From contig NC_049984.1 of the NCBI RefSeq assembly GCF_000003815.2, positions 5,667,258-5,731,257 of the forward strand: 64,000 nt of DNA, in the 5' to 3' direction. A program made the position numbers and the translations under genes. The stretch comes from Branchiostoma floridae. Lineage: Eukaryota; Chordata; Leptocardii; Amphioxiformes; Branchiostomatidae. Below, in pieces: positions 1-64,000 of this stretch. Within the stretch, counting starts at the first letter, position 1. Each line of letters opens with the position of its first letter. The notes below the pieces were generated by a model. The model saw nothing but the letters and a program-made list of their open reading frames with translations, had not been told where the DNA came from and searched no databases.

Positions 1-2239
1 TTCATTCTATCCTGAAGGGAGCTGACATTAACTTTACTTTCTTATTTTAAAGCCCTGGCAGAGCCTTCACCGGGAAGCAACCCCTTCTGTGACAAAAAAG
101 TCAGGAATACAGTGGCACAGTTACTGAGTTAGATTTAAGAATTGTCAGTGCCAAAGAAAGTTTGGGTTGGTAGAACTGAGGGAGGGAGAATTTTTTTTAC
201 TGGCAATTTAATACACAATTGTTCAATCCAGTACAGAAATGCATTGATACTTGTTGGCTTGTTCTGGTAGGACTACATTTTTTAAATTAATAATAATAAT
301 GTGTAATTTTCTTACAACATCATTTTACCAGCAACCTGGTTCTGGAACACATGTTAGTTATGTCAAATTATCATGGATACAGTTAAATTTATCCCTAGGC
401 CCATGCATTTGACTGAAGATGTGTCTTGCACAAACAATTTCTTTATGACAAAATTGTCATCAATGTTGATATTTATAAAGTTGTTGTTGCTTATATCAGG
501 GTTGATGAAATATACCCTATATTGGCCTATAATATATATAGATCTATAGGTAACTTCAAAGATAGTACATATGTACATTAAAGAGGTTCCAAGAATCAAA
601 AGAAGCCACCCTAGACGATGACAAGAACAGCAAAAATTGTTTTCTGGTAACTGCTCATTTGTATAAATGATAGCCTCTGTCACAACAGGTATATGTAGAT
701 TAGGCGTAGGATTTTAATTGTCATTTCTGTATGTTCGCTTTTGCATCTGTATAATTTAGGAATGACGTCATATTTCCGCAGATTTATATTCTTTTGGGGC
801 AATGTGTATTCCTGTAATTACTTCATATGCATGTCTGTTTGTGAATTATAACTTAATTAGCATGATTCATGAAGGTGTGAACCTGAAATGATTAGGCCTC
901 ATTTGTAGACGGGGTTGCGAAAATAGATACAGCGGCGTGTATATTGTGGCATAAATTGACTCTCAAAGCATGTCTTTTGCATCTCATCTTTAAACTAGCA
1001 TACAATTACTTTACATTACAAGCGAGATAACGTTACAGCAACGCTCAGTAACTTCTAAGTTGATGTCTGGCTGGTGCTTGTTTGTGCATGTTTTTGCTGT
1101 GTTTCGTACATTTCTCCAGTGGCCTGATTTTTGTTGTTACAGAGGGTTGAGGGGGGAAACACCATGAGAGAAACATAGAAAATGCTACAAAGTACAGTCA
1201 AACACCAAACATCTGCTTGGAGATCAAGCTTTGGTTATTTCCATCTTTGCTTGTTTTTGCAGATGTGGTAGGATGCAGTCAGAAAATGTCACAATCCTCT
1301 CCAATTTCTTGAAATCAATTATATTATTGCAGTTTGCAAAAGCCAGAAGCCTTTTTCCCAATTCCAAGTTCAGTTTCAACTGATGTCTTGATGGCTGTGG
1401 TGTTTGTCAGGTTTATACATAGATTCGTGATCTCCCTCTCACTTCTCCCTTTTGCATGTGGATCCCGGTTGTCAGCAGAATCTGCCAGCAGTCCCAGTTC
1501 AAGCCGGGCCCACCCTTCACCAGAAAGCATTTTGGCATTTCGGCAGACTTCCCTCAAGGCCCCAACTTCAAACCATATCCTGCTAGGACCGCCAGGGAGC
1601 CCATGTTTTTCATCAGACCCCCCCTGGGGAGCAGCATGCTGTGATCTTTCTGGTGCAATATCTTTGATTGGGGACCCTTGGGGGCAACCAACACCCTTGC
1701 TTTCATTAGCGAAAATGCCTTGCTTTTCCCCGAAGGGAAAGTATCCTTTTACTCCGCACAAAAGTCTTAATTGGAATGGATTGGAACGTTCCAAATCGAC
1801 CAATGTCTGGTCACAACAAGTTCTGTTCCAGCAGGGCAGCTGTCGTCGAATGATGCATGGTGCGATATGCCCGGATGAAAGATTTTGAACCCAAAACCTT
1901 GTTAGGATGGATCTTTGGGTGCTTTTATCACTGATATGCAGGGCGGCTCCACAAGAGCTTCATGGCATAGGGGCTAGGTCTGCTAATCCCCAGATAGGGG
2001 CTAGTCCATCTCTCAGAGGATTACTCCCAGCAGGACGGCTGTAATTTTCCTCTGTCCTAAAATTGTGCAATTACGGAACTCCGAGATCACCCGCTCGATA
2101 CCAGGTGGAGTGGGGAGAAAATCCCTGACATCCCCCTTAACTGCATAACTTCTCTCAGATTCCCCCCACCAAAGTAGAGAGAGAGCAAGGAAGAAACATA
2201 AAGTCAGTCTGCTACTTTATTTTACGAAGTACGCCTTGC
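1..2239. other. No gene recognised
   Basis: AT-rich sequence with short open frames only. The 184-codon frame at 1334-1888 overlaps open frames on both strands and has no domain signature or splice context. Nothing else is supported here. Confidence 0.5.
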
Positions 2240-2805
2240 CAACAGCCATCAGACAGATGAGGCGCTGGGAGAATTCAGACAACCCCCCCTGTGGAGCACG
2301 CATCACCCTTGCCCTTATTTGCACAACAGCAGCGCCCTCCCTGCGGAGAATCCCATCTCTGCATGGGCCCGTTGCCGTGGCAACCCCTAATCTTGCAGAC
2401 TATTCAAGCACTTAATATTTGGCCCTCTGCGGGTGCAGCTGCAGTCCCCATAGGGTGTCGGAGTAAAGCTGGTGTCTCACAAACGCAATATGCTGGAGAC
2501 TGGAGAGCCGGAGCCCGGGGCGAAAATCTGCGTCTGACAGGGCCGCGAGAAAGGGAGCCGTCGTATCTCCGCGAATCAGCAGGCACTTCTGAGACGACGG
2601 ATTTGCGGGCACGTCGCCTTTCTCTTCCCTCCAGGGGAACGTCACGCTGGTTTCTGGGAATATTCCCTGTTATCTCGCCCGGCTTGGCACTGCTATCAAA
2701 TCCCCCCCGCCCGACTCTGTCAGCCTTCCGCTGCCAGGAGCTGAAAACTGCTGTCAACAAGCAGCTCCCAAAACTACATCCTCACAGCCGCGCTTATAAA
2801 TAATG
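2240..2805. promoter_or_regulatory. GC-rich, CpG-bearing stretch with TATA box
   Basis: Base composition rises sharply over flanking AT-rich DNA, with many CpGs, and the stretch ends in a TATAAA at 2795-2800. Frames are open on both strands, as expected of GC-rich DNA, and none shows a recognisable domain. It could be a promoter or CpG-island-like element for a transcript towards higher coordinates. No coding exon near it was recognised. Confidence 0.3.
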
Positions 2806-3200
2806 TACACCGTTAACATTTAAGTTTGCTCGCAAAGAATATTGCTATCTATTCAACCTGACATTTGTCATGTTGACACCCCTGCCGTTGAACCTCACCC
2901 CCCCTGCCGGCCAAAGTGGTATGGTCCAAAGGTAAAGGATGGGCTCAGTAACACAGGAAGTAAGGCAGACTCCAGTGATAAAACTTCTGACAAGGTCAGA
3001 GGTCATGCTCTGTTCTCTGTGGCACAGCTTAGTAACCTTTCAAGTTCAAATTCCTGTCAAACAGTCTGCCACCCATGATTACAAGGTCCTGTAGTGTAGC
3101 CAGTAGGACTGTGTACCTAGGAGGCCATATCATGTATCATGTATATATACCTGAAACAAAAATTCAGGTTCATGTATGGACACAGCACGCACAGGTAACC

Positions 3201-3415
3201 CTAGTTCACCTTTATCTGTGGGGTAACCTATATGATATCAGTTTTATCTAGAGACAAGGTATTAAGGGATATCAAGTTGATGGACGGTGGTTTCAAATTG
3301 CAATACCATAACAATTTTTGCAGTTTAAAACCACTGTCCATCAACTTGATATCCCTAAATACCATGTTTTTCAAAACAACAGATATAGGTTACCCTGTGG
3401 ATAAAGGCGAATTAG
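3201..3415. mobile_element. MITE with terminal inverted repeats and long inner hairpin (family A, copy 1)
   Basis: The outer arms (about 3205-3235 and 3384-3412) are inverted copies, TTTATCTGTGGGGTAACC against GGTTACCCTGTGGATAAA. An inner 26-bp inverted pair lies at 3268-3293 and 3327-3352, perfect but for one base. No transposase is present. A second copy lies at 9737-10034. Confidence 0.75.
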
Positions 3416-4844
3416 CATTTCATGTACTGCAGTCTATGAACAGGACTGCACCAGTGTACCTGCACCTGTACAAGTTTGTTCAAATATCTGTAAGCTACAA
3501 CTTATACATCAGTGATTAAGGGTCATCTTTGTGTGAGGATTTACATATTCGGAACTCGAAAACATTTTTCTTACAAGTTGTTGTAGTTTGAACTGCAAGA
3601 TTACTGGGTACATGTATCAAAATCTTTGAGACTAGGCTGGTGCCTTAGTTTGTTCCAGCACGGGTAAAGGTACACCAAACTCCGGACCTGTACCTGAACA
3701 ATTTTACAGGGACAGGTATCAATCATAATTTATATACAGCCCTTGGAACCAGTCCTTCTAGGTGTCCCACATCTCACTGTTTTATCTTCATCGTTAAAAT
3801 GAAGTTGAAGAATCTTCATTTGGATCAGTTCTTAATTTGCTATATTATGATGTCCATGCAAATTATCGAATCTGCATGATTTATGAATTTCTTAGGATTT
3901 GTTTACACTTATATTGCAAAATCGGAAAAATGTACAACGAACGGTATTTCCAGTTTTCACCACAATAAGGTTTACTGCTAGATAATAGCCCCATCCCAGT
4001 GTTAACTGTTGATGAGGGGGAAGCATGGGAATCCCTGTAAACTCTGAAGGATGGTGCCCAGGCTATACGTTCTTTAAACAAATGTACAAGTGTTTAAGTA
4101 GTAGCCACAGTTGCCACACTTCTGCACATTAAAGAACCCAACACACTTGCTAAGAAGAGTCGGGGTGTCCTGGTGTGCTTGGCTATAAAAGCCGTAGCAA
4201 AGCTGCGCTACCAACTATTGAAATATCATCACAGCTTGCCTCAGTCTAAGATCGACCACTTAACCATTTTCATACGTAGCCAATTATTTTCAGTACTGCA
4301 GTATACTTGTTGCAAGTTTTAAGTTTAGATACGGTATTAAAAAGTAAAGTAAGCGGGCGATCTAAGACTGTGTATGAAGATTGACTTTTATTGGTTACCA
4401 ACACCAAGTATTTATAGCCTAGAATATTCAGTACCAAAGTTATCCTTCATTATTCAGCCAATATGATATCGCCCCGACTCACAGAGATACAAATTGGACT
4501 CTTCCGTTTATTAGAGTCATTCCTGCGCTTGATCGAGTCAAGTTATAGACCCACCCCTGTCCCCAAGTAGGCAGCCGTGGATGGTGATTATGTACAGAAT
4601 CGATACCAGGGTTTTTGCTACCCTTGCAGGCAAACCGGTGCAACAATCAATAGGTTGTCATACATAAAGGCTGGCAATTCTTCCCCATCGATTACGGATA
4701 CAAACGAGGTCACTCAAATATCTGAAGACCCGTCGTGAAATTTTACTGGGGAATCGGGTTGCATTTGTAAATAATAGATGGGTAGATATGCAAGTTAAGC
4801 AAAAGTTCTTTCTCGAATTACATGTGGGTTATTATTTCGGGGGC

Positions 4845-5151
4845 AGGGCTCGAAATACTTGTTTGTGCATTCCAGGTAACATTGAAAATTACCTGCACCA
4901 GACATATTTTACCTGCACCACTCTGAGTTTAGGAAGTATGGATTATACCATTGCTATTTTTTCTTTTATACTTATAGGTGGTAACAGTCAATGCAGCTAA
5001 TAACAGTCCCTACATCATATGACATTTATGTATAAAACATTTATGTACATGCACCAGTGCAGGTTAGGTGCAGGCAGACACCAGAAATACCTCCACAGCT
5101 CCAATTTTACCTGCACTAACCTGCATATACAGGTGGTATTTCGAGCCCTGT
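4845..5151. mobile_element. hAT-like MITE
   Basis: Ends are inverted copies, CAGGGCTCGAAATA at the left and TATTTCGAGCCCTG at the right, a typical hAT-type terminus. The interior is non-coding, with repeated ACCTGCAC motifs. I see no clear target duplication. Confidence 0.55.
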
Positions 5152-5524
5152 AGATAGAAACTAGGTATGCGACACGTCAGAAAGACTCAGATCGAACATT
5201 TCTCTGCGGAAATGTGGCCCTGCAGAAACAGTTTGTTATCCCTTCGCAGCAATCCGTAACTTTCTCCCGTCTCTCCACCAATGAGCTCGCTAAAAACAGC
5301 TGAAAACTGCGTGATAGGAAAGTCTTATGGCTTAATACAGCGGCAAGTGCCTCTACAGGGATGCATCAGCTCAACCCTTGACGACAGCCTTAATTCCCAG
5401 TGTCATTACAGGAGAATTGGAAGAGAGCAATATAACTTCTGGATCCCGCAGGATGGTCCTTAATCTCCGTCGAAATTAATAAAGATTTCTGGAGGTGGCT
5501 AAGGGGGGAGCAAGTCTTTTTTTC

Positions 5525-6370
5525 TCGCGGTGATGGATGGGAGTGGTAGGATCCCAGACTGCAGCTCACAGCTAACCTGTTTGACTCGAGAATTCATCAC
5601 GAAAGTGTCAGACTTCCTTCCAGCATATGTCTGAAGTAAGGAGCCAGAATCTGAATTATGCCTTGCTGGACCAGTCTGAAAAAACAAAACCGTTTTTTCT
5701 TGCTGTACTGGTCTGAAAAAAAAATGGACCGAAAAAATTGTTGTTCCAATTTTTGGACCGAATAGGAAAATTGATAATACCAGCCATGGATGGGACTTGT
5801 ACGATCCCAAAATGCAGCTCACAGCTAACCTGTTTGACTCGAGAATTCATCACGAAAGTGTCAAACTCCATTCCAGCATATGTCTGGAGTAGGGAGCCAG
5901 TATCTGAATTTTTCCTTGATGGACCAGTCTGAAAAAACAGACTCGATTTTTGGACTGAATAGGAAAATTAATGATACCGTCCATGAATGGGAGTTGTAAG
6001 ATCCCAAACTACAGCTCACAGCTAACCTGTTTGACACCAGAATTTATCACAAAAGTGCCACACTTCATTCCAACATATCCAAGATATGAAGCCAGTATCT
6101 GAAATACAGAACTGGACCAGTCGGAAAAAAACGGACCAAAAGCTGACTGACTGACTGAAAAACTGACTGGACCAAATAGGAAAATTGATGATACCAGCCA
6201 GGTTTTAACTGTCTTGGGGCTAATCATTCCAAGGAAATAGTATCTGAAATACGGAACCGTTATTTCTTGCTAGACCGGTCTGAAAAAAAGACTGAAAGAA
6301 ATACGTGGACCGTTTTTGACATATTAGGAAAATTAATGTAGCCAGGTTTAAACTGTCTTGGGGCTAACCA
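5525..6370. repeat. Diverged tandem repeat array, about 200-250 bp units
   Basis: Three to four direct units share the order: GATGGGA block, 'cagctcacagctaacctgtt', ATTCATCACGAAAGTGTC, AGCATATGTCTG, 'gagccag.atctga', CTGGACCAGTCTGAAAAAA, GACCGAATAGGAAAATTGAT. Units start near 5530, 5785 and 5985, with a partial unit from about 6185. Open frames here follow the repeat, not a gene. Confidence 0.75.
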
Positions 6371-7077
6371 TTCCAAGAAAATAACAGTGTAAGAGGAAAA
6401 CAGAAGCTGCCTTAACTAGATTTAACTATCGTTGATGTTAATTGCTACAAGGACGATATGCTATAAGTGTAGAGTAGTAAGTTTCCGTGAATAGCTGTGT
6501 GTATTTATACATTTATTTACAAGCATGTAAAGGAGGAGTCTTCAGGTGGCGAGGGGAGGAGTTTTAAGCCAAAAATATGATTTTGTACTACTTATTTACA
6601 AGAGGATCTGGTTCAGGTGTGTACTTGGACCTGGTTCTCTGAACCTGGACAGGACCTGAATGTTTTGTACCTTAATCCGAACCCCTGCCAGCCTCAACAC
6701 CTAAATGAACGGGTGGTAGTTTTTCTTCACAAAACCGGAAGCATTGATATAAAGAAAAATGGTTGCCCTTCATGCGTAAGCGAGCGACTTTCGCAGTTCT
6801 TCCTGAAGATTAGCAGCGCCGCGTTTTGATTGGCTCCCTGCGGAAATGCGGATGATATTTTAAAAAGCTCTCACCCAGGGTGTGACAGGGCCCCTGTTGT
6901 GGTGCCGCTGCCTCCCGAGATCCGTCGAGTGCTTTGATCAGACAGAATATTGCCAACTGTAAGGGAATTGACATTTTCAAATGCACCGCGGCGTCTAGTC
7001 TTGTGGAAAATAGTGGTCCGGAGAGGGCTCTATCCTCCTTTTGTTCTCCTCTCGGTGGAGCGCAGTCTTCTTTAATC

Positions 7078-7125
7078 ATGCCAAAGGACAGGCGTAACAG
7101 CCTTACCTGCCTCCCAGAGGCACAC
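7078..7125 (+). promoter_or_regulatory. Candidate 5' exon or upstream ORF of the ZNF423/521-like gene
   Basis: An ATG begins 16 codons (MPKDRRNSLTCLPEAH) ending exactly at a consensus donor (CACAC then GTAAGA), within a less AT-rich stretch (6.8-7.35 kb). It ends in phase 0 whereas exon 12577 needs phase 1. Direct splicing would therefore make a short upstream ORF ending at TAG, with translation restarting at the ATG at 12588. It may equally be noncoding or unrelated. Confidence 0.25.
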
Positions 7126-8169
7126 GTAAGACTTCACTAAGTGTGTCTCCGTCTCCCACATCTGAGAGGCGTGCGAGGGACGTTTTCTTTGGTTGCATTC
7201 CCCCGTTCAAAAAGTATTGCCTCTCGTGGCGTTCGGGAGATAAAAGTTGCAGAACTTGGTTGTAATAAAATGGTTCTCGGAGGACGATCTGTAATGAAAG
7301 CAATCCTTTTCTGCCATAAGAGCAGCGTCTCTAATGGGTCCCAGGCAAAATTAGAATGCCGCTTGATGGATCATTTGCATCTCATTGTCGCTCTCTGAAG
7401 GATTCCTTAAACTGAAGAATATTGGGCAGGGCTGGAAATGCTGGGTGCATCTGCATTTTTCTGCACTTCGAAATGAGCTGTGACTGTAATTTTTGCTTCC
7501 ATGAAAGTCAAAATGGAGGTTTTGTATTGACTGCCGTTTGTTTGTATGTGAGAGTGATGTTTGTCAGCAAGATGATTAGAGAATGCATGAATGGATTGAT
7601 TTGATATGTGACTAGGTTTTGGAATGGTAGGAATTACAGTTTTTTAGGGTGCTCTAGTGTCGTGTTATGGTACTGTTGTGGAACTTTCACTTTTGATACT
7701 GTGTTCTGGACTTACTGGTCATAATTTTTCAGCGGTAGGTACAATGTAGCTCTTAGACTGGATAATAAAGTGTGTAAGTTTTGGTCCCCAAGCGGTTTCT
7801 CTTGGGCGGTAAAGGCCAATTTTTTTATTGTTGGTGTGCCGATGCACACAGCTATTTGTGTAGAGTTACAAAAATAAACACTAAACATATAATGCTATAA
7901 CATGCTCTTGACAATTGAGTGTCAGAAAAAAAGGGTTTTGTTGAAATACTTGTTTTGAATTTGTTTTGAAGTTAGCAACATAATTTTATATTCCTGTTCA
8001 GAGGAGAGACGGTAAGATTTATAGTTAGGACTTCATGACTTTCGAGTTTATCTTACGTTGTGCACCTCAATTTTTTTTTGCGCACCTAAATTTTCTGGTT
8101 ATGGCCACCCACGCACCAACAATCAAAATTGCCCAAGAGCTAAGAAGACTGCTCAGGGGACAGATAATG

Positions 8170-8500
8170 TTTGGTCTGTGTGGACAGGTGGTCACTGTAG
8201 ACTGGATTCTTAATGTTTGTGTTAATGGGAAAAATTATCTAAGGGACTACCAAGCACATTGACCAGGGGGAACCTCACTGAAGTTGTGGCAAATTGGCGA
8301 TCCCGCTGCCCAGCGGTTTGACAGACAAGGAATTTCATTGATAAAAAGCAAATCTTTTTACTCTTAATTTTGTGTTGTCTTTTTAGTCATAGTGTCATGT
8401 GATCACTACTCACAGGATTCTTAATGTTTGTGTTAATGGGAAAAATTATCTAACTGATTCTAAGGGACCTCACTGAAGCTGTGGCATGTTGGCAATCCCA
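8170..8500. repeat. Dispersed repeat with GGTGGTCACTGTAGAC core
   Basis: Two adjacent copies carry the core ATTCTTAATGTTTGTGTTAA followed by a conserved GGGAAAAATTATCTAA stretch. Related fragments recur at 12925-13010, 57720-57840, 58720-58870 and, inverted, 61930-62040. No coding capacity; a genome-wide repeat family is inferred. Confidence 0.6.
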
Positions 8501-9736
8501 CTGCTGAGGAGTGACTCGTCAGAGCACTCAAAATATTTCTTAATCCTCTTGTTGTCCTTTTAATTATACTTTTTAGTTGTACATTTTACATGATATTCTC
8601 ATTATAAAGTATAGAGTAACACGGATCCAAGTTTAAACATATATAGGACGTACATTTGTAGCATGGCTACCAAGGAGCTGCAGTCTAGTCAGATACCCAC
8701 TTTTATGTCATACCTGTGATGCGAAACGTTCGATACGGGTGTTCCGGACCGGGCTGTACGTTTCCGTATCACACAGGTTCGAAAGGCTCCAATCACACAG
8801 GCTCCATTCGAATAAATCGAACTGTTTCGAGCGGGCCGAATACGGCACGGTTGGCAATTCAAATACCTGATTCGGACGTTGGAACATTACCTTGGGCGAT
8901 ACAGAATACACTGTGTTGTATTCTATATGTACTTTGAGTTTGACTGTAAGCCTAAAGCCGCCTTTACAATTCATGCGAATGCCGGGGGAATTTAAGCACA
9001 GCTTCCAGGGACCCACCAACGTCAGCTGAGCTGCTAAAAATTGTCTGCAGTCTGCTTAGTCTCAAGGACATTGGTCGTTCTTCGGCCAAAAATGCCCATT
9101 TTGAGCGCGCCAACATGTCGGCCAAGCTAAGTTCTTAATTTGTAAAGGGGGCTTAAGAACGAGTTTGGAGCCCTGTTGTGGGAATTCCCAGCCTGGCTGG
9201 TGGCAGGAAGTCAAGACGACATACTGCGTCAATGACAAACTTTTGGGATGGATCGGGAGTCTGGAGTTCAAGCATCCCGGTATGATTTGACAAGGGGGGA
9301 AGCAGTTAGCAGGGGTGGCAGTCAAAGGGCAGCCCTTGTACCTCGTCTGTTGGATAATGAATGAATTGGGTAGCACAGAACACCCATGCATCATTATTAT
9401 AGACCAATCTTCTTGTCTGTGTGTTCTTTTTTTTTCCAGGTAGAATCAGACTTAAGTGTTATCTAGTCCTACAGCAGTAGCTACTAAAATGATTGGAAAA
9501 TTTACTATGATACTTGTACTTAAACTTTTACTCTCATTTATCAATCCCCAAACTTCAGCAAGGCCTGGGAAACAAAAGTTGTACAACTTTGTACTACATC
9601 ATTTTCCTGAGAAATGGAGTGTGGATCAAATTTGTTTCTTGTGGAAAAAGACAACGATTCAAGGGCATGCAGGATTTTCAGGGGGATGTCAGGGGAAAAA
9701 TTTAGTCAAGGCTGGTCTCGAGCGTACTATGTAATG

Positions 9737-10034
9737 CTAGTTCACCTTTATTTGCAGGGTAACCTATATCCGTAGTATTGAGGGATTTCAAGTCGACAGA
9801 CTATGGTCACAAACTGCAATATTTCAAATACTGCAAATGCAGAAATGTTCGCGGTGGATTAATGTTCGCGGTTTTCGCGGTGACCTTTTCACCGCGAACT
9901 TAAAACTAGTGCGAACATTTTTCTATAATGGTATTAGCCTGCAGTCTATGGTGTTACCGCAAAATTAAAAGCACTGCGAAAAGTCTTTTTTTTAACTGAT
10001 ATAGGTTACCCCCCGCGGATAAAGATGAACCAGC
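9737..10034. mobile_element. MITE family A, copy 2, with nested CGCGGT-rich repeat
   Basis: Ends match copy 1 at 3.2 kb (TTCACCTTTAT..GGGTAACCTATAT and the inverse GATATAGGTTACC..GATAAAGATGAAC). The middle (about 9840-9920) holds an inverted repeat rich in TTCGCGGT and ACCGCGAA. This motif family recurs at 10280-10460 and 22020-22180. Confidence 0.65.
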
Positions 10035-10754
10035 GTTACATTAAAGTTACATGTACATTTAGTGCAGTCTACATGGTGTCATACGAAAATGGATCATGAG
10101 CGCAATGAAATACTGTTTAATTAGCTGCGAACAAGAAGCGAGGGATTCTGATTGCAGAGTCTTGGCAAGTTCACATTTATCTTCAGTCCCCGTTAGCAAT
10201 TAATTAGAATTTACAGCTCTATAACAATTAAGATGTAGAGCTTTTGACAAGTTATGGATTACCTGTATATATACGTTAAAACCAGAAATGTTCGCGGGGA
10301 TTTAACATCGCGATAAAGAAAATGGAGTGTTTGGTTTGTGTTTGAAACTGCCATGCAAGGTTTTCACTGTAAAAGGTGAAATGTTTGCAGTGGTTCGTCC
10401 TGAAGATGTCACCATGAAAAACACAAACATAAAACCACGGCGAACATTTCCTGGTTTACAGCACTAGTACTGTCTAGCACTGTTCTAGCTAGTGCAATTT
10501 TAGCGTATCGGGCCAATACGCTATAAGTTGTGACCACCACATTAAAATGAGGACCACTATGCTAATTTTCAACATTTACTTGTTGAACAATGTCAATCAA
10601 ACATGAAAATGATGATATGCCACACCAAACTGACCAAAAAATCCTTCAAATTACTTTGTGATGTTAACAGAGTTAAGTCACCTCACGGGTACCCTTATAA
10701 TGCCAACTTTTTACTCTAGCTACATTTTCAAAATCTCACTGCAGAAGGGCCAAG

Positions 10755-10855
10755 ATCGTTCGGTGTAATATAACTAGCTGCTGCTGCGCAGCGTGCCTGC
10801 GAAGCTGGTGTGTTACACCGAACGGCGGTTATACTGGCTATATAGATACAGATAC
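10755..10855. repeat. Short hairpin repeat (family B, copy 1)
   Basis: CGTTCGGTGTAAT and its inverse (GTGTTACACCGAACGG) flank a GC-rich loop, followed by GGTTATACTGGCTATATAG. A diverged copy lies at 29598-29705. Confidence 0.6.
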
Positions 10856-11214
10856 AGAAGATCACCCTTCCACACAACCCCCAAAATTGGTCGCTTTGCC
10901 CTTACCATTACGCTAGAATAAAATTCTGGCTAGAACCCTGCTGTCATGCTTTTAGATCTGGGATTGTCATACTGTAAAGTCTTATGTGGCACATAGACCG
11001 CTTTGGTGTATCCTTTGGTCATTTGCCAGGTGATTCATCAAAATCAAGGTTGAAAGATGCATTGCGCTGCCATGCAGGTATTACACAGCTTAACAAGGAG
11101 ATCAGAGGATTTAGTTTTGCTGGCTTTAGAGATTAGTCGGTGGCAAATCTTCGATGTAAAAATCTTCAATCAGTGAAAGACATACGTGTATAATTCTGTG
11201 ATGAACAGCACATA

Positions 11215-11330
11215 TATTTCACACCAAAAGCAGTTACTCATGTAACTGGATATGATAACATCCACTGTGTTTCATCATATCTTATTACCTGGATGTCTAA
11301 GCTTCATCGATGCAGCCATATTCCATATTC
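11215..11330. repeat. Short MITE-like repeat (family C)
   Basis: Carries GTAACTGGATATGAT..ATTACCTGGATGTCTAA.CTTCATCGA. Related copies lie at about 46925-47100 and 47740-47835, inside introns of the ion-channel gene. Confidence 0.45.
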
Positions 11331-12576
11331 TGAAGGGTATATAATAGTTTAATAGAGACCAGGAATGCCATGCTCAGTAGTCCCTTGATTAGTGCCTAGT
11401 AGTTTCAAGGTACTTTTTTTTCTATGGATTTTTGCTGAGTTAGCATAGTTTACTTCAGGGAAGACAAAAGGGAAATACCTCTTAAAGTCTCCCCAGGATT
11501 TCTGATTCCTGTCCTTTCTCTGTGTATCATGATAATTAACCATACCACTGTACATGTAGGCATATCGTTAAGTTTGTCATGATACTGAGTGCCCTGATCT
11601 ATTTATTGGACCAGACGGAAAAATATTTTCACCTCATCAGTCTTTTGTCTACTCTTGCTTTTGGCATTTGCAATGATAAAGTGAAATACCTGCCATGCTT
11701 GGTTCTAAACTCATTGTTATTCCTTATTTTACTATAGTTTTCCAGATTGACTTTTCTCACATATAGTGTAATGGAGAAGATGCTGGTCTTCTCCATTTTG
11801 TTATGCCACCTGTCATGTTTATGACAAAGTGCAGATACTGCAATCTTCAGTCTGATGACAAGAAGATTACATGCTGACATATCAGACCGATACTACAGGT
11901 CGGTCACTGGGTCATGAACGGCTACAGGTGGTCTTTGATTTGTTATCGGAATAAAATTGATAAGGCTAGTGAAGGGGCACCCATCAGATCTTTTTCGGCC
12001 ATTCCAAAAACATGCGATTTTTGCTGTGGAAGAGAAATAATGTCACCCAGATGTATAATAAAATGCTTCCTTGACCACACAATGTCAAGGGTAGGGCTTC
12101 CTTATCCATTCTACATTTTTCATACATATATCACAATTTTTTCGCCTTCAAGTTATAAAAGGTGGATTTGCAGTACGATTCGACTGTACATGAATGAATG
12201 AATGACAATTTATTTGTGTCTTGCGCTTTTACATGCTTGAATTTCAGCATAAGTGCTCTAAACTTGAACAAATCCAATGATGAACATGCCTTTTATGTTA
12301 ACACAAGTTGTGGTTGGTGTATGTCATCCTACACCATGTATATAAATGTTCTTTTTTTTGTTTTCATTCCTATCCTTTATGAAAATTGTTATCGATAAGT
12401 ATCCTGTCCAAATCTAGATGTATTGTCTCTGTTTTTGTCAGCAGGGCTAGCCCTTTGTAATAGCCATAGGCTAGTTGGGCAGCCCTGGCTGTGTGTTCTG
12501 AACAGCCAAACCAATAAATAAATAAATAAACACAAGTCGTAGGTAAACATTCAAAGTTTTCTCTTCATCTTTCCAG

Positions 12577-15500
12577 ACGTAGAGACCATGGTGCTGCGGA
12601 ACCCCTGGGGACAGGCACCTATGGAGGTGGCGGAGGACAGCCTTGATGGTGTAGAGTACTTGGATGAGGAACTGGAAGGCGTCCCCAACGGCCCTTATCC
12701 GTGCCAGTTCTGCGAGAAGACCTTCTCCAGACTCACGTACCTCAAACGACACGAACAGATTCACAGTGACAAAATGCCCTTCAGGTAGAATATCTGTTTT
12801 GTCATTGTCCTGCAATCTTAAAGTAAAGAAATGTTCTCACTGCGCAATCTTGATTTTATGGATGTCAATTGTGCAAATGAATGGGCTGTCATGCAATAAC
12901 ACATTATGCTACGTAGTACGGCCAAAGAACAGGTGGTCACTGTAGACAGGATTCTTTATGTTTTTTTTTATAATGAAAATTACATGTACATGTAGGAGCC
13001 CACCAAAAAGTGGTCACATTGGCAAGGTAGCCCCTATGTTGGCCTGATATCCGAACCTTGTGTGGCTGCCGTCTCTACGTAAAAAAAAGAGTCAAGATAG
13101 CAGAATATCTTGAAAAGAGTCCAGATATCAGAATAATTATTGTAGGAAAGTTTGCCTGCGTATGGAAATGTAACTACTGTTTGTTGTCCTGGTGTGAAGC
13201 ATTAACTTGGATGGCACACGTGATCTTGAACAACTGGTAGACTGCTTGCTAGTACATTTGTTAGCCTTTTTTTTTATCATAGTCTTTCTGTGAATCTCTT
13301 TCACAGTAACTTTCTACATTGCATTCTGTATAGAGATGAAAAAAGAACAACACAATTTCAACATATGATAGTGATCAAATTACTTTGGTTTCAACCAATT
13401 GAATTTTAATCCTGATTTTGTGTTTATTTTGTTTTGCTTTTTTACGCCAGATGTGGGTAAAGAAAAGAGACATTTTGACATTAATAGTCATAAATATAAT
13501 TTTATTTCTATTATTGGTTTTGGTTCTTCCTGTTTTAATCCTGTTTTGTACTTTTGTTTTTGTTTTCTTTTTACACCAGATGTGAGTACTGCCTCCGGTT
13601 GTTCAAGCACAAGCGCAGTCGTGACCGCCATGTCAAACTTCACACCGGCGATAAAAAGTACCGCTGCACTTACTGTGACGCTTCCTTCTCCCGCAGCGAC
13701 CACCTCAAGATCCACCTCAAGACCCACAACTCCGACAAGCCCTACCGCTGCGTCATCTGCAACAAGGGGTACACGTCTGCGGCGACATTGGCAGCCCACG
13801 CGCAGACGCACCACAAGGTTTCGGACGCGAAGGACGAGTTCCGGTGCTTCCAGTGCGCAGAGACCTTTGACTCGGCGAGCGATCTCCAAGGACACGTCGT
13901 CACTCACGACCAGGGTTCCCGTCCGAACAAGAAAATGATGATGCAGTGCAACTACTGTGCAGAGTTGTTTGGCTCCGTGGAAGCACTAGTCCAACACGTG
14001 GAGGACAGCCACGCAAAGGACAAGAGAAACAAGTGTCCCCTGTGTTCTGAATGTTTTGTCAACTCGGAGAAGTTGCACGAACACATGGAGGCACACGGAG
14101 AGGACGGCTCCATACACCGCTGTCCGTACTGCCCCAAACAGACCTTCCCCAGCATCGCAGTTCTAGAAATACACCTTCGTACCATGCACGGGGACAAACC
14201 AGTGTATGGCCACCTCTGTCAGTACTGCAACAAAGAGTATCCCACCCTGATCAACCTGGCCAATCATATCAAATGTGACCACCAGAAAGAAGCACTAGGC
14301 ACTGATTTTTCTGATACGCGGTACCCCTGTGATTACTGTACTATGGACTTCGGAAGCGCATCACTGCTATACACCCACGTGAAATTTGTCCATTCTTTGT
14401 CTAAGTCTTCACTGAAAGAGGACAATGTGGTGTACTGCCCACAGTGCACTATGGGGTTTCCAACCATGACGTCATTCAACGAACACGCGGAAGAAGTTCA
14501 TGGGGCGTCAAGCCTCTCCCCAATACCCAGTTCGACGAACAGTGTCTTGAGTTCACTCCTAAACGAAGGAAGCATCAATCTTCCGTTGGAAGAAGGCCTG
14601 AGGTACCCATGTCCGTATTGTCCTGAAGGGATGAATCTTTTCTCCAACTTCGACCTGTTGCGAGACCACGTGCAGGAGCAACACGGGACTAGAACACAAT
14701 GTTCACCAGTTGGAAGTACTCCTCCTGCACACACAGTTACCAACTCAAAGGACGAATCGAAAAAGCCAAGCCCTGGAGAGGCAGGAAGAAAGAAGAAAAC
14801 ACAGCATTCGGAAGAGAAGAACTCGATAGAGAGAAATGGCTTCTTTTGTTCACAGTGCGATGTCAGCTACCTGACGCTAGAAGCCTTCCAAACTCACCTG
14901 AAGACCCATCTTGATATGCTGCTACAGAAGCACCCCTGTCCAAAATGTGGCGTGGAGTTCACCTCGGAGGACCAGATGCTTCAGCACATGTTGGAGCACT
15001 TCATGGCAGTCGCCACCGAGTACGGCTGCCAGACTTGTGAGAAGACGTTCGCCAAAGCGGACGACTTGCAGAAGCATCTCTTCGACATCCACGCCCATCA
15101 CCTGTACCGCTGCTCCCTCTGTAAGGAAATGTTCGACTCCAAAGTCTCCATCCAAGTCCACTTTGCCATCAAGCATAGCAACGAGTGTCGCCTGTACAAA
15201 TGCACCAAGTGCTGGGGAATGTTCCCTTCCGAGGGTGAGCTGGTGGCCCACATCAAGACGACGCATCTTCACAGCAAGCCCTTCCGTTGCATCTTTTGCC
15301 AGGAGGCGTTTAGCTCCGACTTGGAGCTGCAGTGCCACGTGACCACGCACAACAAGCAGTACCAGTGTCACCTGTGCGAGGCCTCCTTCCACGTGCAGTT
15401 CCTACTGGAGAAACACGTGCTTGAGAAGCACAGCTGTCCCATGGAAGACGGCAAGAAGGGGGCCAGGAGTGAAGAGGAGTCGGAGTCACAAAGCAGTCCC

Positions 15501-17294
15501 AGCACGAGTACGAAGAACGACAGCGAGGAAGCGACGGAGAGAGTAAGCCTTGACGAAGACAAGCTGGTCTACAAGTGTGACGTCTGCGACGGAACCTTTA
15601 CGTCGGAACGGAAGCTGAAGAATCACCGGTGGTCGATCCATAAGTTGAAGCCGCACCACAAGGGGAACAAGGACCTTCTGTTCCGCTTCCACTGCGGCGT
15701 GTGCTCAGCTGCCTTCCAGTCCGAGTACGGCCTCAAGAAGCACCTCAACGAAAACCACCAGAACAACACGGCCAGCAAGGTGCTCCTGGAGGGGATGAAA
15801 GATTCCCTGTCTACTGGAACCCCTCCACAGGGGTCCATGTGTTTCATCTGCATGCAGATAGTGATGACGGAGGAAGAGTTCGTGCACCACTGCAAGGAAC
15901 ACAACCCGGACATCGCGAACGAAAGTGGCGGGTTCAGATGCGTGATCTGCCTCCAGTTTGTGCCGAACATGGCGGAACTGAACCACCACGCTGCCGTGCA
16001 TCTGCTTGCAGCAGGACTCGGCTCGCCTACCTCCATGGCGGTGTACATCTGCAGCACCTGTAAACGCGAGTTCACATCACGAGCTCATCTTGTGTCCACC
16101 TTAAAGTCGGGGTCGCCACCCACCTACATGTGTACGGAATGTCTCAAGGAGGCCATCGAAGACAATTCCGATGAAAGCCTTATAACCGATGTGTCGCCGA
16201 ACAGCCCCCGAACTGTTGTCCACTGCTCTAAGTGTGAGCTGAAGTTCGAGACAGAGAGAGAACTGGAGGTACACTTCACATCGTCACACCCGCCCGACAA
16301 GTCGTATCAGTGTATCAAGTGTCAGAAGACCTTCGCGACGGAAGTAGAGATCCAGATACACGTGACGACCCACATGATGGAAGAGGGGACCGTCCATGAA
16401 TGCAGCTTGTGTCGGGGTGTGTACGATTCCCCAGCAAAGTTACAAGCTCACCTCATCGAACACACATTCCCAGATAAGAACTATCAATGCCTGATATGTG
16501 GGGGGAGATTCGCCACCGCACAGGACATCCAGAGTCATGCAATAGACCACGGCCCAGATGCAAGAAAGTACCACTGTCCCCATTGTACTTTGACGTTCTT
16601 TTTCGAAGCCGAGTTACAGAACCATTTGCTAAGCCATAGCGAGGTCACCCCAGGTAACTTCCAATGCCTCGAGTGCGGACAGATGTTTAACAATAATGTA
16701 AATCTAAGTAACCACCTGAAAATTCATGCTTCGAAGGATAAGACCCTGAAGTGCTCGCTGTGCCCGGAAGTGTTCAACTCGACGGGGGAGATGCAGCACC
16801 ATCACTTCTCCATGCATAGCGAGTCTGATCTTGGGACAGCGAAAAAGTCCTTTAAGTGCAACCAGTGCGACAAGGTCTTCCCCTGCATGAGCAACCTTCA
16901 AGGCCACATGCGCATCCACACGCAAGGAAAAAAGTTCCCCTGCCCCGAATGTAGCAAAGTGTTCGCCCTCGCCCGAAATTTGACCATACACATGCGGTCT
17001 CACTCGGGGGAGAAACCGTACCAGTGTCCCCTCTGCGAGAAGAGGTTCGCCAGGAAGGAGAACCGCAAGGTCCACCTGAAGTCTCACAGCGGGGTCAAGC
17101 CTTTCATGTGTCCGCACTGTGGCAAGATGTTCTCTCGCAAGTGTCACGTCAAGGATCACATGCGCACGCACGCGCTCCCCACCATGCATCAGTGCCCTGC
17201 CTGTAGCGAAGCGTTCACGATGGAGAAAAACCTGAAGAGGCACATGAAAAAGGTCCACAAATTAGAGGTGTCAGAAGAAGAGGATCAGGACTGA
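12577..17294 (+). CDS. ZNF521/ZNF423-like: ZNF423/ZNF521-like multi-zinc-finger transcription factor (two exons; N-terminus not found)
   Basis: Nuclear DNA-binding and cofactor-binding protein of the OAZ/EHZF family, which in vertebrates acts with EBF, SMAD and Notch factors. Exons are 12577-12784 and 13580-17294, with a phase-2 junction rebuilding the Arg before [17 protein letters not shown]. That finger and the next ([21 protein letters not shown] region) are family hallmarks. I count about 35 canonical C2H2 fingers plus one degenerate one (near 16050-16150, where the His pair is lost). From the ATG at 12588 the protein would be about 1303 residues, close to the roughly 1300 of human ZNF521. 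However, the exon opens in phase 1 before that ATG, so an upstream coding exon may exist; no exon for the family's N-terminal SRRKQAKPR-type motif or its first finger was found. The protein ends in an acidic EEEDQD tail. Confidence 0.93.
12785..13579 (+). other. Intron of the ZNF423/521-like gene
   Basis: GT donor follows CCCTTCAG and AG acceptor follows a long T-rich tract ending TTTACACCAG. The intron holds a copy of a dispersed repeat (about 12925-13010; see the 8.2 kb repeat entry). Short open frames in it have no recognisable domain. Confidence 0.8.
16650..17294 (+). other. C-terminal block of seven additional C2H2 fingers in the ZNF423/521-like protein
   Basis: Human ZNF423/521 end, as I recall, just after a finger with an FFFQTELQNH-like core. 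Its counterpart here ([11 protein letters not shown]) lies at about 16576-16640. The amphioxus frame continues through seven more fingers. The last five are closely spaced with classical linkers ([20 protein letters not shown]), as in DNA-reading poly-finger proteins. This block is in the same exon and frame as the rest, so it is not an annotation join. Confidence 0.75.
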
Positions 17295-18910
17295 TCATGA
17301 ACTGTAAATTAGACAATGAGATTACATGTAATGTCAACTCCTATAAGTCTACCTGGTACCTATGACTATCACATGAAAAAAGGGTGAATCCAAACAGATC
17401 TACTAGTTTTAAAGCATCAATGACCCCAAGTTTTATTTCACTTCTGATGTCCACAATTTGGACTCCGAGCTGTTAAAGGCATTATTGAGACAACCTTGAT
17501 AACACCATTTTTTAATGTGATGGTATCAGGATACCCGTCAGAATTATGAGAGTTGACATTAAATGATGTGTGTATCAAAAATCTAGTGCTGCAATCTAGC
17601 TCGAGACTTTTCATGGCAGACTAGTCTGTTGTTATTGACATGTGGTATCAAGCTCAGTGCATCTGCAATATAGAATGTATTTTTTTTCTTGTCAACTTTT
17701 TTTGTCTGCTTATCATTATCATAAATTGACATAAAGCCTGCAGAAGGCACAAAAGTGAGTTGTACATTTTTGTACACAGTGTATGAATTGTAATCTATTC
17801 ACAAAGCATTCTATTAGTCAATAAGATAGACAGATAATGCTTGTCCAAACTATACTTGTTGTTAGGTGAATTATATCTTCAAAAGTGATATTTTAAAATG
17901 ATCATGTTGATGTTGTATTTTTAAGGAGTAAACTCTCAATAGTACAACATATGTCAGTAACATCCTGCATAAAGACTTTCAGAACATTCAAAAATGATTT
18001 CAACTTCTCCAAAAGTACTGTCAGGCTACAGACTTGTTCTCTTACTTCCTATATTCCAGTCCTACATTTAAATTATGATGGTTATGTTAGATCTTAGAAA
18101 TCTGTAAGTTGTTGAGCTTTGGTTTGGTTAGTTGTAATACAATTGTACTGATTATTACTGACAAGAATTTAGATAGAAGGTACATGAAACATTGTGGTTG
18201 CAAACTTTTATGGCAAGAGTTACTAGTAGTTTAAAGATAGCATAGTTAGTTTAACGCATACTTCTAGTTGTTTTGTCTGCTGAACTGTAAAAAATTATGA
18301 AACATGAAAGTGCTTAGCACCAATATTCTATTTTGGCCAGAACAGTTGTATTAATATACTGTAATGTTAGTAGTTGACAGTAAATCTATATGTGTGCCAA
18401 ATGTGTAAAACATCTTGAGCCCATATGTGGGTTTTTGATCTAAATTGTACATTGTGTTAAATACATACCTACCTTCACATGTCCTGGTTATTTAGCCCAC
18501 CTCGTATGAAAGTAATTAACTGTGCTTTAATTTAGAAGGATTTTAGGTAGGCTTATATACTGTTCGATGAAAGGATTTGTATTATTTTTGTATTATATTA
18601 CCAGAAGAGAAGATGCTTTGTTAGATAGAGCAACTGAATCTATTGACAATTGCTTGTACGGTGCTGTAGTTGGAGAAGCAGTGGTGAATTGTAGAATCCT
18701 TGAAATTGGGTGGTAAAGGGCAGACATGCCCTATTGCTTGACACATACAGGAAGACATTTGCTCAAAGAACAGCCGCAAAATTAGGGCAAAAATTCAACT
18801 AATACTCCAATCAATGTTATTGTGTTGGCCCGAATGTTAACAACGCCTCTAGGTTGGACTTATCCTCAATATATAACATGATGATGAATTCGTAATAAAT
18901 ACATTTCTAT
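17295..18910 (+). other. 3' UTR of the ZNF423/521-like gene
   Basis: About 1.6 kb of AT-rich non-coding sequence follows the TGA. An AATAAA at about 18894-18899 followed by a T-rich stretch is a plausible polyadenylation signal; a second AATAAA lies near 19174. The exact 3' end cannot be set from sequence alone. Confidence 0.5.
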
Positions 18911-20438
18911 TTGCATTGACTCTTGTTGTGACGGATGCCCTTCTTTCATTTAACTTCTGACAGGTCCCATATTGAGATGACATTGCTGTGGATTATGCAC
19001 ATGTTTGATAATGATGTAAACTTATGCAAAGTGTACACTGGTTAAAGTTACGGCAACAAGGCAATCTGTACTATGGCATTGCATCCAGAAGTGTGATTAG
19101 CTTATGTAAGGTGTGCTGAGATGTGTGCTATGTCAACTGTATTCAGGATGCCCAATATTACATTAACGTTACATGAATAAAATCTTATTGACATGATGTA
19201 TGGTTATCTATCAGTATTATCGTATGTGTGGAAATTGTAATTGGAGTTCTGTTGCATGCACTTCACACCTTCACTTGACTGCAGCACATGTATCATAAAG
19301 GTTTCTCTTTGATTATGCAAATAATATGCTTATTTGCACCAAGGACGTTATATGAAAATTATGTCAGTTAATAATATTCTCTACCCAAATAACACAAGTT
19401 GTCCCAAGCATAAAAGTTTTATTGTAGCAAAGAAGGCTATCATAGGATTCTCTCAATTAGTGATTACATCATAATGATCAAATTAATCATTCATTTGTTC
19501 ATTCATCAGTATGCAAGTACGGCCTTTATTTGATTGATTAATAATGTCCACCTGAAGTTAACATAAACGCAATAAATGAAATTCCTGTTTACCGCAAAGA
19601 AGTAACATTAATTAGGTAAAAGAGGTTTTCATTTGCATGATTGACATCTATCGATATCCCTTTTTCAAGTATGTCACTCGTTTGAAAATCCTATATTAAA
19701 TGCAGCGAATTTCTAAGATTTCCTCATCAATTATACAGAGTTTCATTACCAGCATCTTGTTACATTAACTAATTATATTTACATTTTTTGTAATAATTAA
19801 TTAATAGTTAATTTACCATCCAGAAACCTTGACAATGCATAAAAATTCTCAAATTATTCTCAGACAAACTTGGCTACTGCAGTTCAAAAAGCTGTTAGGT
19901 ACACCAAACCTAATCATGAGCCCATGCCTTTGAAAAATCCTGACCGTAGCATGTCCGGATCAAGTCCTACTGCATTACCTGTGAGAACCGCCAGGAGGGG
20001 GGGGGGCAGGATGTACTGAGTAACTACATGTTAGCCCAATACAAATCAATTCTTAATTTTGCCATCACCTAACACCATAAAAATTATCAATATGTTGATT
20101 TGAACAAGACGTATACACTTCAGTTGAGTATTGAGGGACTGTCAGAGAAGTCCGGCCGTCCGAAATTGTAATGATATAAAATTTCCTCCCCACATCTGCT
20201 TGGAGACTACCCGGCATGCACCAGAATGTTGTGGCGCGTTCAAATGAATGAGTTCCAGATGCCATTTCATCGGCGTTTTTCGACTCTAAAATAAACAGCC
20301 AGTATGTCAACATTTCTAGATCTACGACCCGCACGGGCACGGTGCTACCGGCTGAGTTTGACAGAGTTGTTTCTGTGCCCCTAGTATCGACCTAGAAGGC
20401 GTCGCAACTCGCAAGTTTGTTTTGAGAAGAGGCAAAAG
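18911..20438. other. Intergenic region and 5' flank of the TINF2-like gene
   Basis: AT-rich sequence without coding evidence up to about 20.2 kb, including a fragment of an amphioxus-type dispersed repeat (about 19870-20000) and a G run near 19998. The 100 bases before the ATG at 20439 are GC-richer and may hold the promoter. No TATA box was recognised there. Confidence 0.4.
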
Positions 20439-23400
20439 ATGTCTGCCTCGACGTCGACAGCTCCAAACCTTTCTGATGACAGAACGCAAAGGTTTTATAA
20501 AGACGTTAGTGCCGAGGAAGTCCTGACCTGGATCTTGGAGTATGCTTGTAAATACGGACTGAAGGAGGTGGTCAATGGTGAGTCTTGTTAGTTTGTCACT
20601 GTACGATGGCGATATATTTGTTTTGGGACCGCAAGGGGGGAGGGGGGCGTTTTATAATTTGAGATCATACCTGCAGGGAGATACTGAAAGACGGAATACC
20701 AAGTAATACCAAGTAATACCACGTAATACCAGGTTAAACATCACGGAACTCAAACATTTTGTGTGCATATGTGTTCCCCACATATATAAACCAAACATTT
20801 TGTGGTTTATGGGCTTTAAAATTATATTTTTGCCTATAAGAATTCCGCTAACAAAACGCCGCGCGCCGCTGCCCCGCGCGGCATGATAGCGCTGGCGGGC
20901 CGGGTCAATCAACAACACGGTTCTTCTTCTTCCGGTAATGTGCAACTGCCGATGAGTCGGCAATGATTGACTAGTGTTTCAAACACCTTATACACGTAGT
21001 TGGAACATTCAACAACATAATTGTACCAGTGTTGTCGTCGTGTTGCATGTTGTAACTTGTAACGTTAAACCGCTGGAGATTTTGCGGCACAAGCGTGTCA
21101 CTAACGTTACCCTGAGACCGACCTGATAGAAATTAGAATCAAAAGCAACTAATGGGCCCGGACAAATTTTAACGTGACGAAATGACTAAAATACAACTGT
21201 TTGAAACACTGCAAAGATAAACCAGGGCACGATGTTGCAAATAATTGAAAAATGACAAACATTAACGTCAGATTAACGTGTCGCGGCTCGCCGTGTTGTT
21301 GATGTGACCCGGCCCGCCAGCGCTATCAAATATCATGCCGCGCGGGGCAGCGGCAGTTTGCCACCGGAATTCTTTGGCAAAAATATTATTTTTAAGCCCA
21401 TAAACTACAAAATATTTGGTTTATATATGTGGGGAACACATATGTACACATAATATATGAGTTCCTTGATGTTTAACCTGGTATTACGTGGTATTACTTG
21501 GTATTACTTGGTATTCCGTCTTTCAGTACTACCGGGTGGGTACCTGCATACCTGCATACCATCGTCAGTCGAGGGAGGAGGTTATTATTTTTTTAGGGGG
21601 CCAAAACTATCATCACTTCTTCCTTACGTCCAAAGCTACCTTTCCACCAAATAATCAAGATCACGGCATTTCCAGGGCCAAAGGTACTAAAAGCGGATGT
21701 CCTGCTGCAGTACCAAGGTCGACCACCAGGAGGCCCAAAAGCAAATCTGACCGTCGGTTATATGAGCTTGATCAGGCCTTACCCACTTACCACATATCAT
21801 AGCAAGCACTTTAAACTTTCAGGACATATAGCACAGGACAGCCGTGCCTGGAACAAAACTATACTGCCCCACAGTATACAGTATGGTGTAAATCCACCAG
21901 CCTCAATCCACAGCTGGATTTGATTTGTGGTGCATGTCACCAGGGGCCCAGCATGGTGCCCTGACTCACTCACACCAAGGAGGTTGAAAAGGGTCCCCTT
22001 TTGCTCACACTCACTACTGTAAATGCCTTTAAGTTTGCGGAGATTTAATTTCGCGGTAGCGGGAAAATGGACTTTTCGCGGTGGTTTTATATTCGCGGTG
22101 AAGCGGTGGTTTTATATTCGCGGTGAAGTAGCCGCCATGAAAACCGTGAACATTAAACCACCGCGAAAGTTTCTGCATTTAAAACATCCTGTTTATCCTC
22201 TGCTGTTCCCTGTCAGGCGCGATGGTTGGACTTACTTGCATGTAGATCATTTGGAGACTTGATGCCCATGTAACTGCGCATGTGCACTTCAAAGCATGAA
22301 TTAGTTTATTGTCTCACCCTCTATATTTTCAGGCATCTCGGCAGGTAATCCCAGGAAACTGCTGCAGTATGGGATCACAGAAGGGCGACTGGTGGCGTAC
22401 CTACTGTGGAACTGCGTATCCGAGAACTTGGTGGAAGGATACGACCTCTGTATCCAGCTCCTCAGGCACACCTACACTCACGCACCTCTCGTGCGCTTCC
22501 AACATTATGTACGGATACTGTTTGCGCTCAAAGTCAAGGTGATTATGTTTATTTTATTCCACCTCTTGTAGTACCTCTGCATGTACTGGTGTCGTTTTAA
22601 CCACAGAAGAAGCCACGTGGACAAAACCAGTCAGGCTGACAGACTGGTTAAAAGTGCTAGACATGAACTTTGGAGCTCCAGATGCCTCACTGAAGGTTAC
22701 TTGCGGTGTGAAAGATGTTGGTTAGCTGAGGAACAAATCTACTGTATGAGATCTCTATATTCATTTTCTTCCAGGTTTGATTCATGCCAAAATGTATACA
22801 TGTAACATGTATACATTCATGCCAAAATGTATACATGTAACATGTATACATTTTGGCATGAATCAAACCTGGAAGAAATTATGTATTGTAGTCATTAGAA
22901 ACTGTGTACGGAATCTGGTAAAATCAAGTTTTTCAACTTGGATATCACAGTAAATGTTGCATTATTGTTTGGCATAAGCATGAATGAGATGTTTTGCACA
23001 ACAGACTAACATATATCTCATATATGGATGGAGAATTTCTCACTGTTAGCCTATACCAGCAAAGAGTGTCTAAAATGAATATGACATTCTATTGGTATTC
23101 CTTGTACAGGTCATGCTGCACATCCTGGCAGACAAGTTTGAGTTGTGCCTCGCTAGTTCCAAACTAAAGGAGTTGTTCCCGAAGGAGGGAGAAAAACTGC
23201 CTCCATCACTGGAACATGACGCTACGGTAAGCACACATTCAGTGTCTACCAGGGCTGTTTCCAGGACCCGTCCATCCGTCCTAGGACAGAAATTTGCTTG
23301 TTGGGACGGACAAAATCTTCACTCTGGCAGTGCACAAAATCTGAACTTCATGAAATTGATGAAAATGTAATAGTTAACAAATTAACAACAAGGGCTCTCA

Positions 23401-26400
23401 AACAAAGAGTGGGATGGAATAAAAATCATAAATCTGGAGACAGCCCTGGTGTCTACATTCTTTATCTCCTCACTGTGCAGCCTATATTTATAATGTTCAA
23501 AACACTACCCTCTGCATGAAAGAAGGCTACATGAGTCTCCAAAGTGTTTTATTTGAAATGATCATGATAAAATGGGAGAATAAAAGTGATACTTGATTCC
23601 CTCTTCAGACAGGGATTTTAGTCTACACGTATAACAATTATTATGTATATGTATATTGAAACTACATTTTTACCACTGTCCTTAGCTTGGGTGCCATCTT
23701 TGGTAACTTTTCATGGCTCCCATACTCCCAAGCTTCCACTACTAATAACCAGCTGTTGTTTTGTGGGAAGTATGGAAGTTGTGGAAAACTAACTAAAATA
23801 ACACCCAGGCTTCACTTACTCCACATGTAACTGCAATGTACCACGATCCTTTCTTTACAGCTAAAAAAAGAACTGACCCAGCTGAATCGCCGGTCCAGTC
23901 AGTTCCGCCAGCTTGCCCTTGACCTGATACTGGACCGTGAGAGACGAGAGATGTACCTACAGACTGAGATGGAAGAGGAGTATGGAGCTGAGTTCTCTCT
24001 CACCTTAAATGACCTCGTGGCCAAGTTCGTTCAGACAGTTGAGGACTATCTCCCTGTCCCTGTCATTGAAGAGGTTGGAGCCTAAACAAATCCTACATTC
24101 TTTTTTTTTCTATTGGTACCAAATATTAAACTGAATGGATGAATAGAGGCATAAAGATACTGCAAACTGTATAAGACAATACTGATGATTGTACTTTGAT
24201 AGGACAATCCATAAATTACCAATAAATCAATTAATACTTGTGACAACAATGACACCAAAATACAACATTTCCAACATTACATGTTTGTAGATCTATTAGA
24301 ACTTCAGCCATATTATCTGTTTATTTGTTAATTTTGTCTGACCTCATGACCTTAATGAAAACTGTCCAGAAGACTGGAGTTTTGCATGACCACAGTTAGA
24401 TAGACACTTAAGCATTGAGCATGCCCTGTGTTTCAGATCAGCTCAAGTGAACAGTACCTAAGCCCTACTGATGATTGCTCCCCTGCTGTCTCTAAGCTTC
24501 TATCAGTCCTGGAAGTTTCGAATGGCAATCCCAGCACTGCTGATCTCACTGAATTGGTACATGAACTTGAAACTGTAAGCACAACAAGGACCAGGAAACA
24601 AAACTGTTTACCTAGTAGAAATCAGGCTAAACTGTCCTCAACTTTCAAAAGTCCCCAAACAAAGGAGAACACAATCAAAACAGACAGAACTTCTCCAATT
24701 ATACCACAAGGTGATTGTGTAGAAGATAGTGCCAAACAGCAGTCAACTTCTACAGGAAGCTCTGTGTCACAAACAACAGAATGTTCTGGTATAACCCGTA
24801 CAACTTTGTCAGATTCAAGTGATGTGGAAATAGTGGAAGTATCCAGTGAGCCAAATTCTGAATGCTCACCTAGAGGCAAAAAGGCAACAAGACTTCAAAA
24901 AGAGACGGATACGAGAAATGTTAGAAGAGTGAAAACTTCGCTACATAACAAGTCAAGTGTATGCACCAAAGCAAAAGGATTGGATGCTGGCAATAGTACA
25001 ACAAAAGGAAAAGAGTTAAAGAAAGTGAAAGCTAAATCACCATTGTCATGGAATTCGTGGGAGAACACCTTAAGAAATGATCTTATCGGCAGCAAGTCAA
25101 GAGGAAATAAGTTGATAACTGACTTCAAAAGTTTCTCCAAAGACAAACAGGACATGAAAGTAACAACGGATGATTCGGATGATGAAACACAGTGCAGTAA
25201 AGAAAGCAGTTCAGGGAGAAACTCAGTCAATGATGACAAGGTAGGAGCAGAGAAAAGGCCAGTCCTTAGAAGTGATCAGGACCATATTGCTTCTCCTTTG
25301 GTTATTACATTAGATAGTAGTATTGACTCTGATACGAGTATTACCTCTCCTCTTCTTCTCGCAAACTTGGAGGAACAATCTCTCTGGAAGATGAAGAGGC
25401 AGAGAGAAGAGGAGCAACTTTCAACGGAGCATTCCAGAAAGAAGAGACGGAAGCTGGAATTTCCAGAAAAATCATCGTCAGACAATCAAGGTTCAGAAGC
25501 TGACTTGCAGGAAACATCAAAAGTTGACAAAGTTCAACTTCAGGGAAGTATTCAGCATCAAGAGAGGGAAAGTACCACAGAAGAAGTAGCCAACCAAGCA
25601 AGTTGTTCTGGTAAACCTGCAACTGAAGACAAAGCAAATAAGTCAGAGGATGAAGACACTAATGCAGAGGGTGCATCATCAAACCAAGTCAGTGCTGAGG
25701 GGTAAGCATGTGATCTACATTTTCTCTTTTGCAGAATTTTCTTTGTCTTGTGTCCCCATCGTTTTTCAGTCCTGCCAAAAGATCTTTGGGTGACATTGTG
25801 TCCAATTTTGAGTAGATGCAAATGCATATTGACAATCTGTGATGTTTATCAAATTTTCAGGCACAGCATTGAGGTCCTAGAAGAGACGGCTAAAGAACCT
25901 ACAAGTCCGTGCTCCATTGTTGGCCTACAAGATGGTACTCAGCCTTTCTCGCCTGTACTTCAGGAAGCAACACACCGCGAATTCAATAGCACTACCATTG
26001 CTGACAAAACTGATGCTATTACTACCTCTCAAACAAAAGATGAAGAAAGTCACATTCGCAAAGGAGGTGCTAAAGCTTTAACAGAAGTACTGAGACCACC
26101 GCAAGATGCTGATAGATTAAGGCTTGCTAGAAGTATAACCAGTAGTGTAGAAGTGCAAGATTTTCCAGTGACAACTGTGGACAAAGCTCCACTGGCAAAT
26201 GCTGATGAGCATATCAGTGCTAGCCCGCGCAATAGGAAAGTAAGGGAAGATAGTACAATACTGTGGGTGGAAATGGTGCACCAAGCAATACACAGCTCTC
26301 CAACTGGTGCAGCAACTCTAGCAGACATTTGCCAGTACATCTCTGAGAACTTCCCACGTCACGGCAGTCTGGAGGTCGTAGCACAGTCGGTGTGCAGGGT

Positions 26401-29242
26401 TCTATCAACTCACAAGTGTTTCCAGGTCGTCAGTAGTCCACGAGAAATAAGATGGACCCTGAATGCTGCTTGTGATCACAAGTTGTCACTACCTGGGCTT
26501 TCACTAGCTGCAAAGGACAGAGAACCTAGCCCGGAGGACTCAGATGTTACAAGCTCTACTCCTGATGGAGCGGATTCGCCTAGTAAAATACTAGCATCAA
26601 ATCCAAGCGGAGATGGCTGTCAATCTTCTGTGACGGCAGAAGAAGAAGAGAAAAATACATCACCAGCTGCTGAAACCACATGTACAACAATGGAGGCAGA
26701 CACGGCTGTCCATGAGAACGATACTCCAGAGAGTCGTGCGGATGATTGCAGTGATAACACCGTCAGCAGTTCCCAGGATGAAACGTCGGCTGTTCAGCAT
26801 GTCGTCAGCTCTGGCAGTGGTAACAACAGCTGTCACACCTTGAGCATGATCCCTGAAGAAGTGAGACAGCAGGATGAAGAAAGTGATGCCATGTTTCCAT
26901 CAACACCTTACTTTGAGGACTGCACTGCTTACAAAAACCCACAGGTGTGTAAAGGGGTAAGTTCTGTAAGTTTTTGTTCGTTTATGTTATTCTTTCAGTT
27001 TCCTTCATTTTCTCCTTCTAGTTTGGATGGTGGATTCTTAGGGAATGGGTGTACCAGTATATGTTATAGGGGTTATGAATGAGTGAAAGTGAATGAAATG
27101 ATGCAATGAATAAAGGAGATTAATGAAAGTGAATGAATGATAGTGAATGAATGAATTAATGAATGACTTTTGTATTGAATATCTGAAAATGCTACGATCT
27201 GCTCCCTCCTTAGAGTTAGAATGGTACTACAGTAGAAGCCAGTTAATTGCACACCAGATAATCGCACACCTCTGTTAATTGCACGAAATCCCCAAATCCC
27301 ATGGTGGTGCGGTTCAGTTTAATAACTTCGCTTTGTTGCACCGCTCGGATAATTGCACGAAATATACTGACAATTAGGGTGTGCAATTAAGTGTCTTCCA
27401 CTGTAGTACATTAGCAATGCCATTGTTTTCATGACAAAAGCTTAGTAATGTGACAATAACAGATACTTTTGAATCAGTGAATGCCTAAATGAAATGGTTA
27501 CTTTTCACTTTCAGGCTATCCAAAGCAGCTCTCACAACCAAGCGGAAGAAACGTGCAGACAATTTTTTAGCGAGCATGCACACAAGCAGTCAAAAAGGAA
27601 ACGTTCACACAGTGAGCACTCTGGGACAGAGAAGGGGTCTCATTCCCAGAGCTCTGATGAGTCCATCATACCCCCCTCCCCCCAGGAGGAGCAGAGGTCA
27701 GACTTGGTGACCTTCGCCAGAACTCGGAGAGCACTAGCTATTCCTCACACCTGTGGAAAAGGTATAGGTCAACGTACATTTATTTTTGTGAGAATTTAAC
27801 TTCGCAGTAAGAGTGAAAAGAATATTTCAGCTGTGTTTTATTTTAAGTTCATGGTTAAAAAACATGATACAATTCTAAAGGAGGTTTTCAAAGAGTTCAC
27901 TTAATATCTTTTAAGGGAAGTTACTTCACACAACTTTTCACCCTGTGGCAGTGGAAGGAGAGAGATGGTCCCTGCCCTCCAGTACTTTACCATAGATAGT
28001 GGACAACAGCCCATTGCACTGTATGACTTCAAAAGGCTATGGCACTACCTTTACCTACCTTTTCTTTTTTTCTTTTCACCACAAGAAGTGGACTCTCTGT
28101 TGGAAGGAGGGGAAGACGCGATTGTGAGTGACTCGGACAGCGACAGCGAGAGCACAGTCCTGTACTACGAGCAGAATGACGAGGATTCAGACACGGAGTC
28201 TTATGTCATCCCAAACTCCCACGATAAGGACGACTCCTTCAACAGTCTTACTGGGCCTAAGGTGTGTCCAAATCTCCTTGTTTGTCAGAAATGGGTGTCT
28301 CAGGGCTTGAAATACTGGGTGTTTATTCACTTTTGTGCCATGAAATTAGAGCTTTGATCCTGATTTTTGACTGTGGTCGTGTGGATGTGTAGGTACCAAT
28401 GTATTTGTGTAGGGATATGTAATTGTAAAGGTACTACATATGGTGTACACTAGCATATCCTTGACATTCGATTTTTATTTGTTTGAAATATTGTCATCTT
28501 CGTCAGTTTGAGGTGGTTAACATGTTGTTAATTATTTTTATAATCTTATGCTCTGAATAGAGGCAGTACGGTTTCTGATTAAGTTTTGCTGATATTCTAC
28601 TTCACTTTAAGTTTTATAAGATGTACATCGTAATTAGTGGTGCGTACGTAAAGCCTGGACTTGGAATTGGACCTAAAACTCTTTAGGTCCAAGTCCAAAT
28701 AAAACCTAAATGTTCGGAGCCAAGTCCGGACTTGCAAAAAACTATCTGTCACTTATATTCCCTTTTTTTGTTCTAAATCATCTAAAACCTTCCATAGACA
28801 GTGAAATTTGCACTGGAAAAAGACAAAGAACATTTCGTGTTTACACTGGCTGTATACAATTTGCATATATTTTTCACATTGCATTTCAGTTCATGCTAAC
28901 ATGCAATTTTATATGCACCATCACCCCTCCCCCTCAAAATAGAAAAATTTCTAGCACACATAATATGCAATGATGGGTTCAGGTCCGGACCTGAACCTGA
29001 ACTGCTGGACCTGAATCCGGACCTGAAACTGAATGAGTTTAGGTACGCACCACTAATCGTAATTGAAAATTGTTGAACTTGGAACTAATTGTTCATGACA
29101 CTGTGCATTCCAGGCCCCAGTAATGGGAGCTTCCATGAGGTCTGCCCTGTGGACAAAGGACCACACGCTGGTGCCCTCCCTGTCCCAGCACCTCAGCTCC
29201 TGCCCTGTCAGGCCTTGTGTGGTACTTCTCCACAGACTCACG
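20439..29242 (+). CDS. TINF2-like: TINF2/TIN2-like shelterin protein with added winged-helix domain (9 exons; 3' end uncertain)
   Basis: Predicted telomere-complex scaffold; vertebrate TIN2 bridges TRF1, TRF2 and TPP1 in the nucleus. Exons: 20439-20577, 22333-22538, 23110-23226, 23861-24073, 24437-25701, 25861-26944, 27515-27761, 28086-28261, 29114-29242. All junction phases agree (1,0,0,0,2,0,1,0), giving about 1192 codons with no internal stop, against about 450 in human TIN2. The donor after 24073 (GAG then GTTGGA) is weak; reading through it adds VGA and a stop, which would yield a TRFH-only form. The last exon ends at a good donor (ACG then GTAAGG) but also reads through to TAA at 29282, so it may be terminal. 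Otherwise a final exon could lie in the gap at 29985-30084. Confidence 0.8.
20667..21558. mobile_element. Foldback transposon with about 250-bp inverted arms in TINF2-like intron 1
   Basis: The left arm (about 20667-20925) and right arm (about 21285-21558) are inverted copies. They share the GGTATTACGTGGTATTACTT motif, TATATGTGGGGAACACATATG and a GC-rich GCCGCGCGGGGCAGCGGC segment. The loop between them is about 360 bp and non-coding. The T-A-T-T-A-C repeats form a small tandem array (GGTATTACTT) in each arm. Confidence 0.75.
22020..22180. mobile_element. CGCGGT-type MITE in TINF2-like intron 1
   Basis: Inverted ends (AAATGCCTTTAAGTTTGCGG and the near-inverse CCGCGAAAGTTTCTGCATTT) flank duplicated GTGGTTTTATATTCGCGGTG units. 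Same motif family as 9840-9920 and 10280-10460. Confidence 0.55.
22765..22878. repeat. Long near-perfect palindrome, about 114 bp, TINF2-like intron 2
   Basis: TTTCTTCCAGGTTTGATTCA is followed by two head-to-tail ATGTATACATGTAACATGTA units and then by its own inverse TGAATCAAACCTGGAAGAAA. The sequence would form a cruciform in DNA or a long hairpin in the pre-mRNA. Confidence 0.85.
24437..25701 (+). other. TINF2-like: Low-complexity Ser/Thr/Lys/Glu-rich middle exon of the TINF2-like protein
   Basis: One exon of about 421 codons, poor in hydrophobic residues. It has acidic-serine clusters (DSSDVEIVEVSS, DDSDDETQ) resembling SUMO-interacting or CK2-type motifs, and a basic stretch SRKKRRKLEFPEK that fits a nuclear localisation signal. 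No classical F-x-L-x-P TRF1-binding motif was found by eye here or in later exons. Confidence 0.7.
26249..26480 (+). other. TINF2-like: Forkhead-like winged-helix domain inside the TINF2-like protein
   Basis: Residues about 777-854, in exon 25861-26944. The order of features matches a forkhead fold: WVEMVHQAIHSSP (helix 1, compare 'LIAMAIQSSP'), ATLADICQYISENFPRHGS (helix 2 and turn, compare 'LTLSEIYQWIENNFPYY'), AQSVCRVLSTHKCFQVV (recognition helix position, compare 'NSVRHNLSLNKCFVKV'), then RWTLN (compare 'YWTLD'). The invariant N-S-x-R-H-N of true FOX proteins is not kept, so it is divergent and may bind protein rather than DNA. Human TIN2 has no such domain. Confidence 0.7.
27070..27180. 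repeat. GAATGA-rich simple repeat
   Basis: Imperfect array of (GTGAATGA)n and (GAATGAAT)n in the intron after the winged-helix exon. Confidence 0.7.
27230..27404. mobile_element. MITE with TA target site (family D, copy 1; pogo-like ends)
   Basis: Begins CAGTAGAAGCCAGTTAATTG and ends with an imperfect inverse, GCAATTAAGTGTCTTCCACTG. It is flanked by TA on both sides and contains repeated AATTGCACGAAAT. The second copy, at 52484-52657, has a matching empty site at about 30.44 kb, which confirms its boundaries. Confidence 0.75.
27515..29242 (+). other. TINF2-like: C-terminal exons of the TINF2-like protein with TIN2L-like motif
   Basis: Exon 27515-27761 holds a basic KQSKRKRSHSEHSGTEKG stretch (possible second nuclear signal). 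Exon 28086-28261 is acidic (SDSDSDSES, EDSDTESYVIP). Exon 29114-29242 reads WTKDHTLVPSLSQHLSS, resembling the TKFDTLIPTLCEYL segment near the end of long human TIN2, which also follows a DSDEEE acidic run. The order acidic run then T-L-(I/V)-P-(T/S)-L motif is shared. This comparison rests on memory and needs alignment. Confidence 0.6.
28635..29055. mobile_element. hAT-type MITE with 8-bp target duplication
   Basis: Ends are TAGTGGTGCGTAC and GTACGCACCACTA. The 8-bp ATCGTAAT is present immediately outside both ends (28627-28634 and 29056-29063), as hAT transposases leave. The interior has inverted GGACTTGGA/TCCAAGTCC and GGACCTGAA blocks and no transposase. Confidence 0.85.
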
Positions 29243-29597
29243 GTAAGGAGCATGGTTTTCTGGTTTAGATTCACACCTATTTAATTTGTTGGTTCGCAGA
29301 TTTAAAAAAAAAAAATGAAAATATAGCAAGCAGACATCATAAAAGTAGAAGGTAGGGAGGAAACTCGAATATGACTGTATTCATTAAACCGAGTGCACCA
29401 AGGCACAAACCTGGTCCTCAGGCTTTGTTATCATCATGTTTTTCCAGTTAAGAATATCTTTTTTAAAATCTGTGAACCAACAAAAATTGAATTGGTGTGG
29501 CCTTAGATTGACACATATTACAAAGCACAGTATAGGCATCTTCGCTGAATAGTTTTAAAGAACACTTGCAGATAGATGTGCAAAAGTTAGGTATGAC

Positions 29598-29705
29598 GGC
29601 CGTTCAGTGTAATATTATAACTAGCTTCTGCCATGCTGCGTGCCTGTGAAGCTGGTGTGTTACACAGAAAGGTGGTTATATGGGCTATATAGCTACAGAT
29701 ACAGA
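29598..29705. repeat. Short hairpin repeat (family B, copy 2)
   Basis: Diverged copy of 10755-10855: CCGTTCAGTGTAAT..CTGCGTGCCTGTGAAGCTGG..GTTACACAGAAAGG..GGTTATATGGGCTATATAG. Confidence 0.55.
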
Positions 29706-29984
29706 CACAAAATAAAATCAACCCTTAGGCTGAGAACTCTAAAATTGCCAGTGAAAGAAACAACATTCTTCTCAAGAATGTCTCGAACACCAGAGATCTG
29801 AAGCGTTCCTGATGCTGCATTGTCAGATCTCTTCGAACTCACTTTAACTAGACTAAAGGTGATTTAAGGGCACCTGGTAGAACTATGAAAGTCAATGTTA
29901 TAGGCAATGTTACAGAATTTTTCTTAAAATTTCTGTTGCAAGATGATTGAATGTTGACTGGTTGCAGTAAAACTGTTTGATGCA

Positions 29985-30084
29985 NNNNNNNNNNNNNNNN
30001 NNNNNNNNNNNNNNNNNNNNNNNNNNNNNNNNNNNNNNNNNNNNNNNNNNNNNNNNNNNNNNNNNNNNNNNNNNNNNNNNNNNN
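29985..30084. other. Assembly gap of 100 N
   Basis: Exactly 100 Ns, a conventional placeholder, so the true length is unknown. It lies just downstream of the TINF2-like gene and just before a segment duplicated at 50.3 kb. A final TINF2-like exon or a larger piece of the duplication could be missing. Confidence 0.98.
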
Positions 30085-30129
30085 GGCAACTCCCTTCCCA
30101 GCAAAGTAGGACCTCTAAATATCATGTAC

Positions 30130-30650
30130 GTGTTATCATGATAATCATGTTAGATTTATCGTGAATCTTTATGTCACATCCACTACTGGTATATTTGGGG
30201 ACTATCACGTTCTGACATTTGTTGGCTGCATTGTAACTGCCATATTGCTCATGGAATTATGATATTACTTAAATGACTGATATTCAATCAATATAATATC
30301 TAAAACTAAGAATTATAATATCTAACACTAATAATCTTAACAACATGAATATGAATCATATTAAAAAGAAGAAAGTGTTATCAATAAAAAATGCTACTTA
30401 TACAATCTTGCACATGTCGTAAGTGATCAATACATTCAAAACTTATTCTCAAAGAAACGTTGCTTTCCACAAAATCTTATTCAACCAATTCATACATACA
30501 TACATAGTCATACTACAACCATCATATAACCTTGATTCAACTAACGATGCCAGCCTAGAATTTCTGAAACTGGAAAATTAAGGCTAGGGCTAAGCCTCTA
30601 CTCTGCCAGGCTCCACAAGTTGCTGGAAAAAATAGAAGAATTAGCAAAAC
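30130..30650. repeat. Segmental duplication, copy 1 (uninserted)
   Basis: Matches 50310-50450 and then 52332-52865 in order: TTTATCGTGAATC, CACGTTCTG, TTTGTTGGCTG.ATTGTA, then AAAACTAAGAAT, AGAAGAAAGTGTCATCAAT-like, and AGGCTCC.C..GTTGCTGGAAA. The three later insertions of the second copy are absent here. Confidence 0.75.
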
Positions 30651-31322
30651 CAATAATGTTTTCCTAACTTATGAGTTTGGGTTTTAGATAGATCCAAATG
30701 AAAAAAGGAGAACTCAAAAAGGAGTACACCCACAATACATGTATTTACTGACTACGCTCTGGCTGCAAAAATCAATACATGGTTCCAGTTTTCTTTGCAG
30801 CTAAACAGTGACACCCGGTGACTACCATGAAAACAACAGATATATTTTTCTACGTCTCAAAACAAGTTGTCCAACGAAGTTATGGAGGATTTAAGTCTTA
30901 AAGGCGTATCAAAGCCATAAAGGCTGTTGCATTTTTTTCTCATCACTTTACATAGAACATCCCTCCCCCGGGTTCTTGTAATATATATCCTTGTTAATAT
31001 TATACGCAATGATTCCTTTATTTTATGACTAATGATGCTCACTTAAAGATTATCAATCAAAACCTTAACCTTGTTAATTATTCTACTTCAAATTCTCACT
31101 CAAAATCGGCTCCTGAAGTTCTGAAAATATATCTGTTAAGGGGTCAAAATCTAGTACGTCACTTCAGTCCAAGAGCTCCAATTAAAATGTCATGACTATG
31201 ACGTGTCCGGAAAAGAAGGTATGCAAGCTGGAAGTCCTGCTCCATGGAAAGCCGCTAGGTTCATTTAACCAACGTAGCAAATAACATAAAGATACACGAT
31301 CATACACCCATATTAACCTACG

Positions 31323-31899
31323 AGGGGCGTTCAATAAGTAATAACTCTGACCCACTTTCAGTTGTCTGATCTAGATGAAATTTTGCATGTGTAATGATTC
31401 ATATCTCTATAGTTTATGTTGCAAAACAAACTCTGAACTAATTGTGGTTTTTGATTTACTGGTGTTTGAACTGAGTTAGGTGTGAATGGACCAGGTGTGA
31501 AATGGAGCCAGTTGAGCGTCGCGCAGTGATCTGGTTTTTGTATTTGAAAGGACGCACACCAAAGGAGACTTTTGATGAAATGAAATAAACTTATGGTGAT
31601 GATGCCCCATCATATGACCTTGTAAAACGCTGGCATCCTGAATTCAAACATGGCCGGAAGTCTGTGGAAACAGCTCCCAGACCTGGTCGTTCCTCTTCTG
31701 CCATTGATGAGGCATCTGTTGGAGGACCAACCTGGGGTGTCCTACAAAAACGGTGTCCAGAGCTGCATCAAACGATGGGAGAAACGCATAACTCTGGGTG
31801 GTTCCTATGAAGAGAAAGACTAATAACTGTGCCAAGTTTAATTAATCTCCTGCTATGGGAAATGAGTCAGAGTTTTTACTTATTGAACGCCCCTCGTAT
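31323..31899. mobile_element. Decayed, internally deleted mariner transposon
   Basis: Inverted ends CGAGGGGCGTTCAATAAGTA and TACTTATTGAACGCCCCTCG sit inside TA dinucleotides. The interior keeps fragments of a mariner transposase on the + strand: an N-terminal helix-turn-helix piece (ERRAVIWFLYLKGRTPKETF, then LVKRW..EFKHGRKSVE and APRPGRSSSAID), then a jump to a C-terminal piece (NGVQSC.KRWEK..TLGG). Stops, frameshifts and the loss of the catalytic centre make it non-autonomous. Confidence 0.88.
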
Positions 31900-32439
31900 G
31901 CTGTTCAGAGACAGACAGACAGGCATACAAAAATTTTGCTTACGGCGGAAGGACTTACGTAGCGGTAAAGGAATGGTGGGCTTGGTCTGAAGTTCAAACA
32001 ACTTTTTGAAGCAACTTCCGGACTTCCTTTGTTAAGTAACGTTAAATCAAGTTTCCAGGTGGGCTGCATCACACCATGACCATGCATCCGTCAGTAGGGC
32101 TTCACGTGAATAGTGTAAAGCGACCATTTGGGTTTCATGCATCAACAAAGGCTGTTTCCTAAAAAAGCGTGCTCCAAGTGCAAACATTCTATGTCAAGAT
32201 CGGGTTGTTGCTCGTTTGCCCATTCACTCCTTCAAACACAAGCCACAGGTAGACACGACAGGACGACCCGCGATCTTCTACACCAGGTTTGAGAGCTAAA
32301 ACGGTAAGTTGAGCCCTTAGCTTGTTCTTCTGTGCATACATATTCTACATATTCTGTGCTACATACATTATATCTATAACGCTTACTTTTACATGACAAA
32401 ATATTGGACATAGGCACATTTTTAGAATCTTACAGAAAA

Positions 32440-33050
32440 TTGTAACATTGAATGAATTCCACCCGATAGAAGTCATGAAGACTTTATACATGTACGTGAA
32501 GTTATCAATAAGTCCTCGGCTGTACCGAGAAATAATAAGCACAGCTCAGATTTCGGAGCATAGATGTCAAGTATAAAGTCTTATATAAATACGTACCAAA
32601 ATTCAAATTATTGTGATCATTACTTTGCAGGCGACACCCAGTAATGTTAGGTAAGGGAGAAGGAAAAAAACGTGGACAATTGATCTGACCTGATGTGGCG
32701 GGTCATCTTGCGCTGATCAATGGAAGTCAGACACCCAATTCTTTTTGCTTGAAATAGGAAGAGAATCATTATCAAACATTTTGACAATGTCTTTTGTTAA
32801 TTTACGGCATGGGGAACTCGACCCACACATGTCTGATTACAATTCACACCACTTTTTTCTTGCCACTTATATCATACCTTCTGATTTGCAAAAACGAATG
32901 CCTGTAAAGTAATGACTGCAATGATTTGACATTTGGAGGATATAGATAAAAGGCTCCATACTATGAAGTTGTGCCTCAAAATTTGAGTTGTGCTTATCAT
33001 TTCTAGGTGGGGCCGAGAACTTATTGATCACCCCTCGTATCATCATTGAC
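32440..33050. repeat. Copy of the 37.3-38.8 kb repeat family (family E)
   Basis: 32478-32790 matches 37738-38060 nearly base for base (GTTATCAATAAGT, GACACCCAGTAATGTTAGGT, AAAAAAACGTGGACAATTGA, GAAATAGGAAGAGAATCATT). 32840-33020 matches 38085-38240. No coding evidence. Confidence 0.75.
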
Positions 33051-33139
33051 AACGGGGCTCAAAAATTCCAACGGACACATGACGAAAAGTATGTTTCGGA
33101 ACCTTTTTTTGTGTAGAGTGTGTATATGGGAGCGGCTGA

Positions 33140-33285
33140 GTTCATCAGCACACAAAGGAGTCTGTCATGGTCATAGTGAACATGGGAGCGGCTTGGACTA
33201 CGGCTACGATACAAGTAGAAAACACCTTTGAATCTAACCTATCAGCACACAAAGGAGTCTGTCATGGTCATAGTGAACATGCCAG
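33140..33285. repeat. Direct duplication of about 41 bp
   Basis: TCAGCACACAAAGGAGTCTG plus the following TCATGGTCATAGTGAACATG occurs twice, about 93 bp apart (from 33148 and 33241). Confidence 0.8.
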
Positions 33286-33578
33286 TGCCTTTGGTATACA
33301 TAGCAGACTCTACTGTATGCGTACGCACTACTCTCTAATGAGCTGGTTGCTATGGACAGAATGGACAGAGTATTTAAAGAATGGACAGATTGTCAGAGCA
33401 ATAGAGGATGGGCTACGGCGAACTGACAACTCAACTGTTATGGGGAGTCCAAAACATAGCACACACGTACAAGAACACAATATGAGTAATAGAATGTCAA
33501 GTTTGAACCTGAATAAACAGAGTTTAGGTTTGCAGATTTGAAGATTGGGAGACAGTGAGGATTGGGAGTGAGGATTTA

Positions 33579-33706
33579 GTCTCTACCAGACCCCGGGTCG
33601 CTAGAAACCGTAGAAAAAGAACAAATAGAGGAGTAAGCCGGCCAGGGGAGTGTAGCCGGCTAGGGTACAGTACGCGACTTACGCGACCCGGAGTCTGGTA
33701 GAGACT
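33579..33706. mobile_element. Small hAT-like MITE, about 128 bp
   Basis: TAGTCTCTACCAGACCCCGG and its inverse CCGGAGTCTGGTAGAGACTA form the ends. GTGAGGATT flanks both sides, although the neighbourhood is itself rich in GAGGATTGG repeats, so the target duplication is not certain. Confidence 0.65.
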
Positions 33707-34097
33707 AGTGAGGATTGGACTGGAGAAAGTAGGGGCAGTTTGGATTGGGGAACTGAGGAGGGGTAGTGAGGTTTGCAGAAAGTAGGGGTAAGATAGAACC
33801 CAAGGAAGAGTGAGAATCTCGATCTCATTGATCGTTTTGGCTCGGCTCATACTTCACAAATAACCCGCCCGCCCACACACACACTCAAGCTCTGTTCTCT
33901 GTCGGCTTCTCCTTATTGGACCTCGGTCGACCGTGCCCATTCCTTCACCTTCATCGAGGTCCACCAGTGTGAATATACTGTATAATACTCCCAACTCGGA
34001 AACAAAGCGTTTAGTATGGGCTACGTGTGTTTTAAGTAGAGCTCTTCTGTGGTGAAGCCTGAACTTCCCCAGCGGAGACGGACAGACCTGTACAGGA

Positions 34098-34152
34098 ATG
34101 AGAGGCCAACTTGTCATCGCTGGGGCCGCCTGCTGTCTGCTGTTTGTTTCAG
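34098..34152 (+). other. Signal-peptide exon of the chimeric channel
   Basis: Encodes MRGQLVIAGAACCLLFVS, a short basic start, a hydrophobic core and small residues, completed by G-L-A in the next exon. It ends in phase 1 at a consensus GTAAGA donor. Secretory targeting is inferred. Confidence 0.85.
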
Positions 34153-37100
34153 GTAAGAAATGTAACGTTACCTACAAAGTCTGTTTTCGTTTATTTTTAT
34201 TTGTTCCGCACAACGGTTAAAGTTGCGTGAGGCCTACGTCACATTTCCAAACCGGGCCCGGCTGGGCAGCCTTTGGGACAGTAAAGATTGATATAACGGT
34301 TAATAGGGCCTTCACACTGAAACCGAGTTAGCAGGAATCAAGCAGAACCAGCCGGAATGAAGTATTTGCAAAATTCGTGTGGGAATTCCAAATGGACCTT
34401 ATATTCCCTTCACACGAGAAGGAATGAATCCAAATCCAGTCAGAATGAAAAGTCTTTTCTATTCCTGGGAATTCGTACAGTAATCGAGAAATTCTTACTG
34501 CATTCCAGATATTCTTTTGGCCACATTTGGGCAGGATTCGAAGTGGCTTGTCGTTTCGGTTGTCTATCGAATGAGATAAGAATGTTTCGAATAATGTTGG
34601 AATGCCGCAGAATGCAGTTCTAATGCAGTTAGAATAGTTAGAATCCACTTAGAATCCACTTCGAATGCCATTCGATATTTCTCCACTTCGAACGCACCTC
34701 GACAGTTTTTAACATGTCAAAAACTTTCGGGCCAGCCAAAAGAACGGGCACGAATAGCTGGAATACAGTAAGAATGTCTGGAACACACTAATTGCCAGGA
34801 ATATGTCAGGAGTAGAAAAGAATTTTCATTCCGAAAGCATTCCGGCTGATTCTTGCTCTCGTGTGAAGGGGCCTTAAAAGACACCAAACTCCACAAGACG
34901 TAAAGCGGTGTATATTTTTACCTAACGTAACATTTTCAAACCTGGGCCCGGTCCCATCCGAGAGCACGCATCTACTGAAACTATTGTTTTTATGTGCTCA
35001 TTTTCACTTGAGTCGAGTGGGGAAATAGGTGTTAAGTGCCTTCCCCGAGGGCACAACATTGGATCCTGCTTAGCTAGGGATTAGAATTCGGAACCTTAAC
35101 ATCCTAGCACTTGGCAATGTTGCTACCTTCAAACACCTCGTGCATCGCACAGAAATATTTTTTTCAGTACAAATTGGTATGTACGTATGCAGCTAAAACC
35201 AGTCTACAGCATCCTGTTGAGACTATATCTATAACTGTAATTAAAAGAAAGATATCTAATGATATTTACAAAATTTTGACAAAAACAGGCCCTTGGAAAT
35301 ATTCATGAAGCCATAGCTTATCACTGGAACCCTCTAAGAAAATGGTCTCATCAGGAGATTGTTGTGCAACTTGTCTCCTTTCCACCCATATGTTTTGTAA
35401 GTTGGAAGCATATTGTCTCAGCGTGCACAACCTTATTTTAAAAAGTACTACAATATTTAGACTTGGCAGCTGCAGATGTGAAATCTGATCTTCTTGTTGT
35501 GATTTGTGAACAATATGGCCAATTAACTTGTTGACATAGCACCCTCACAGGGGGGAGCAGACTGTCTGGCCAGAACAATGGGTTCACGGCTTGTTTACAC
35601 GGTCACCTGGCTCTGGCTTACCTGCCAGACGCAGCTTGGGTTGCCTTTAAAAATAATGCACAAACATGTTTTCGGGCATTAGTGGTGTAAATAATTCTCT
35701 TTACCCTTTTACAAAATTTCAAGTACAGTTGTATAACACTACACTAGTTTCCAAGAAAATTATGGTCAGGCCTATGCAATATAGAGGATTATACAAATTA
35801 CAGCAATGCATTTGGTGATCATAAAACTAAGCAAAGTGTACATGTGTATCCGCAATTCTAACAAAGGAAACAAACATTTCTTAGTCAGTCCAAAGCAAAC
35901 CCAGGATGGATAAGGAGTTTGTAAGGAATTCTTCTGAAATTTCTGATGTTTGTTTTTTCTCTCCAAGTCCATAGAATAAATCACTGAAAATCTATTTGAG
36001 TCTTGAATCCCTTTTTGTATTAAAGACGACTATCTTGCGCAAGCGAGCAACTCCTCATTAGTTTTTAAGCCAAGGAAAACTCAGCTTTCTGTGAACTGTT
36101 CGGTACAATAATGTTTTGCATAACGAAAAGCTCAGTTTATGGTATTCAAATATACAGTGTGTGTAACAATATATCGGATAAGAGGCAGCAAGTTTGGCTA
36201 TATGATCAGCGTCTAAAAACTAGTGTCTAGATTTTGTAAAGAGAGTCTAAATGTATATTAAATGAGAGTCTATGTCGGGTTAGGCGTGTGCTCCATCCCC
36301 CTCCAGTGACTGTCCAGCTTTGACTTGAAGGCATTGACAGAGTTCGGCAGCTACAACTTCATCCGCGGGCAGACAGTTCGAGGTGTTGATTGCCAGATGC
36401 TGAAAGAGTTTGATCTGGTTGGCTTCTTGTAATCTCCAAGCAGATCCTGCAATGACATAAAATAGTACCAAACTGGCCAAGGTGTGAAGTCAACCAAGAG
36501 GTGTCCATTTGCCCCAGGTAGCGAAACACCCCCTAAGGCTTAGGTCACATTTCCAAACCGGGGTCCGGTCGGGCAACTTTCGGGGGGGGGGGGGGGGGAG
36601 AATTATATAAAAGACATCGGAATACACAAAATGTCAACATAAGATCCATGGACATAATTTGTGTATATTTCTATGTATACATTTTTATTTTTCGTTTCTT
36701 TAATCATGCCGGCCGGGCACCGGTTTGGAAATGTGACCTATAGCTAGGCCTAAGCCGGCTTCACTCCTCTGCCAGCTTTTGATAGTATCTTATGCTACCG
36801 TGGGATCTGCTTGGAGATTAGGTTTCTTGGTCATACACAGTTATGGTATGTAATCTGTGTTTGACATGCATTCGTGTATGTCCACAGGCCTCGCCTTGGA
36901 CTGTATTGTAGGAAACGGGGCATCCTACCGAGGAACAGTCTCTGTGACCAAAACGGGAAAGACGTGTCAAGAGTGGGACAGTCGGACGCCGCACGAACAC
37001 AACTATGTACCTGCTGACTATCCGGCATCAGGGCTGGAGCAGAACTACTGCCGGAATGTTGGCGACTGGCACGAGGTCTGGTGCTACACCACGGACCCCA

Positions 37101-39557
37101 GCTCGAGATGGGAGGGGTGTGACGTGCGAGCCTGCGGTAAGTTAGATCCTGTAAACCCGAGCAAGTATACGTGTCCTGTATGAGGTTCTCATTTTTTCTG
37201 CTCCCAAACAAATAAACAAATGATCTGTATTTTCCCCAGTTAAGTGTACTAGAATTGATCTACTAGTTAATTCAATTTCAATGTATTATATATCTATATA
37301 AAAGCTTGTGTGATTTTCTTTCCAATGCTATCAAACTCATTACCATTGTTAACTCATGGAACACACACTAGGCCTGCTTACGAGGGCTTACGAACAATAA
37401 GTTTTCGGCCTCACCAAGAAATAACAAGCACAATTCAGATTTTCAGGCACAACTTCATAGTGGTGAAGTCTTTTATCAATATCCTCCAAATTTCAAATTA
37501 TTGGAGTCATTACTTTCCCGGCATTCGTTTTTTCTGAATTAGAAGGTAAGTGGGGAGAAAAAGAAGGGTGAAGTGTGATCAGACATTTTGACCTCACACC
37601 TCAGGTTGCAGATAAATTGTCCACCTTTTTTTTCGTTATCCCTTACCTAACGTTACTGGGTGTCGCCTGCAACATAATGATCACAATAATTTGAACTTTG
37701 GTACACATTGATATAAGACGTTATACATGTACGTGGGGTTATCAATAAGTTCTCGACTTTACCGAGAAATAATAAGCACAGCTGAGATTTCGAAGCATAG
37801 ATGTCAAGTATAGAAGATCTAAAGTCTTATGGAAATATGTACCAAAATTCAAATTAGTGTGATCATTACTTTGCAGGCGACACCCAGTAATGTTAGGTGA
37901 GGGAGAAGGAAAAAAACGTGGACAATTGACCTGACCTGAGTGTGTGGGTCAATTTGCGCTGCTGGAAGTTAGAAACCCAATTCTTTTTGCTTGAAATAGG
38001 AAGAGAATCATTATCAAACATTTTGACAATGTCTTTTGTTAATTTATGGCATGGGGAACTAGACCCACACATGTCTGATCACAATTCACACAACTTTTTC
38101 TCGCCACTTACCTTCTAATTTAGGAAAAACGAATGCCTGGAAAGTAATGACTCCAATGATTTGAAATTTGGAGGACATTGATAAAAGACTTCATACTATG
38201 AAGTTGTGCCTGAAAATCTGAGTTGTGCTTGTTATTTCTTGGTGAGGCCCTCGTACGTGAGTGGGCCACCAAAAAAGTGCCCAAATTTCCCCGCTTCTGT
38301 TCAACTCTGTATCGTCCGGTTGTTATGGCTGCAGGTGTCAATGATTAAATCAACCTCCTTGATTAAATCAATCCCTTGTTCAGGTATGTAGGATGGTGTC
38401 CCTATATCTCACCACATTGGAGTTGTCTGCAATGATGACGAGTCTTGTTCCGCCCCACATCATGACTCTTCCTCCACCAAGAAACGCTGAAAGTTACTCT
38501 TGCCGTGATAGCGTGAGGCTCTCCTGCCACCTCCACGCGTTGATTCGGCCATATCCAACTGCCGAAAGGGCAAATATACTCTACTCAAATGAGCTGAAAC
38601 AAACTTGTATGTTCTGTATACCCAACGTGAAGTGAAAAGAGGATTGATATCATTGAATCACTGACACACGCGCCAATACCAACAGAACGATAGTATTGAA
38701 CAGAAGCAGGGAAATTTGGGCACTTTTTTGGTGACCCACTCATGATCACGTAAGCGGGTCTAGTGCTTGTTCCATGAGTTTTCAATGATGATGACTTTGA
38801 TACCATAGGAAAGGGAATCACACAAGCTTTCTAGAGAGAAGCACCTGGTATGAAAACAGAACAATAAATACTAGTACTAGTGTCCCGCTTGCAGAAACTA
38901 CTGAAAAAATGTAGCTACTTTTGTATCACAGGTAAAGGGCACATTTTCTTACGTACAACATAACATAACATGAAGCCTTAGACATCCAGGCAAGAGGATA
39001 CATAGTACAAAAGATATTCAAGCAACTCTGTATTTTAATTCCCCCCAAAATTCCAAATGTTGTGGATTGACTGTATGATGTTTGTTGTTTCAATGGATAA
39101 CTGAAGGTGAAAAAAGAACTCATTGAAACCTAGAAATGTAGACGCCTAGAGAGAAGAAAACTGTTGATCAACTTCAATCGAAGACATAAATGTGCTACTA
39201 ACAGTCCTTTCTCCTGGGACAGGTGTGAATGCCGCACTGGGGAAGACGGCGCAACAATCAAGTATCTCGTCTAACGGGGCCCCCAGCCGTGCCGTGGACG
39301 GGAATTACGATCCCAACTACTTCGCTGATACCGCTTCCTGTACACACACTGAGGAGGAAGCTAATCCCACCTGGTGGGTGGATCTTGGTCGACCGATCAT
39401 GTTTGGCAGGTATGTGTATGTTATGGGTGCATATGTACATAATCGTTAAGTCCACACAAACACGTACCCACTTACGCACGCACGAACACACATACACACA
39501 CACAAGCACGCACGCACCGCGGCACGCACACACGTACACAGAGATAGAAGAGAGAGG

Positions 39558-39620
<63 letters not shown>

Positions 39621-42600
39621 GTACATGATGCATACGTGCACTCACACACACGCACAGACATGGGAAAGTAAGCAACAAATCTGTATGTTGTTTGAAAATG
39701 TCAATGACAAGCGCCATCGCATTGCCTTTAATTTGATTTGATTTGATTTATTCCGATGTATAATCATGAGAAATACAGCCAGGGCTACCCAACTATCAAC
39801 GGCTAGCCCTTGATAACAATACAATATGTAATATTCAATAACAGCATTAACGATACAGGTAACTTTGGCTACAGAGGCGATCCGTGTTTACAGGTTGACT
39901 AGCAGTCGTACGATCTGTGATATCAGTTTATGATACAAGTAATATGACATCTACAGGGTGATCATCATTAACCGCGGGGACTGTTGTCAGGAACGACTCA
40001 ACCCCTTCAACATCCACATCGGGGATTCCGAGCTCATCCACACGAACCCCAAGTGTGGAGGTGACCATCAAATCGACGTGAACCAGCCGGCCATTTCCGT
40101 CCCGTGTGAGGGGATGAGGGGCCGTTATGTGGGCATCCGTCTCCCCGGCACCCCCAGAATACTGACTCTGTGTGAAGTACACATATCGGCGGGTAGGTCT
40201 TCAACATCCTACCGTCACTCTTCATTGTTCATGTATACGTTTTAAAGGGTGGTTTACAAATTTAAAAAAATATCAAAAATGTATCAAAGAAATGTATAAC
40301 TAGAGTTCCACGAACACATACCTTTGCCAAATAAACCAGGTTTGTTATGTAGAATGATGTCTGTAGACATAAATGTGTTACTCATTACATTTTATTTTAT
40401 ATGCCTGGAGTTGGGTCCCATTGCTTATACAAATTAGATCCCTATTTACATAATAATATTGAATTGTATCAAGCATCACTTAAGTTATCAGCATACCAAA
40501 ATCATGATGATCCTTTCATCCTTCTTGAAACCGGCTCCTGCAGTTCAAGGAGCAAATTAGCTGTTAATTTGCATAACTAGTATCTCATTGTGTAAGTTTT
40601 TACTTAGGCTATCTACATACCAAAAATCATGACGATCTGTCAACACGTTCTTATTTTCCATTAATTATGCAAATGAGATCATCATCTGCATAATTAATAA
40701 TGTATTGATATTTCTTTCTTTCTCAGCTACAAATGTGACAAGTTTGAAAGTCCTATAAAGGAATGCAGTGGATTTACAAACTTTCCTCATTAATTATGCA
40801 AATTAGCTGCCAATTTGCATGATTAGAATTCCATCATGTAAGTCTTCCCTTTGGCTATCTACATACCAAAAATCGTAACGATCTGTCAACACGTTTATAT
40901 TTTCTCATTAATTATGCAAATGAGGCCGTCATTTGCATAATTAATATGCATTGATATTTCTCTCTTTCTCATCTATATATGTGACAAGTTTGAAAGTCCT
41001 ATCGTGAAATGCAGTGGATTTATAAACTTTCCTCATTAATTATGCAAATTAGTTGCTGATTTGCATAATTAGTATTCCATTATGTACATTGTTACTTGGG
41101 CTATCTACATACCAAAAATCATGACGATCCATTAACACGTTCTCTAGTTATTCTCGTCCAAAGTTTGAAAGGAAACCGGAGCCTGCAGTTCTAAAAAAGC
41201 CGCTAGGGGGTCCAAACTCACAGTACTTACTCTCTGCCCCAGGGGCTATCTACCACTCAAAAATCATAACCACAGCATGTCCAGGACACGAGATATCAAA
41301 AATTGAGGTTCTGCTGCAGTACCTTAGCAAGCCGCTAGGGGGTCCATTATCGAACTTGACCTTCGTTTTCTCGACCCCTACCCACCTACCAAATATTATC
41401 GGGATCCATCCAAGGCTTCTCGAGTTATGCTGTTAACAGACAGACACACACACAGACACACACATACACAGACTCACAAGCCCAAAACATAACCTTAACC
41501 ATTCTGGCAAAGGTAATAAATATAGTAACGTTACTGTGAGACTGTCTCAGCACTAGATTTCCGTTGCTGACGACGACTTTAGCACTGGTGTTCCAGTGCT
41601 GAGAGAGGGACCCGCTACTTTTGTAATACTAGTATTTGCATTCCTGGCTGTGGCAGAATGAATGGCATTGATAATGAATGGATGAATGAAAACCTTTATT
41701 GTACATTTCTGTCCCACTTGGCTAAGCACCGGACACATGTTAACAACCATATACATATTTGTGTACAAAAAAACGTCTAATCTACTCCAGTACATTCCAA
41801 TAATGAGAACATGGTTGGTGCTGTTCACAGAAGTCATGAAGTGCTCCCCTGGGTATTTCCGCTGTGCAAACAAGTACACGTGCATCCTGTCATGGAGGCG
41901 TTGTGACGGGACCCCAGACTGCTCGGACGGTAGTGATGAGGAAGAATGCGGTAAGGCAGACATCACAATTTAATACATGCAGTTCTGGCCATCGAATACT
42001 CGCACGAGAAGTACTGAAACATTTCATTATAAAAACTTCTTCTCCCCGAGAAAGTCACAAGGGTCTGCTGACAAACATGCAAAGAAACACCGGATGTTGA
42101 CCAGCTCAAACTCCGAGAAGAGCTCTAGTACATGAAACCAACCCTCGGCCCCAGTTTTTACCGGTGCCATAAGTATCAAAGCTGGCTGACTCCCTTTGGT
42201 CGGCTTAACTCCGGCTGAGTCCCTTTGGCCGGCTATATTCCTTGTCCAGCTTTGATACTATCATTATGGCACCGGTAAATCTACCTGGAGATAGCTTCAA
42301 AGCGACGTGGATGAATGACATGGAATCCGTTTGATTCAATTTTCAGTGTGCTCGAGAATTCATAAGGATTTCCAGATCAGAAGCAGACTCACCATGTTAC
42401 CAAATCAGCTGCACCAGGCGACGTTCGACGATATACAAAATTCCACTGCCGTGGAGCTTCTCAACAGTTCCTACAGCATCGCGGGGAAACACCATCCGGA
42501 GCTACGAGAATTCGTGTCTACTGTACTTTTCCCGAGGTGCAATTTGACTAAAGAGAACATGTAAGTAGCCAATACCTCTATTGAACTAATCCCCTGAAGA

Positions 42601-45600
42601 AGATCTACCGCAGGCAAGACATGGTCAAAATGGCTAAACACCATCCGGTGTCAATTGGATAGTATTTAGCCCTTTGGGTGCAGTTTTGCCCCCAGTAGAT
42701 TTGCTTGGAGTAGTCGAGAATCCGCAGTAACGATCTCTTACCTCTAGCTGCGTCCGCGTATGGTCATTAATCAGTTATTTTTCATCAAGTAATATTGACC
42801 CTCAGCCATTGATGCCTTCATTCTCTAGCTTTCTTTGCCGACAGCATCACATTGTGATGTATGTATATATCCTCATGATATCTATCGATTGGTACTGAAT
42901 GTAGCTCATTCCTTTAGTGGCAGACAGCTGCTGCCGTGCCGTTCTTGGTGCGAGGAAGTGTTCAGCATGAGTGGTGACCTGATGAGGGACCTTCTGCCGC
43001 CATGTGAGGTGTTCCCGTCACCACCGCACCGCTGTTGGAACCCGGAACCAGATAAGAATGAAGGAAGCACGGAAGGTGGGAATCAGAACCGATTGTTTTC
43101 GCCATGCGACTGTCAGGTAAGCCTGAGTATCAGCCTGGTGAGTTTACCGTGGCTCCCATACTCACCCCTCACCAACCAACTTTACCGTGGCTCCCACTGA
43201 CTCAACTTGGTTGGTGAGCGTGAGTATGGGAGTCAATATGAACCAACCAGACTGATACTCAGGCTACTGTCAGGTGGTCGCATGATTTCGTATTACCTAT
43301 CCGTTATCGTTCCGTTTGGCTATTTATACATGCCAGCCCGACATGTACTCTTCAGTCTTCACTAGCGCTATTGGTTTCAACTGAGCCGTTAATTGCAGTA
43401 CCAAACCAACCGGCGTTCCACCATTTATCATCATGATATAGTAATGGCATGACAAGCCTTTTTTTTATCAATTGGCTGCCTGGCTTGTAATTGATTGATG
43501 TTTTTACACCTTTTGAATCATATCAACCTACTTGAATGAAAATTGTGAGCTATAAACGCCGTACCTCAGTAGCACCTGAAGCATAATCTTGTCGAAGATA
43601 AAAACGTCGGCTTGTATAGACATTCATTTAATATGTGTAGTTTGAAAATAAATATTGATTTTCTTTCTTTCTCTCCCTCAGTTTGTTACTATGGCACTGG
43701 CATAAACTACCGTGGAACTTGGAACACAACTACTTACGGGGCAAAGTGTCTTGAGTGGTCAGCCGATAACTACAAGACTGATTACCCCTGGGCTAACCTG
43801 GACAAAAACTACTGCCGCAACCCTACCGGTCTCCAGCGGCCATTTTGTTTGACCGAGGACGGTAGCAAGGAGGAGTGTGACGTCATCCCCTGCAGTAAGT
43901 CAATGTCTTGTTACAAAAAAGACGTGATACTCTGCACCTTAATGATTTATTATTACATTAACCAGCATGTTACATTTTGCGCATCAAAAGCAATTATGAA
44001 AGATGCAATATGGTTAAAATCATACTTTTTTGCTGTTTGAAGTTTATTTAGACCCACAATTTGGCTTACCAATAGTAGATCACAGTACATTGCAGTTATT
44101 CTTCCTTACCAGAATACATAACTTTAGAAAAAAATGCATGACATACAGGAAAATAACAAGTACATATACATGAGCAAATATCTCATGATTTGACAATTTC
44201 AAACCATTCTGTACTTGCTGTTTTCGCTTGATGACATGATCTTTATAATGATTCCGATATATCTTTAAAGTTTCTATTGTGCAACATTTAGACTCCGTCA
44301 GCTGTGCAGACAGGGGGCCGCCAACCAACGGTAAGAGAACTCCGAGCAAAAGGTTTTACCTGTTGGACGAAAAGGTGACGTACACGTGTAACGATGGCTA
44401 CATGCTGGAGTACGGTTATCCTCGGGAAGTCAGATGCCAACAGGGGAACTCCTCGTCCGTCGGCGTCTGGGAACATCACATGCCCACTTGTTCAGGTACG
44501 GCTATGAAGGTTAGACATCCAGGTAAACAATATTCAAATACAATTCAATCTCTACAACTGGATAATAAAACGGAGATTTACTAATGGAGGTTTTGCAATT
44601 GAGTGACATCCATCACTCTTCAGTTCATCTTCATTTGTCAGGTGTTTAGTATTTGTCTTTAACTTTCTAAATCCTGCACAACTCTTGGTTTCCACAAGTT
44701 TATTACTTAACATTGTTGAAGAATAGGTTTGACGTAGAAAGGTTATTCATATTGTTTTTTTGTTTCTTAAGATTTTTATGCAGCCGTTTGTAAATAAGAC
44801 AGAGATAATGTTTGGTATGCTATTTTGAAAATTTCCGTTTTTTGGACAAACATGTTCGCGTCCACAGATTGCGACCATAAGCGAACAAAATTACTGTCGT
44901 GGCCAAGAAAAACGTACTAAACAATTCCATACGTACATTGTAATTAATAGCAAAACGCGTTAGGCTATAGCCACCTGTACGGAATTATGTTTTGACATAA
45001 TTTCTTACATGCTTGTTCACCCTCTGTCCAGTTAACTACAAGCGGAGGCTGCAAAAGGAGCTACTAGAGACATACAGTGCGAGTCTGGCACCTGAAGAAA
45101 ATGTCACCATCAACTTCACGGGGGTAGTGGAAGAAATCGTTGACTTGGTAAGTACTATATCTAAGAAATCTTAGGATCCTTTAATTTTCGTTTCCATGAA
45201 AATCACTGAATTATGGTGACTTTATGGGTGATAAGATGCATCAGTACACAACAAGATTAATGTTATGACTTTTTATCAATTTCAGGATGAAAAGAAGGAG
45301 CAGCTTCTCGCTTCTTTGATCATCGACTTTGTAAGTTTGCACATCCGTGTTGACTCTGTAGCCTATGTTGCACAATTTCTCTCTGTCAGTGGCTGACGTG
45401 GACGTTCATCTCTGAGCCAGGAGACTGACTTTGGCGTAGTATTTGAAATTCAGACCAATGGGAGTCTCTGATTCTTTGTCACAATGGACACTTATCATCA
45501 AAGCCTTCAACACCATGGTAACAGGCAGTTCTCAGTCTAGCAATTGGACATTTTTCCACATACCGATGGATCAACAGGATTAGGAGGTCCCCAATTCTCC

Positions 45601-48600
45601 TGACTTGGAGGCGTTCATGATCAAGATCCGGGGGCCTGACCAGTCGCTATTAACTGTTTCAACTTTTTAAATTATTATTTTTTCATTGAACAAACGTGCA
45701 TAACATATGAACATATGAACAAAATCTTATAGTTAATGTTAACTTCTGGTTGAAGCAAAACTGGTAACTTTGTGTTAGGAAGTAGATGTAATCCATGGCC
45801 AGTCATGTCCCTTTGGATCATGGAGAACAACTTTTCCTTGTGACTTCCTTAATTTTTCCTATTAGACATGGTACGACGCTCGGCTGAAGTGGGACCCAAA
45901 GTATTACGGTGATAACGACAGGTTCAGCATTCCTGGCAAGGATATTTGGATCCCACCATTTACTCTCAGGAAGAAGTAGGTGGAAATGCTTTGTTCAATC
46001 AACCAGATTTAGATAAATCAAAGCATTCATCATATTTTTTTCAGTATAAAATAAAGGCCTATGCGTTATATGGCCAAGGTTTCAAAGCCTTTGACTGGAA
46101 AAATATCTTGTCCAAAGCAAGATGCGTTGCATACTTGAGACGAATCGAAGAGACAATGTTATAACCCCTGACAGGTCCAGATGATGTGCCCTGGGAGAGG
46201 CACTTCCCTCATGCGAAAATGAGTATCTAACTTCGAATAGGGACGTCTCTCTGATAGGACACTAAATGGAGGTCGTTAAAGAACTGGCCTACCACATGAG
46301 TCATCGAAAAGCGTAAGGTTCCATTCCGGTGGTAGTGGATCAAGCAAAAATGTCTGTGTATGCAGCTTGTACTGGTCATGATGACAAACCCAGTGTCTTA
46401 CACCATGAGCCGGTTTTCCGGGTATGCAGTAGTGCCAGTACAAACAAACAAAGATAAAAAGTTACAGGAATCTCTTTGTGACCTCCCTTCCAGTGCCAAC
46501 CCCCTCCACCAAGGCCTACCCAAGGACGTGCCGGTGCGTGTGAGCAGCACCGGTCTGGTCCAGTGGAGAGTGGAGACCCTGACCACCACCGTGTGTGAAG
46601 CCAACCCCTTCCTCTTCCCCGCAGACACCATGGAATGCGAAGTCTGTTTTTCTGCAACCACGGCAATCGAGCAAACCATACGTAAGGGTTTCGGATATTC
46701 CAGAGAACTCTGATGTGTTTCTAAACATGGCCCAAAAAGTTTGGACTATTTAACTTGGTCTATCATATTTCTTTAACTGTTGTTTATATGACTGATAGCT
46801 TTCAGTTATTGCAGTTGACTGAATGGAAAGGACGTTTTTCCAATATGATAGATCTTTCAATGGCAATTCTGGAGTGACCAATGCAAATCTTCCTTGGCAT
46901 CAATATGTCCTGCGTCCTATTCTGGTAGCAATATGTCCTAGTGAGACGCCAAATAGTAATTACTCAAGCAACTGGATATGATTCCGGAAAAATCTGCTTT
47001 CCCCATGATGATGTTCCTAAAAATATACAGTTGCTTGAGTAATCGATATTTGGCATATCCTATAACCAGGATGTCTAAACTTCATCGACGTTCTGGTATA
47101 GGGTTTAGACATTTAGAGACATCCTACATGTACTGTATATTAACTACAGAATGCCACGAGGGAAGCTCCGCATCCAATGTGCGCCATCCCTGCGGCTTCT
47201 ACTCCCCAGCAGAAGAGGATGGAGAATGGTACCGGAGTGTTAAGATATCCGACGAACAAAACCAGACGAAGGCGTGCTTTGCCCTACACCTGGCGAGGAT
47301 CCCCAAGTTCCACATCGCCACTACTGTTGGACCCTGCGTCATCCTGATTGTGCTGATGACCATCACCTTCATAATGCCCATAGGAGTGGGAGACCGGATC
47401 TCCTTCGGAGTGACCATTCAGCTCTCTATGGTCGTCTCTCTCGTGTTTGTCACGGAAGTTCTTCCTGTCAAGGGATCTCTGCCATTTTTCGGTGAGCGCT
47501 AGGTGCTTCTTCCACTCCTGATGTCATCACTTCTGCTACACTCTTCCGCTCCAGAACTCCGCACACCTTCCTCTGGGGACCAGAGCCTCTGATCTTCCTA
47601 CGTGCATGCTAGGTGCAAGCACTTGACTTAAACCATGCCATTTTACAAGCAATCATTGAAATACGTTGTAACCACATGCATACCCTTTCTGGTAGCTACT
47701 ACTGGATACAGTGTCACTGACGGAAGATAACGTATGTTATCTGAAACGGCTGGCCGTTTCCAAAAGCATACTCAGTTGCTTGTGAATGAGTCATTACTAT
47801 TTGGCGTATTTTATTACCTGGATATCTAACTACTGGATTTATTATCTATAATTTTCCAGCCACGGTGATCATCGTGTGCATGGGCCTGATGGGACTGTTC
47901 CTCTTCCTCACCTTGGCCGTCATCTACATTCACGGCAAAAAGGGGAGCTTGTCTCCGATGACGAGGGTTATTTTCCTCCGCTACACAGCAAGGTACTGAA
48001 CATTCGTCTGTTGTCCCGGATCATATGATGAAATCATTCATTTACGTCACTTCTTGATGATGCATTTCTTTCAATCTTAGTCGTCAAGAGGTACTAGTAT
48101 ACGGTATAATGAAGGACGTATCTTCGTGGCACCAAAGAAGCTTGAACCTTTGCATGCAGCCTTACTTTGTTTGCAATTTCGTAAGATAGCGTAAATGTTT
48201 CAAAGGCGTAGTGTCCATTTCCTGTTTTCGTTCGTAGGAACGACTGAAAATATGAAATATCTCGAAAGTCACTTTCTAATATAAATTTAGATAAACCTTC
48301 GGCCTTCATGCAGTACAGGCGTACACGTGCTGTGGTACTAGTATGCTTTGCAGACACCTCCACAGTGAGGAACATCATTTCTAAACTGTTTCATCATTTC
48401 CGTAAATAGTTTCATCATGTTGGTGGATCAATCGAACAATCTTCTTCGTTTCACAACCTCTTTTTATTCTTCTGCACCAGTCACCGAAACGTCTGCAGAA
48501 GAATAAAAAGAGGTTGTGAAACGAAGAAGACTGTTCGATGTTTCATCATTTACATAGGATATTACTTCTGGGAGATCTCACGGAGGGCAAGCAAGCCAGC

Positions 48601-48915
48601 ACGGGTGTCGCCTATGAAGATCCCATGACCAACTTGTTTGACCGTGACATGACGTCCACTGGATCCTCGGGAGAGAACGAGCCGATGTTGATGACCACTG
48701 AGGCGGTGAAGAAAGAAAACGAGGACCTGGTCCAGGCTGTGAAGATTGGCATGACCGAGTTGAAGAACGAGATGAAGAAGCTGACCAAGGCAGTAAAGAA
48801 CGAGGAGGAGGTGTCCGAATACACCCTGCTGGCCAAGGTCCTGGACAGGCTGTGTCTGATCCTGTACGTCATCAGCATCGTGGTAGCCATTCCTTTTACC
48901 TTGTCCAAAGAGTGA
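34098..48915 (+). CDS. Chimeric nicotinic-type ligand-gated ion channel with kringle/F-lectin/LDLa/frizzled/kringle/sushi ectodomain
   Basis: Predicted cell-surface pentameric channel. Exons: 34098-34152, 36888-37136, 39223-39409, 39957-40192, 41831-41950, 42347-42560, 42918-43075, 43682-43894, 44292-44495, 45032-45147, 45286-45330, 45866-45975, 46494-46681, 47150-47491, 47860-47992, 48558-48915. They sum to 2928 nt, exactly 975 codons plus TGA, with GT/AG at every junction and matching phases. Module order by residue: signal peptide 1-20, kringle 20-101, F-type lectin 102-242, LDLa 243-282, frizzled-like CRD 283-406, kringle 407-477, sushi 478-545, channel 546-975 with four membrane segments. 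Only one signal peptide is present and none precedes the channel part, which argues for one gene. The donor at 43075 (GAAG then GTGGGA) is the least sure junction but is the one that keeps phase. I know no described receptor of this architecture. Confidence 0.85.
34303..34874. mobile_element. MITE with TTAA at its ends, in channel intron 1
   Basis: Left end TTAATAGGGCCTTCACAC and right end GTGTGAAGGGGCCTTAA are inverted. TTAA at both edges suggests a piggyBac- or Kolobok-type target. The interior is rich in GGAAT/ATTCC words and non-coding. Confidence 0.6.
36541..36742. mobile_element. MITE with GGTCACATTTCCAAACCGG ends
   Basis: Left TAGGTCACATTTCCAAACCG and right CGGTTTGGAAATGTGACCTA are inverted. 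A run of about 16 G lies inside. Half-copies lie near 34228 and 34920. Located in channel intron 1, just before the kringle 1 exon. Confidence 0.75.
36888..37136 (+). other. Kringle domain 1
   Basis: A single phase 1-1 exon, 83 residues, with six cysteines in kringle spacing: LDC, GKTCQEWDS, QNYCRN, VWCYTTDPSSRWEGC, VRAC. The TTDPxxRWE segment is the region that forms lysine-binding pockets in plasminogen-type kringles, so protein binding is plausible. Confidence 0.93.
37297..38835. mobile_element. Foldback element with long inverted arms in channel intron 2 (family E)
   Basis: 37297-37390 is inverse to about 38745-38835 (AAGCTTGTGTGATT against AATCACACAAGCTT). 37398-37545 is inverse to about 38108-38250 (AAGAAATAACAAGCACAATT against AGTTGTGCTTGTTATTTCTT). 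The core 37600-38100 is shared with 32.45-33.0 kb. The interior has no transposase, and the structure looks like nested insertions of one family. Confidence 0.7.
39223..40192 (+). other. F-type lectin (fucolectin) domain, two exons
   Basis: Exons 39223-39409 and 39957-40192 give about 141 residues, the usual length. The first starts with the family's NAALGKTAQQSS..SRAVDGN pattern. The sugar-binding consensus H-x26-R-x-D-x4-R is present exactly: His in SCTHTEEE, then 26 residues, then RGDCCQER spanning the exon junction. The C-terminus CEVHISAG is typical. L-fucose or fucosylated-glycan binding is therefore predicted. Module edges are phase 1; the inner intron is phase 2. Confidence 0.93.
39542..39620. 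repeat. GA microsatellite with flanking CA-rich tract
   Basis: About 30 GA units just after the first lectin exon, preceded by ACACAC/GCACGC-rich sequence (39450-39540). Long open frames through it on both strands are artefacts of the repeat. Confidence 0.95.
40540..41510. repeat. Repeats with many ATGCAAAT octamers, channel intron 4
   Basis: Three diverged units of about 200-240 bp (starts near 40560, 40790 and 41035), each with CTCATTAATTATGCAAAT, an inverse ATTTGCATAATTA, and AAAAATCATGACGATC. I count eight ATGCAAAT/ATTTGCAT octamers between 40567 and about 41070. The tail (41150-41480) is a CGCTAGGGGGTCC-type dispersed repeat ending in CACACAGACA. Confidence 0.75.
41831..41950 (+). other. 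LDL-receptor class A module
   Basis: A 120-nt phase 1-1 exon. Six cysteines and the calcium-cage signature DCSDGSDEEEC are intact (CSPGYFRCANKYTC..WRRCDGTPDCSDGSDEEEC pattern). Confidence 0.95.
42155..42285. mobile_element. MITE-like hairpin between the LDLa and frizzled exons
   Basis: TTTACCGGTGCCATAA and TATCAAAGCTGG are repeated inversely as CCAGCTTTGATA and TTATGGCACCGGTAAA, around a short core with two CTCCCTTTGG(T/C)CGGCT units. Confidence 0.7.
42347..43075 (+). other. Frizzled-like cysteine-rich domain lacking two disulfides
   Basis: Exons 42347-42560 and 42918-43075. Landmarks fit an FZ domain: VCSRI start, MLPNQL, HPELREFVSTVLFPRC, LPCRSWCEEVF, LMRDLLPPCEVFPS, HRCW. Of the ten usual cysteines, numbers 1, 5, 6, 7, 9 and 10 remain; 2, 3, 4 and 8 are replaced. 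These would be the partners of the 2-4 and 3-8 bridges, so the loss is pairwise. The WNT-lipid groove residues cannot be judged by eye. Confidence 0.78.
43119..43268. mobile_element. MITE inserted beside the frizzled-domain exon
   Basis: Ends AGCCTGAGTATCAG and CTGATACTCAGGCT are inverted, with inner CCGTGGCTCCCA and CTCACCAACC arms. ACTGTCAGGT lies directly outside both ends (43109-43118 and 43269-43278), fitting a target duplication of about 10 bp. Confidence 0.75.
43682..43894 (+). other. Kringle domain 2
   Basis: A phase 1-1 exon with six cysteines: VCYYGTG, GAKCLEWS, DKNYCRNP, PFCLTEDGSKEEC, VIPC. The lysine-site DxxxRW segment of kringle 1 is changed to EDGSKEE, so the two kringles probably differ in ligand. 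Confidence 0.92.
44292..44495 (+). other. Sushi/CCP domain
   Basis: A phase 1-1 exon of 68 codons. Four cysteines and the late Trp (VSCADRGPP, VTYTCNDGYMLE, REVRCQQG, GVWEHHMPTC) fit a complement-control module. It directly precedes the channel's ligand-binding domain. Confidence 0.9.
45032..46681 (+). other. Cys-loop ligand-binding domain of the chimeric channel
   Basis: Exons of 116, 45, 110 and 188 nt. The 45-nt and 110-nt exons equal the sizes I recall for nicotinic receptor exons 3 and 4. Landmarks: VNYKRRLQKELLETY (N-terminal helix), TWYDARLKWDP (compare WxDxRLxWxP), KDIWIPPFTL (loop A; the usual WxPD is WIPP), GLVQWRVET, and the Cys loop CEANPFLFPADTMEC (C-x13-C). The aromatic Trp after the Cys loop and the vicinal Cys pair of loop C are not seen, so an acetylcholine site of the classical kind is unlikely. 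Confidence 0.88.
46925..47100. repeat. Hairpin repeat (family C) in channel intron
   Basis: AGTAATTACTCAAGCAACTG and its near-inverse CAGTTGCTTGAGTAATCGAT flank a short loop, then ATAACCAGGATGTCTAAACT. A related copy lies at 47740-47835 in the next intron. Confidence 0.6.
47150..48915 (+). other. Transmembrane domain of the chimeric channel (TM1-TM4)
   Basis: Exon 47150-47491 holds the pre-TM1 strand, TM1 (VGPCVILIVLMTITFIMP) and TM2 (GDRISFGVTIQLSMVVSLVF then VTEVLP). Exon 47860-47992 holds TM3 (VIIVCMGLMGLFLFLTLAVI). Exon 48558-48915 holds the short cytoplasmic loop, a charged heptad-like helix (KKENEDLVQAVKIGMTELKN) and TM4 (LCLILYVISIVVAIPF), ending in SKE. The acidic ring at the inner mouth of TM2 (G-D-R for nicotinic G-E-K) and the Glu before VLP favour cation selectivity, without the extra Pro-Ala of anion channels. 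Confidence 0.9.
48430..48539. repeat. Palindrome just before the TM4 exon
   Basis: ATCGAACAATCTTCTTCGTT and CACAACCTCTTTTTATTCTT are repeated inversely as AAGAATAAAAAGAGGTTGTG and AACGAAGAAGACTGTTCGAT. The repeat ends 19 nt before the exon begins and would form a strong pre-mRNA hairpin close to the acceptor. Confidence 0.85.
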
Positions 48916-50000
48916 TGTAGCTCCAAAAGTAACCCGATGTGGTAGCAGTATATTAAAGGCGAAGTATCTGGAATTTTCATCAAGCAGCAGCTCTGTTCTT
49001 GTAGTCATTTCAATACTATCAATCCAATAGCATTAGTCGCCTTGTGGGATAAGCTGGCGGTGTTGAAATATGTGTTAAGTATTTAGTCTTTGTTTGACCA
49101 GGTATTTGATCGGGGAAAGAGCATGATGTAGCTCCAGAGTTGACAAGCTGTGGTAGCTGTATAAGTATGCACAACGCCACAAACTCAGCAAGCCACATGT
49201 CAAACTATCTGCAATTTTCATCAAACAACAGCCTTGTATCTTGTAGCATGATGCAGCTTAGTCATTTTGGCACTATTCGTCCATTAAAGTTAAGATTTCT
49301 TGTGGGATACGCTGACTGCTGTGTGAAAAGCTATTTGTTGAAAGATATGTTAAGTTATCTAGCCCTTACCCATTAAGAAGGAGGTTTAAATAGCTTTGCC
49401 ACTAACAAACACTGTGTTTGTTTTTAAAATTAGAAAAATCAGTTACTGTGTGACGATGTGAAAATGCAGCAAACGCTTGCTCACCTGGAAATGATCAAAA
49501 ACTAAGACGTTTTAAGAGGGTTTTGTTGAATGTCACCTTATGTTATGTGTTTGAAACATAATCTTATAGCCAATTGTCAATCTGAGAAAATCAGACTAAA
49601 ATCTTTAAGTAGATACATTTTAACATCTCATCAACTAGTTTGTTTTTACCATATGTAACCAGAGCACTGTCAGAGAATTGTCAATCTCAGAAAATCATTA
49701 AGGTCTACAACTACAATGGCAAAGACTAAAATCTTTAAGTAGATACATTTTAACATCTCATCAACTAGTTTGTTTTTACCATATGTAACCAGAGTACTCT
49801 AGAAAACTTTTATCTTCAAATATGTAGACCTATTACCTTACAGTTTGACTAGAATGCATGATATCTTAAACACCATATTAAACAACATTAAGTTCGGACT
49901 GAGCACTCAATACTTCTGTAATACATGCTATGATGTGTCCTGATGCTTTCATTTACAATAAAACAAATTCAAATCGTAAAACTAATTGTTGCAATGACTA
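48916..50000 (+). other. Probable 3' UTR of the chimeric channel with internal duplications
   Basis: Two diverged copies of a block (GATGTAGCTCCA, TTTTCATCAA.CA.CAG, CTTGTGGGATA.GCTG) lie at about 48913-49080 and 49123-49370. A closer tandem pair of about 100 bp (TAAAATCTTTAAGTAGATAC through ACCATATGTAACCAGAG) lies at about 49595-49670 and 49725-49795. An AATAAA near 49958 could be the polyadenylation signal. Confidence 0.5.
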
Positions 50001-50465
50001 AATGCATTTTGATGTACGTGAGACTAGTGGGTAATCTACCGCATTATGTGAAGTAGCATGCATGTTTAAGTTCCTGAAATTAATATCTATCGGAAAATAA
50101 TACCCTCTTGTGGCGATAATTTTTGAAAATAATGCATGTGGTGAGATTTATATTGCTCATCCGACTTAATTTGTCAACATATTATGTCATATACATGTTA
50201 AACTATGAAATAGGCTTCCTCTTTTGGTCCGTGTTGTCCATAATGATACTGTTTTGATGATCAAGCATGACTAGGACCTCTCAACATTATATTTGCGCAG
50301 CGTTCTTACAAGTTATGCTACATTTATCGTGAATCATAACCACTTTAATAACTGGTATATCAAGTTTGACTGTCACGTTCTGGCGTTTGTTGGCTGGATT
50401 GTAGCTGTGGCATATTGTTCATGGAATTACAATCATCGTAATAACCCAGTTAAGAATCAGCAGTC

Positions 50466-50564
50466 TACGGCCACATCACGTTGAGTACACCCGATCTCGT
50501 TCGATCTCGGAAGTTAAGCAACGTCGAGTCCGGTCAGTACCTGGATGGGAGACCGCTTGGGAAC
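50466..50564 (+). pseudogene. 5S rRNA retropseudogene, 5' part
   Basis: TACGGCCACATCACGTTGAG opens a near-complete 5S rRNA copy with the internal promoter blocks recognisable (GATCTCGGAAGTTAAGCAA and GATGGGAGACCGCTTGGGAA). The last 16 nt are displaced to 51763-51778. The whole is flanked by a 14-bp target duplication AAGAATCAGCAGTC (50452-50465 and 51805-51818), so it arrived by retrotransposition. It is not expected to give functional 5S rRNA. Confidence 0.88.
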
Positions 50565-51762
50565 GGCGAATGCGCCCCCCAAGTCCCTATTGCTCACCCT
50601 GGGATCGTGATCGAAGTGATCAGGGAAGGGTTTTTTATTATGCTGCTTTATTGCCCCAAAAATGATGCATATAATTTCCAAAATCACTGTTTAAGTTCCA
50701 AACAAGTGTCCGATGTGTCTTGAGATGAAATAATTAGCAGATTCTGGGTTTTCAATGGAAAAATTAACAAGAATCTAAGCAGGTGTTAGGTCAAAGTAAT
50801 AAAAAACATTTGTTTTGAGCAAAACAATTATGGAAACACCCCCAAACCTTTATCAATCAATGAAAAACATCTCACATCAATCTATTCTTCAGAATTCGTA
50901 CATTGGAGTTTTAAAGAAAGCCTAACAAAGAATGATATATCTTGACAAACAGTGGGTCAAACATTATTGATAAAATTTACAATTGTTATTAGAATATTAT
51001 CATATGGAGCTGAACATGATACCGAGTGTTCGGGTTCCGAGGCACTTGGAGATGCCAGCTACCTTTCGGCAGCCCCCCTTGGTCAGGACTTAGAACACAA
51101 GGCTATCATTGTGCAGGATCCCTTTTATTTTTGAATCTGTAAGTGATAGTAAAACACTTTGCAATCTATTTAACCTATACTCCTTTACATGACAAGAAAA
51201 TGCTCCAAAAATTGTTGAGCATCCCCGTGTCAAGTGTCTGAAGAATTGATCATCGTGCAAAACAATGAACAAGTGTTATTCGTACACCTTACTGTGCGAG
51301 AGTTGTGCCACTTTTTAACAGCTACACTGCACAGAGGTTACATGAGATGCTTGTGACCATCTTTCCATCCAACATCTGCTTATAGAGTACATGTTGGCTC
51401 TCAGCTGGTGTGATCTTTCCCCATGTGGTAAGCTGTGTGGAGACTGGCACCTCCGAAAAGTAAGGTCATTTTCTGAAGCAGAAATTCAACAACCATGAAT
51501 AAAGTACATCACTTGATAACAAAATATCTTACTCTACTTACTCAAGTCAAAATGAGCACCTAGCTTGAGTTACGTGTAGGGACGTCATCTTGGATGGGAC
51601 GTACATATCTGGACACCCTGTGTTTGAGGAGAGACAAATCTCAAGCATGTAAAGAACCCAATATATATTCATTGAAAAAAGTCCTTTACAGGATAAGTGA
51701 ATCAAACGTATCAGTGCAGTTTTACGCAGCTTGTCCTCCTGTATAAAACTGGTGTGTGGAAC
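50565..51762. mobile_element. 1.2-kb insertion splitting the 5S retrocopy
   Basis: GGAAC occurs at the end of the 5' part (50560-50564) and again at 51758-51762, just before the 3' part. Removing one copy plus the sequence between restores a 5S gene of normal length. A 5-bp target duplication is therefore likely. The insert has no clear inverted ends and no recognised coding region. Confidence 0.6.
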
Positions 51763-51804
51763 ACCGGATGCTGTAGGCAAAAAAAAAAGAAAAAAAAAAA
51801 AAAA
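51763..51804 (+). pseudogene. 5S rRNA retropseudogene, 3' end with poly(A)
   Basis: ACCGGATGCTGTAGGC is the normal 5S terminus. It is followed by about 26 A-rich bases (one G) and then the second copy of the 14-bp target duplication. Confidence 0.85.
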
Positions 51805-51834
51805 AAGAATCAGCAGTCATAATTGAATATAGAA

Positions 51835-52331
51835 ACAGGCAGATATCATAATGTAGCGCCGGACCAAAGGTTTTGCCCATTCTGTCCATAGCAAATTGAA
51901 GATGAATTTCACTTTGTCATGATGTGCAGTAGGTACAATGTTTCACGTAATGAGTTATTCTCATCCCTCGAATCAAATACAACCGATTTTAAGAGACTCA
52001 ATGCTACAGACAGATTTGATTATATATTCAGATGTAACAACTCCCACAATGCTAAAATAGGTAAATATATAAAAGACTGCTTTGTCATAAGAAAAAATGC
52101 CGAAACTCATAATTAGCCCCACTCGATTGTAATACAATATCAATGATTTAGGCTAGCTCTTATTGTTCTAGAAATTAGGATGCCAATTTCATTCTATATT
52201 AATAATCTGCATATGTACTAAGTTTGATACTTGTTTTAGTACTTAGGATGATAAGTTTGTTTCTCCTTTTTAAAGTTTGCCATACATTGTACCGTGTACG
52301 ATCGTTGCGCAATAAAGTTCTTCTTCTTCTA
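51835..52331 (+). mobile_element. 5'-truncated LINE (non-LTR retrotransposon) tail
   Basis: Encodes the C-terminal end of a reverse-transcriptase polyprotein, FCPFCP-stop-QIEDEFHFVMMCSRY, followed by NELFSSL and KYIKDCF. This is the cysteine-rich tail of many non-LTR elements. An in-frame stop breaks it. The element ends GCGCAATAAAGTTCTTCTTC, a short TTC-repeat tail. Only the last 500 bp remain. Confidence 0.75.
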
Positions 52332-52483
52332 AAACTAAGAATAATGATATCTAATACTAATTATCTAAGCAACAGCATTTAGGATGACATACATTAATAG
52401 CAAATCATAAAGAAGAAAGTGTCATCAATTAAAATTCTACTTATCTTGCACATGTGGTAAGTGATCATTATTATTCAAAACTA

Positions 52484-52657
52484 CAGTAGAAGCCAGTTAA
52501 TTGCACAACGGATTAACGCACACTACTGTTAACTGCACGGAATTCCAAAATCCCAAACCAGTGCGGTCCAGCTGGATGACTTCGCATTATTGCACCACCC
52601 GGATAATTGCACGAAATACGATGGCAAATAGGATGTGCCATTAAGCGGCTTCTATTG
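52484..52657. mobile_element. MITE family D, copy 2
   Basis: Same ends and core as 27230-27404. TA flanks both sides, and the duplicate at about 30.44 kb has the uninterrupted site (CAAAACTTATTCTCAAAG). Confidence 0.85.
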
Positions 52658-53885
52658 TATCTCTAATTCTCAAAGAATTTGCTTTGCACAAAAAGTTATT
52701 CAACCAATCATATAACCGCCTCGCTACAAATAATGATGTCTGAGAATCATCCTAGAAATTCTGAAACTGGAAAACTAAAGCAAATGTTAGCCTCTATTAA
52801 AGGATTTCTCTGATTACAAGGCTCCGCAGCGGACAGGTTGCTGGAAAAAAAAAAGAAGAAATTGGCCAAATTAAGGAGGTGAAAATGAAAACCTTGGCCG
52901 AATAGGTAAATTGCATGCCAGTGGAGTTAGCTGGCCAGGGAGTACAGGTTGCAAAGTGTACTACCAATGACGTTTTATAACTTTGATATAAGCTAGCCTC
53001 CATAGCAAGCTCTCTATGGACTTTAGATATAGGCCAAGTAACCCACCGGACATGTGACCCAGACTCCAGGGGTCATCCCTCACCGGATGATTCTATGACG
53101 AAATGCAGGAGACAAATATTTTGCAAAATCATGCACTATAGTCGACAGATTTTCTTTTATAGATAAACTAAATGATAGCACCCTTTAATTGTAGGTTTTA
53201 TTATAAAGCAAATGTTTTTAAAAACTCCCTAATTCCGACAAAAATGCACAGTCACCCTAATCTTGAATGGTTGATTCCGGAAAGGTCAACGTTCTCACGT
53301 ACGGTGATGCAATGTGATCAGCAAGCAAGCATGGCGTGATTTTTTGCCGGTGAGTAAATTTAAATAATTGTGGGCGAACCCCTCTACGGAATCCCACAAT
53401 GCTTATTCTTTTCATATCCAAAACAGCTTGAGACAGTGCAGCCGATAGGTTCGTGGTCGTTTCTTGGTTTACGGACTTCCTTTTATATTTTTAATACGAG
53501 ATGTAAAAATTATAAGGGGGGGGGGGTGGTTTCCTTAGCTATGTCGAAAGTTGGAAAATGAGGTTGTATTAAACCGGCAGATGGTCTCCTCAATCTCCTT
53601 AAAGGGGGGCAAGATAACTTAATAATGGCTCATTTTATACATAAGTTTCTTCATAGGTTGTTGTTGTTGTTGTAAATTTTCTTTTGTCCATCGAGAACAC
53701 CAGCTGTACCAGGGTGGATTTATAGGTGTTGGCGAGACACCAAAATGGTTAACGTTAGATGTTTGGCCCAAGATTACGGAGAGACTCGACAGCTATCAGT
53801 GTGTTTGAATAACAGGCAAGGCAGGTTGCTACGAGCGCAATTTTAATAGTCAGGTTAGTATGTATACCAATAGTGGCCCAAATCA

Positions 53886-55898
53886 GGGTTCGCTTAAAAG
53901 GCTTAACCTGGCCTGGCTACCTGGCCTGGCTATCATGTCAGGCTACTCAGATCCCCCCATTCATAGCCCCATTATATGGCACTCAGCCAAAATAGCTGAT
54001 TGACAGACATAGTAATTGCTAATCTCCAACACTACCAGTGACCGGAGGTTGGCCTGTCCACCACTGGCTGGACCCTTTGGGAATGTGTCTGGGAGGCCTT
54101 CCTTGCAGTGTGTCAGGAACACAAGTACCAGTACTGTGTGTGTGTATGTTTGTGTGCGTGTGAATGTGTGTGTGTGTGTAAGAATGGGCTTGCCAGCAAC
54201 AGAAATTAGCTTCTTTATTGAATATCTATCTTCTAGAACAGAAACTCAGCTCGTGCAACAAGAAGGAAGAGCATAAAATTGATAAATCACTGTAAAGCTA
54301 AACTTGTACTGACCAAGGGGGGTATAATTACATGTACTTCCTTGTTCTCTATGCTAGTATGCCATGTTGACATATACAATCTCGGTAGTCACATAGCCTT
54401 TTTGAGGCTGTAGATTGTTATCCACTGTACAATTTTTGTGTCCAAGACACTGAGCCCAATCCTCCCCTTCCACTGTCAATAGGGCTTATTCACGTGACGT
54501 CATCACCCCTTGCTCCCGTGCGCCGCCATCTTGGGGTCCATGCGCTACAGTACAACAATGTACAGCGTGGGTCTCCAAGTGTCTGAAGAAAGTGAAGTGG
54601 GTTGCACGATGTTTGACTATACAAAGAGTCTACAACCTTAAATCTTATTTCCACTACATAAATCGGGTGGAAATTACCCATTTTCCCATTATGAGTGAGG
54701 GAAAATTTGACCCACTCCGGGTCCCCGCCTGAGCACGGCAACAGTGACAGTGGAGTATCAGTTGATAGTGAATTTTGTGGGTGAGCTGTGACGTTGTTGT
54801 TCACAGACACTGTGATAGCCATTATTAACGTTAAATGTTGTACTTTTGTTTCATAGAAATTCTTCACAGAACCTGGGAATATGTTCTTCCTATCATTTCT
54901 TGGCTTCGCTGTTTGTGCGGCTCTATTTTGTTCTTCCTGCTTTAGTGGAGTGTAGCGATGGTCCATGTACATGTATTTACGTTGTGCCGGAGTAGGTACC
55001 CAGTCCACCGCCGTTGAAAGTTATCTGACCCATCGTTTACTGTCTTGTTCAGATACAAAATTTGTACTACACAAGTTCTACCAGTAAGATGAGCTCTACT
55101 TATGGCAGAAACCCACATTTGTTTCCGAGTCGTAGCACTAGTACATGACTTCGTTCCCGTCCCGGCTTTGCTTGTTTGTTACACGAGAAACGCGAAACAA
55201 ACTTAACTGTTACCCGATGTGTGTAGGATTTACCAGTGCTAGACCAACATCCCACCACAAGATAGCACATCCTGATTATGAACCTAAACGTTTTGAAGGG
55301 AAATTGTGCGTTGCATAAGAAATATTTTCAATTTTTACTTAGAGTTGCATAGCGAGCCGCTGTGAGCCGCGCTCAAAGTGGACCCCAAAATGGCCGACTT
55401 CACTCGTTGCCATGGCGTCCGGAGGGTGGATCACGTGACTGAATAAGCCCTATAATCTCTCCAACCCCCTTGTACAATTTGGAGTGGGGAAAGTCCTGTA
55501 TTACCAGCACAGCTTTTGTGACATGTCAAAGGATTTACTAGTAGATTTAAATAGATATAGATTTGAACCCAGGGCCTCTGTTTTCTAGGTCTAACACCCT
55601 AAAGCATCTACAAAACACAGTACTGGACAGGTACAGTACTAGTACTTGAATGTGTTCCTAACAGCTGCAAGGAAGGCCTCCCAGACACATTCCCGAAGGG
55701 TCCAGCCAGTGGACAGGCCAACCTCAGGTCACTGGCAGTGTTGGGGATTAGCAATTACTATGCCTGTCAATCAGCTATTTTGGCTGAGTGCCATATGATG
55801 GGGCTATGAATGGGGGGGGATCTGAGTAGCCTGATGTGATAGCCAGGCCAGGTAGACAGGCCAGGTGGACTGGCCTGGTTGGCCTTTTAAGCGAACCC
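53886..55898. mobile_element. 2-kb transposon with about 235-bp terminal inverted repeats
   Basis: Left arm 53886-54123 and right arm about 55664-55898 are inverted copies from GGGTTCGCTTAAAAGGC inwards to AGGCCTTCCTTGCAG. CCCAAATCA lies outside both ends (53877-53885 and 55899-55907), an 8-9 bp target duplication fitting a hAT-type mechanism. The interior has no recognisable transposase but holds a nested element. Confidence 0.85.
54482..55450. mobile_element. Nested non-autonomous element (TA target site)
   Basis: Ends GGGCTTATTCACGTGAC and GTCACGTGACTGAATAAGCCC-like are inverted. Inner homologies continue (CCGCCATCTTGGGGTCCA against TGGACCCCAAAATGGCCGAC). TA flanks both ends. It lies wholly inside the 53.9-55.9 kb element, so it inserted later. 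The 172-codon minus-strand frame inside has no domain signature. Confidence 0.75.
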
Positions 55899-56601
55899 CC
55901 CAAATCACACAGGATTGGCCAAGTACAGGACGACTTGCACTTGCCCCATTAGGCCATGTTGATTTGATTTTATGGATGACATCCTCTGGGAACCCAAAAA
56001 CTGATGCAAGCTTGCGAATAAAAAAAAAGTTTGACCAAAACCAGTTGCCTTCATTATGAAATGTAAGCGGTCAGGAAGGTTGTACATATGACTGAACACA
56101 CAGAATATGGTACTGTATACCGAACAATAGATTCTTCATTTTTGTTCATTCACGCTTACTTTATCTTGGAATATTCTGTGACATAAGTGTATGTTTTCCG
56201 ATATTTGTTTTTGCAATCCACGGCATATATTTTCTTATTTTGTAGCTGCTTTGTATGATTTACAGTATGGTTGAAAACTTTTTTATTTATTTATGGAAAT
56301 GGCTGAAAATTGATGCACGTGCAGATGTCATCCATATAATCAAAGCATTAGCACTTTTACTTGCCCCCAGCAATAAAGCCAGTGGACTTCTCTCAGTACA
56401 TCAAGGGTAGGCACAGAATCAATGTGTGCTCTTTGAAGCACCTCCAGCAACCCCCAAGCACAAGTCACTAAGAGTTACATACCAAGAGAGATAATGGACT
56501 TAAACTCAAAACTAAACCATGCAAGTAAAAACAAGCACCAAGAGAGTCTAGCGAAATAATAGATGTTGAAGAACAACAACAACAACTTGTCCATACTTGC
56601 A

Positions 56602-56816
56602 GTTGCTACTCTCCAAGCAGAGGTTGGCTCTGGCTGTTTTTCTACTTGCTTTTAATTTTAGCCTCTTTTTTGGGGGGGGGGGGGGGCTACCGTTTTCTTT
56701 ATCATTTTATGTATCATGGCCGCGAGACATAAAGAAATGGTACAAAATAAGTAACCCGAAAAAACGTCTAAAAACAGCCGGAGCCAAACCTCTGCTTGGA
56801 GAGTAGCATTTGCAAC
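56602..56816. mobile_element. MITE, about 215 bp
   Basis: GTTGCTACTCTCCAAGCAGA with GGTTGGCTCTGGCTGTTTTT is repeated inversely as AAAACAGCCGGAGCCAAACC with TCTGCTTGGAGAGTAGCA. A poly-G run lies inside. Confidence 0.8.
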
Positions 56817-57851
56817 CAGTAGGTCGTTGAGGGAAAGGAGGGCACTTCACTGGTTGGTTGCCAATGGATAGGTGGGCAGGGCTAGCTATTGAAACAGTCA
56901 GGACTAGCGTGACTAGGCAAATTGTTGGTAGCTTCCAAAATGGGTGTGGAGTCATTTTAAACTACCAGAAAAAAACAAATTGTGGCAGACACCCAACAAG
57001 TGACTGCTAACATAGTATCTTTTGAAATATTTACTATGAAAACCATCTTGCTTGATGTAGGAAAAGACTAGCATGAGGTGGTTGAAAAGCTATTTTTTCA
57101 CTGTTTGAAGTTGTCCCACCCATGCTCAAAGTGGTACCTCCAACTCCAAGTGTTGGAGCGTTAGTGATAGGATCTTAACACTTTGTCATATGGACATTCC
57201 TCTGGGACTAAATCTGAGCATTGTCTGCTGGCTCTGAAAATGTGAGGTTCTATTCCTTTCTTTATAACCTTTTTTCGACTTAGATAGATTTATTAGATGC
57301 CAGTTTTATATGCAGATACAGTAATAGCTCCTTTTGGGCAATGCGGGCTTACATTTTCATTTGAGCTTGCAATCAGTATGTTTTTCTTCTTGACTTAAAG
57401 CAGCACCTTTTTTTCCAAACTTCAAACAACCTGAGGTATCGCTCTGGCCTAAAATTGTACTTATAGGGTAGGCAGTAGGGAGAAGGTTGATAATTATGTG
57501 TCTGTCCTTGGTCTGTGATTGTATTCAGTGCATTGGGTCACAACAGCTCAATTTGTTGAGTAATGATAATATTTTGATTAGTAAACAAAAATTTTTTTGA
57601 ATTGCAAAATCAGCACGGGAACAGTCCAGGGAGAAGGAGTGTACTTTAATCAGCACTCTGGAGCAGTACGTAGCCCATTTTGATTATTTATACACCAGAT
57701 GTATTATGAACAGAACTTTCAAGCCTGTATAAGTGACCACCAATACATGTACCACCTGGCCACAACATTCTTGGATGGTCCGTTAGATAATCTTTCATAA
57801 CACAAGCATTAAGAGAATCCTGTCTATGGCAACCATCTGTCCACATAGACC

Positions 57852-58210
57852 CAGGGCTCTAGTCAGCGTCCGTTTTTCCGTCAATTGATGGAAAGTTGCT
57901 GCGTGTGACGGAAAATTTTTAAAACCAATCCGTCAACTTTGACGGGCAAAAATCTGATAAAAGCTCCTTGGTGGAAGCTACAGGCTGCTTGGGGACGCCG
58001 TCCAAGGCCGTAAAAGCCACACACTGTTTGTTTTGCTATTGTTATGATTGTTGATAATGTGTGTCGGTGCCCTTTTGCATACGATAATCTCATTAAAACC
58101 CGTTTTTCAAGGTCTCAGTTCAGTCTCTCTAAGTCTAACTCCTGGAATAGTGTTTTCGCGACAATGGGAATTGGCTGACGGAAAAAAATGTTGAGCTGGC
58201 TAGAGCCCTG
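57852..58210. mobile_element. hAT-type MITE with 8-bp target duplication
   Basis: Ends CAGGGCTCTAGTCAGC and GCTGGCTAGAGCCCTG are inverted. CATAGACC lies at 57844-57851 and at 58211-58218. Non-coding. Confidence 0.88.
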
Positions 58211-58218
58211 CATAGACC

Positions 58219-60558
58219 ACATTTTATTGGTCCCCAGAGTTGTCATTTTGGGCAGTTTTGACTGTATAGGGATGCCTTTTCTAAGGTAGGGGTAGAACTT
58301 TTTGTTTCTTCCTTACATAAAGAAGCCTTTAGATTTTCTTTGGCATTGACGACTAGATGAATTGAAGGACAATCCAGAGAGGTGTAAGTTTCAAACGCCT
58401 TTGAGATGTACCCTGAGCCAAGCCTTTCGTTGGATAGAGATATCCCACCATTGGTGTAAGACCAGTTTTACTTGTTCTACAAGAGCGTGACAACTGTTGT
58501 GTGCACAGACAAAAGATGAGCTGATTGCAAGAGGCGTGGCACAAAAGTCCTTGAGCTGAGGTATAATTGAGAAGGGAGTCTACATTTCATTCTTGCCGTG
58601 CTGTGCTGTCAGGTTTGTTCAAGGTTGTGACATCTTGTACTCAGGTTAGATTTCTGATTCTCTGAGTACTTTTGGTACTACGTGCTGGACAGTCAAGCCT
58701 CGGGACCGAGAAAATCTGGTCTAGGTGGACAGGTGGTCACTATGTAGAGAAAGGTTCCTTAATGCTTGTGTCAATGGGAAAAATATCGAAGGGACCACCC
58801 GAAAGTGGTCACATTTGTCAGGTTTTGATAGAGAGGTGGTCATTAGTACAAGATTGACTGTATACATGTATTTACTACAGTATTTAGATATTTGTGGGAA
58901 CAGGTGGTTGGGTGCAGGTGGATGGCAGAGTTGTCTGCTGTACAATTATAGTGGCTGATCTGTCATTTTTATGTTTCGTGACCTGACATTTTTAGTACAG
59001 GTCAGACCTGCTCTACTACTAGCACTTTCCCATGGTTTGGAGGATTTGTCCTCACCTCACCTTGTGTGTTTACCTATGACAGCAATATATGCGTGAGTGT
59101 TTACCCTCCCTTAACGGTTAGCCTTCATAGTGAAGTCTACAGCTTGTGAGTAGAGCCTTGCCTGGTCCTGTAACCTTGCTCGATAAGTAAAGAGCTACCC
59201 TGGGTGCCAGACCCACATTGCAGCCAGGCGGTTTCTTTGGCGGCCCAAGGCAGTCTGCCCGCCAATCTAAAAAATGAGATCCGGGGAGTTTAGCCACCAG
59301 GAGGTTTTTGCAGCCCTTTCCCTTTGCGAGAGGCAAGCGATAGTGGGGCCAGCTGGATCATAGGGCAGGTGTAAATTGTGGGGGCACGTGTGGCCGGGAT
59401 CGGTAGCAATCCCTTCCCATGCTGGCTCGAATCAGTCTGGTTTCCCAGGGCAATTGCGAGTGCACAGACTCAGAGGGTAGGATCGTTTACTGGCCATCTT
59501 TTAATACTCCAGTGGACTAAGTGTTGTCTTCTATTGTTGAGAGACACGTAGGCAAAACAGAACAACAACAGACACATAAAATGAAACCATCCTCTTCACT
59601 CGTTGGTAACTAACTAATTGACAAAGACTTAGGTCTGAGAACAAGTCCTTAATTAGTCTAACCAAAGTGTTCCCTAATTTAGTAAAGTCTAAAGAAAGAC
59701 AATCTGATAAATGTCAAGATTGATATGAGGTCCTGTGACATGTCAATCAAGTGGTGTTATGGACACTAAATTCAAGGATAACATCCTTGTTTGGTTGTCC
59801 TTGTTTGCTGCAATGGATGCAGATTTGTCAATAATTATTATTGATTGTACCACATCAATTAATTTAACTTCAACTAGATAAACTTTAAGCACAGCTGTGC
59901 TACCAGCAGGACTGTCTGCAGCATTAGATTTTCTTCTATCCCGCTCATTGTTTGGGAGAAAATGTTGTTAATTGTCGTTGTTAAATCTGTCTTTTAAAGC
60001 TTACGAAAATAAATTTTCATCAATTTCATGTCATGAAAACTCCACAGGGTGAAATTATCCTCTGTTCCAACAAGTAAATATATGCATCGCAAGATTGAGG
60101 GACGGGTCCTAGAGACAGCCCTTGGTCATAGCAGCATACTGAGCTTTGCTTTTCAATCTTATGTATCTTTCACCTTAATACAAAAGACCAAATGCAAATT
60201 GTTTGAATACTAATCTTTCATCACCAATGGCGTTCAGATCCTCAGACGCATTCTTGCAATGCACCGCATCTCCAGGGGAGCCAATCTAATGCTGTTTGGT
60301 CAGGAATCCGTCTTGACAAATAGAGACCTTTGAATGTAGTCAATCATCTACAGCTTCGGCCTTTGTTACCTGTAGATGAATCCGTGACAACCTGAAAAGC
60401 TAACGACCCATGCTTTTATTTGCTGTGTCCATGTACAGAAGTCTGGCGATCGGTCATCTTGTGCCCGGATGTGTGTGATCCCTGGAATGTGAAGTGACAG
60501 GGACACTCGGTCCATCCCACTGTCTTCCTCACCTGACATTTGTGACCAGTCTTCAGAC
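58219..60558. other. Intergenic region before the OSGIN-like gene
   Basis: No coding exon recognised. It contains a GGTGGTCACTATGTAGA dispersed-repeat copy (58720-58870) and otherwise AT-rich unique sequence. The promoter and any 5' UTR exon of the OSGIN-like gene should lie here but were not located. Confidence 0.4.
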
Positions 60559-63493
60559 ATGAAGGAGACAATGGAGGAGGTCCAGGAGTTGCCGGGGAGT
60601 CAGGGGACGTGTACCGGGGTCCTGCACACTGATGTCGTCATCATAGGTAGGGTGGTTATGTCATCTCTTGCAGCACACTTATAGATAAGAGTATGGGTGA
60701 CCTGGTATGTGTGCTTGGCTAGATATGTGACCCGTAGCAAAGCCATACTACTAGCTAACAAAAAAGTGTCTTGCTTCGTCCTTTGTCTGAAGATATATAT
60801 CTAACTATTGTAAATTTGGAAATTTGTTTGACGTTTTTAAGTTTGTCCTTTTCGCAGTTCCCTCTCATCACCCATGCTGTCTCCCATTACCACTACAGTG
60901 CATGTTGTTTCAAAATATGATACAAAAGATACTACAAAGTCTTGATTTTCACTACTGCACAATTTATGCACTGCAAACTTCAATGAATTTGCAGCATGTC
61001 CTATGTTCTTAATGTTCTTATTTCATTGTTCTGCTGTACTTTCTCCTTCTCGTTTGACCTACTACAGACCCTGTAATTAAACTGTAACCTGGACACATCA
61101 GTCATGCCAAACAGAATGACAAACAGATTATGTCATAACTTAGAGTGGGTTTAGTGCTGGCGTCACCACCTATTCAAAGGTTTCAGCATTCTTAAGAAAA
61201 GAAATCAAACAAATAAATCCCTTAATATCAAATCAATCCCTTTGACAAATGCTAAAAGCCTCCCATGAATGTTGGACGATAAAAAAACAGTTTGGCTGTT
61301 TGTTGAAGGCCCCTGTTGCAGGATCAAAAATATTTTGGGTGTCTCTTAATTGTAATTTGGGCCGTATAAAAGAGGTTGAAGCATTTTTTTACAGGTTGCT
61401 GGGTTATGTGGTGTGTTCTTTAAGACTTTTAGTTTTAGAACCACAAAGTATAACAGCAAGACAAAGCAAGGCAGGAAATACTAAAGTATCCAAATTTGCA
61501 GGTGAAAACTGAATTACGTGACATTTGCAAAAAAATATGTGTTCCATCACCTGCACTTAGGATCAAACTAGGTGAAAATTAAATTGATATGATTGTTGAT
61601 TAACCAAGATTTCCTGCCACATACCCTATCTTGCAAGGTCCTTGCCAATGATTTATGAAACCTATTCAGTGGCAAACTCTTATTTAACAGGTAAGGAGGA
61701 GAAACCACTCATGCAACCAAATACGCCCACCTGTTGCAAACATTGTTAACCGCTGGAACTGTTCAAATACCACACCCTCCCACCAGGCATTCAAAGGCCC
61801 ACATGTTGAATGGTGGCTCCTATGTTTGTGTTTCTGGTGAAGTTGCCTTCTGAAGGGTTCCGCGCTAAATAATTACACTGTCACCTTCCTTACAAAAATG
61901 ATCTATTCAGGGATAAAGTCCATAGCAGTCAAAACTGTAAAAGCTTTGGATTGTAGCCACCTGTCCATGCATGGTGGGCCCCATTCTTAAGTCCCTTGAA
62001 TTCCTCCATTGACACAAGCATTAACAATGTAATTTAAAATCAAAGTAACTTTTCTAATGCAGTTAGCCGTCACGTATCTGGCTCCTGCGGGACCGGTCAT
62101 GCCTCTTAATGCGGTCACCCATGCTGGTTGTCTTGCTTTTCTGTGTTCAGCTCCATACGATTTTTTAATGCTACGCCATCAAAATATCCATTCTAGATAA
62201 AAACTGTGTATCTGTAGAATATACATGAATACTAGTACGTCATCATGGTACACACCAATGTTTTCAACACATTAATACCACCTGTTACAAATTCTCAATG
62301 AAATTCTGTATGAAAATGGTTAAGTCTTAAAAAAAAAAAGAACTGATCTTATGATATATATATGTATACCAGTGACTTTGTTTTAACAAGTTTTCTTTAA
62401 TCTGTTTCACAGGAAATGGTCCGTCAGGAATCTGTCTGTCCTACCTGCTGTCGGGGAACTGGCCTTACGTGAACAACCACCCCCATCCCAACCCCATCCT
62501 GGAGCACAAGCTACGGGAGAATCAGGAATGTTCCATACTCCAGCAGGTAATGTTCAACTCTTCCAATGTTTTGAGCTAGGCACAGAACTCCAAAGTCTGT
62601 TTTCTATACAAGTATGACAACAGGGTAAGCAGAAGCTACAGGACTTACAAAAGATGTGTTCAGTTTCGACTGTTTTACTTCACAGAAGTAAAATATACAT
62701 GTTATGAAAGGGATAGTGTACAGAAATTAACATAGGTGAAACCAAAGCTGAAAATGAGGTTTCTCAAACATTAAAGACCGAGTTCAGCCAATTCAGAAGT
62801 ATCTCAGCACATATACATAGTCTCCAAGACACTCCATTTCACTGGACAGAGTGAAAAAAAAAAGAGAACATTTCGGTCCCAATCCTTTATGTGTTGTCAG
62901 ACAAAGTATAGTTTTGTCATGATTTATCTGGTGGTGTTGACAATCAGGACCTGCAGTACCTATCAGAGGGGCTAGAGGGCAGGTCTAACAACCCGGTTGC
63001 CCTGCTGATGGACACCCTGTGCCACCCCAACGCAGACCTGGGAATGGATGAGCCCTCCTGTCTGCAGTGGAACCACCATCCAGCTCGGAACATTCCACAT
63101 GTGGTCTTGGGGAGGGGACCACCGGGAGGAGCTTGGCATGTGAGGGTTCTTTTATTGATATAGCTGTCATAACTGCCCTTTGGATTAATGCATTAGCTTT
63201 GGAACTGTATAGCTGGTATAACTGCCTTTTGAATTAACACATCAGCTTCTGTATCTACGTAGCCAGTATAACTACCCTTATACATAACATATTATTTTCC
63301 ATATCTGTATAGCTGGTATAGCTGCACTTAGACATAACACTTGTATTGGGCCATGGCTTCTCTCCCATCACAGGATGACCAACTGTATTTCTTTTTGCCA
63401 GAATATGGATGGATCCATGCTGACCCTGAGTCTGGGAAACTGGATGGAGCTGCCCCAGATGGACTTCAGACATTGGGCCCAGCACCACAGAAG
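60559..63493 (+). CDS. OSGIN-like: OSGIN1/OSGIN2-like FAD-dependent monooxygenase, 5' part (runs off the window)
   Basis: Oxidative-stress-induced growth inhibitor family, flavoprotein monooxygenase-like. Exons 60559-60646, 62413-62546, 62948-63139 and 63402-63493 join in phases 1, 0, 0, then end in phase 2. The first two join into VVIIGNGPSGICLSYLLSG, a GxGxxG dinucleotide-binding loop. Next come HPNPILEHKL, DLQYLSEGLEGRSNNPVALL, IPHVVLGRGPPGGAWH and NMDGSMLTLSLGNWMELPQM, all diagnostic of OSGIN proteins. The start ATG at 60559 precedes a short acidic leader (MKETMEEVQELPG). The remaining exons are past 64000. It is complete enough to name the family but not to choose OSGIN1 or OSGIN2. Confidence 0.9.
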
Positions 63494-64000
63494 GTATGCA
63501 CCCTCACACTGTCTCACAGGGGCACCAAAAACTGATGAGAACACAATTTAGTACTGGATATTTACTAAATTAAGACTTACATGATTTTATCTTAATGCTT
63601 GTATCCCTTCTTAGTAAGACGGGATACAAGCATAACCATGACGTTACTATGTAGTCACTAGGGACAGTCAGTGAACTACTGATCATATGACTTTTAACAC
63701 AATAACAAAATTAAGAAGTAGAGAATAGTTGTATGTCAAGGTTAGGGAACTGTAAGGTAACTGTTTTAGGGATTTTGAAAAAGCAGCTTTATTTATATAA
63801 TGCTGGTATATGGAAGACCCATAAATCCCAAGAGAGCCACTAATCTTAACAATGTATAAGATACATCTTGTGTTTAACTCATCTTAGCTAGTTTGAATGA
63901 CACTTTTTGCTACCACAGTGAGAGGAAGAGGACTTGCATGCGATGTGGCCATACACACTGCATTAGCTTGCCAAGGTATCCAGCCAAATTCTCGTTACAC

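Follow-up and report, generated by a model that had tools for sequence, protein, structure and literature searches.

The stretch between positions 34098 and 48915 (forward strand) of the window, that is, the whole 64,000-nucleotide segment of Branchiostoma floridae contig NC_049984.1 analyzed here, raises the question of whether a single gene carries a tower of extracellular modules in frame with a complete Cys-loop channel and, if so, what such a product might do. We rebuilt the gene model from the DNA and obtained 16 exons with compatible phases and GT..AG at every intron, as proposed in the first-pass annotation. The spliced coding sequence of 2928 nt contains no internal stops and gives one frame of 975 amino acids plus the stop codon, in the order signal peptide, kringle, F-type lectin, LDLa, degenerate frizzled CRD, kringle, sushi and complete Cys-loop channel. 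Exon 1 (34098..34152, phase 0-1) provides the start codon and a predicted signal peptide (MRGQLVIAGAACCLLFVSG...) and is followed by a GT donor; residues 5-18 at its N-terminus are hydrophobic, with a mean Kyte-Doolittle value of 2.6. Kringle 1, a variable head module, lies in exon 2 (36888..37136, phase 1-1; model and Pfam), and the F-type lectin is divided between exon 3 (39223..39409, phase 1-2; model, Pfam and 3cqo match) and exon 4 (39957..40192, phase 2-1), the latter with the fucose motif RGDCCQER. These are followed by the LDLa module in exon 5 (41831..41950, phase 1-1; model and Pfam), the cysteine-poor first half (exon 6, 42347..42560, phase 1-2) and the second half (exon 7, 42918..43075, phase 2-1) of the frizzled-type CRD, the constant stalk module kringle 2 in exon 8 (43682..43894, phase 1-1; model and Pfam) and the sushi/CCP module in exon 9 (44292..44495, phase 1-1; model and Pfam).

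The identity of several modules was clear from Pfam: both kringles (E 5.8e-38), F5_F8_type_C_2 (1.4e-15) and LDLa (1e-10) were above the cut-off, and frizzled (24.8 bits, cut-off 32.1) and sushi (18.0 bits, cut-off 20.7) were below it. When paralog copies were scanned, two of three frizzled domains (65.3 and 59.0 bits, in the CUB-headed loci L043 and L049) and all three sushi domains (23.9 to 40.6 bits) passed; the third frizzled domain, from the C-type-lectin-headed L039, was below the cut-off at 28.8 bits. Because these paralog domains pass, both names used in the first-pass annotation are right and the CRD of this branch is degenerate, having lost several of the ten cysteines of the canonical frizzled domain. 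The F-lectin matched MsaFBP32 (3cqo) at 3.9e-49. In the window gene, whose F-lectin is the one inspected for this motif, H-X26-RGDCCQER is intact, so that fucose binding is predicted, and the cation (calcium) motif AVDGN is present. The alignment gives the same H-X26-RXDX4R spacing as in 3cqo; a review of F-type lectins prints this spacing as X24 (PMC5712786, as far as its available text goes). The same portion of that review describes amphioxus FTLDs as numerous and mosaic and contains no occurrence of 'channel'. In these motifs the domain resembles F-type lectins such as MsaFBP32 and eel agglutinin, and it differs from them in that a stalk joins it to an ion channel. Kringle 1 is also found in the nearest paralog, L055, at 83% identity. 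Inspected by eye, both kringles lack what we take to be the usual lysine-site aspartates, and classical lysine binding looks unlikely. Given these kringles and the degenerate CRD, some of the modules may not bind any ligand.

The junction at 43075/43682, which the first-pass annotation had singled out for checking, depends on a weak donor (gtggga). A strong donor near 43117 (CAG|gtaagc) has the wrong phase (0), so that kringle 2 would be read out of frame, whereas the phase-1 donor at 43075 is conserved: the nearest paralog has the identical gtggga at this position, and a phase-1 GT occurs 31-40 nt past the last CRD cysteine codon in all 17 paralog tiles, these being upstream DNA read for 17 of the 56 other loci of the family described below. 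For the sushi exon, an acceptor at 44302 was rejected as it breaks the frame, and 44291/44292 keeps the frame open. In-phase acceptors were found in the tiles for LDLa (16/16), the first frizzled exon (13/17), kringle 2 (17/17) and sushi (17/17), under a permissive test that accepted any AG that was in phase, lay within 45 nt and gave no intervening stop.

The junction between sushi and channel (44495/45032) decides whether there is one gene or two, a secreted mosaic lectin and an adjacent channel misjoined by the splice model. Errors in gene prediction are known to create false domain architectures (PMC3927609, in the text available), and this junction was read here from genomic sequence. A second start with its own signal peptide before 45032, the alternative envisaged in the first-pass annotation, found no support: of the 11 ATGs listed from 44402 to 45009, none starts a hydrophobic leader, and the gap from 44495 to 45032 contains no leader. 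More decisive evidence came from the rest of the genome, since the gene is not the lone oddity it had seemed but one member of a large family. Matches covering the M1-M2 exon, collected by eye, placed the channel part at 57 or more loci on 19 contigs, the window included; the number is a lower bound because 98 of 471 candidates were scored. It counts places in the assembly, some of which may be duplicate copies, and the members on C8 and C256, like two members on C16, are identical over 221 columns. Upstream on the same strand, all 57 loci had their own sushi match within 35 kb and 55 had one within 15 kb (all 137 matches considered). The corresponding controls (upstream opposite, downstream same and downstream opposite strand) gave 0, 0 and 2 loci within 15 kb and 0, 7 and 4 within 35 kb. 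A frizzled match was present upstream of 50 loci within 35 kb and 47 within 15 kb, against 0, 1 and 2 in the same three controls within 15 kb, and the order frizzled-sushi-channel held at every one of the 50 loci with frizzled. LDLa was matched in 16 of the 17 tiles, the exception (L055) having runs of N there, and kringle 2 in all 17. All 57 loci are thus predicted to have sushi upstream and 50 of them frizzled, and the tiles read add LDLa and kringle. As a negative control, we used 51 ordinary nicotinic-type loci (rows covering the C-terminal part of the LBD, picked by eye); one had a sushi match upstream, and this match serves a neighboring member of the family.

The splice sites agree with this picture. 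A phase-1 GT lies 4 nt past the last sushi cysteine codon in 17/17 tiles, although several of these donors are weak beyond the GT (for example, gtgatt, gtcatc and gtgttt), and an AG|T acceptor was present in all nine tiles whose alignment to the first LBD exon began at the initial residue of that exon. Because the order is conserved at 57 loci, a chance origin of the domain arrangement is excluded. Within this genome the two-gene alternative appears all but refuted, and we consider it extremely improbable. We also considered whether the locus is a decaying relic without a product, as one paralog (L040 on C221) has an apparent frameshift in its M1-M2 exon, indicated by overlapping matches in two frames. 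The window copy, in contrast, keeps usable splice sites and an open frame of 975 codons, and its dN/dS relative to the nearest paralog is below 1 in both halves (0.26 in the ectodomain and 0.38 in the channel), with 1.18 in a 30-codon piece of M3; decay is therefore very improbable. The window gene is almost certainly one real gene within a real family.

What varies within this family is mainly the head, and the stalk is more constant across paralogs. Named by Pfam, the heads upstream of the 57 loci include C-type lectin at 15 or more, CUB at 23 or more and F-lectin at 5 or more; these are lower bounds because they were taken from the best matches listed (150 C-type lectin, 150 CUB and 58 F-lectin). 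Among the matches listed, none of the three types was found at 17 of the 57 loci, and a downstream same-strand CUB match, counted as a control, occurred at 8 of 57; we ascribe the latter to tandem clusters. The family forms one clade against six ordinary channels of the genome (support 100/100), and on the tree the head labels taken together required 12 changes compared with 27.9 after shuffling; the F-lectin label alone was not clearly clustered (31 of 500 shuffles as low). As read from predicted domains, the family is built on a constant frizzled-kringle-sushi stalk, usually with LDLa, and carries exchangeable CUB, C-type lectin, F-lectin and kringle heads. The kringle and F-lectin that the first-pass annotation had described are borne out, and the repertoire is wider than it supposed, with CUB and C-type lectin heads elsewhere.

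The channel part begins with the N-terminal part of the LBD in exon 10 (45032..45147; model and Pfam), continues through a 45-nt exon 11 (45286..45330; model) and exon 12 with the loop D/loop A region (45866..45975; model) to the Cys-loop in exon 13 (46494..46681), and is completed by exon 14 (47150..47491; end of the LBD, M1 and the M2 pore helix), exon 15 (47860..47992; M3) and exon 16 (48558..48915; cytoplasmic loop, amphipathic segment, M4 and stop codon). Both Neur_chan_LBD (PF02931, 9.6e-28) and Neur_chan_memb (PF02932, 3e-16) were above the Pfam cut-off. Nicotinic genes carry LBD exons of 45 and 110 nt, and the window gene has both. It also shares with nicotinic acetylcholine receptor subunits the Pfam matches to the LBD and transmembrane parts, a Cys-loop with 13 residues between C670 and C684 (both cysteines in 43/43 family rows), an acidic residue at -1' of M2 (D780) and a leucine at 9', and differs from them in the 545-residue modular tower ahead of the LBD. 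The pore alignment had 45 rows representing 44 loci (L011 and L055 are one locus; 12 loci had no letters). G-D-R/K at -2', -1' and 0' was found in all 45, as in the window gene, with no Pro-Ala insert and with 6'T, 9'L and 13'V invariant. An acidic -1' residue without the Pro-Ala insert marks the cation-selective type, and the channels of the family very probably conduct cations.

The binding site, unlike that of nicotinic receptors, has been remodelled. At the loop B column (W149), the alignment places T in the window gene and Trp in none of 42 family rows; 13 of these 42 have a Trp three residues earlier (C-x-x-C-W), and in those members the shifted aromatic residue may serve at loop B. The vicinal CC of loop C is absent from the window gene and from all 41 family stretches found. 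In ordinary channels of the same genome, the loop B Trp is present in 6/6 (for example, CSMKFGSW) and the loop C CC in 5/6 (for example, YECC), a comparison from which L006 and L007 were left out because they gave no alignable channel stretch. Acetylcholine was rejected as the obvious ligand, both features being missing in the family members read, and gating of the family by acetylcholine at the usual site is highly unlikely. Two extra cysteines, C687 (exon 13) and C741 (exon 14), which are lacking in nicotinic receptors, are common to the family rows. In our assignment, C687 falls on beta-7 where alpha-1 has K145, and C741 on beta-10, two residues beyond D200. The pair could take the place of the salt bridge linking binding to gating; this arrangement would fit a channel that is driven from somewhere other than the classical site.

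Loss of the loop B Trp and the loop C cysteine pair would also be expected of accessory subunits, that is, structural or modulatory chains that join ordinary nicotinic subunits without contributing a principal binding face, and the best PDB match by sequence is a non-alpha subunit, the acetylcholine receptor beta chain. The family is very large for such a role and forms its own clade apart from the six ordinary channels, although mixed pentamers would still be compatible with both facts; we regard this explanation as rather improbable. Our preferred reading is that the gene encodes one subunit of a chimeric pentameric ligand-gated channel family, in which binding at the head probably opens, modulates or positions the pore, and we read its product as a modular ionotropic recognition receptor. 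A pentamer of identical or mixed subunits would form a cation pore ringed by five recognition arms, and the head modules would bind extracellular ligands, presumably fucosylated glycans in the case of the window gene. Contact with a macromolecule or surface would then lead to depolarization or Ca2+ entry, and varied heads on a constant pore would make sensors of different specificity with one output. The coupling of glycan or protein recognition to ion flux that the first-pass annotation suggested is the best-supported reading, given an intact fucose motif, varied heads, a conserved pore and the absence of the acetylcholine site from the members examined. That annotation also suggested that the receptor may perhaps act in innate immunity or fertilization. 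That the heads gate the pore, rather than anchor the receptor, is what we infer; on whether they supply the main gating input we are almost evenly divided, leaning slightly against.

The heads might only anchor the receptor. Frizzled-kringle modules occur in ROR/MuSK, receptor-holding proteins at synapses, and the tower could be a fused clustering scaffold that places the channel while a small ligand opens the remodelled binding domain. This binding domain has been retained, with dN/dS below 1 in its exons, and the greater constancy of the stalk would suit such a role. In the available text of PMC9083331, LEV-9 (eight CCP and a WAP), LEV-10 (five CUB and LDLa) and Drosophila Neto (two CUB and LDLa) cluster or modulate ionotropic receptors, and their CUB, LDLa and sushi modules are of the kind seen here. 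They are, as described there, separate auxiliary proteins, whereas the modules studied here are in frame on the channel gene and not on a separate single-pass CUB and LDLa protein. Lectin heads of both the F-type and the C-type, in a family this large, are more in keeping with varied recognition than with a single anchoring role, and with the acetylcholine site missing from the members read, no known small ligand is left. We therefore consider anchoring somewhat unlikely and retain head-driven recognition as the better account.

Additional domains on such channels have precedents of other kinds. As far as the accessible parts of PMC9897478 go, the prokaryotic pLGIC DeCLIC also has extra domains preceding the canonical channel, and its NTD influences gating kinetics; this NTD is bacterial and consists of two jelly-roll lobes, whereas the window gene has other module families, namely metazoan extracellular modules on phase-1 exons, joined to a nicotinic-type channel. 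Two oysters have 8 and 9 nAChR genes with other domains (dynamin and GAIN), according to the available text of PMC6896357, in which neither 'kringle' nor 'sushi' occurs. These molluscan channels are similar in bearing unusual added domains and differ in the domains concerned, as here one architecture recurs at dozens of loci. The accessible portion of the 2022 DeCLIC paper states that N-terminal domains were not observed in any eukaryotic pLGIC homolog (PMC9897478). Our search of the literature on such chimeric channels found no description in the texts available, and 'kringle' did not occur in the available nAChR evolution literature searched.

A set of 57 or more such loci, all preceded by a sushi module and many carrying lectin or CUB heads, would introduce a new class of ionotropic recognition receptors. 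The family would show that exon shuffling is able to re-aim a neurotransmitter channel, and would make it testable whether modules that cluster receptors can fuse in cis to the channel that they serve. More tentatively, as something possible rather than likely, it may form a germline repertoire of ionotropic pattern-recognition receptors, in which a shared cation pore and stalk are kept, lectin, CUB and kringle heads are exchanged and the neurotransmitter site is bypassed. If so, recognition of a glycan or a surface would be turned directly into ion flux.

The chimeric nicotinic-type channel gene, when rebuilt from the sequence, comprised 16 exons at 34098-48915 (+) with all introns GT..AG, and the spliced product (2928 nt, a single terminal stop) encoded 975 residues, which confirmed the exon structure, module order and single frame of the first-pass annotation. 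A signal peptide is followed by a kringle, an F-type lectin (two exons), an LDLa module, a frizzled-type CRD (two exons), another kringle and a sushi module, and then by the channel: the ligand-binding domain (LBD; five exons, the fifth shared with M1-M2), M3, and the loop with M4. Phase-1 introns flank every extracellular module, as is usual for modules spread by exon shuffling. The kringle, F5/8-type, LDLa, LBD and membrane domains scored above the Pfam cut-offs; the frizzled and sushi modules of this protein fell under them in the same scan, and among the paralogs scanned the frizzled domain passed in two of three and the sushi domain in all three. The F-lectin matched MsaFBP32 (3.9e-49), the alignment taking in the fucose motif. 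In comparison with the nearest paralog, dN/dS was 0.26 for the ectodomain (344 codons) and 0.38 for the channel (263 codons), with differences between single exons (1.18 for the M3 piece of 30 codons). A short kringle-like stretch ending in a stop (YYHYGTGKSTWR; 42256-42294, +) was seen by eye directly before the frizzled exon and looks like the relic of a kringle exon.

Upstream of the gene, a long open frame at 25706-27079 (+) contained a forkhead domain (Pfam 2.5e-10), and a 1251-codon open frame at 13539-17291 (+) carried many C2H2 zinc fingers (first 239 residues scanned). A run of N (~29983-30085; 100 N in the entire window) probably marks an assembly gap separating the forkhead frame from the channel gene. 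Judged by eye, an open frame at 31589-31807 (+) resembles the DNA-binding region of mariner-type transposases.

The window alone left it open whether one gene or two neighbouring genes were present, and therefore the rest of the genome (513 Mb) was searched. At least 57 loci with the M1-M2 exon, the window included, were identified on 19 contigs. The two frizzled exons gave 95 matches, only three of which (in two places) were not upstream of a family channel; such a match lay upstream on the same strand of 50 of the 57 channels within 35 kb and of 47 within 15 kb, with 0, 1 and 2 in three control positions within 15 kb. The search with the sushi and first LBD exons gave 137 matches, of which 115 fell in the sushi exon. 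At a distance of up to 35 kb, all 57 channels had a same-strand sushi match upstream, each a different one, and for 55 it lay within 15 kb; the control counts (upstream opposite, downstream same and downstream opposite strand) were 0/0/2 within 15 kb and 0/7/4 within 35 kb. The order frizzled-sushi-channel was found in 50/50 loci, and each of the 22 separate first-LBD-exon matches had a sushi match upstream. In upstream DNA fetched for 17 of the other loci, a phase-1 GT occurred four nucleotides past the last sushi cysteine codon in every case, the bases beyond GT being weak in several, and an in-phase AG acceptor preceded the first LBD exon in all nine tiles aligned from its first residue. 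Of 51 ordinary nicotinic-type loci in this genome, a single one was preceded by a module of this kind, which is that of an adjoining family member. Since an independent gene pair would hardly be co-copied so often with its splice phase kept, these results argue against two genes, and the complete sushi linkage and conserved phase support the single-gene reading.

It should be noted that the 57 are places in the assembly, some of which may be duplicate copies. Over the channel columns compared, L012 (contig C8) was identical to L013 (C256), and L023 to L025 (both C16); the 39.9-kb contig C256 may hold an alternative version of the locus on C8. At C5:4743573-4750838 (+), C-type lectin, frizzled, sushi and first LBD exon matches occurred, and an M1-M2 match was absent among the matches listed; this is probably a 58th member. 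A second frizzled and sushi set at C8:9517020-9519587 (+), directly upstream of the member at C8:9.53 Mb, is perhaps a partial tandem copy. The M1-M2 exon of L040 (C221:479900-489890) was apparently read in two frames, seemingly through a frameshift or assembly error. Ten ordinary nicotinic-type LBD matches lay on one strand over ~105 kb at C2:26.40-26.50 Mb.

The modules N-terminal to the stalk (heads) varied. The window gene carries a kringle and an F-lectin; its nearest paralog, ~82 kb away and inverted, has the kringle, with N runs in the part where an F-lectin and LDLa may lie. Another paralog had at least two F-lectin units and a further one a C-type lectin, and CUB occurred in 9/17 tiles, one of them with two CUB domains; head modules of these kinds were supported by Pfam. 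By position, C-type lectin, CUB and F-lectin matches lay upstream of at least 15, 23 and 5 of the 57 loci, respectively, and any of the three upstream of at least 40; among the matches listed, the controls within 30 kb gave 0/0/1, 0/8/0 and 0/0/1. In a channel-exon tree the family formed one clade against six ordinary channels (support 100/100). All head labels together required 12 changes on this tree, compared with 27.9 after shuffling; C-type lectin and F-lectin heads both appeared in more than one part of it, and the F-lectin label by itself showed no clear clustering. Long branches, among them that of the outgroup, make the deep order uncertain.

The family alignment (45 rows, 44 distinct loci) showed a nearly invariant pore, with G-D-R/K at -2', -1' and 0', T at 6', L at 9' and V at 13'. 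Such M2 residues mark cation channels in the Cys-loop superfamily, a rule that predicts a cation-conducting pore here. The loop B tryptophan was absent from its column in all 42 members aligned (13 had a Trp three residues before it), and the loop C cysteine pair from all 41 stretches; ordinary channels of this genome had them in 6/6 and 5/6, respectively. Judged by these residues, the acetylcholine site is gone in the members compared. Two cysteines are family features instead: C687 (exon 46494-46681), three residues past the second Cys-loop cysteine, in 43/43 rows, and C741 (exon 47150-47491), on the strand before M1, in 44/45, the sole exception being L040, apparently out of frame there. 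The ordinary channels aligned lacked cysteine at both positions. Placed by eye, these correspond to K145 and T202 of the muscle receptor alpha-1 subunit, and so adjoin the salt bridge coupling binding to gating. A C687-C741 disulfide between beta-7 and beta-10 is possible.

By the features tested, the window protein is a Cys-loop superfamily member and, as far as sequence tells, not an acetylcholine-binding alpha subunit. Domains N-terminal to the channel also occur in bacterial DeCLIC, where they affect gating, and the available text of the 2022 paper describes such domains as unobserved in any eukaryotic homolog (PMC9897478). According to Jaiteh et al. (2016), who dropped terminal regions from their study, fusions of pLGICs with other domains were known at the genome level only (PMC4795631, in part), and a few molluscan nAChRs have extra domains, for example dynamin or GAIN (PMC6896357, in part). 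A 2019 vertebrate nAChR study drew on amphioxus sequences; in its available text 'kringle' is absent and such an architecture is not mentioned (PMC6354393). Excerpts of other papers record novel domain combinations in amphioxus innate immune genes (PMC2575513) and many amphioxus F-lectin architectures (PMC5712786). Within the limited set of papers searched, the channel family was nowhere described.

The first-pass annotation had proposed a receptor coupling glycan or protein recognition to ion flux; this is broadly supported, and what was taken for a single gene is one member of a large family (at least 57 loci). Together these features are consistent with a modular ionotropic recognition receptor, in which a variable head would recognise an extracellular ligand, a constant stalk would link it to the channel, and a constant cation pore without the neurotransmitter site would serve as common output. 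Anchoring, in which the modules would place or cluster the channel, is the chief rival because the CUB-LDLa and sushi proteins LEV-10, LEV-9 and Neto cluster or modulate ionotropic receptors (PMC9083331, in part), and it would be compatible with recognition. For the recognition receptor, the head ligand of the window gene is likely a fucosylated glycan, and its recognition may open, tune or only place the pore.
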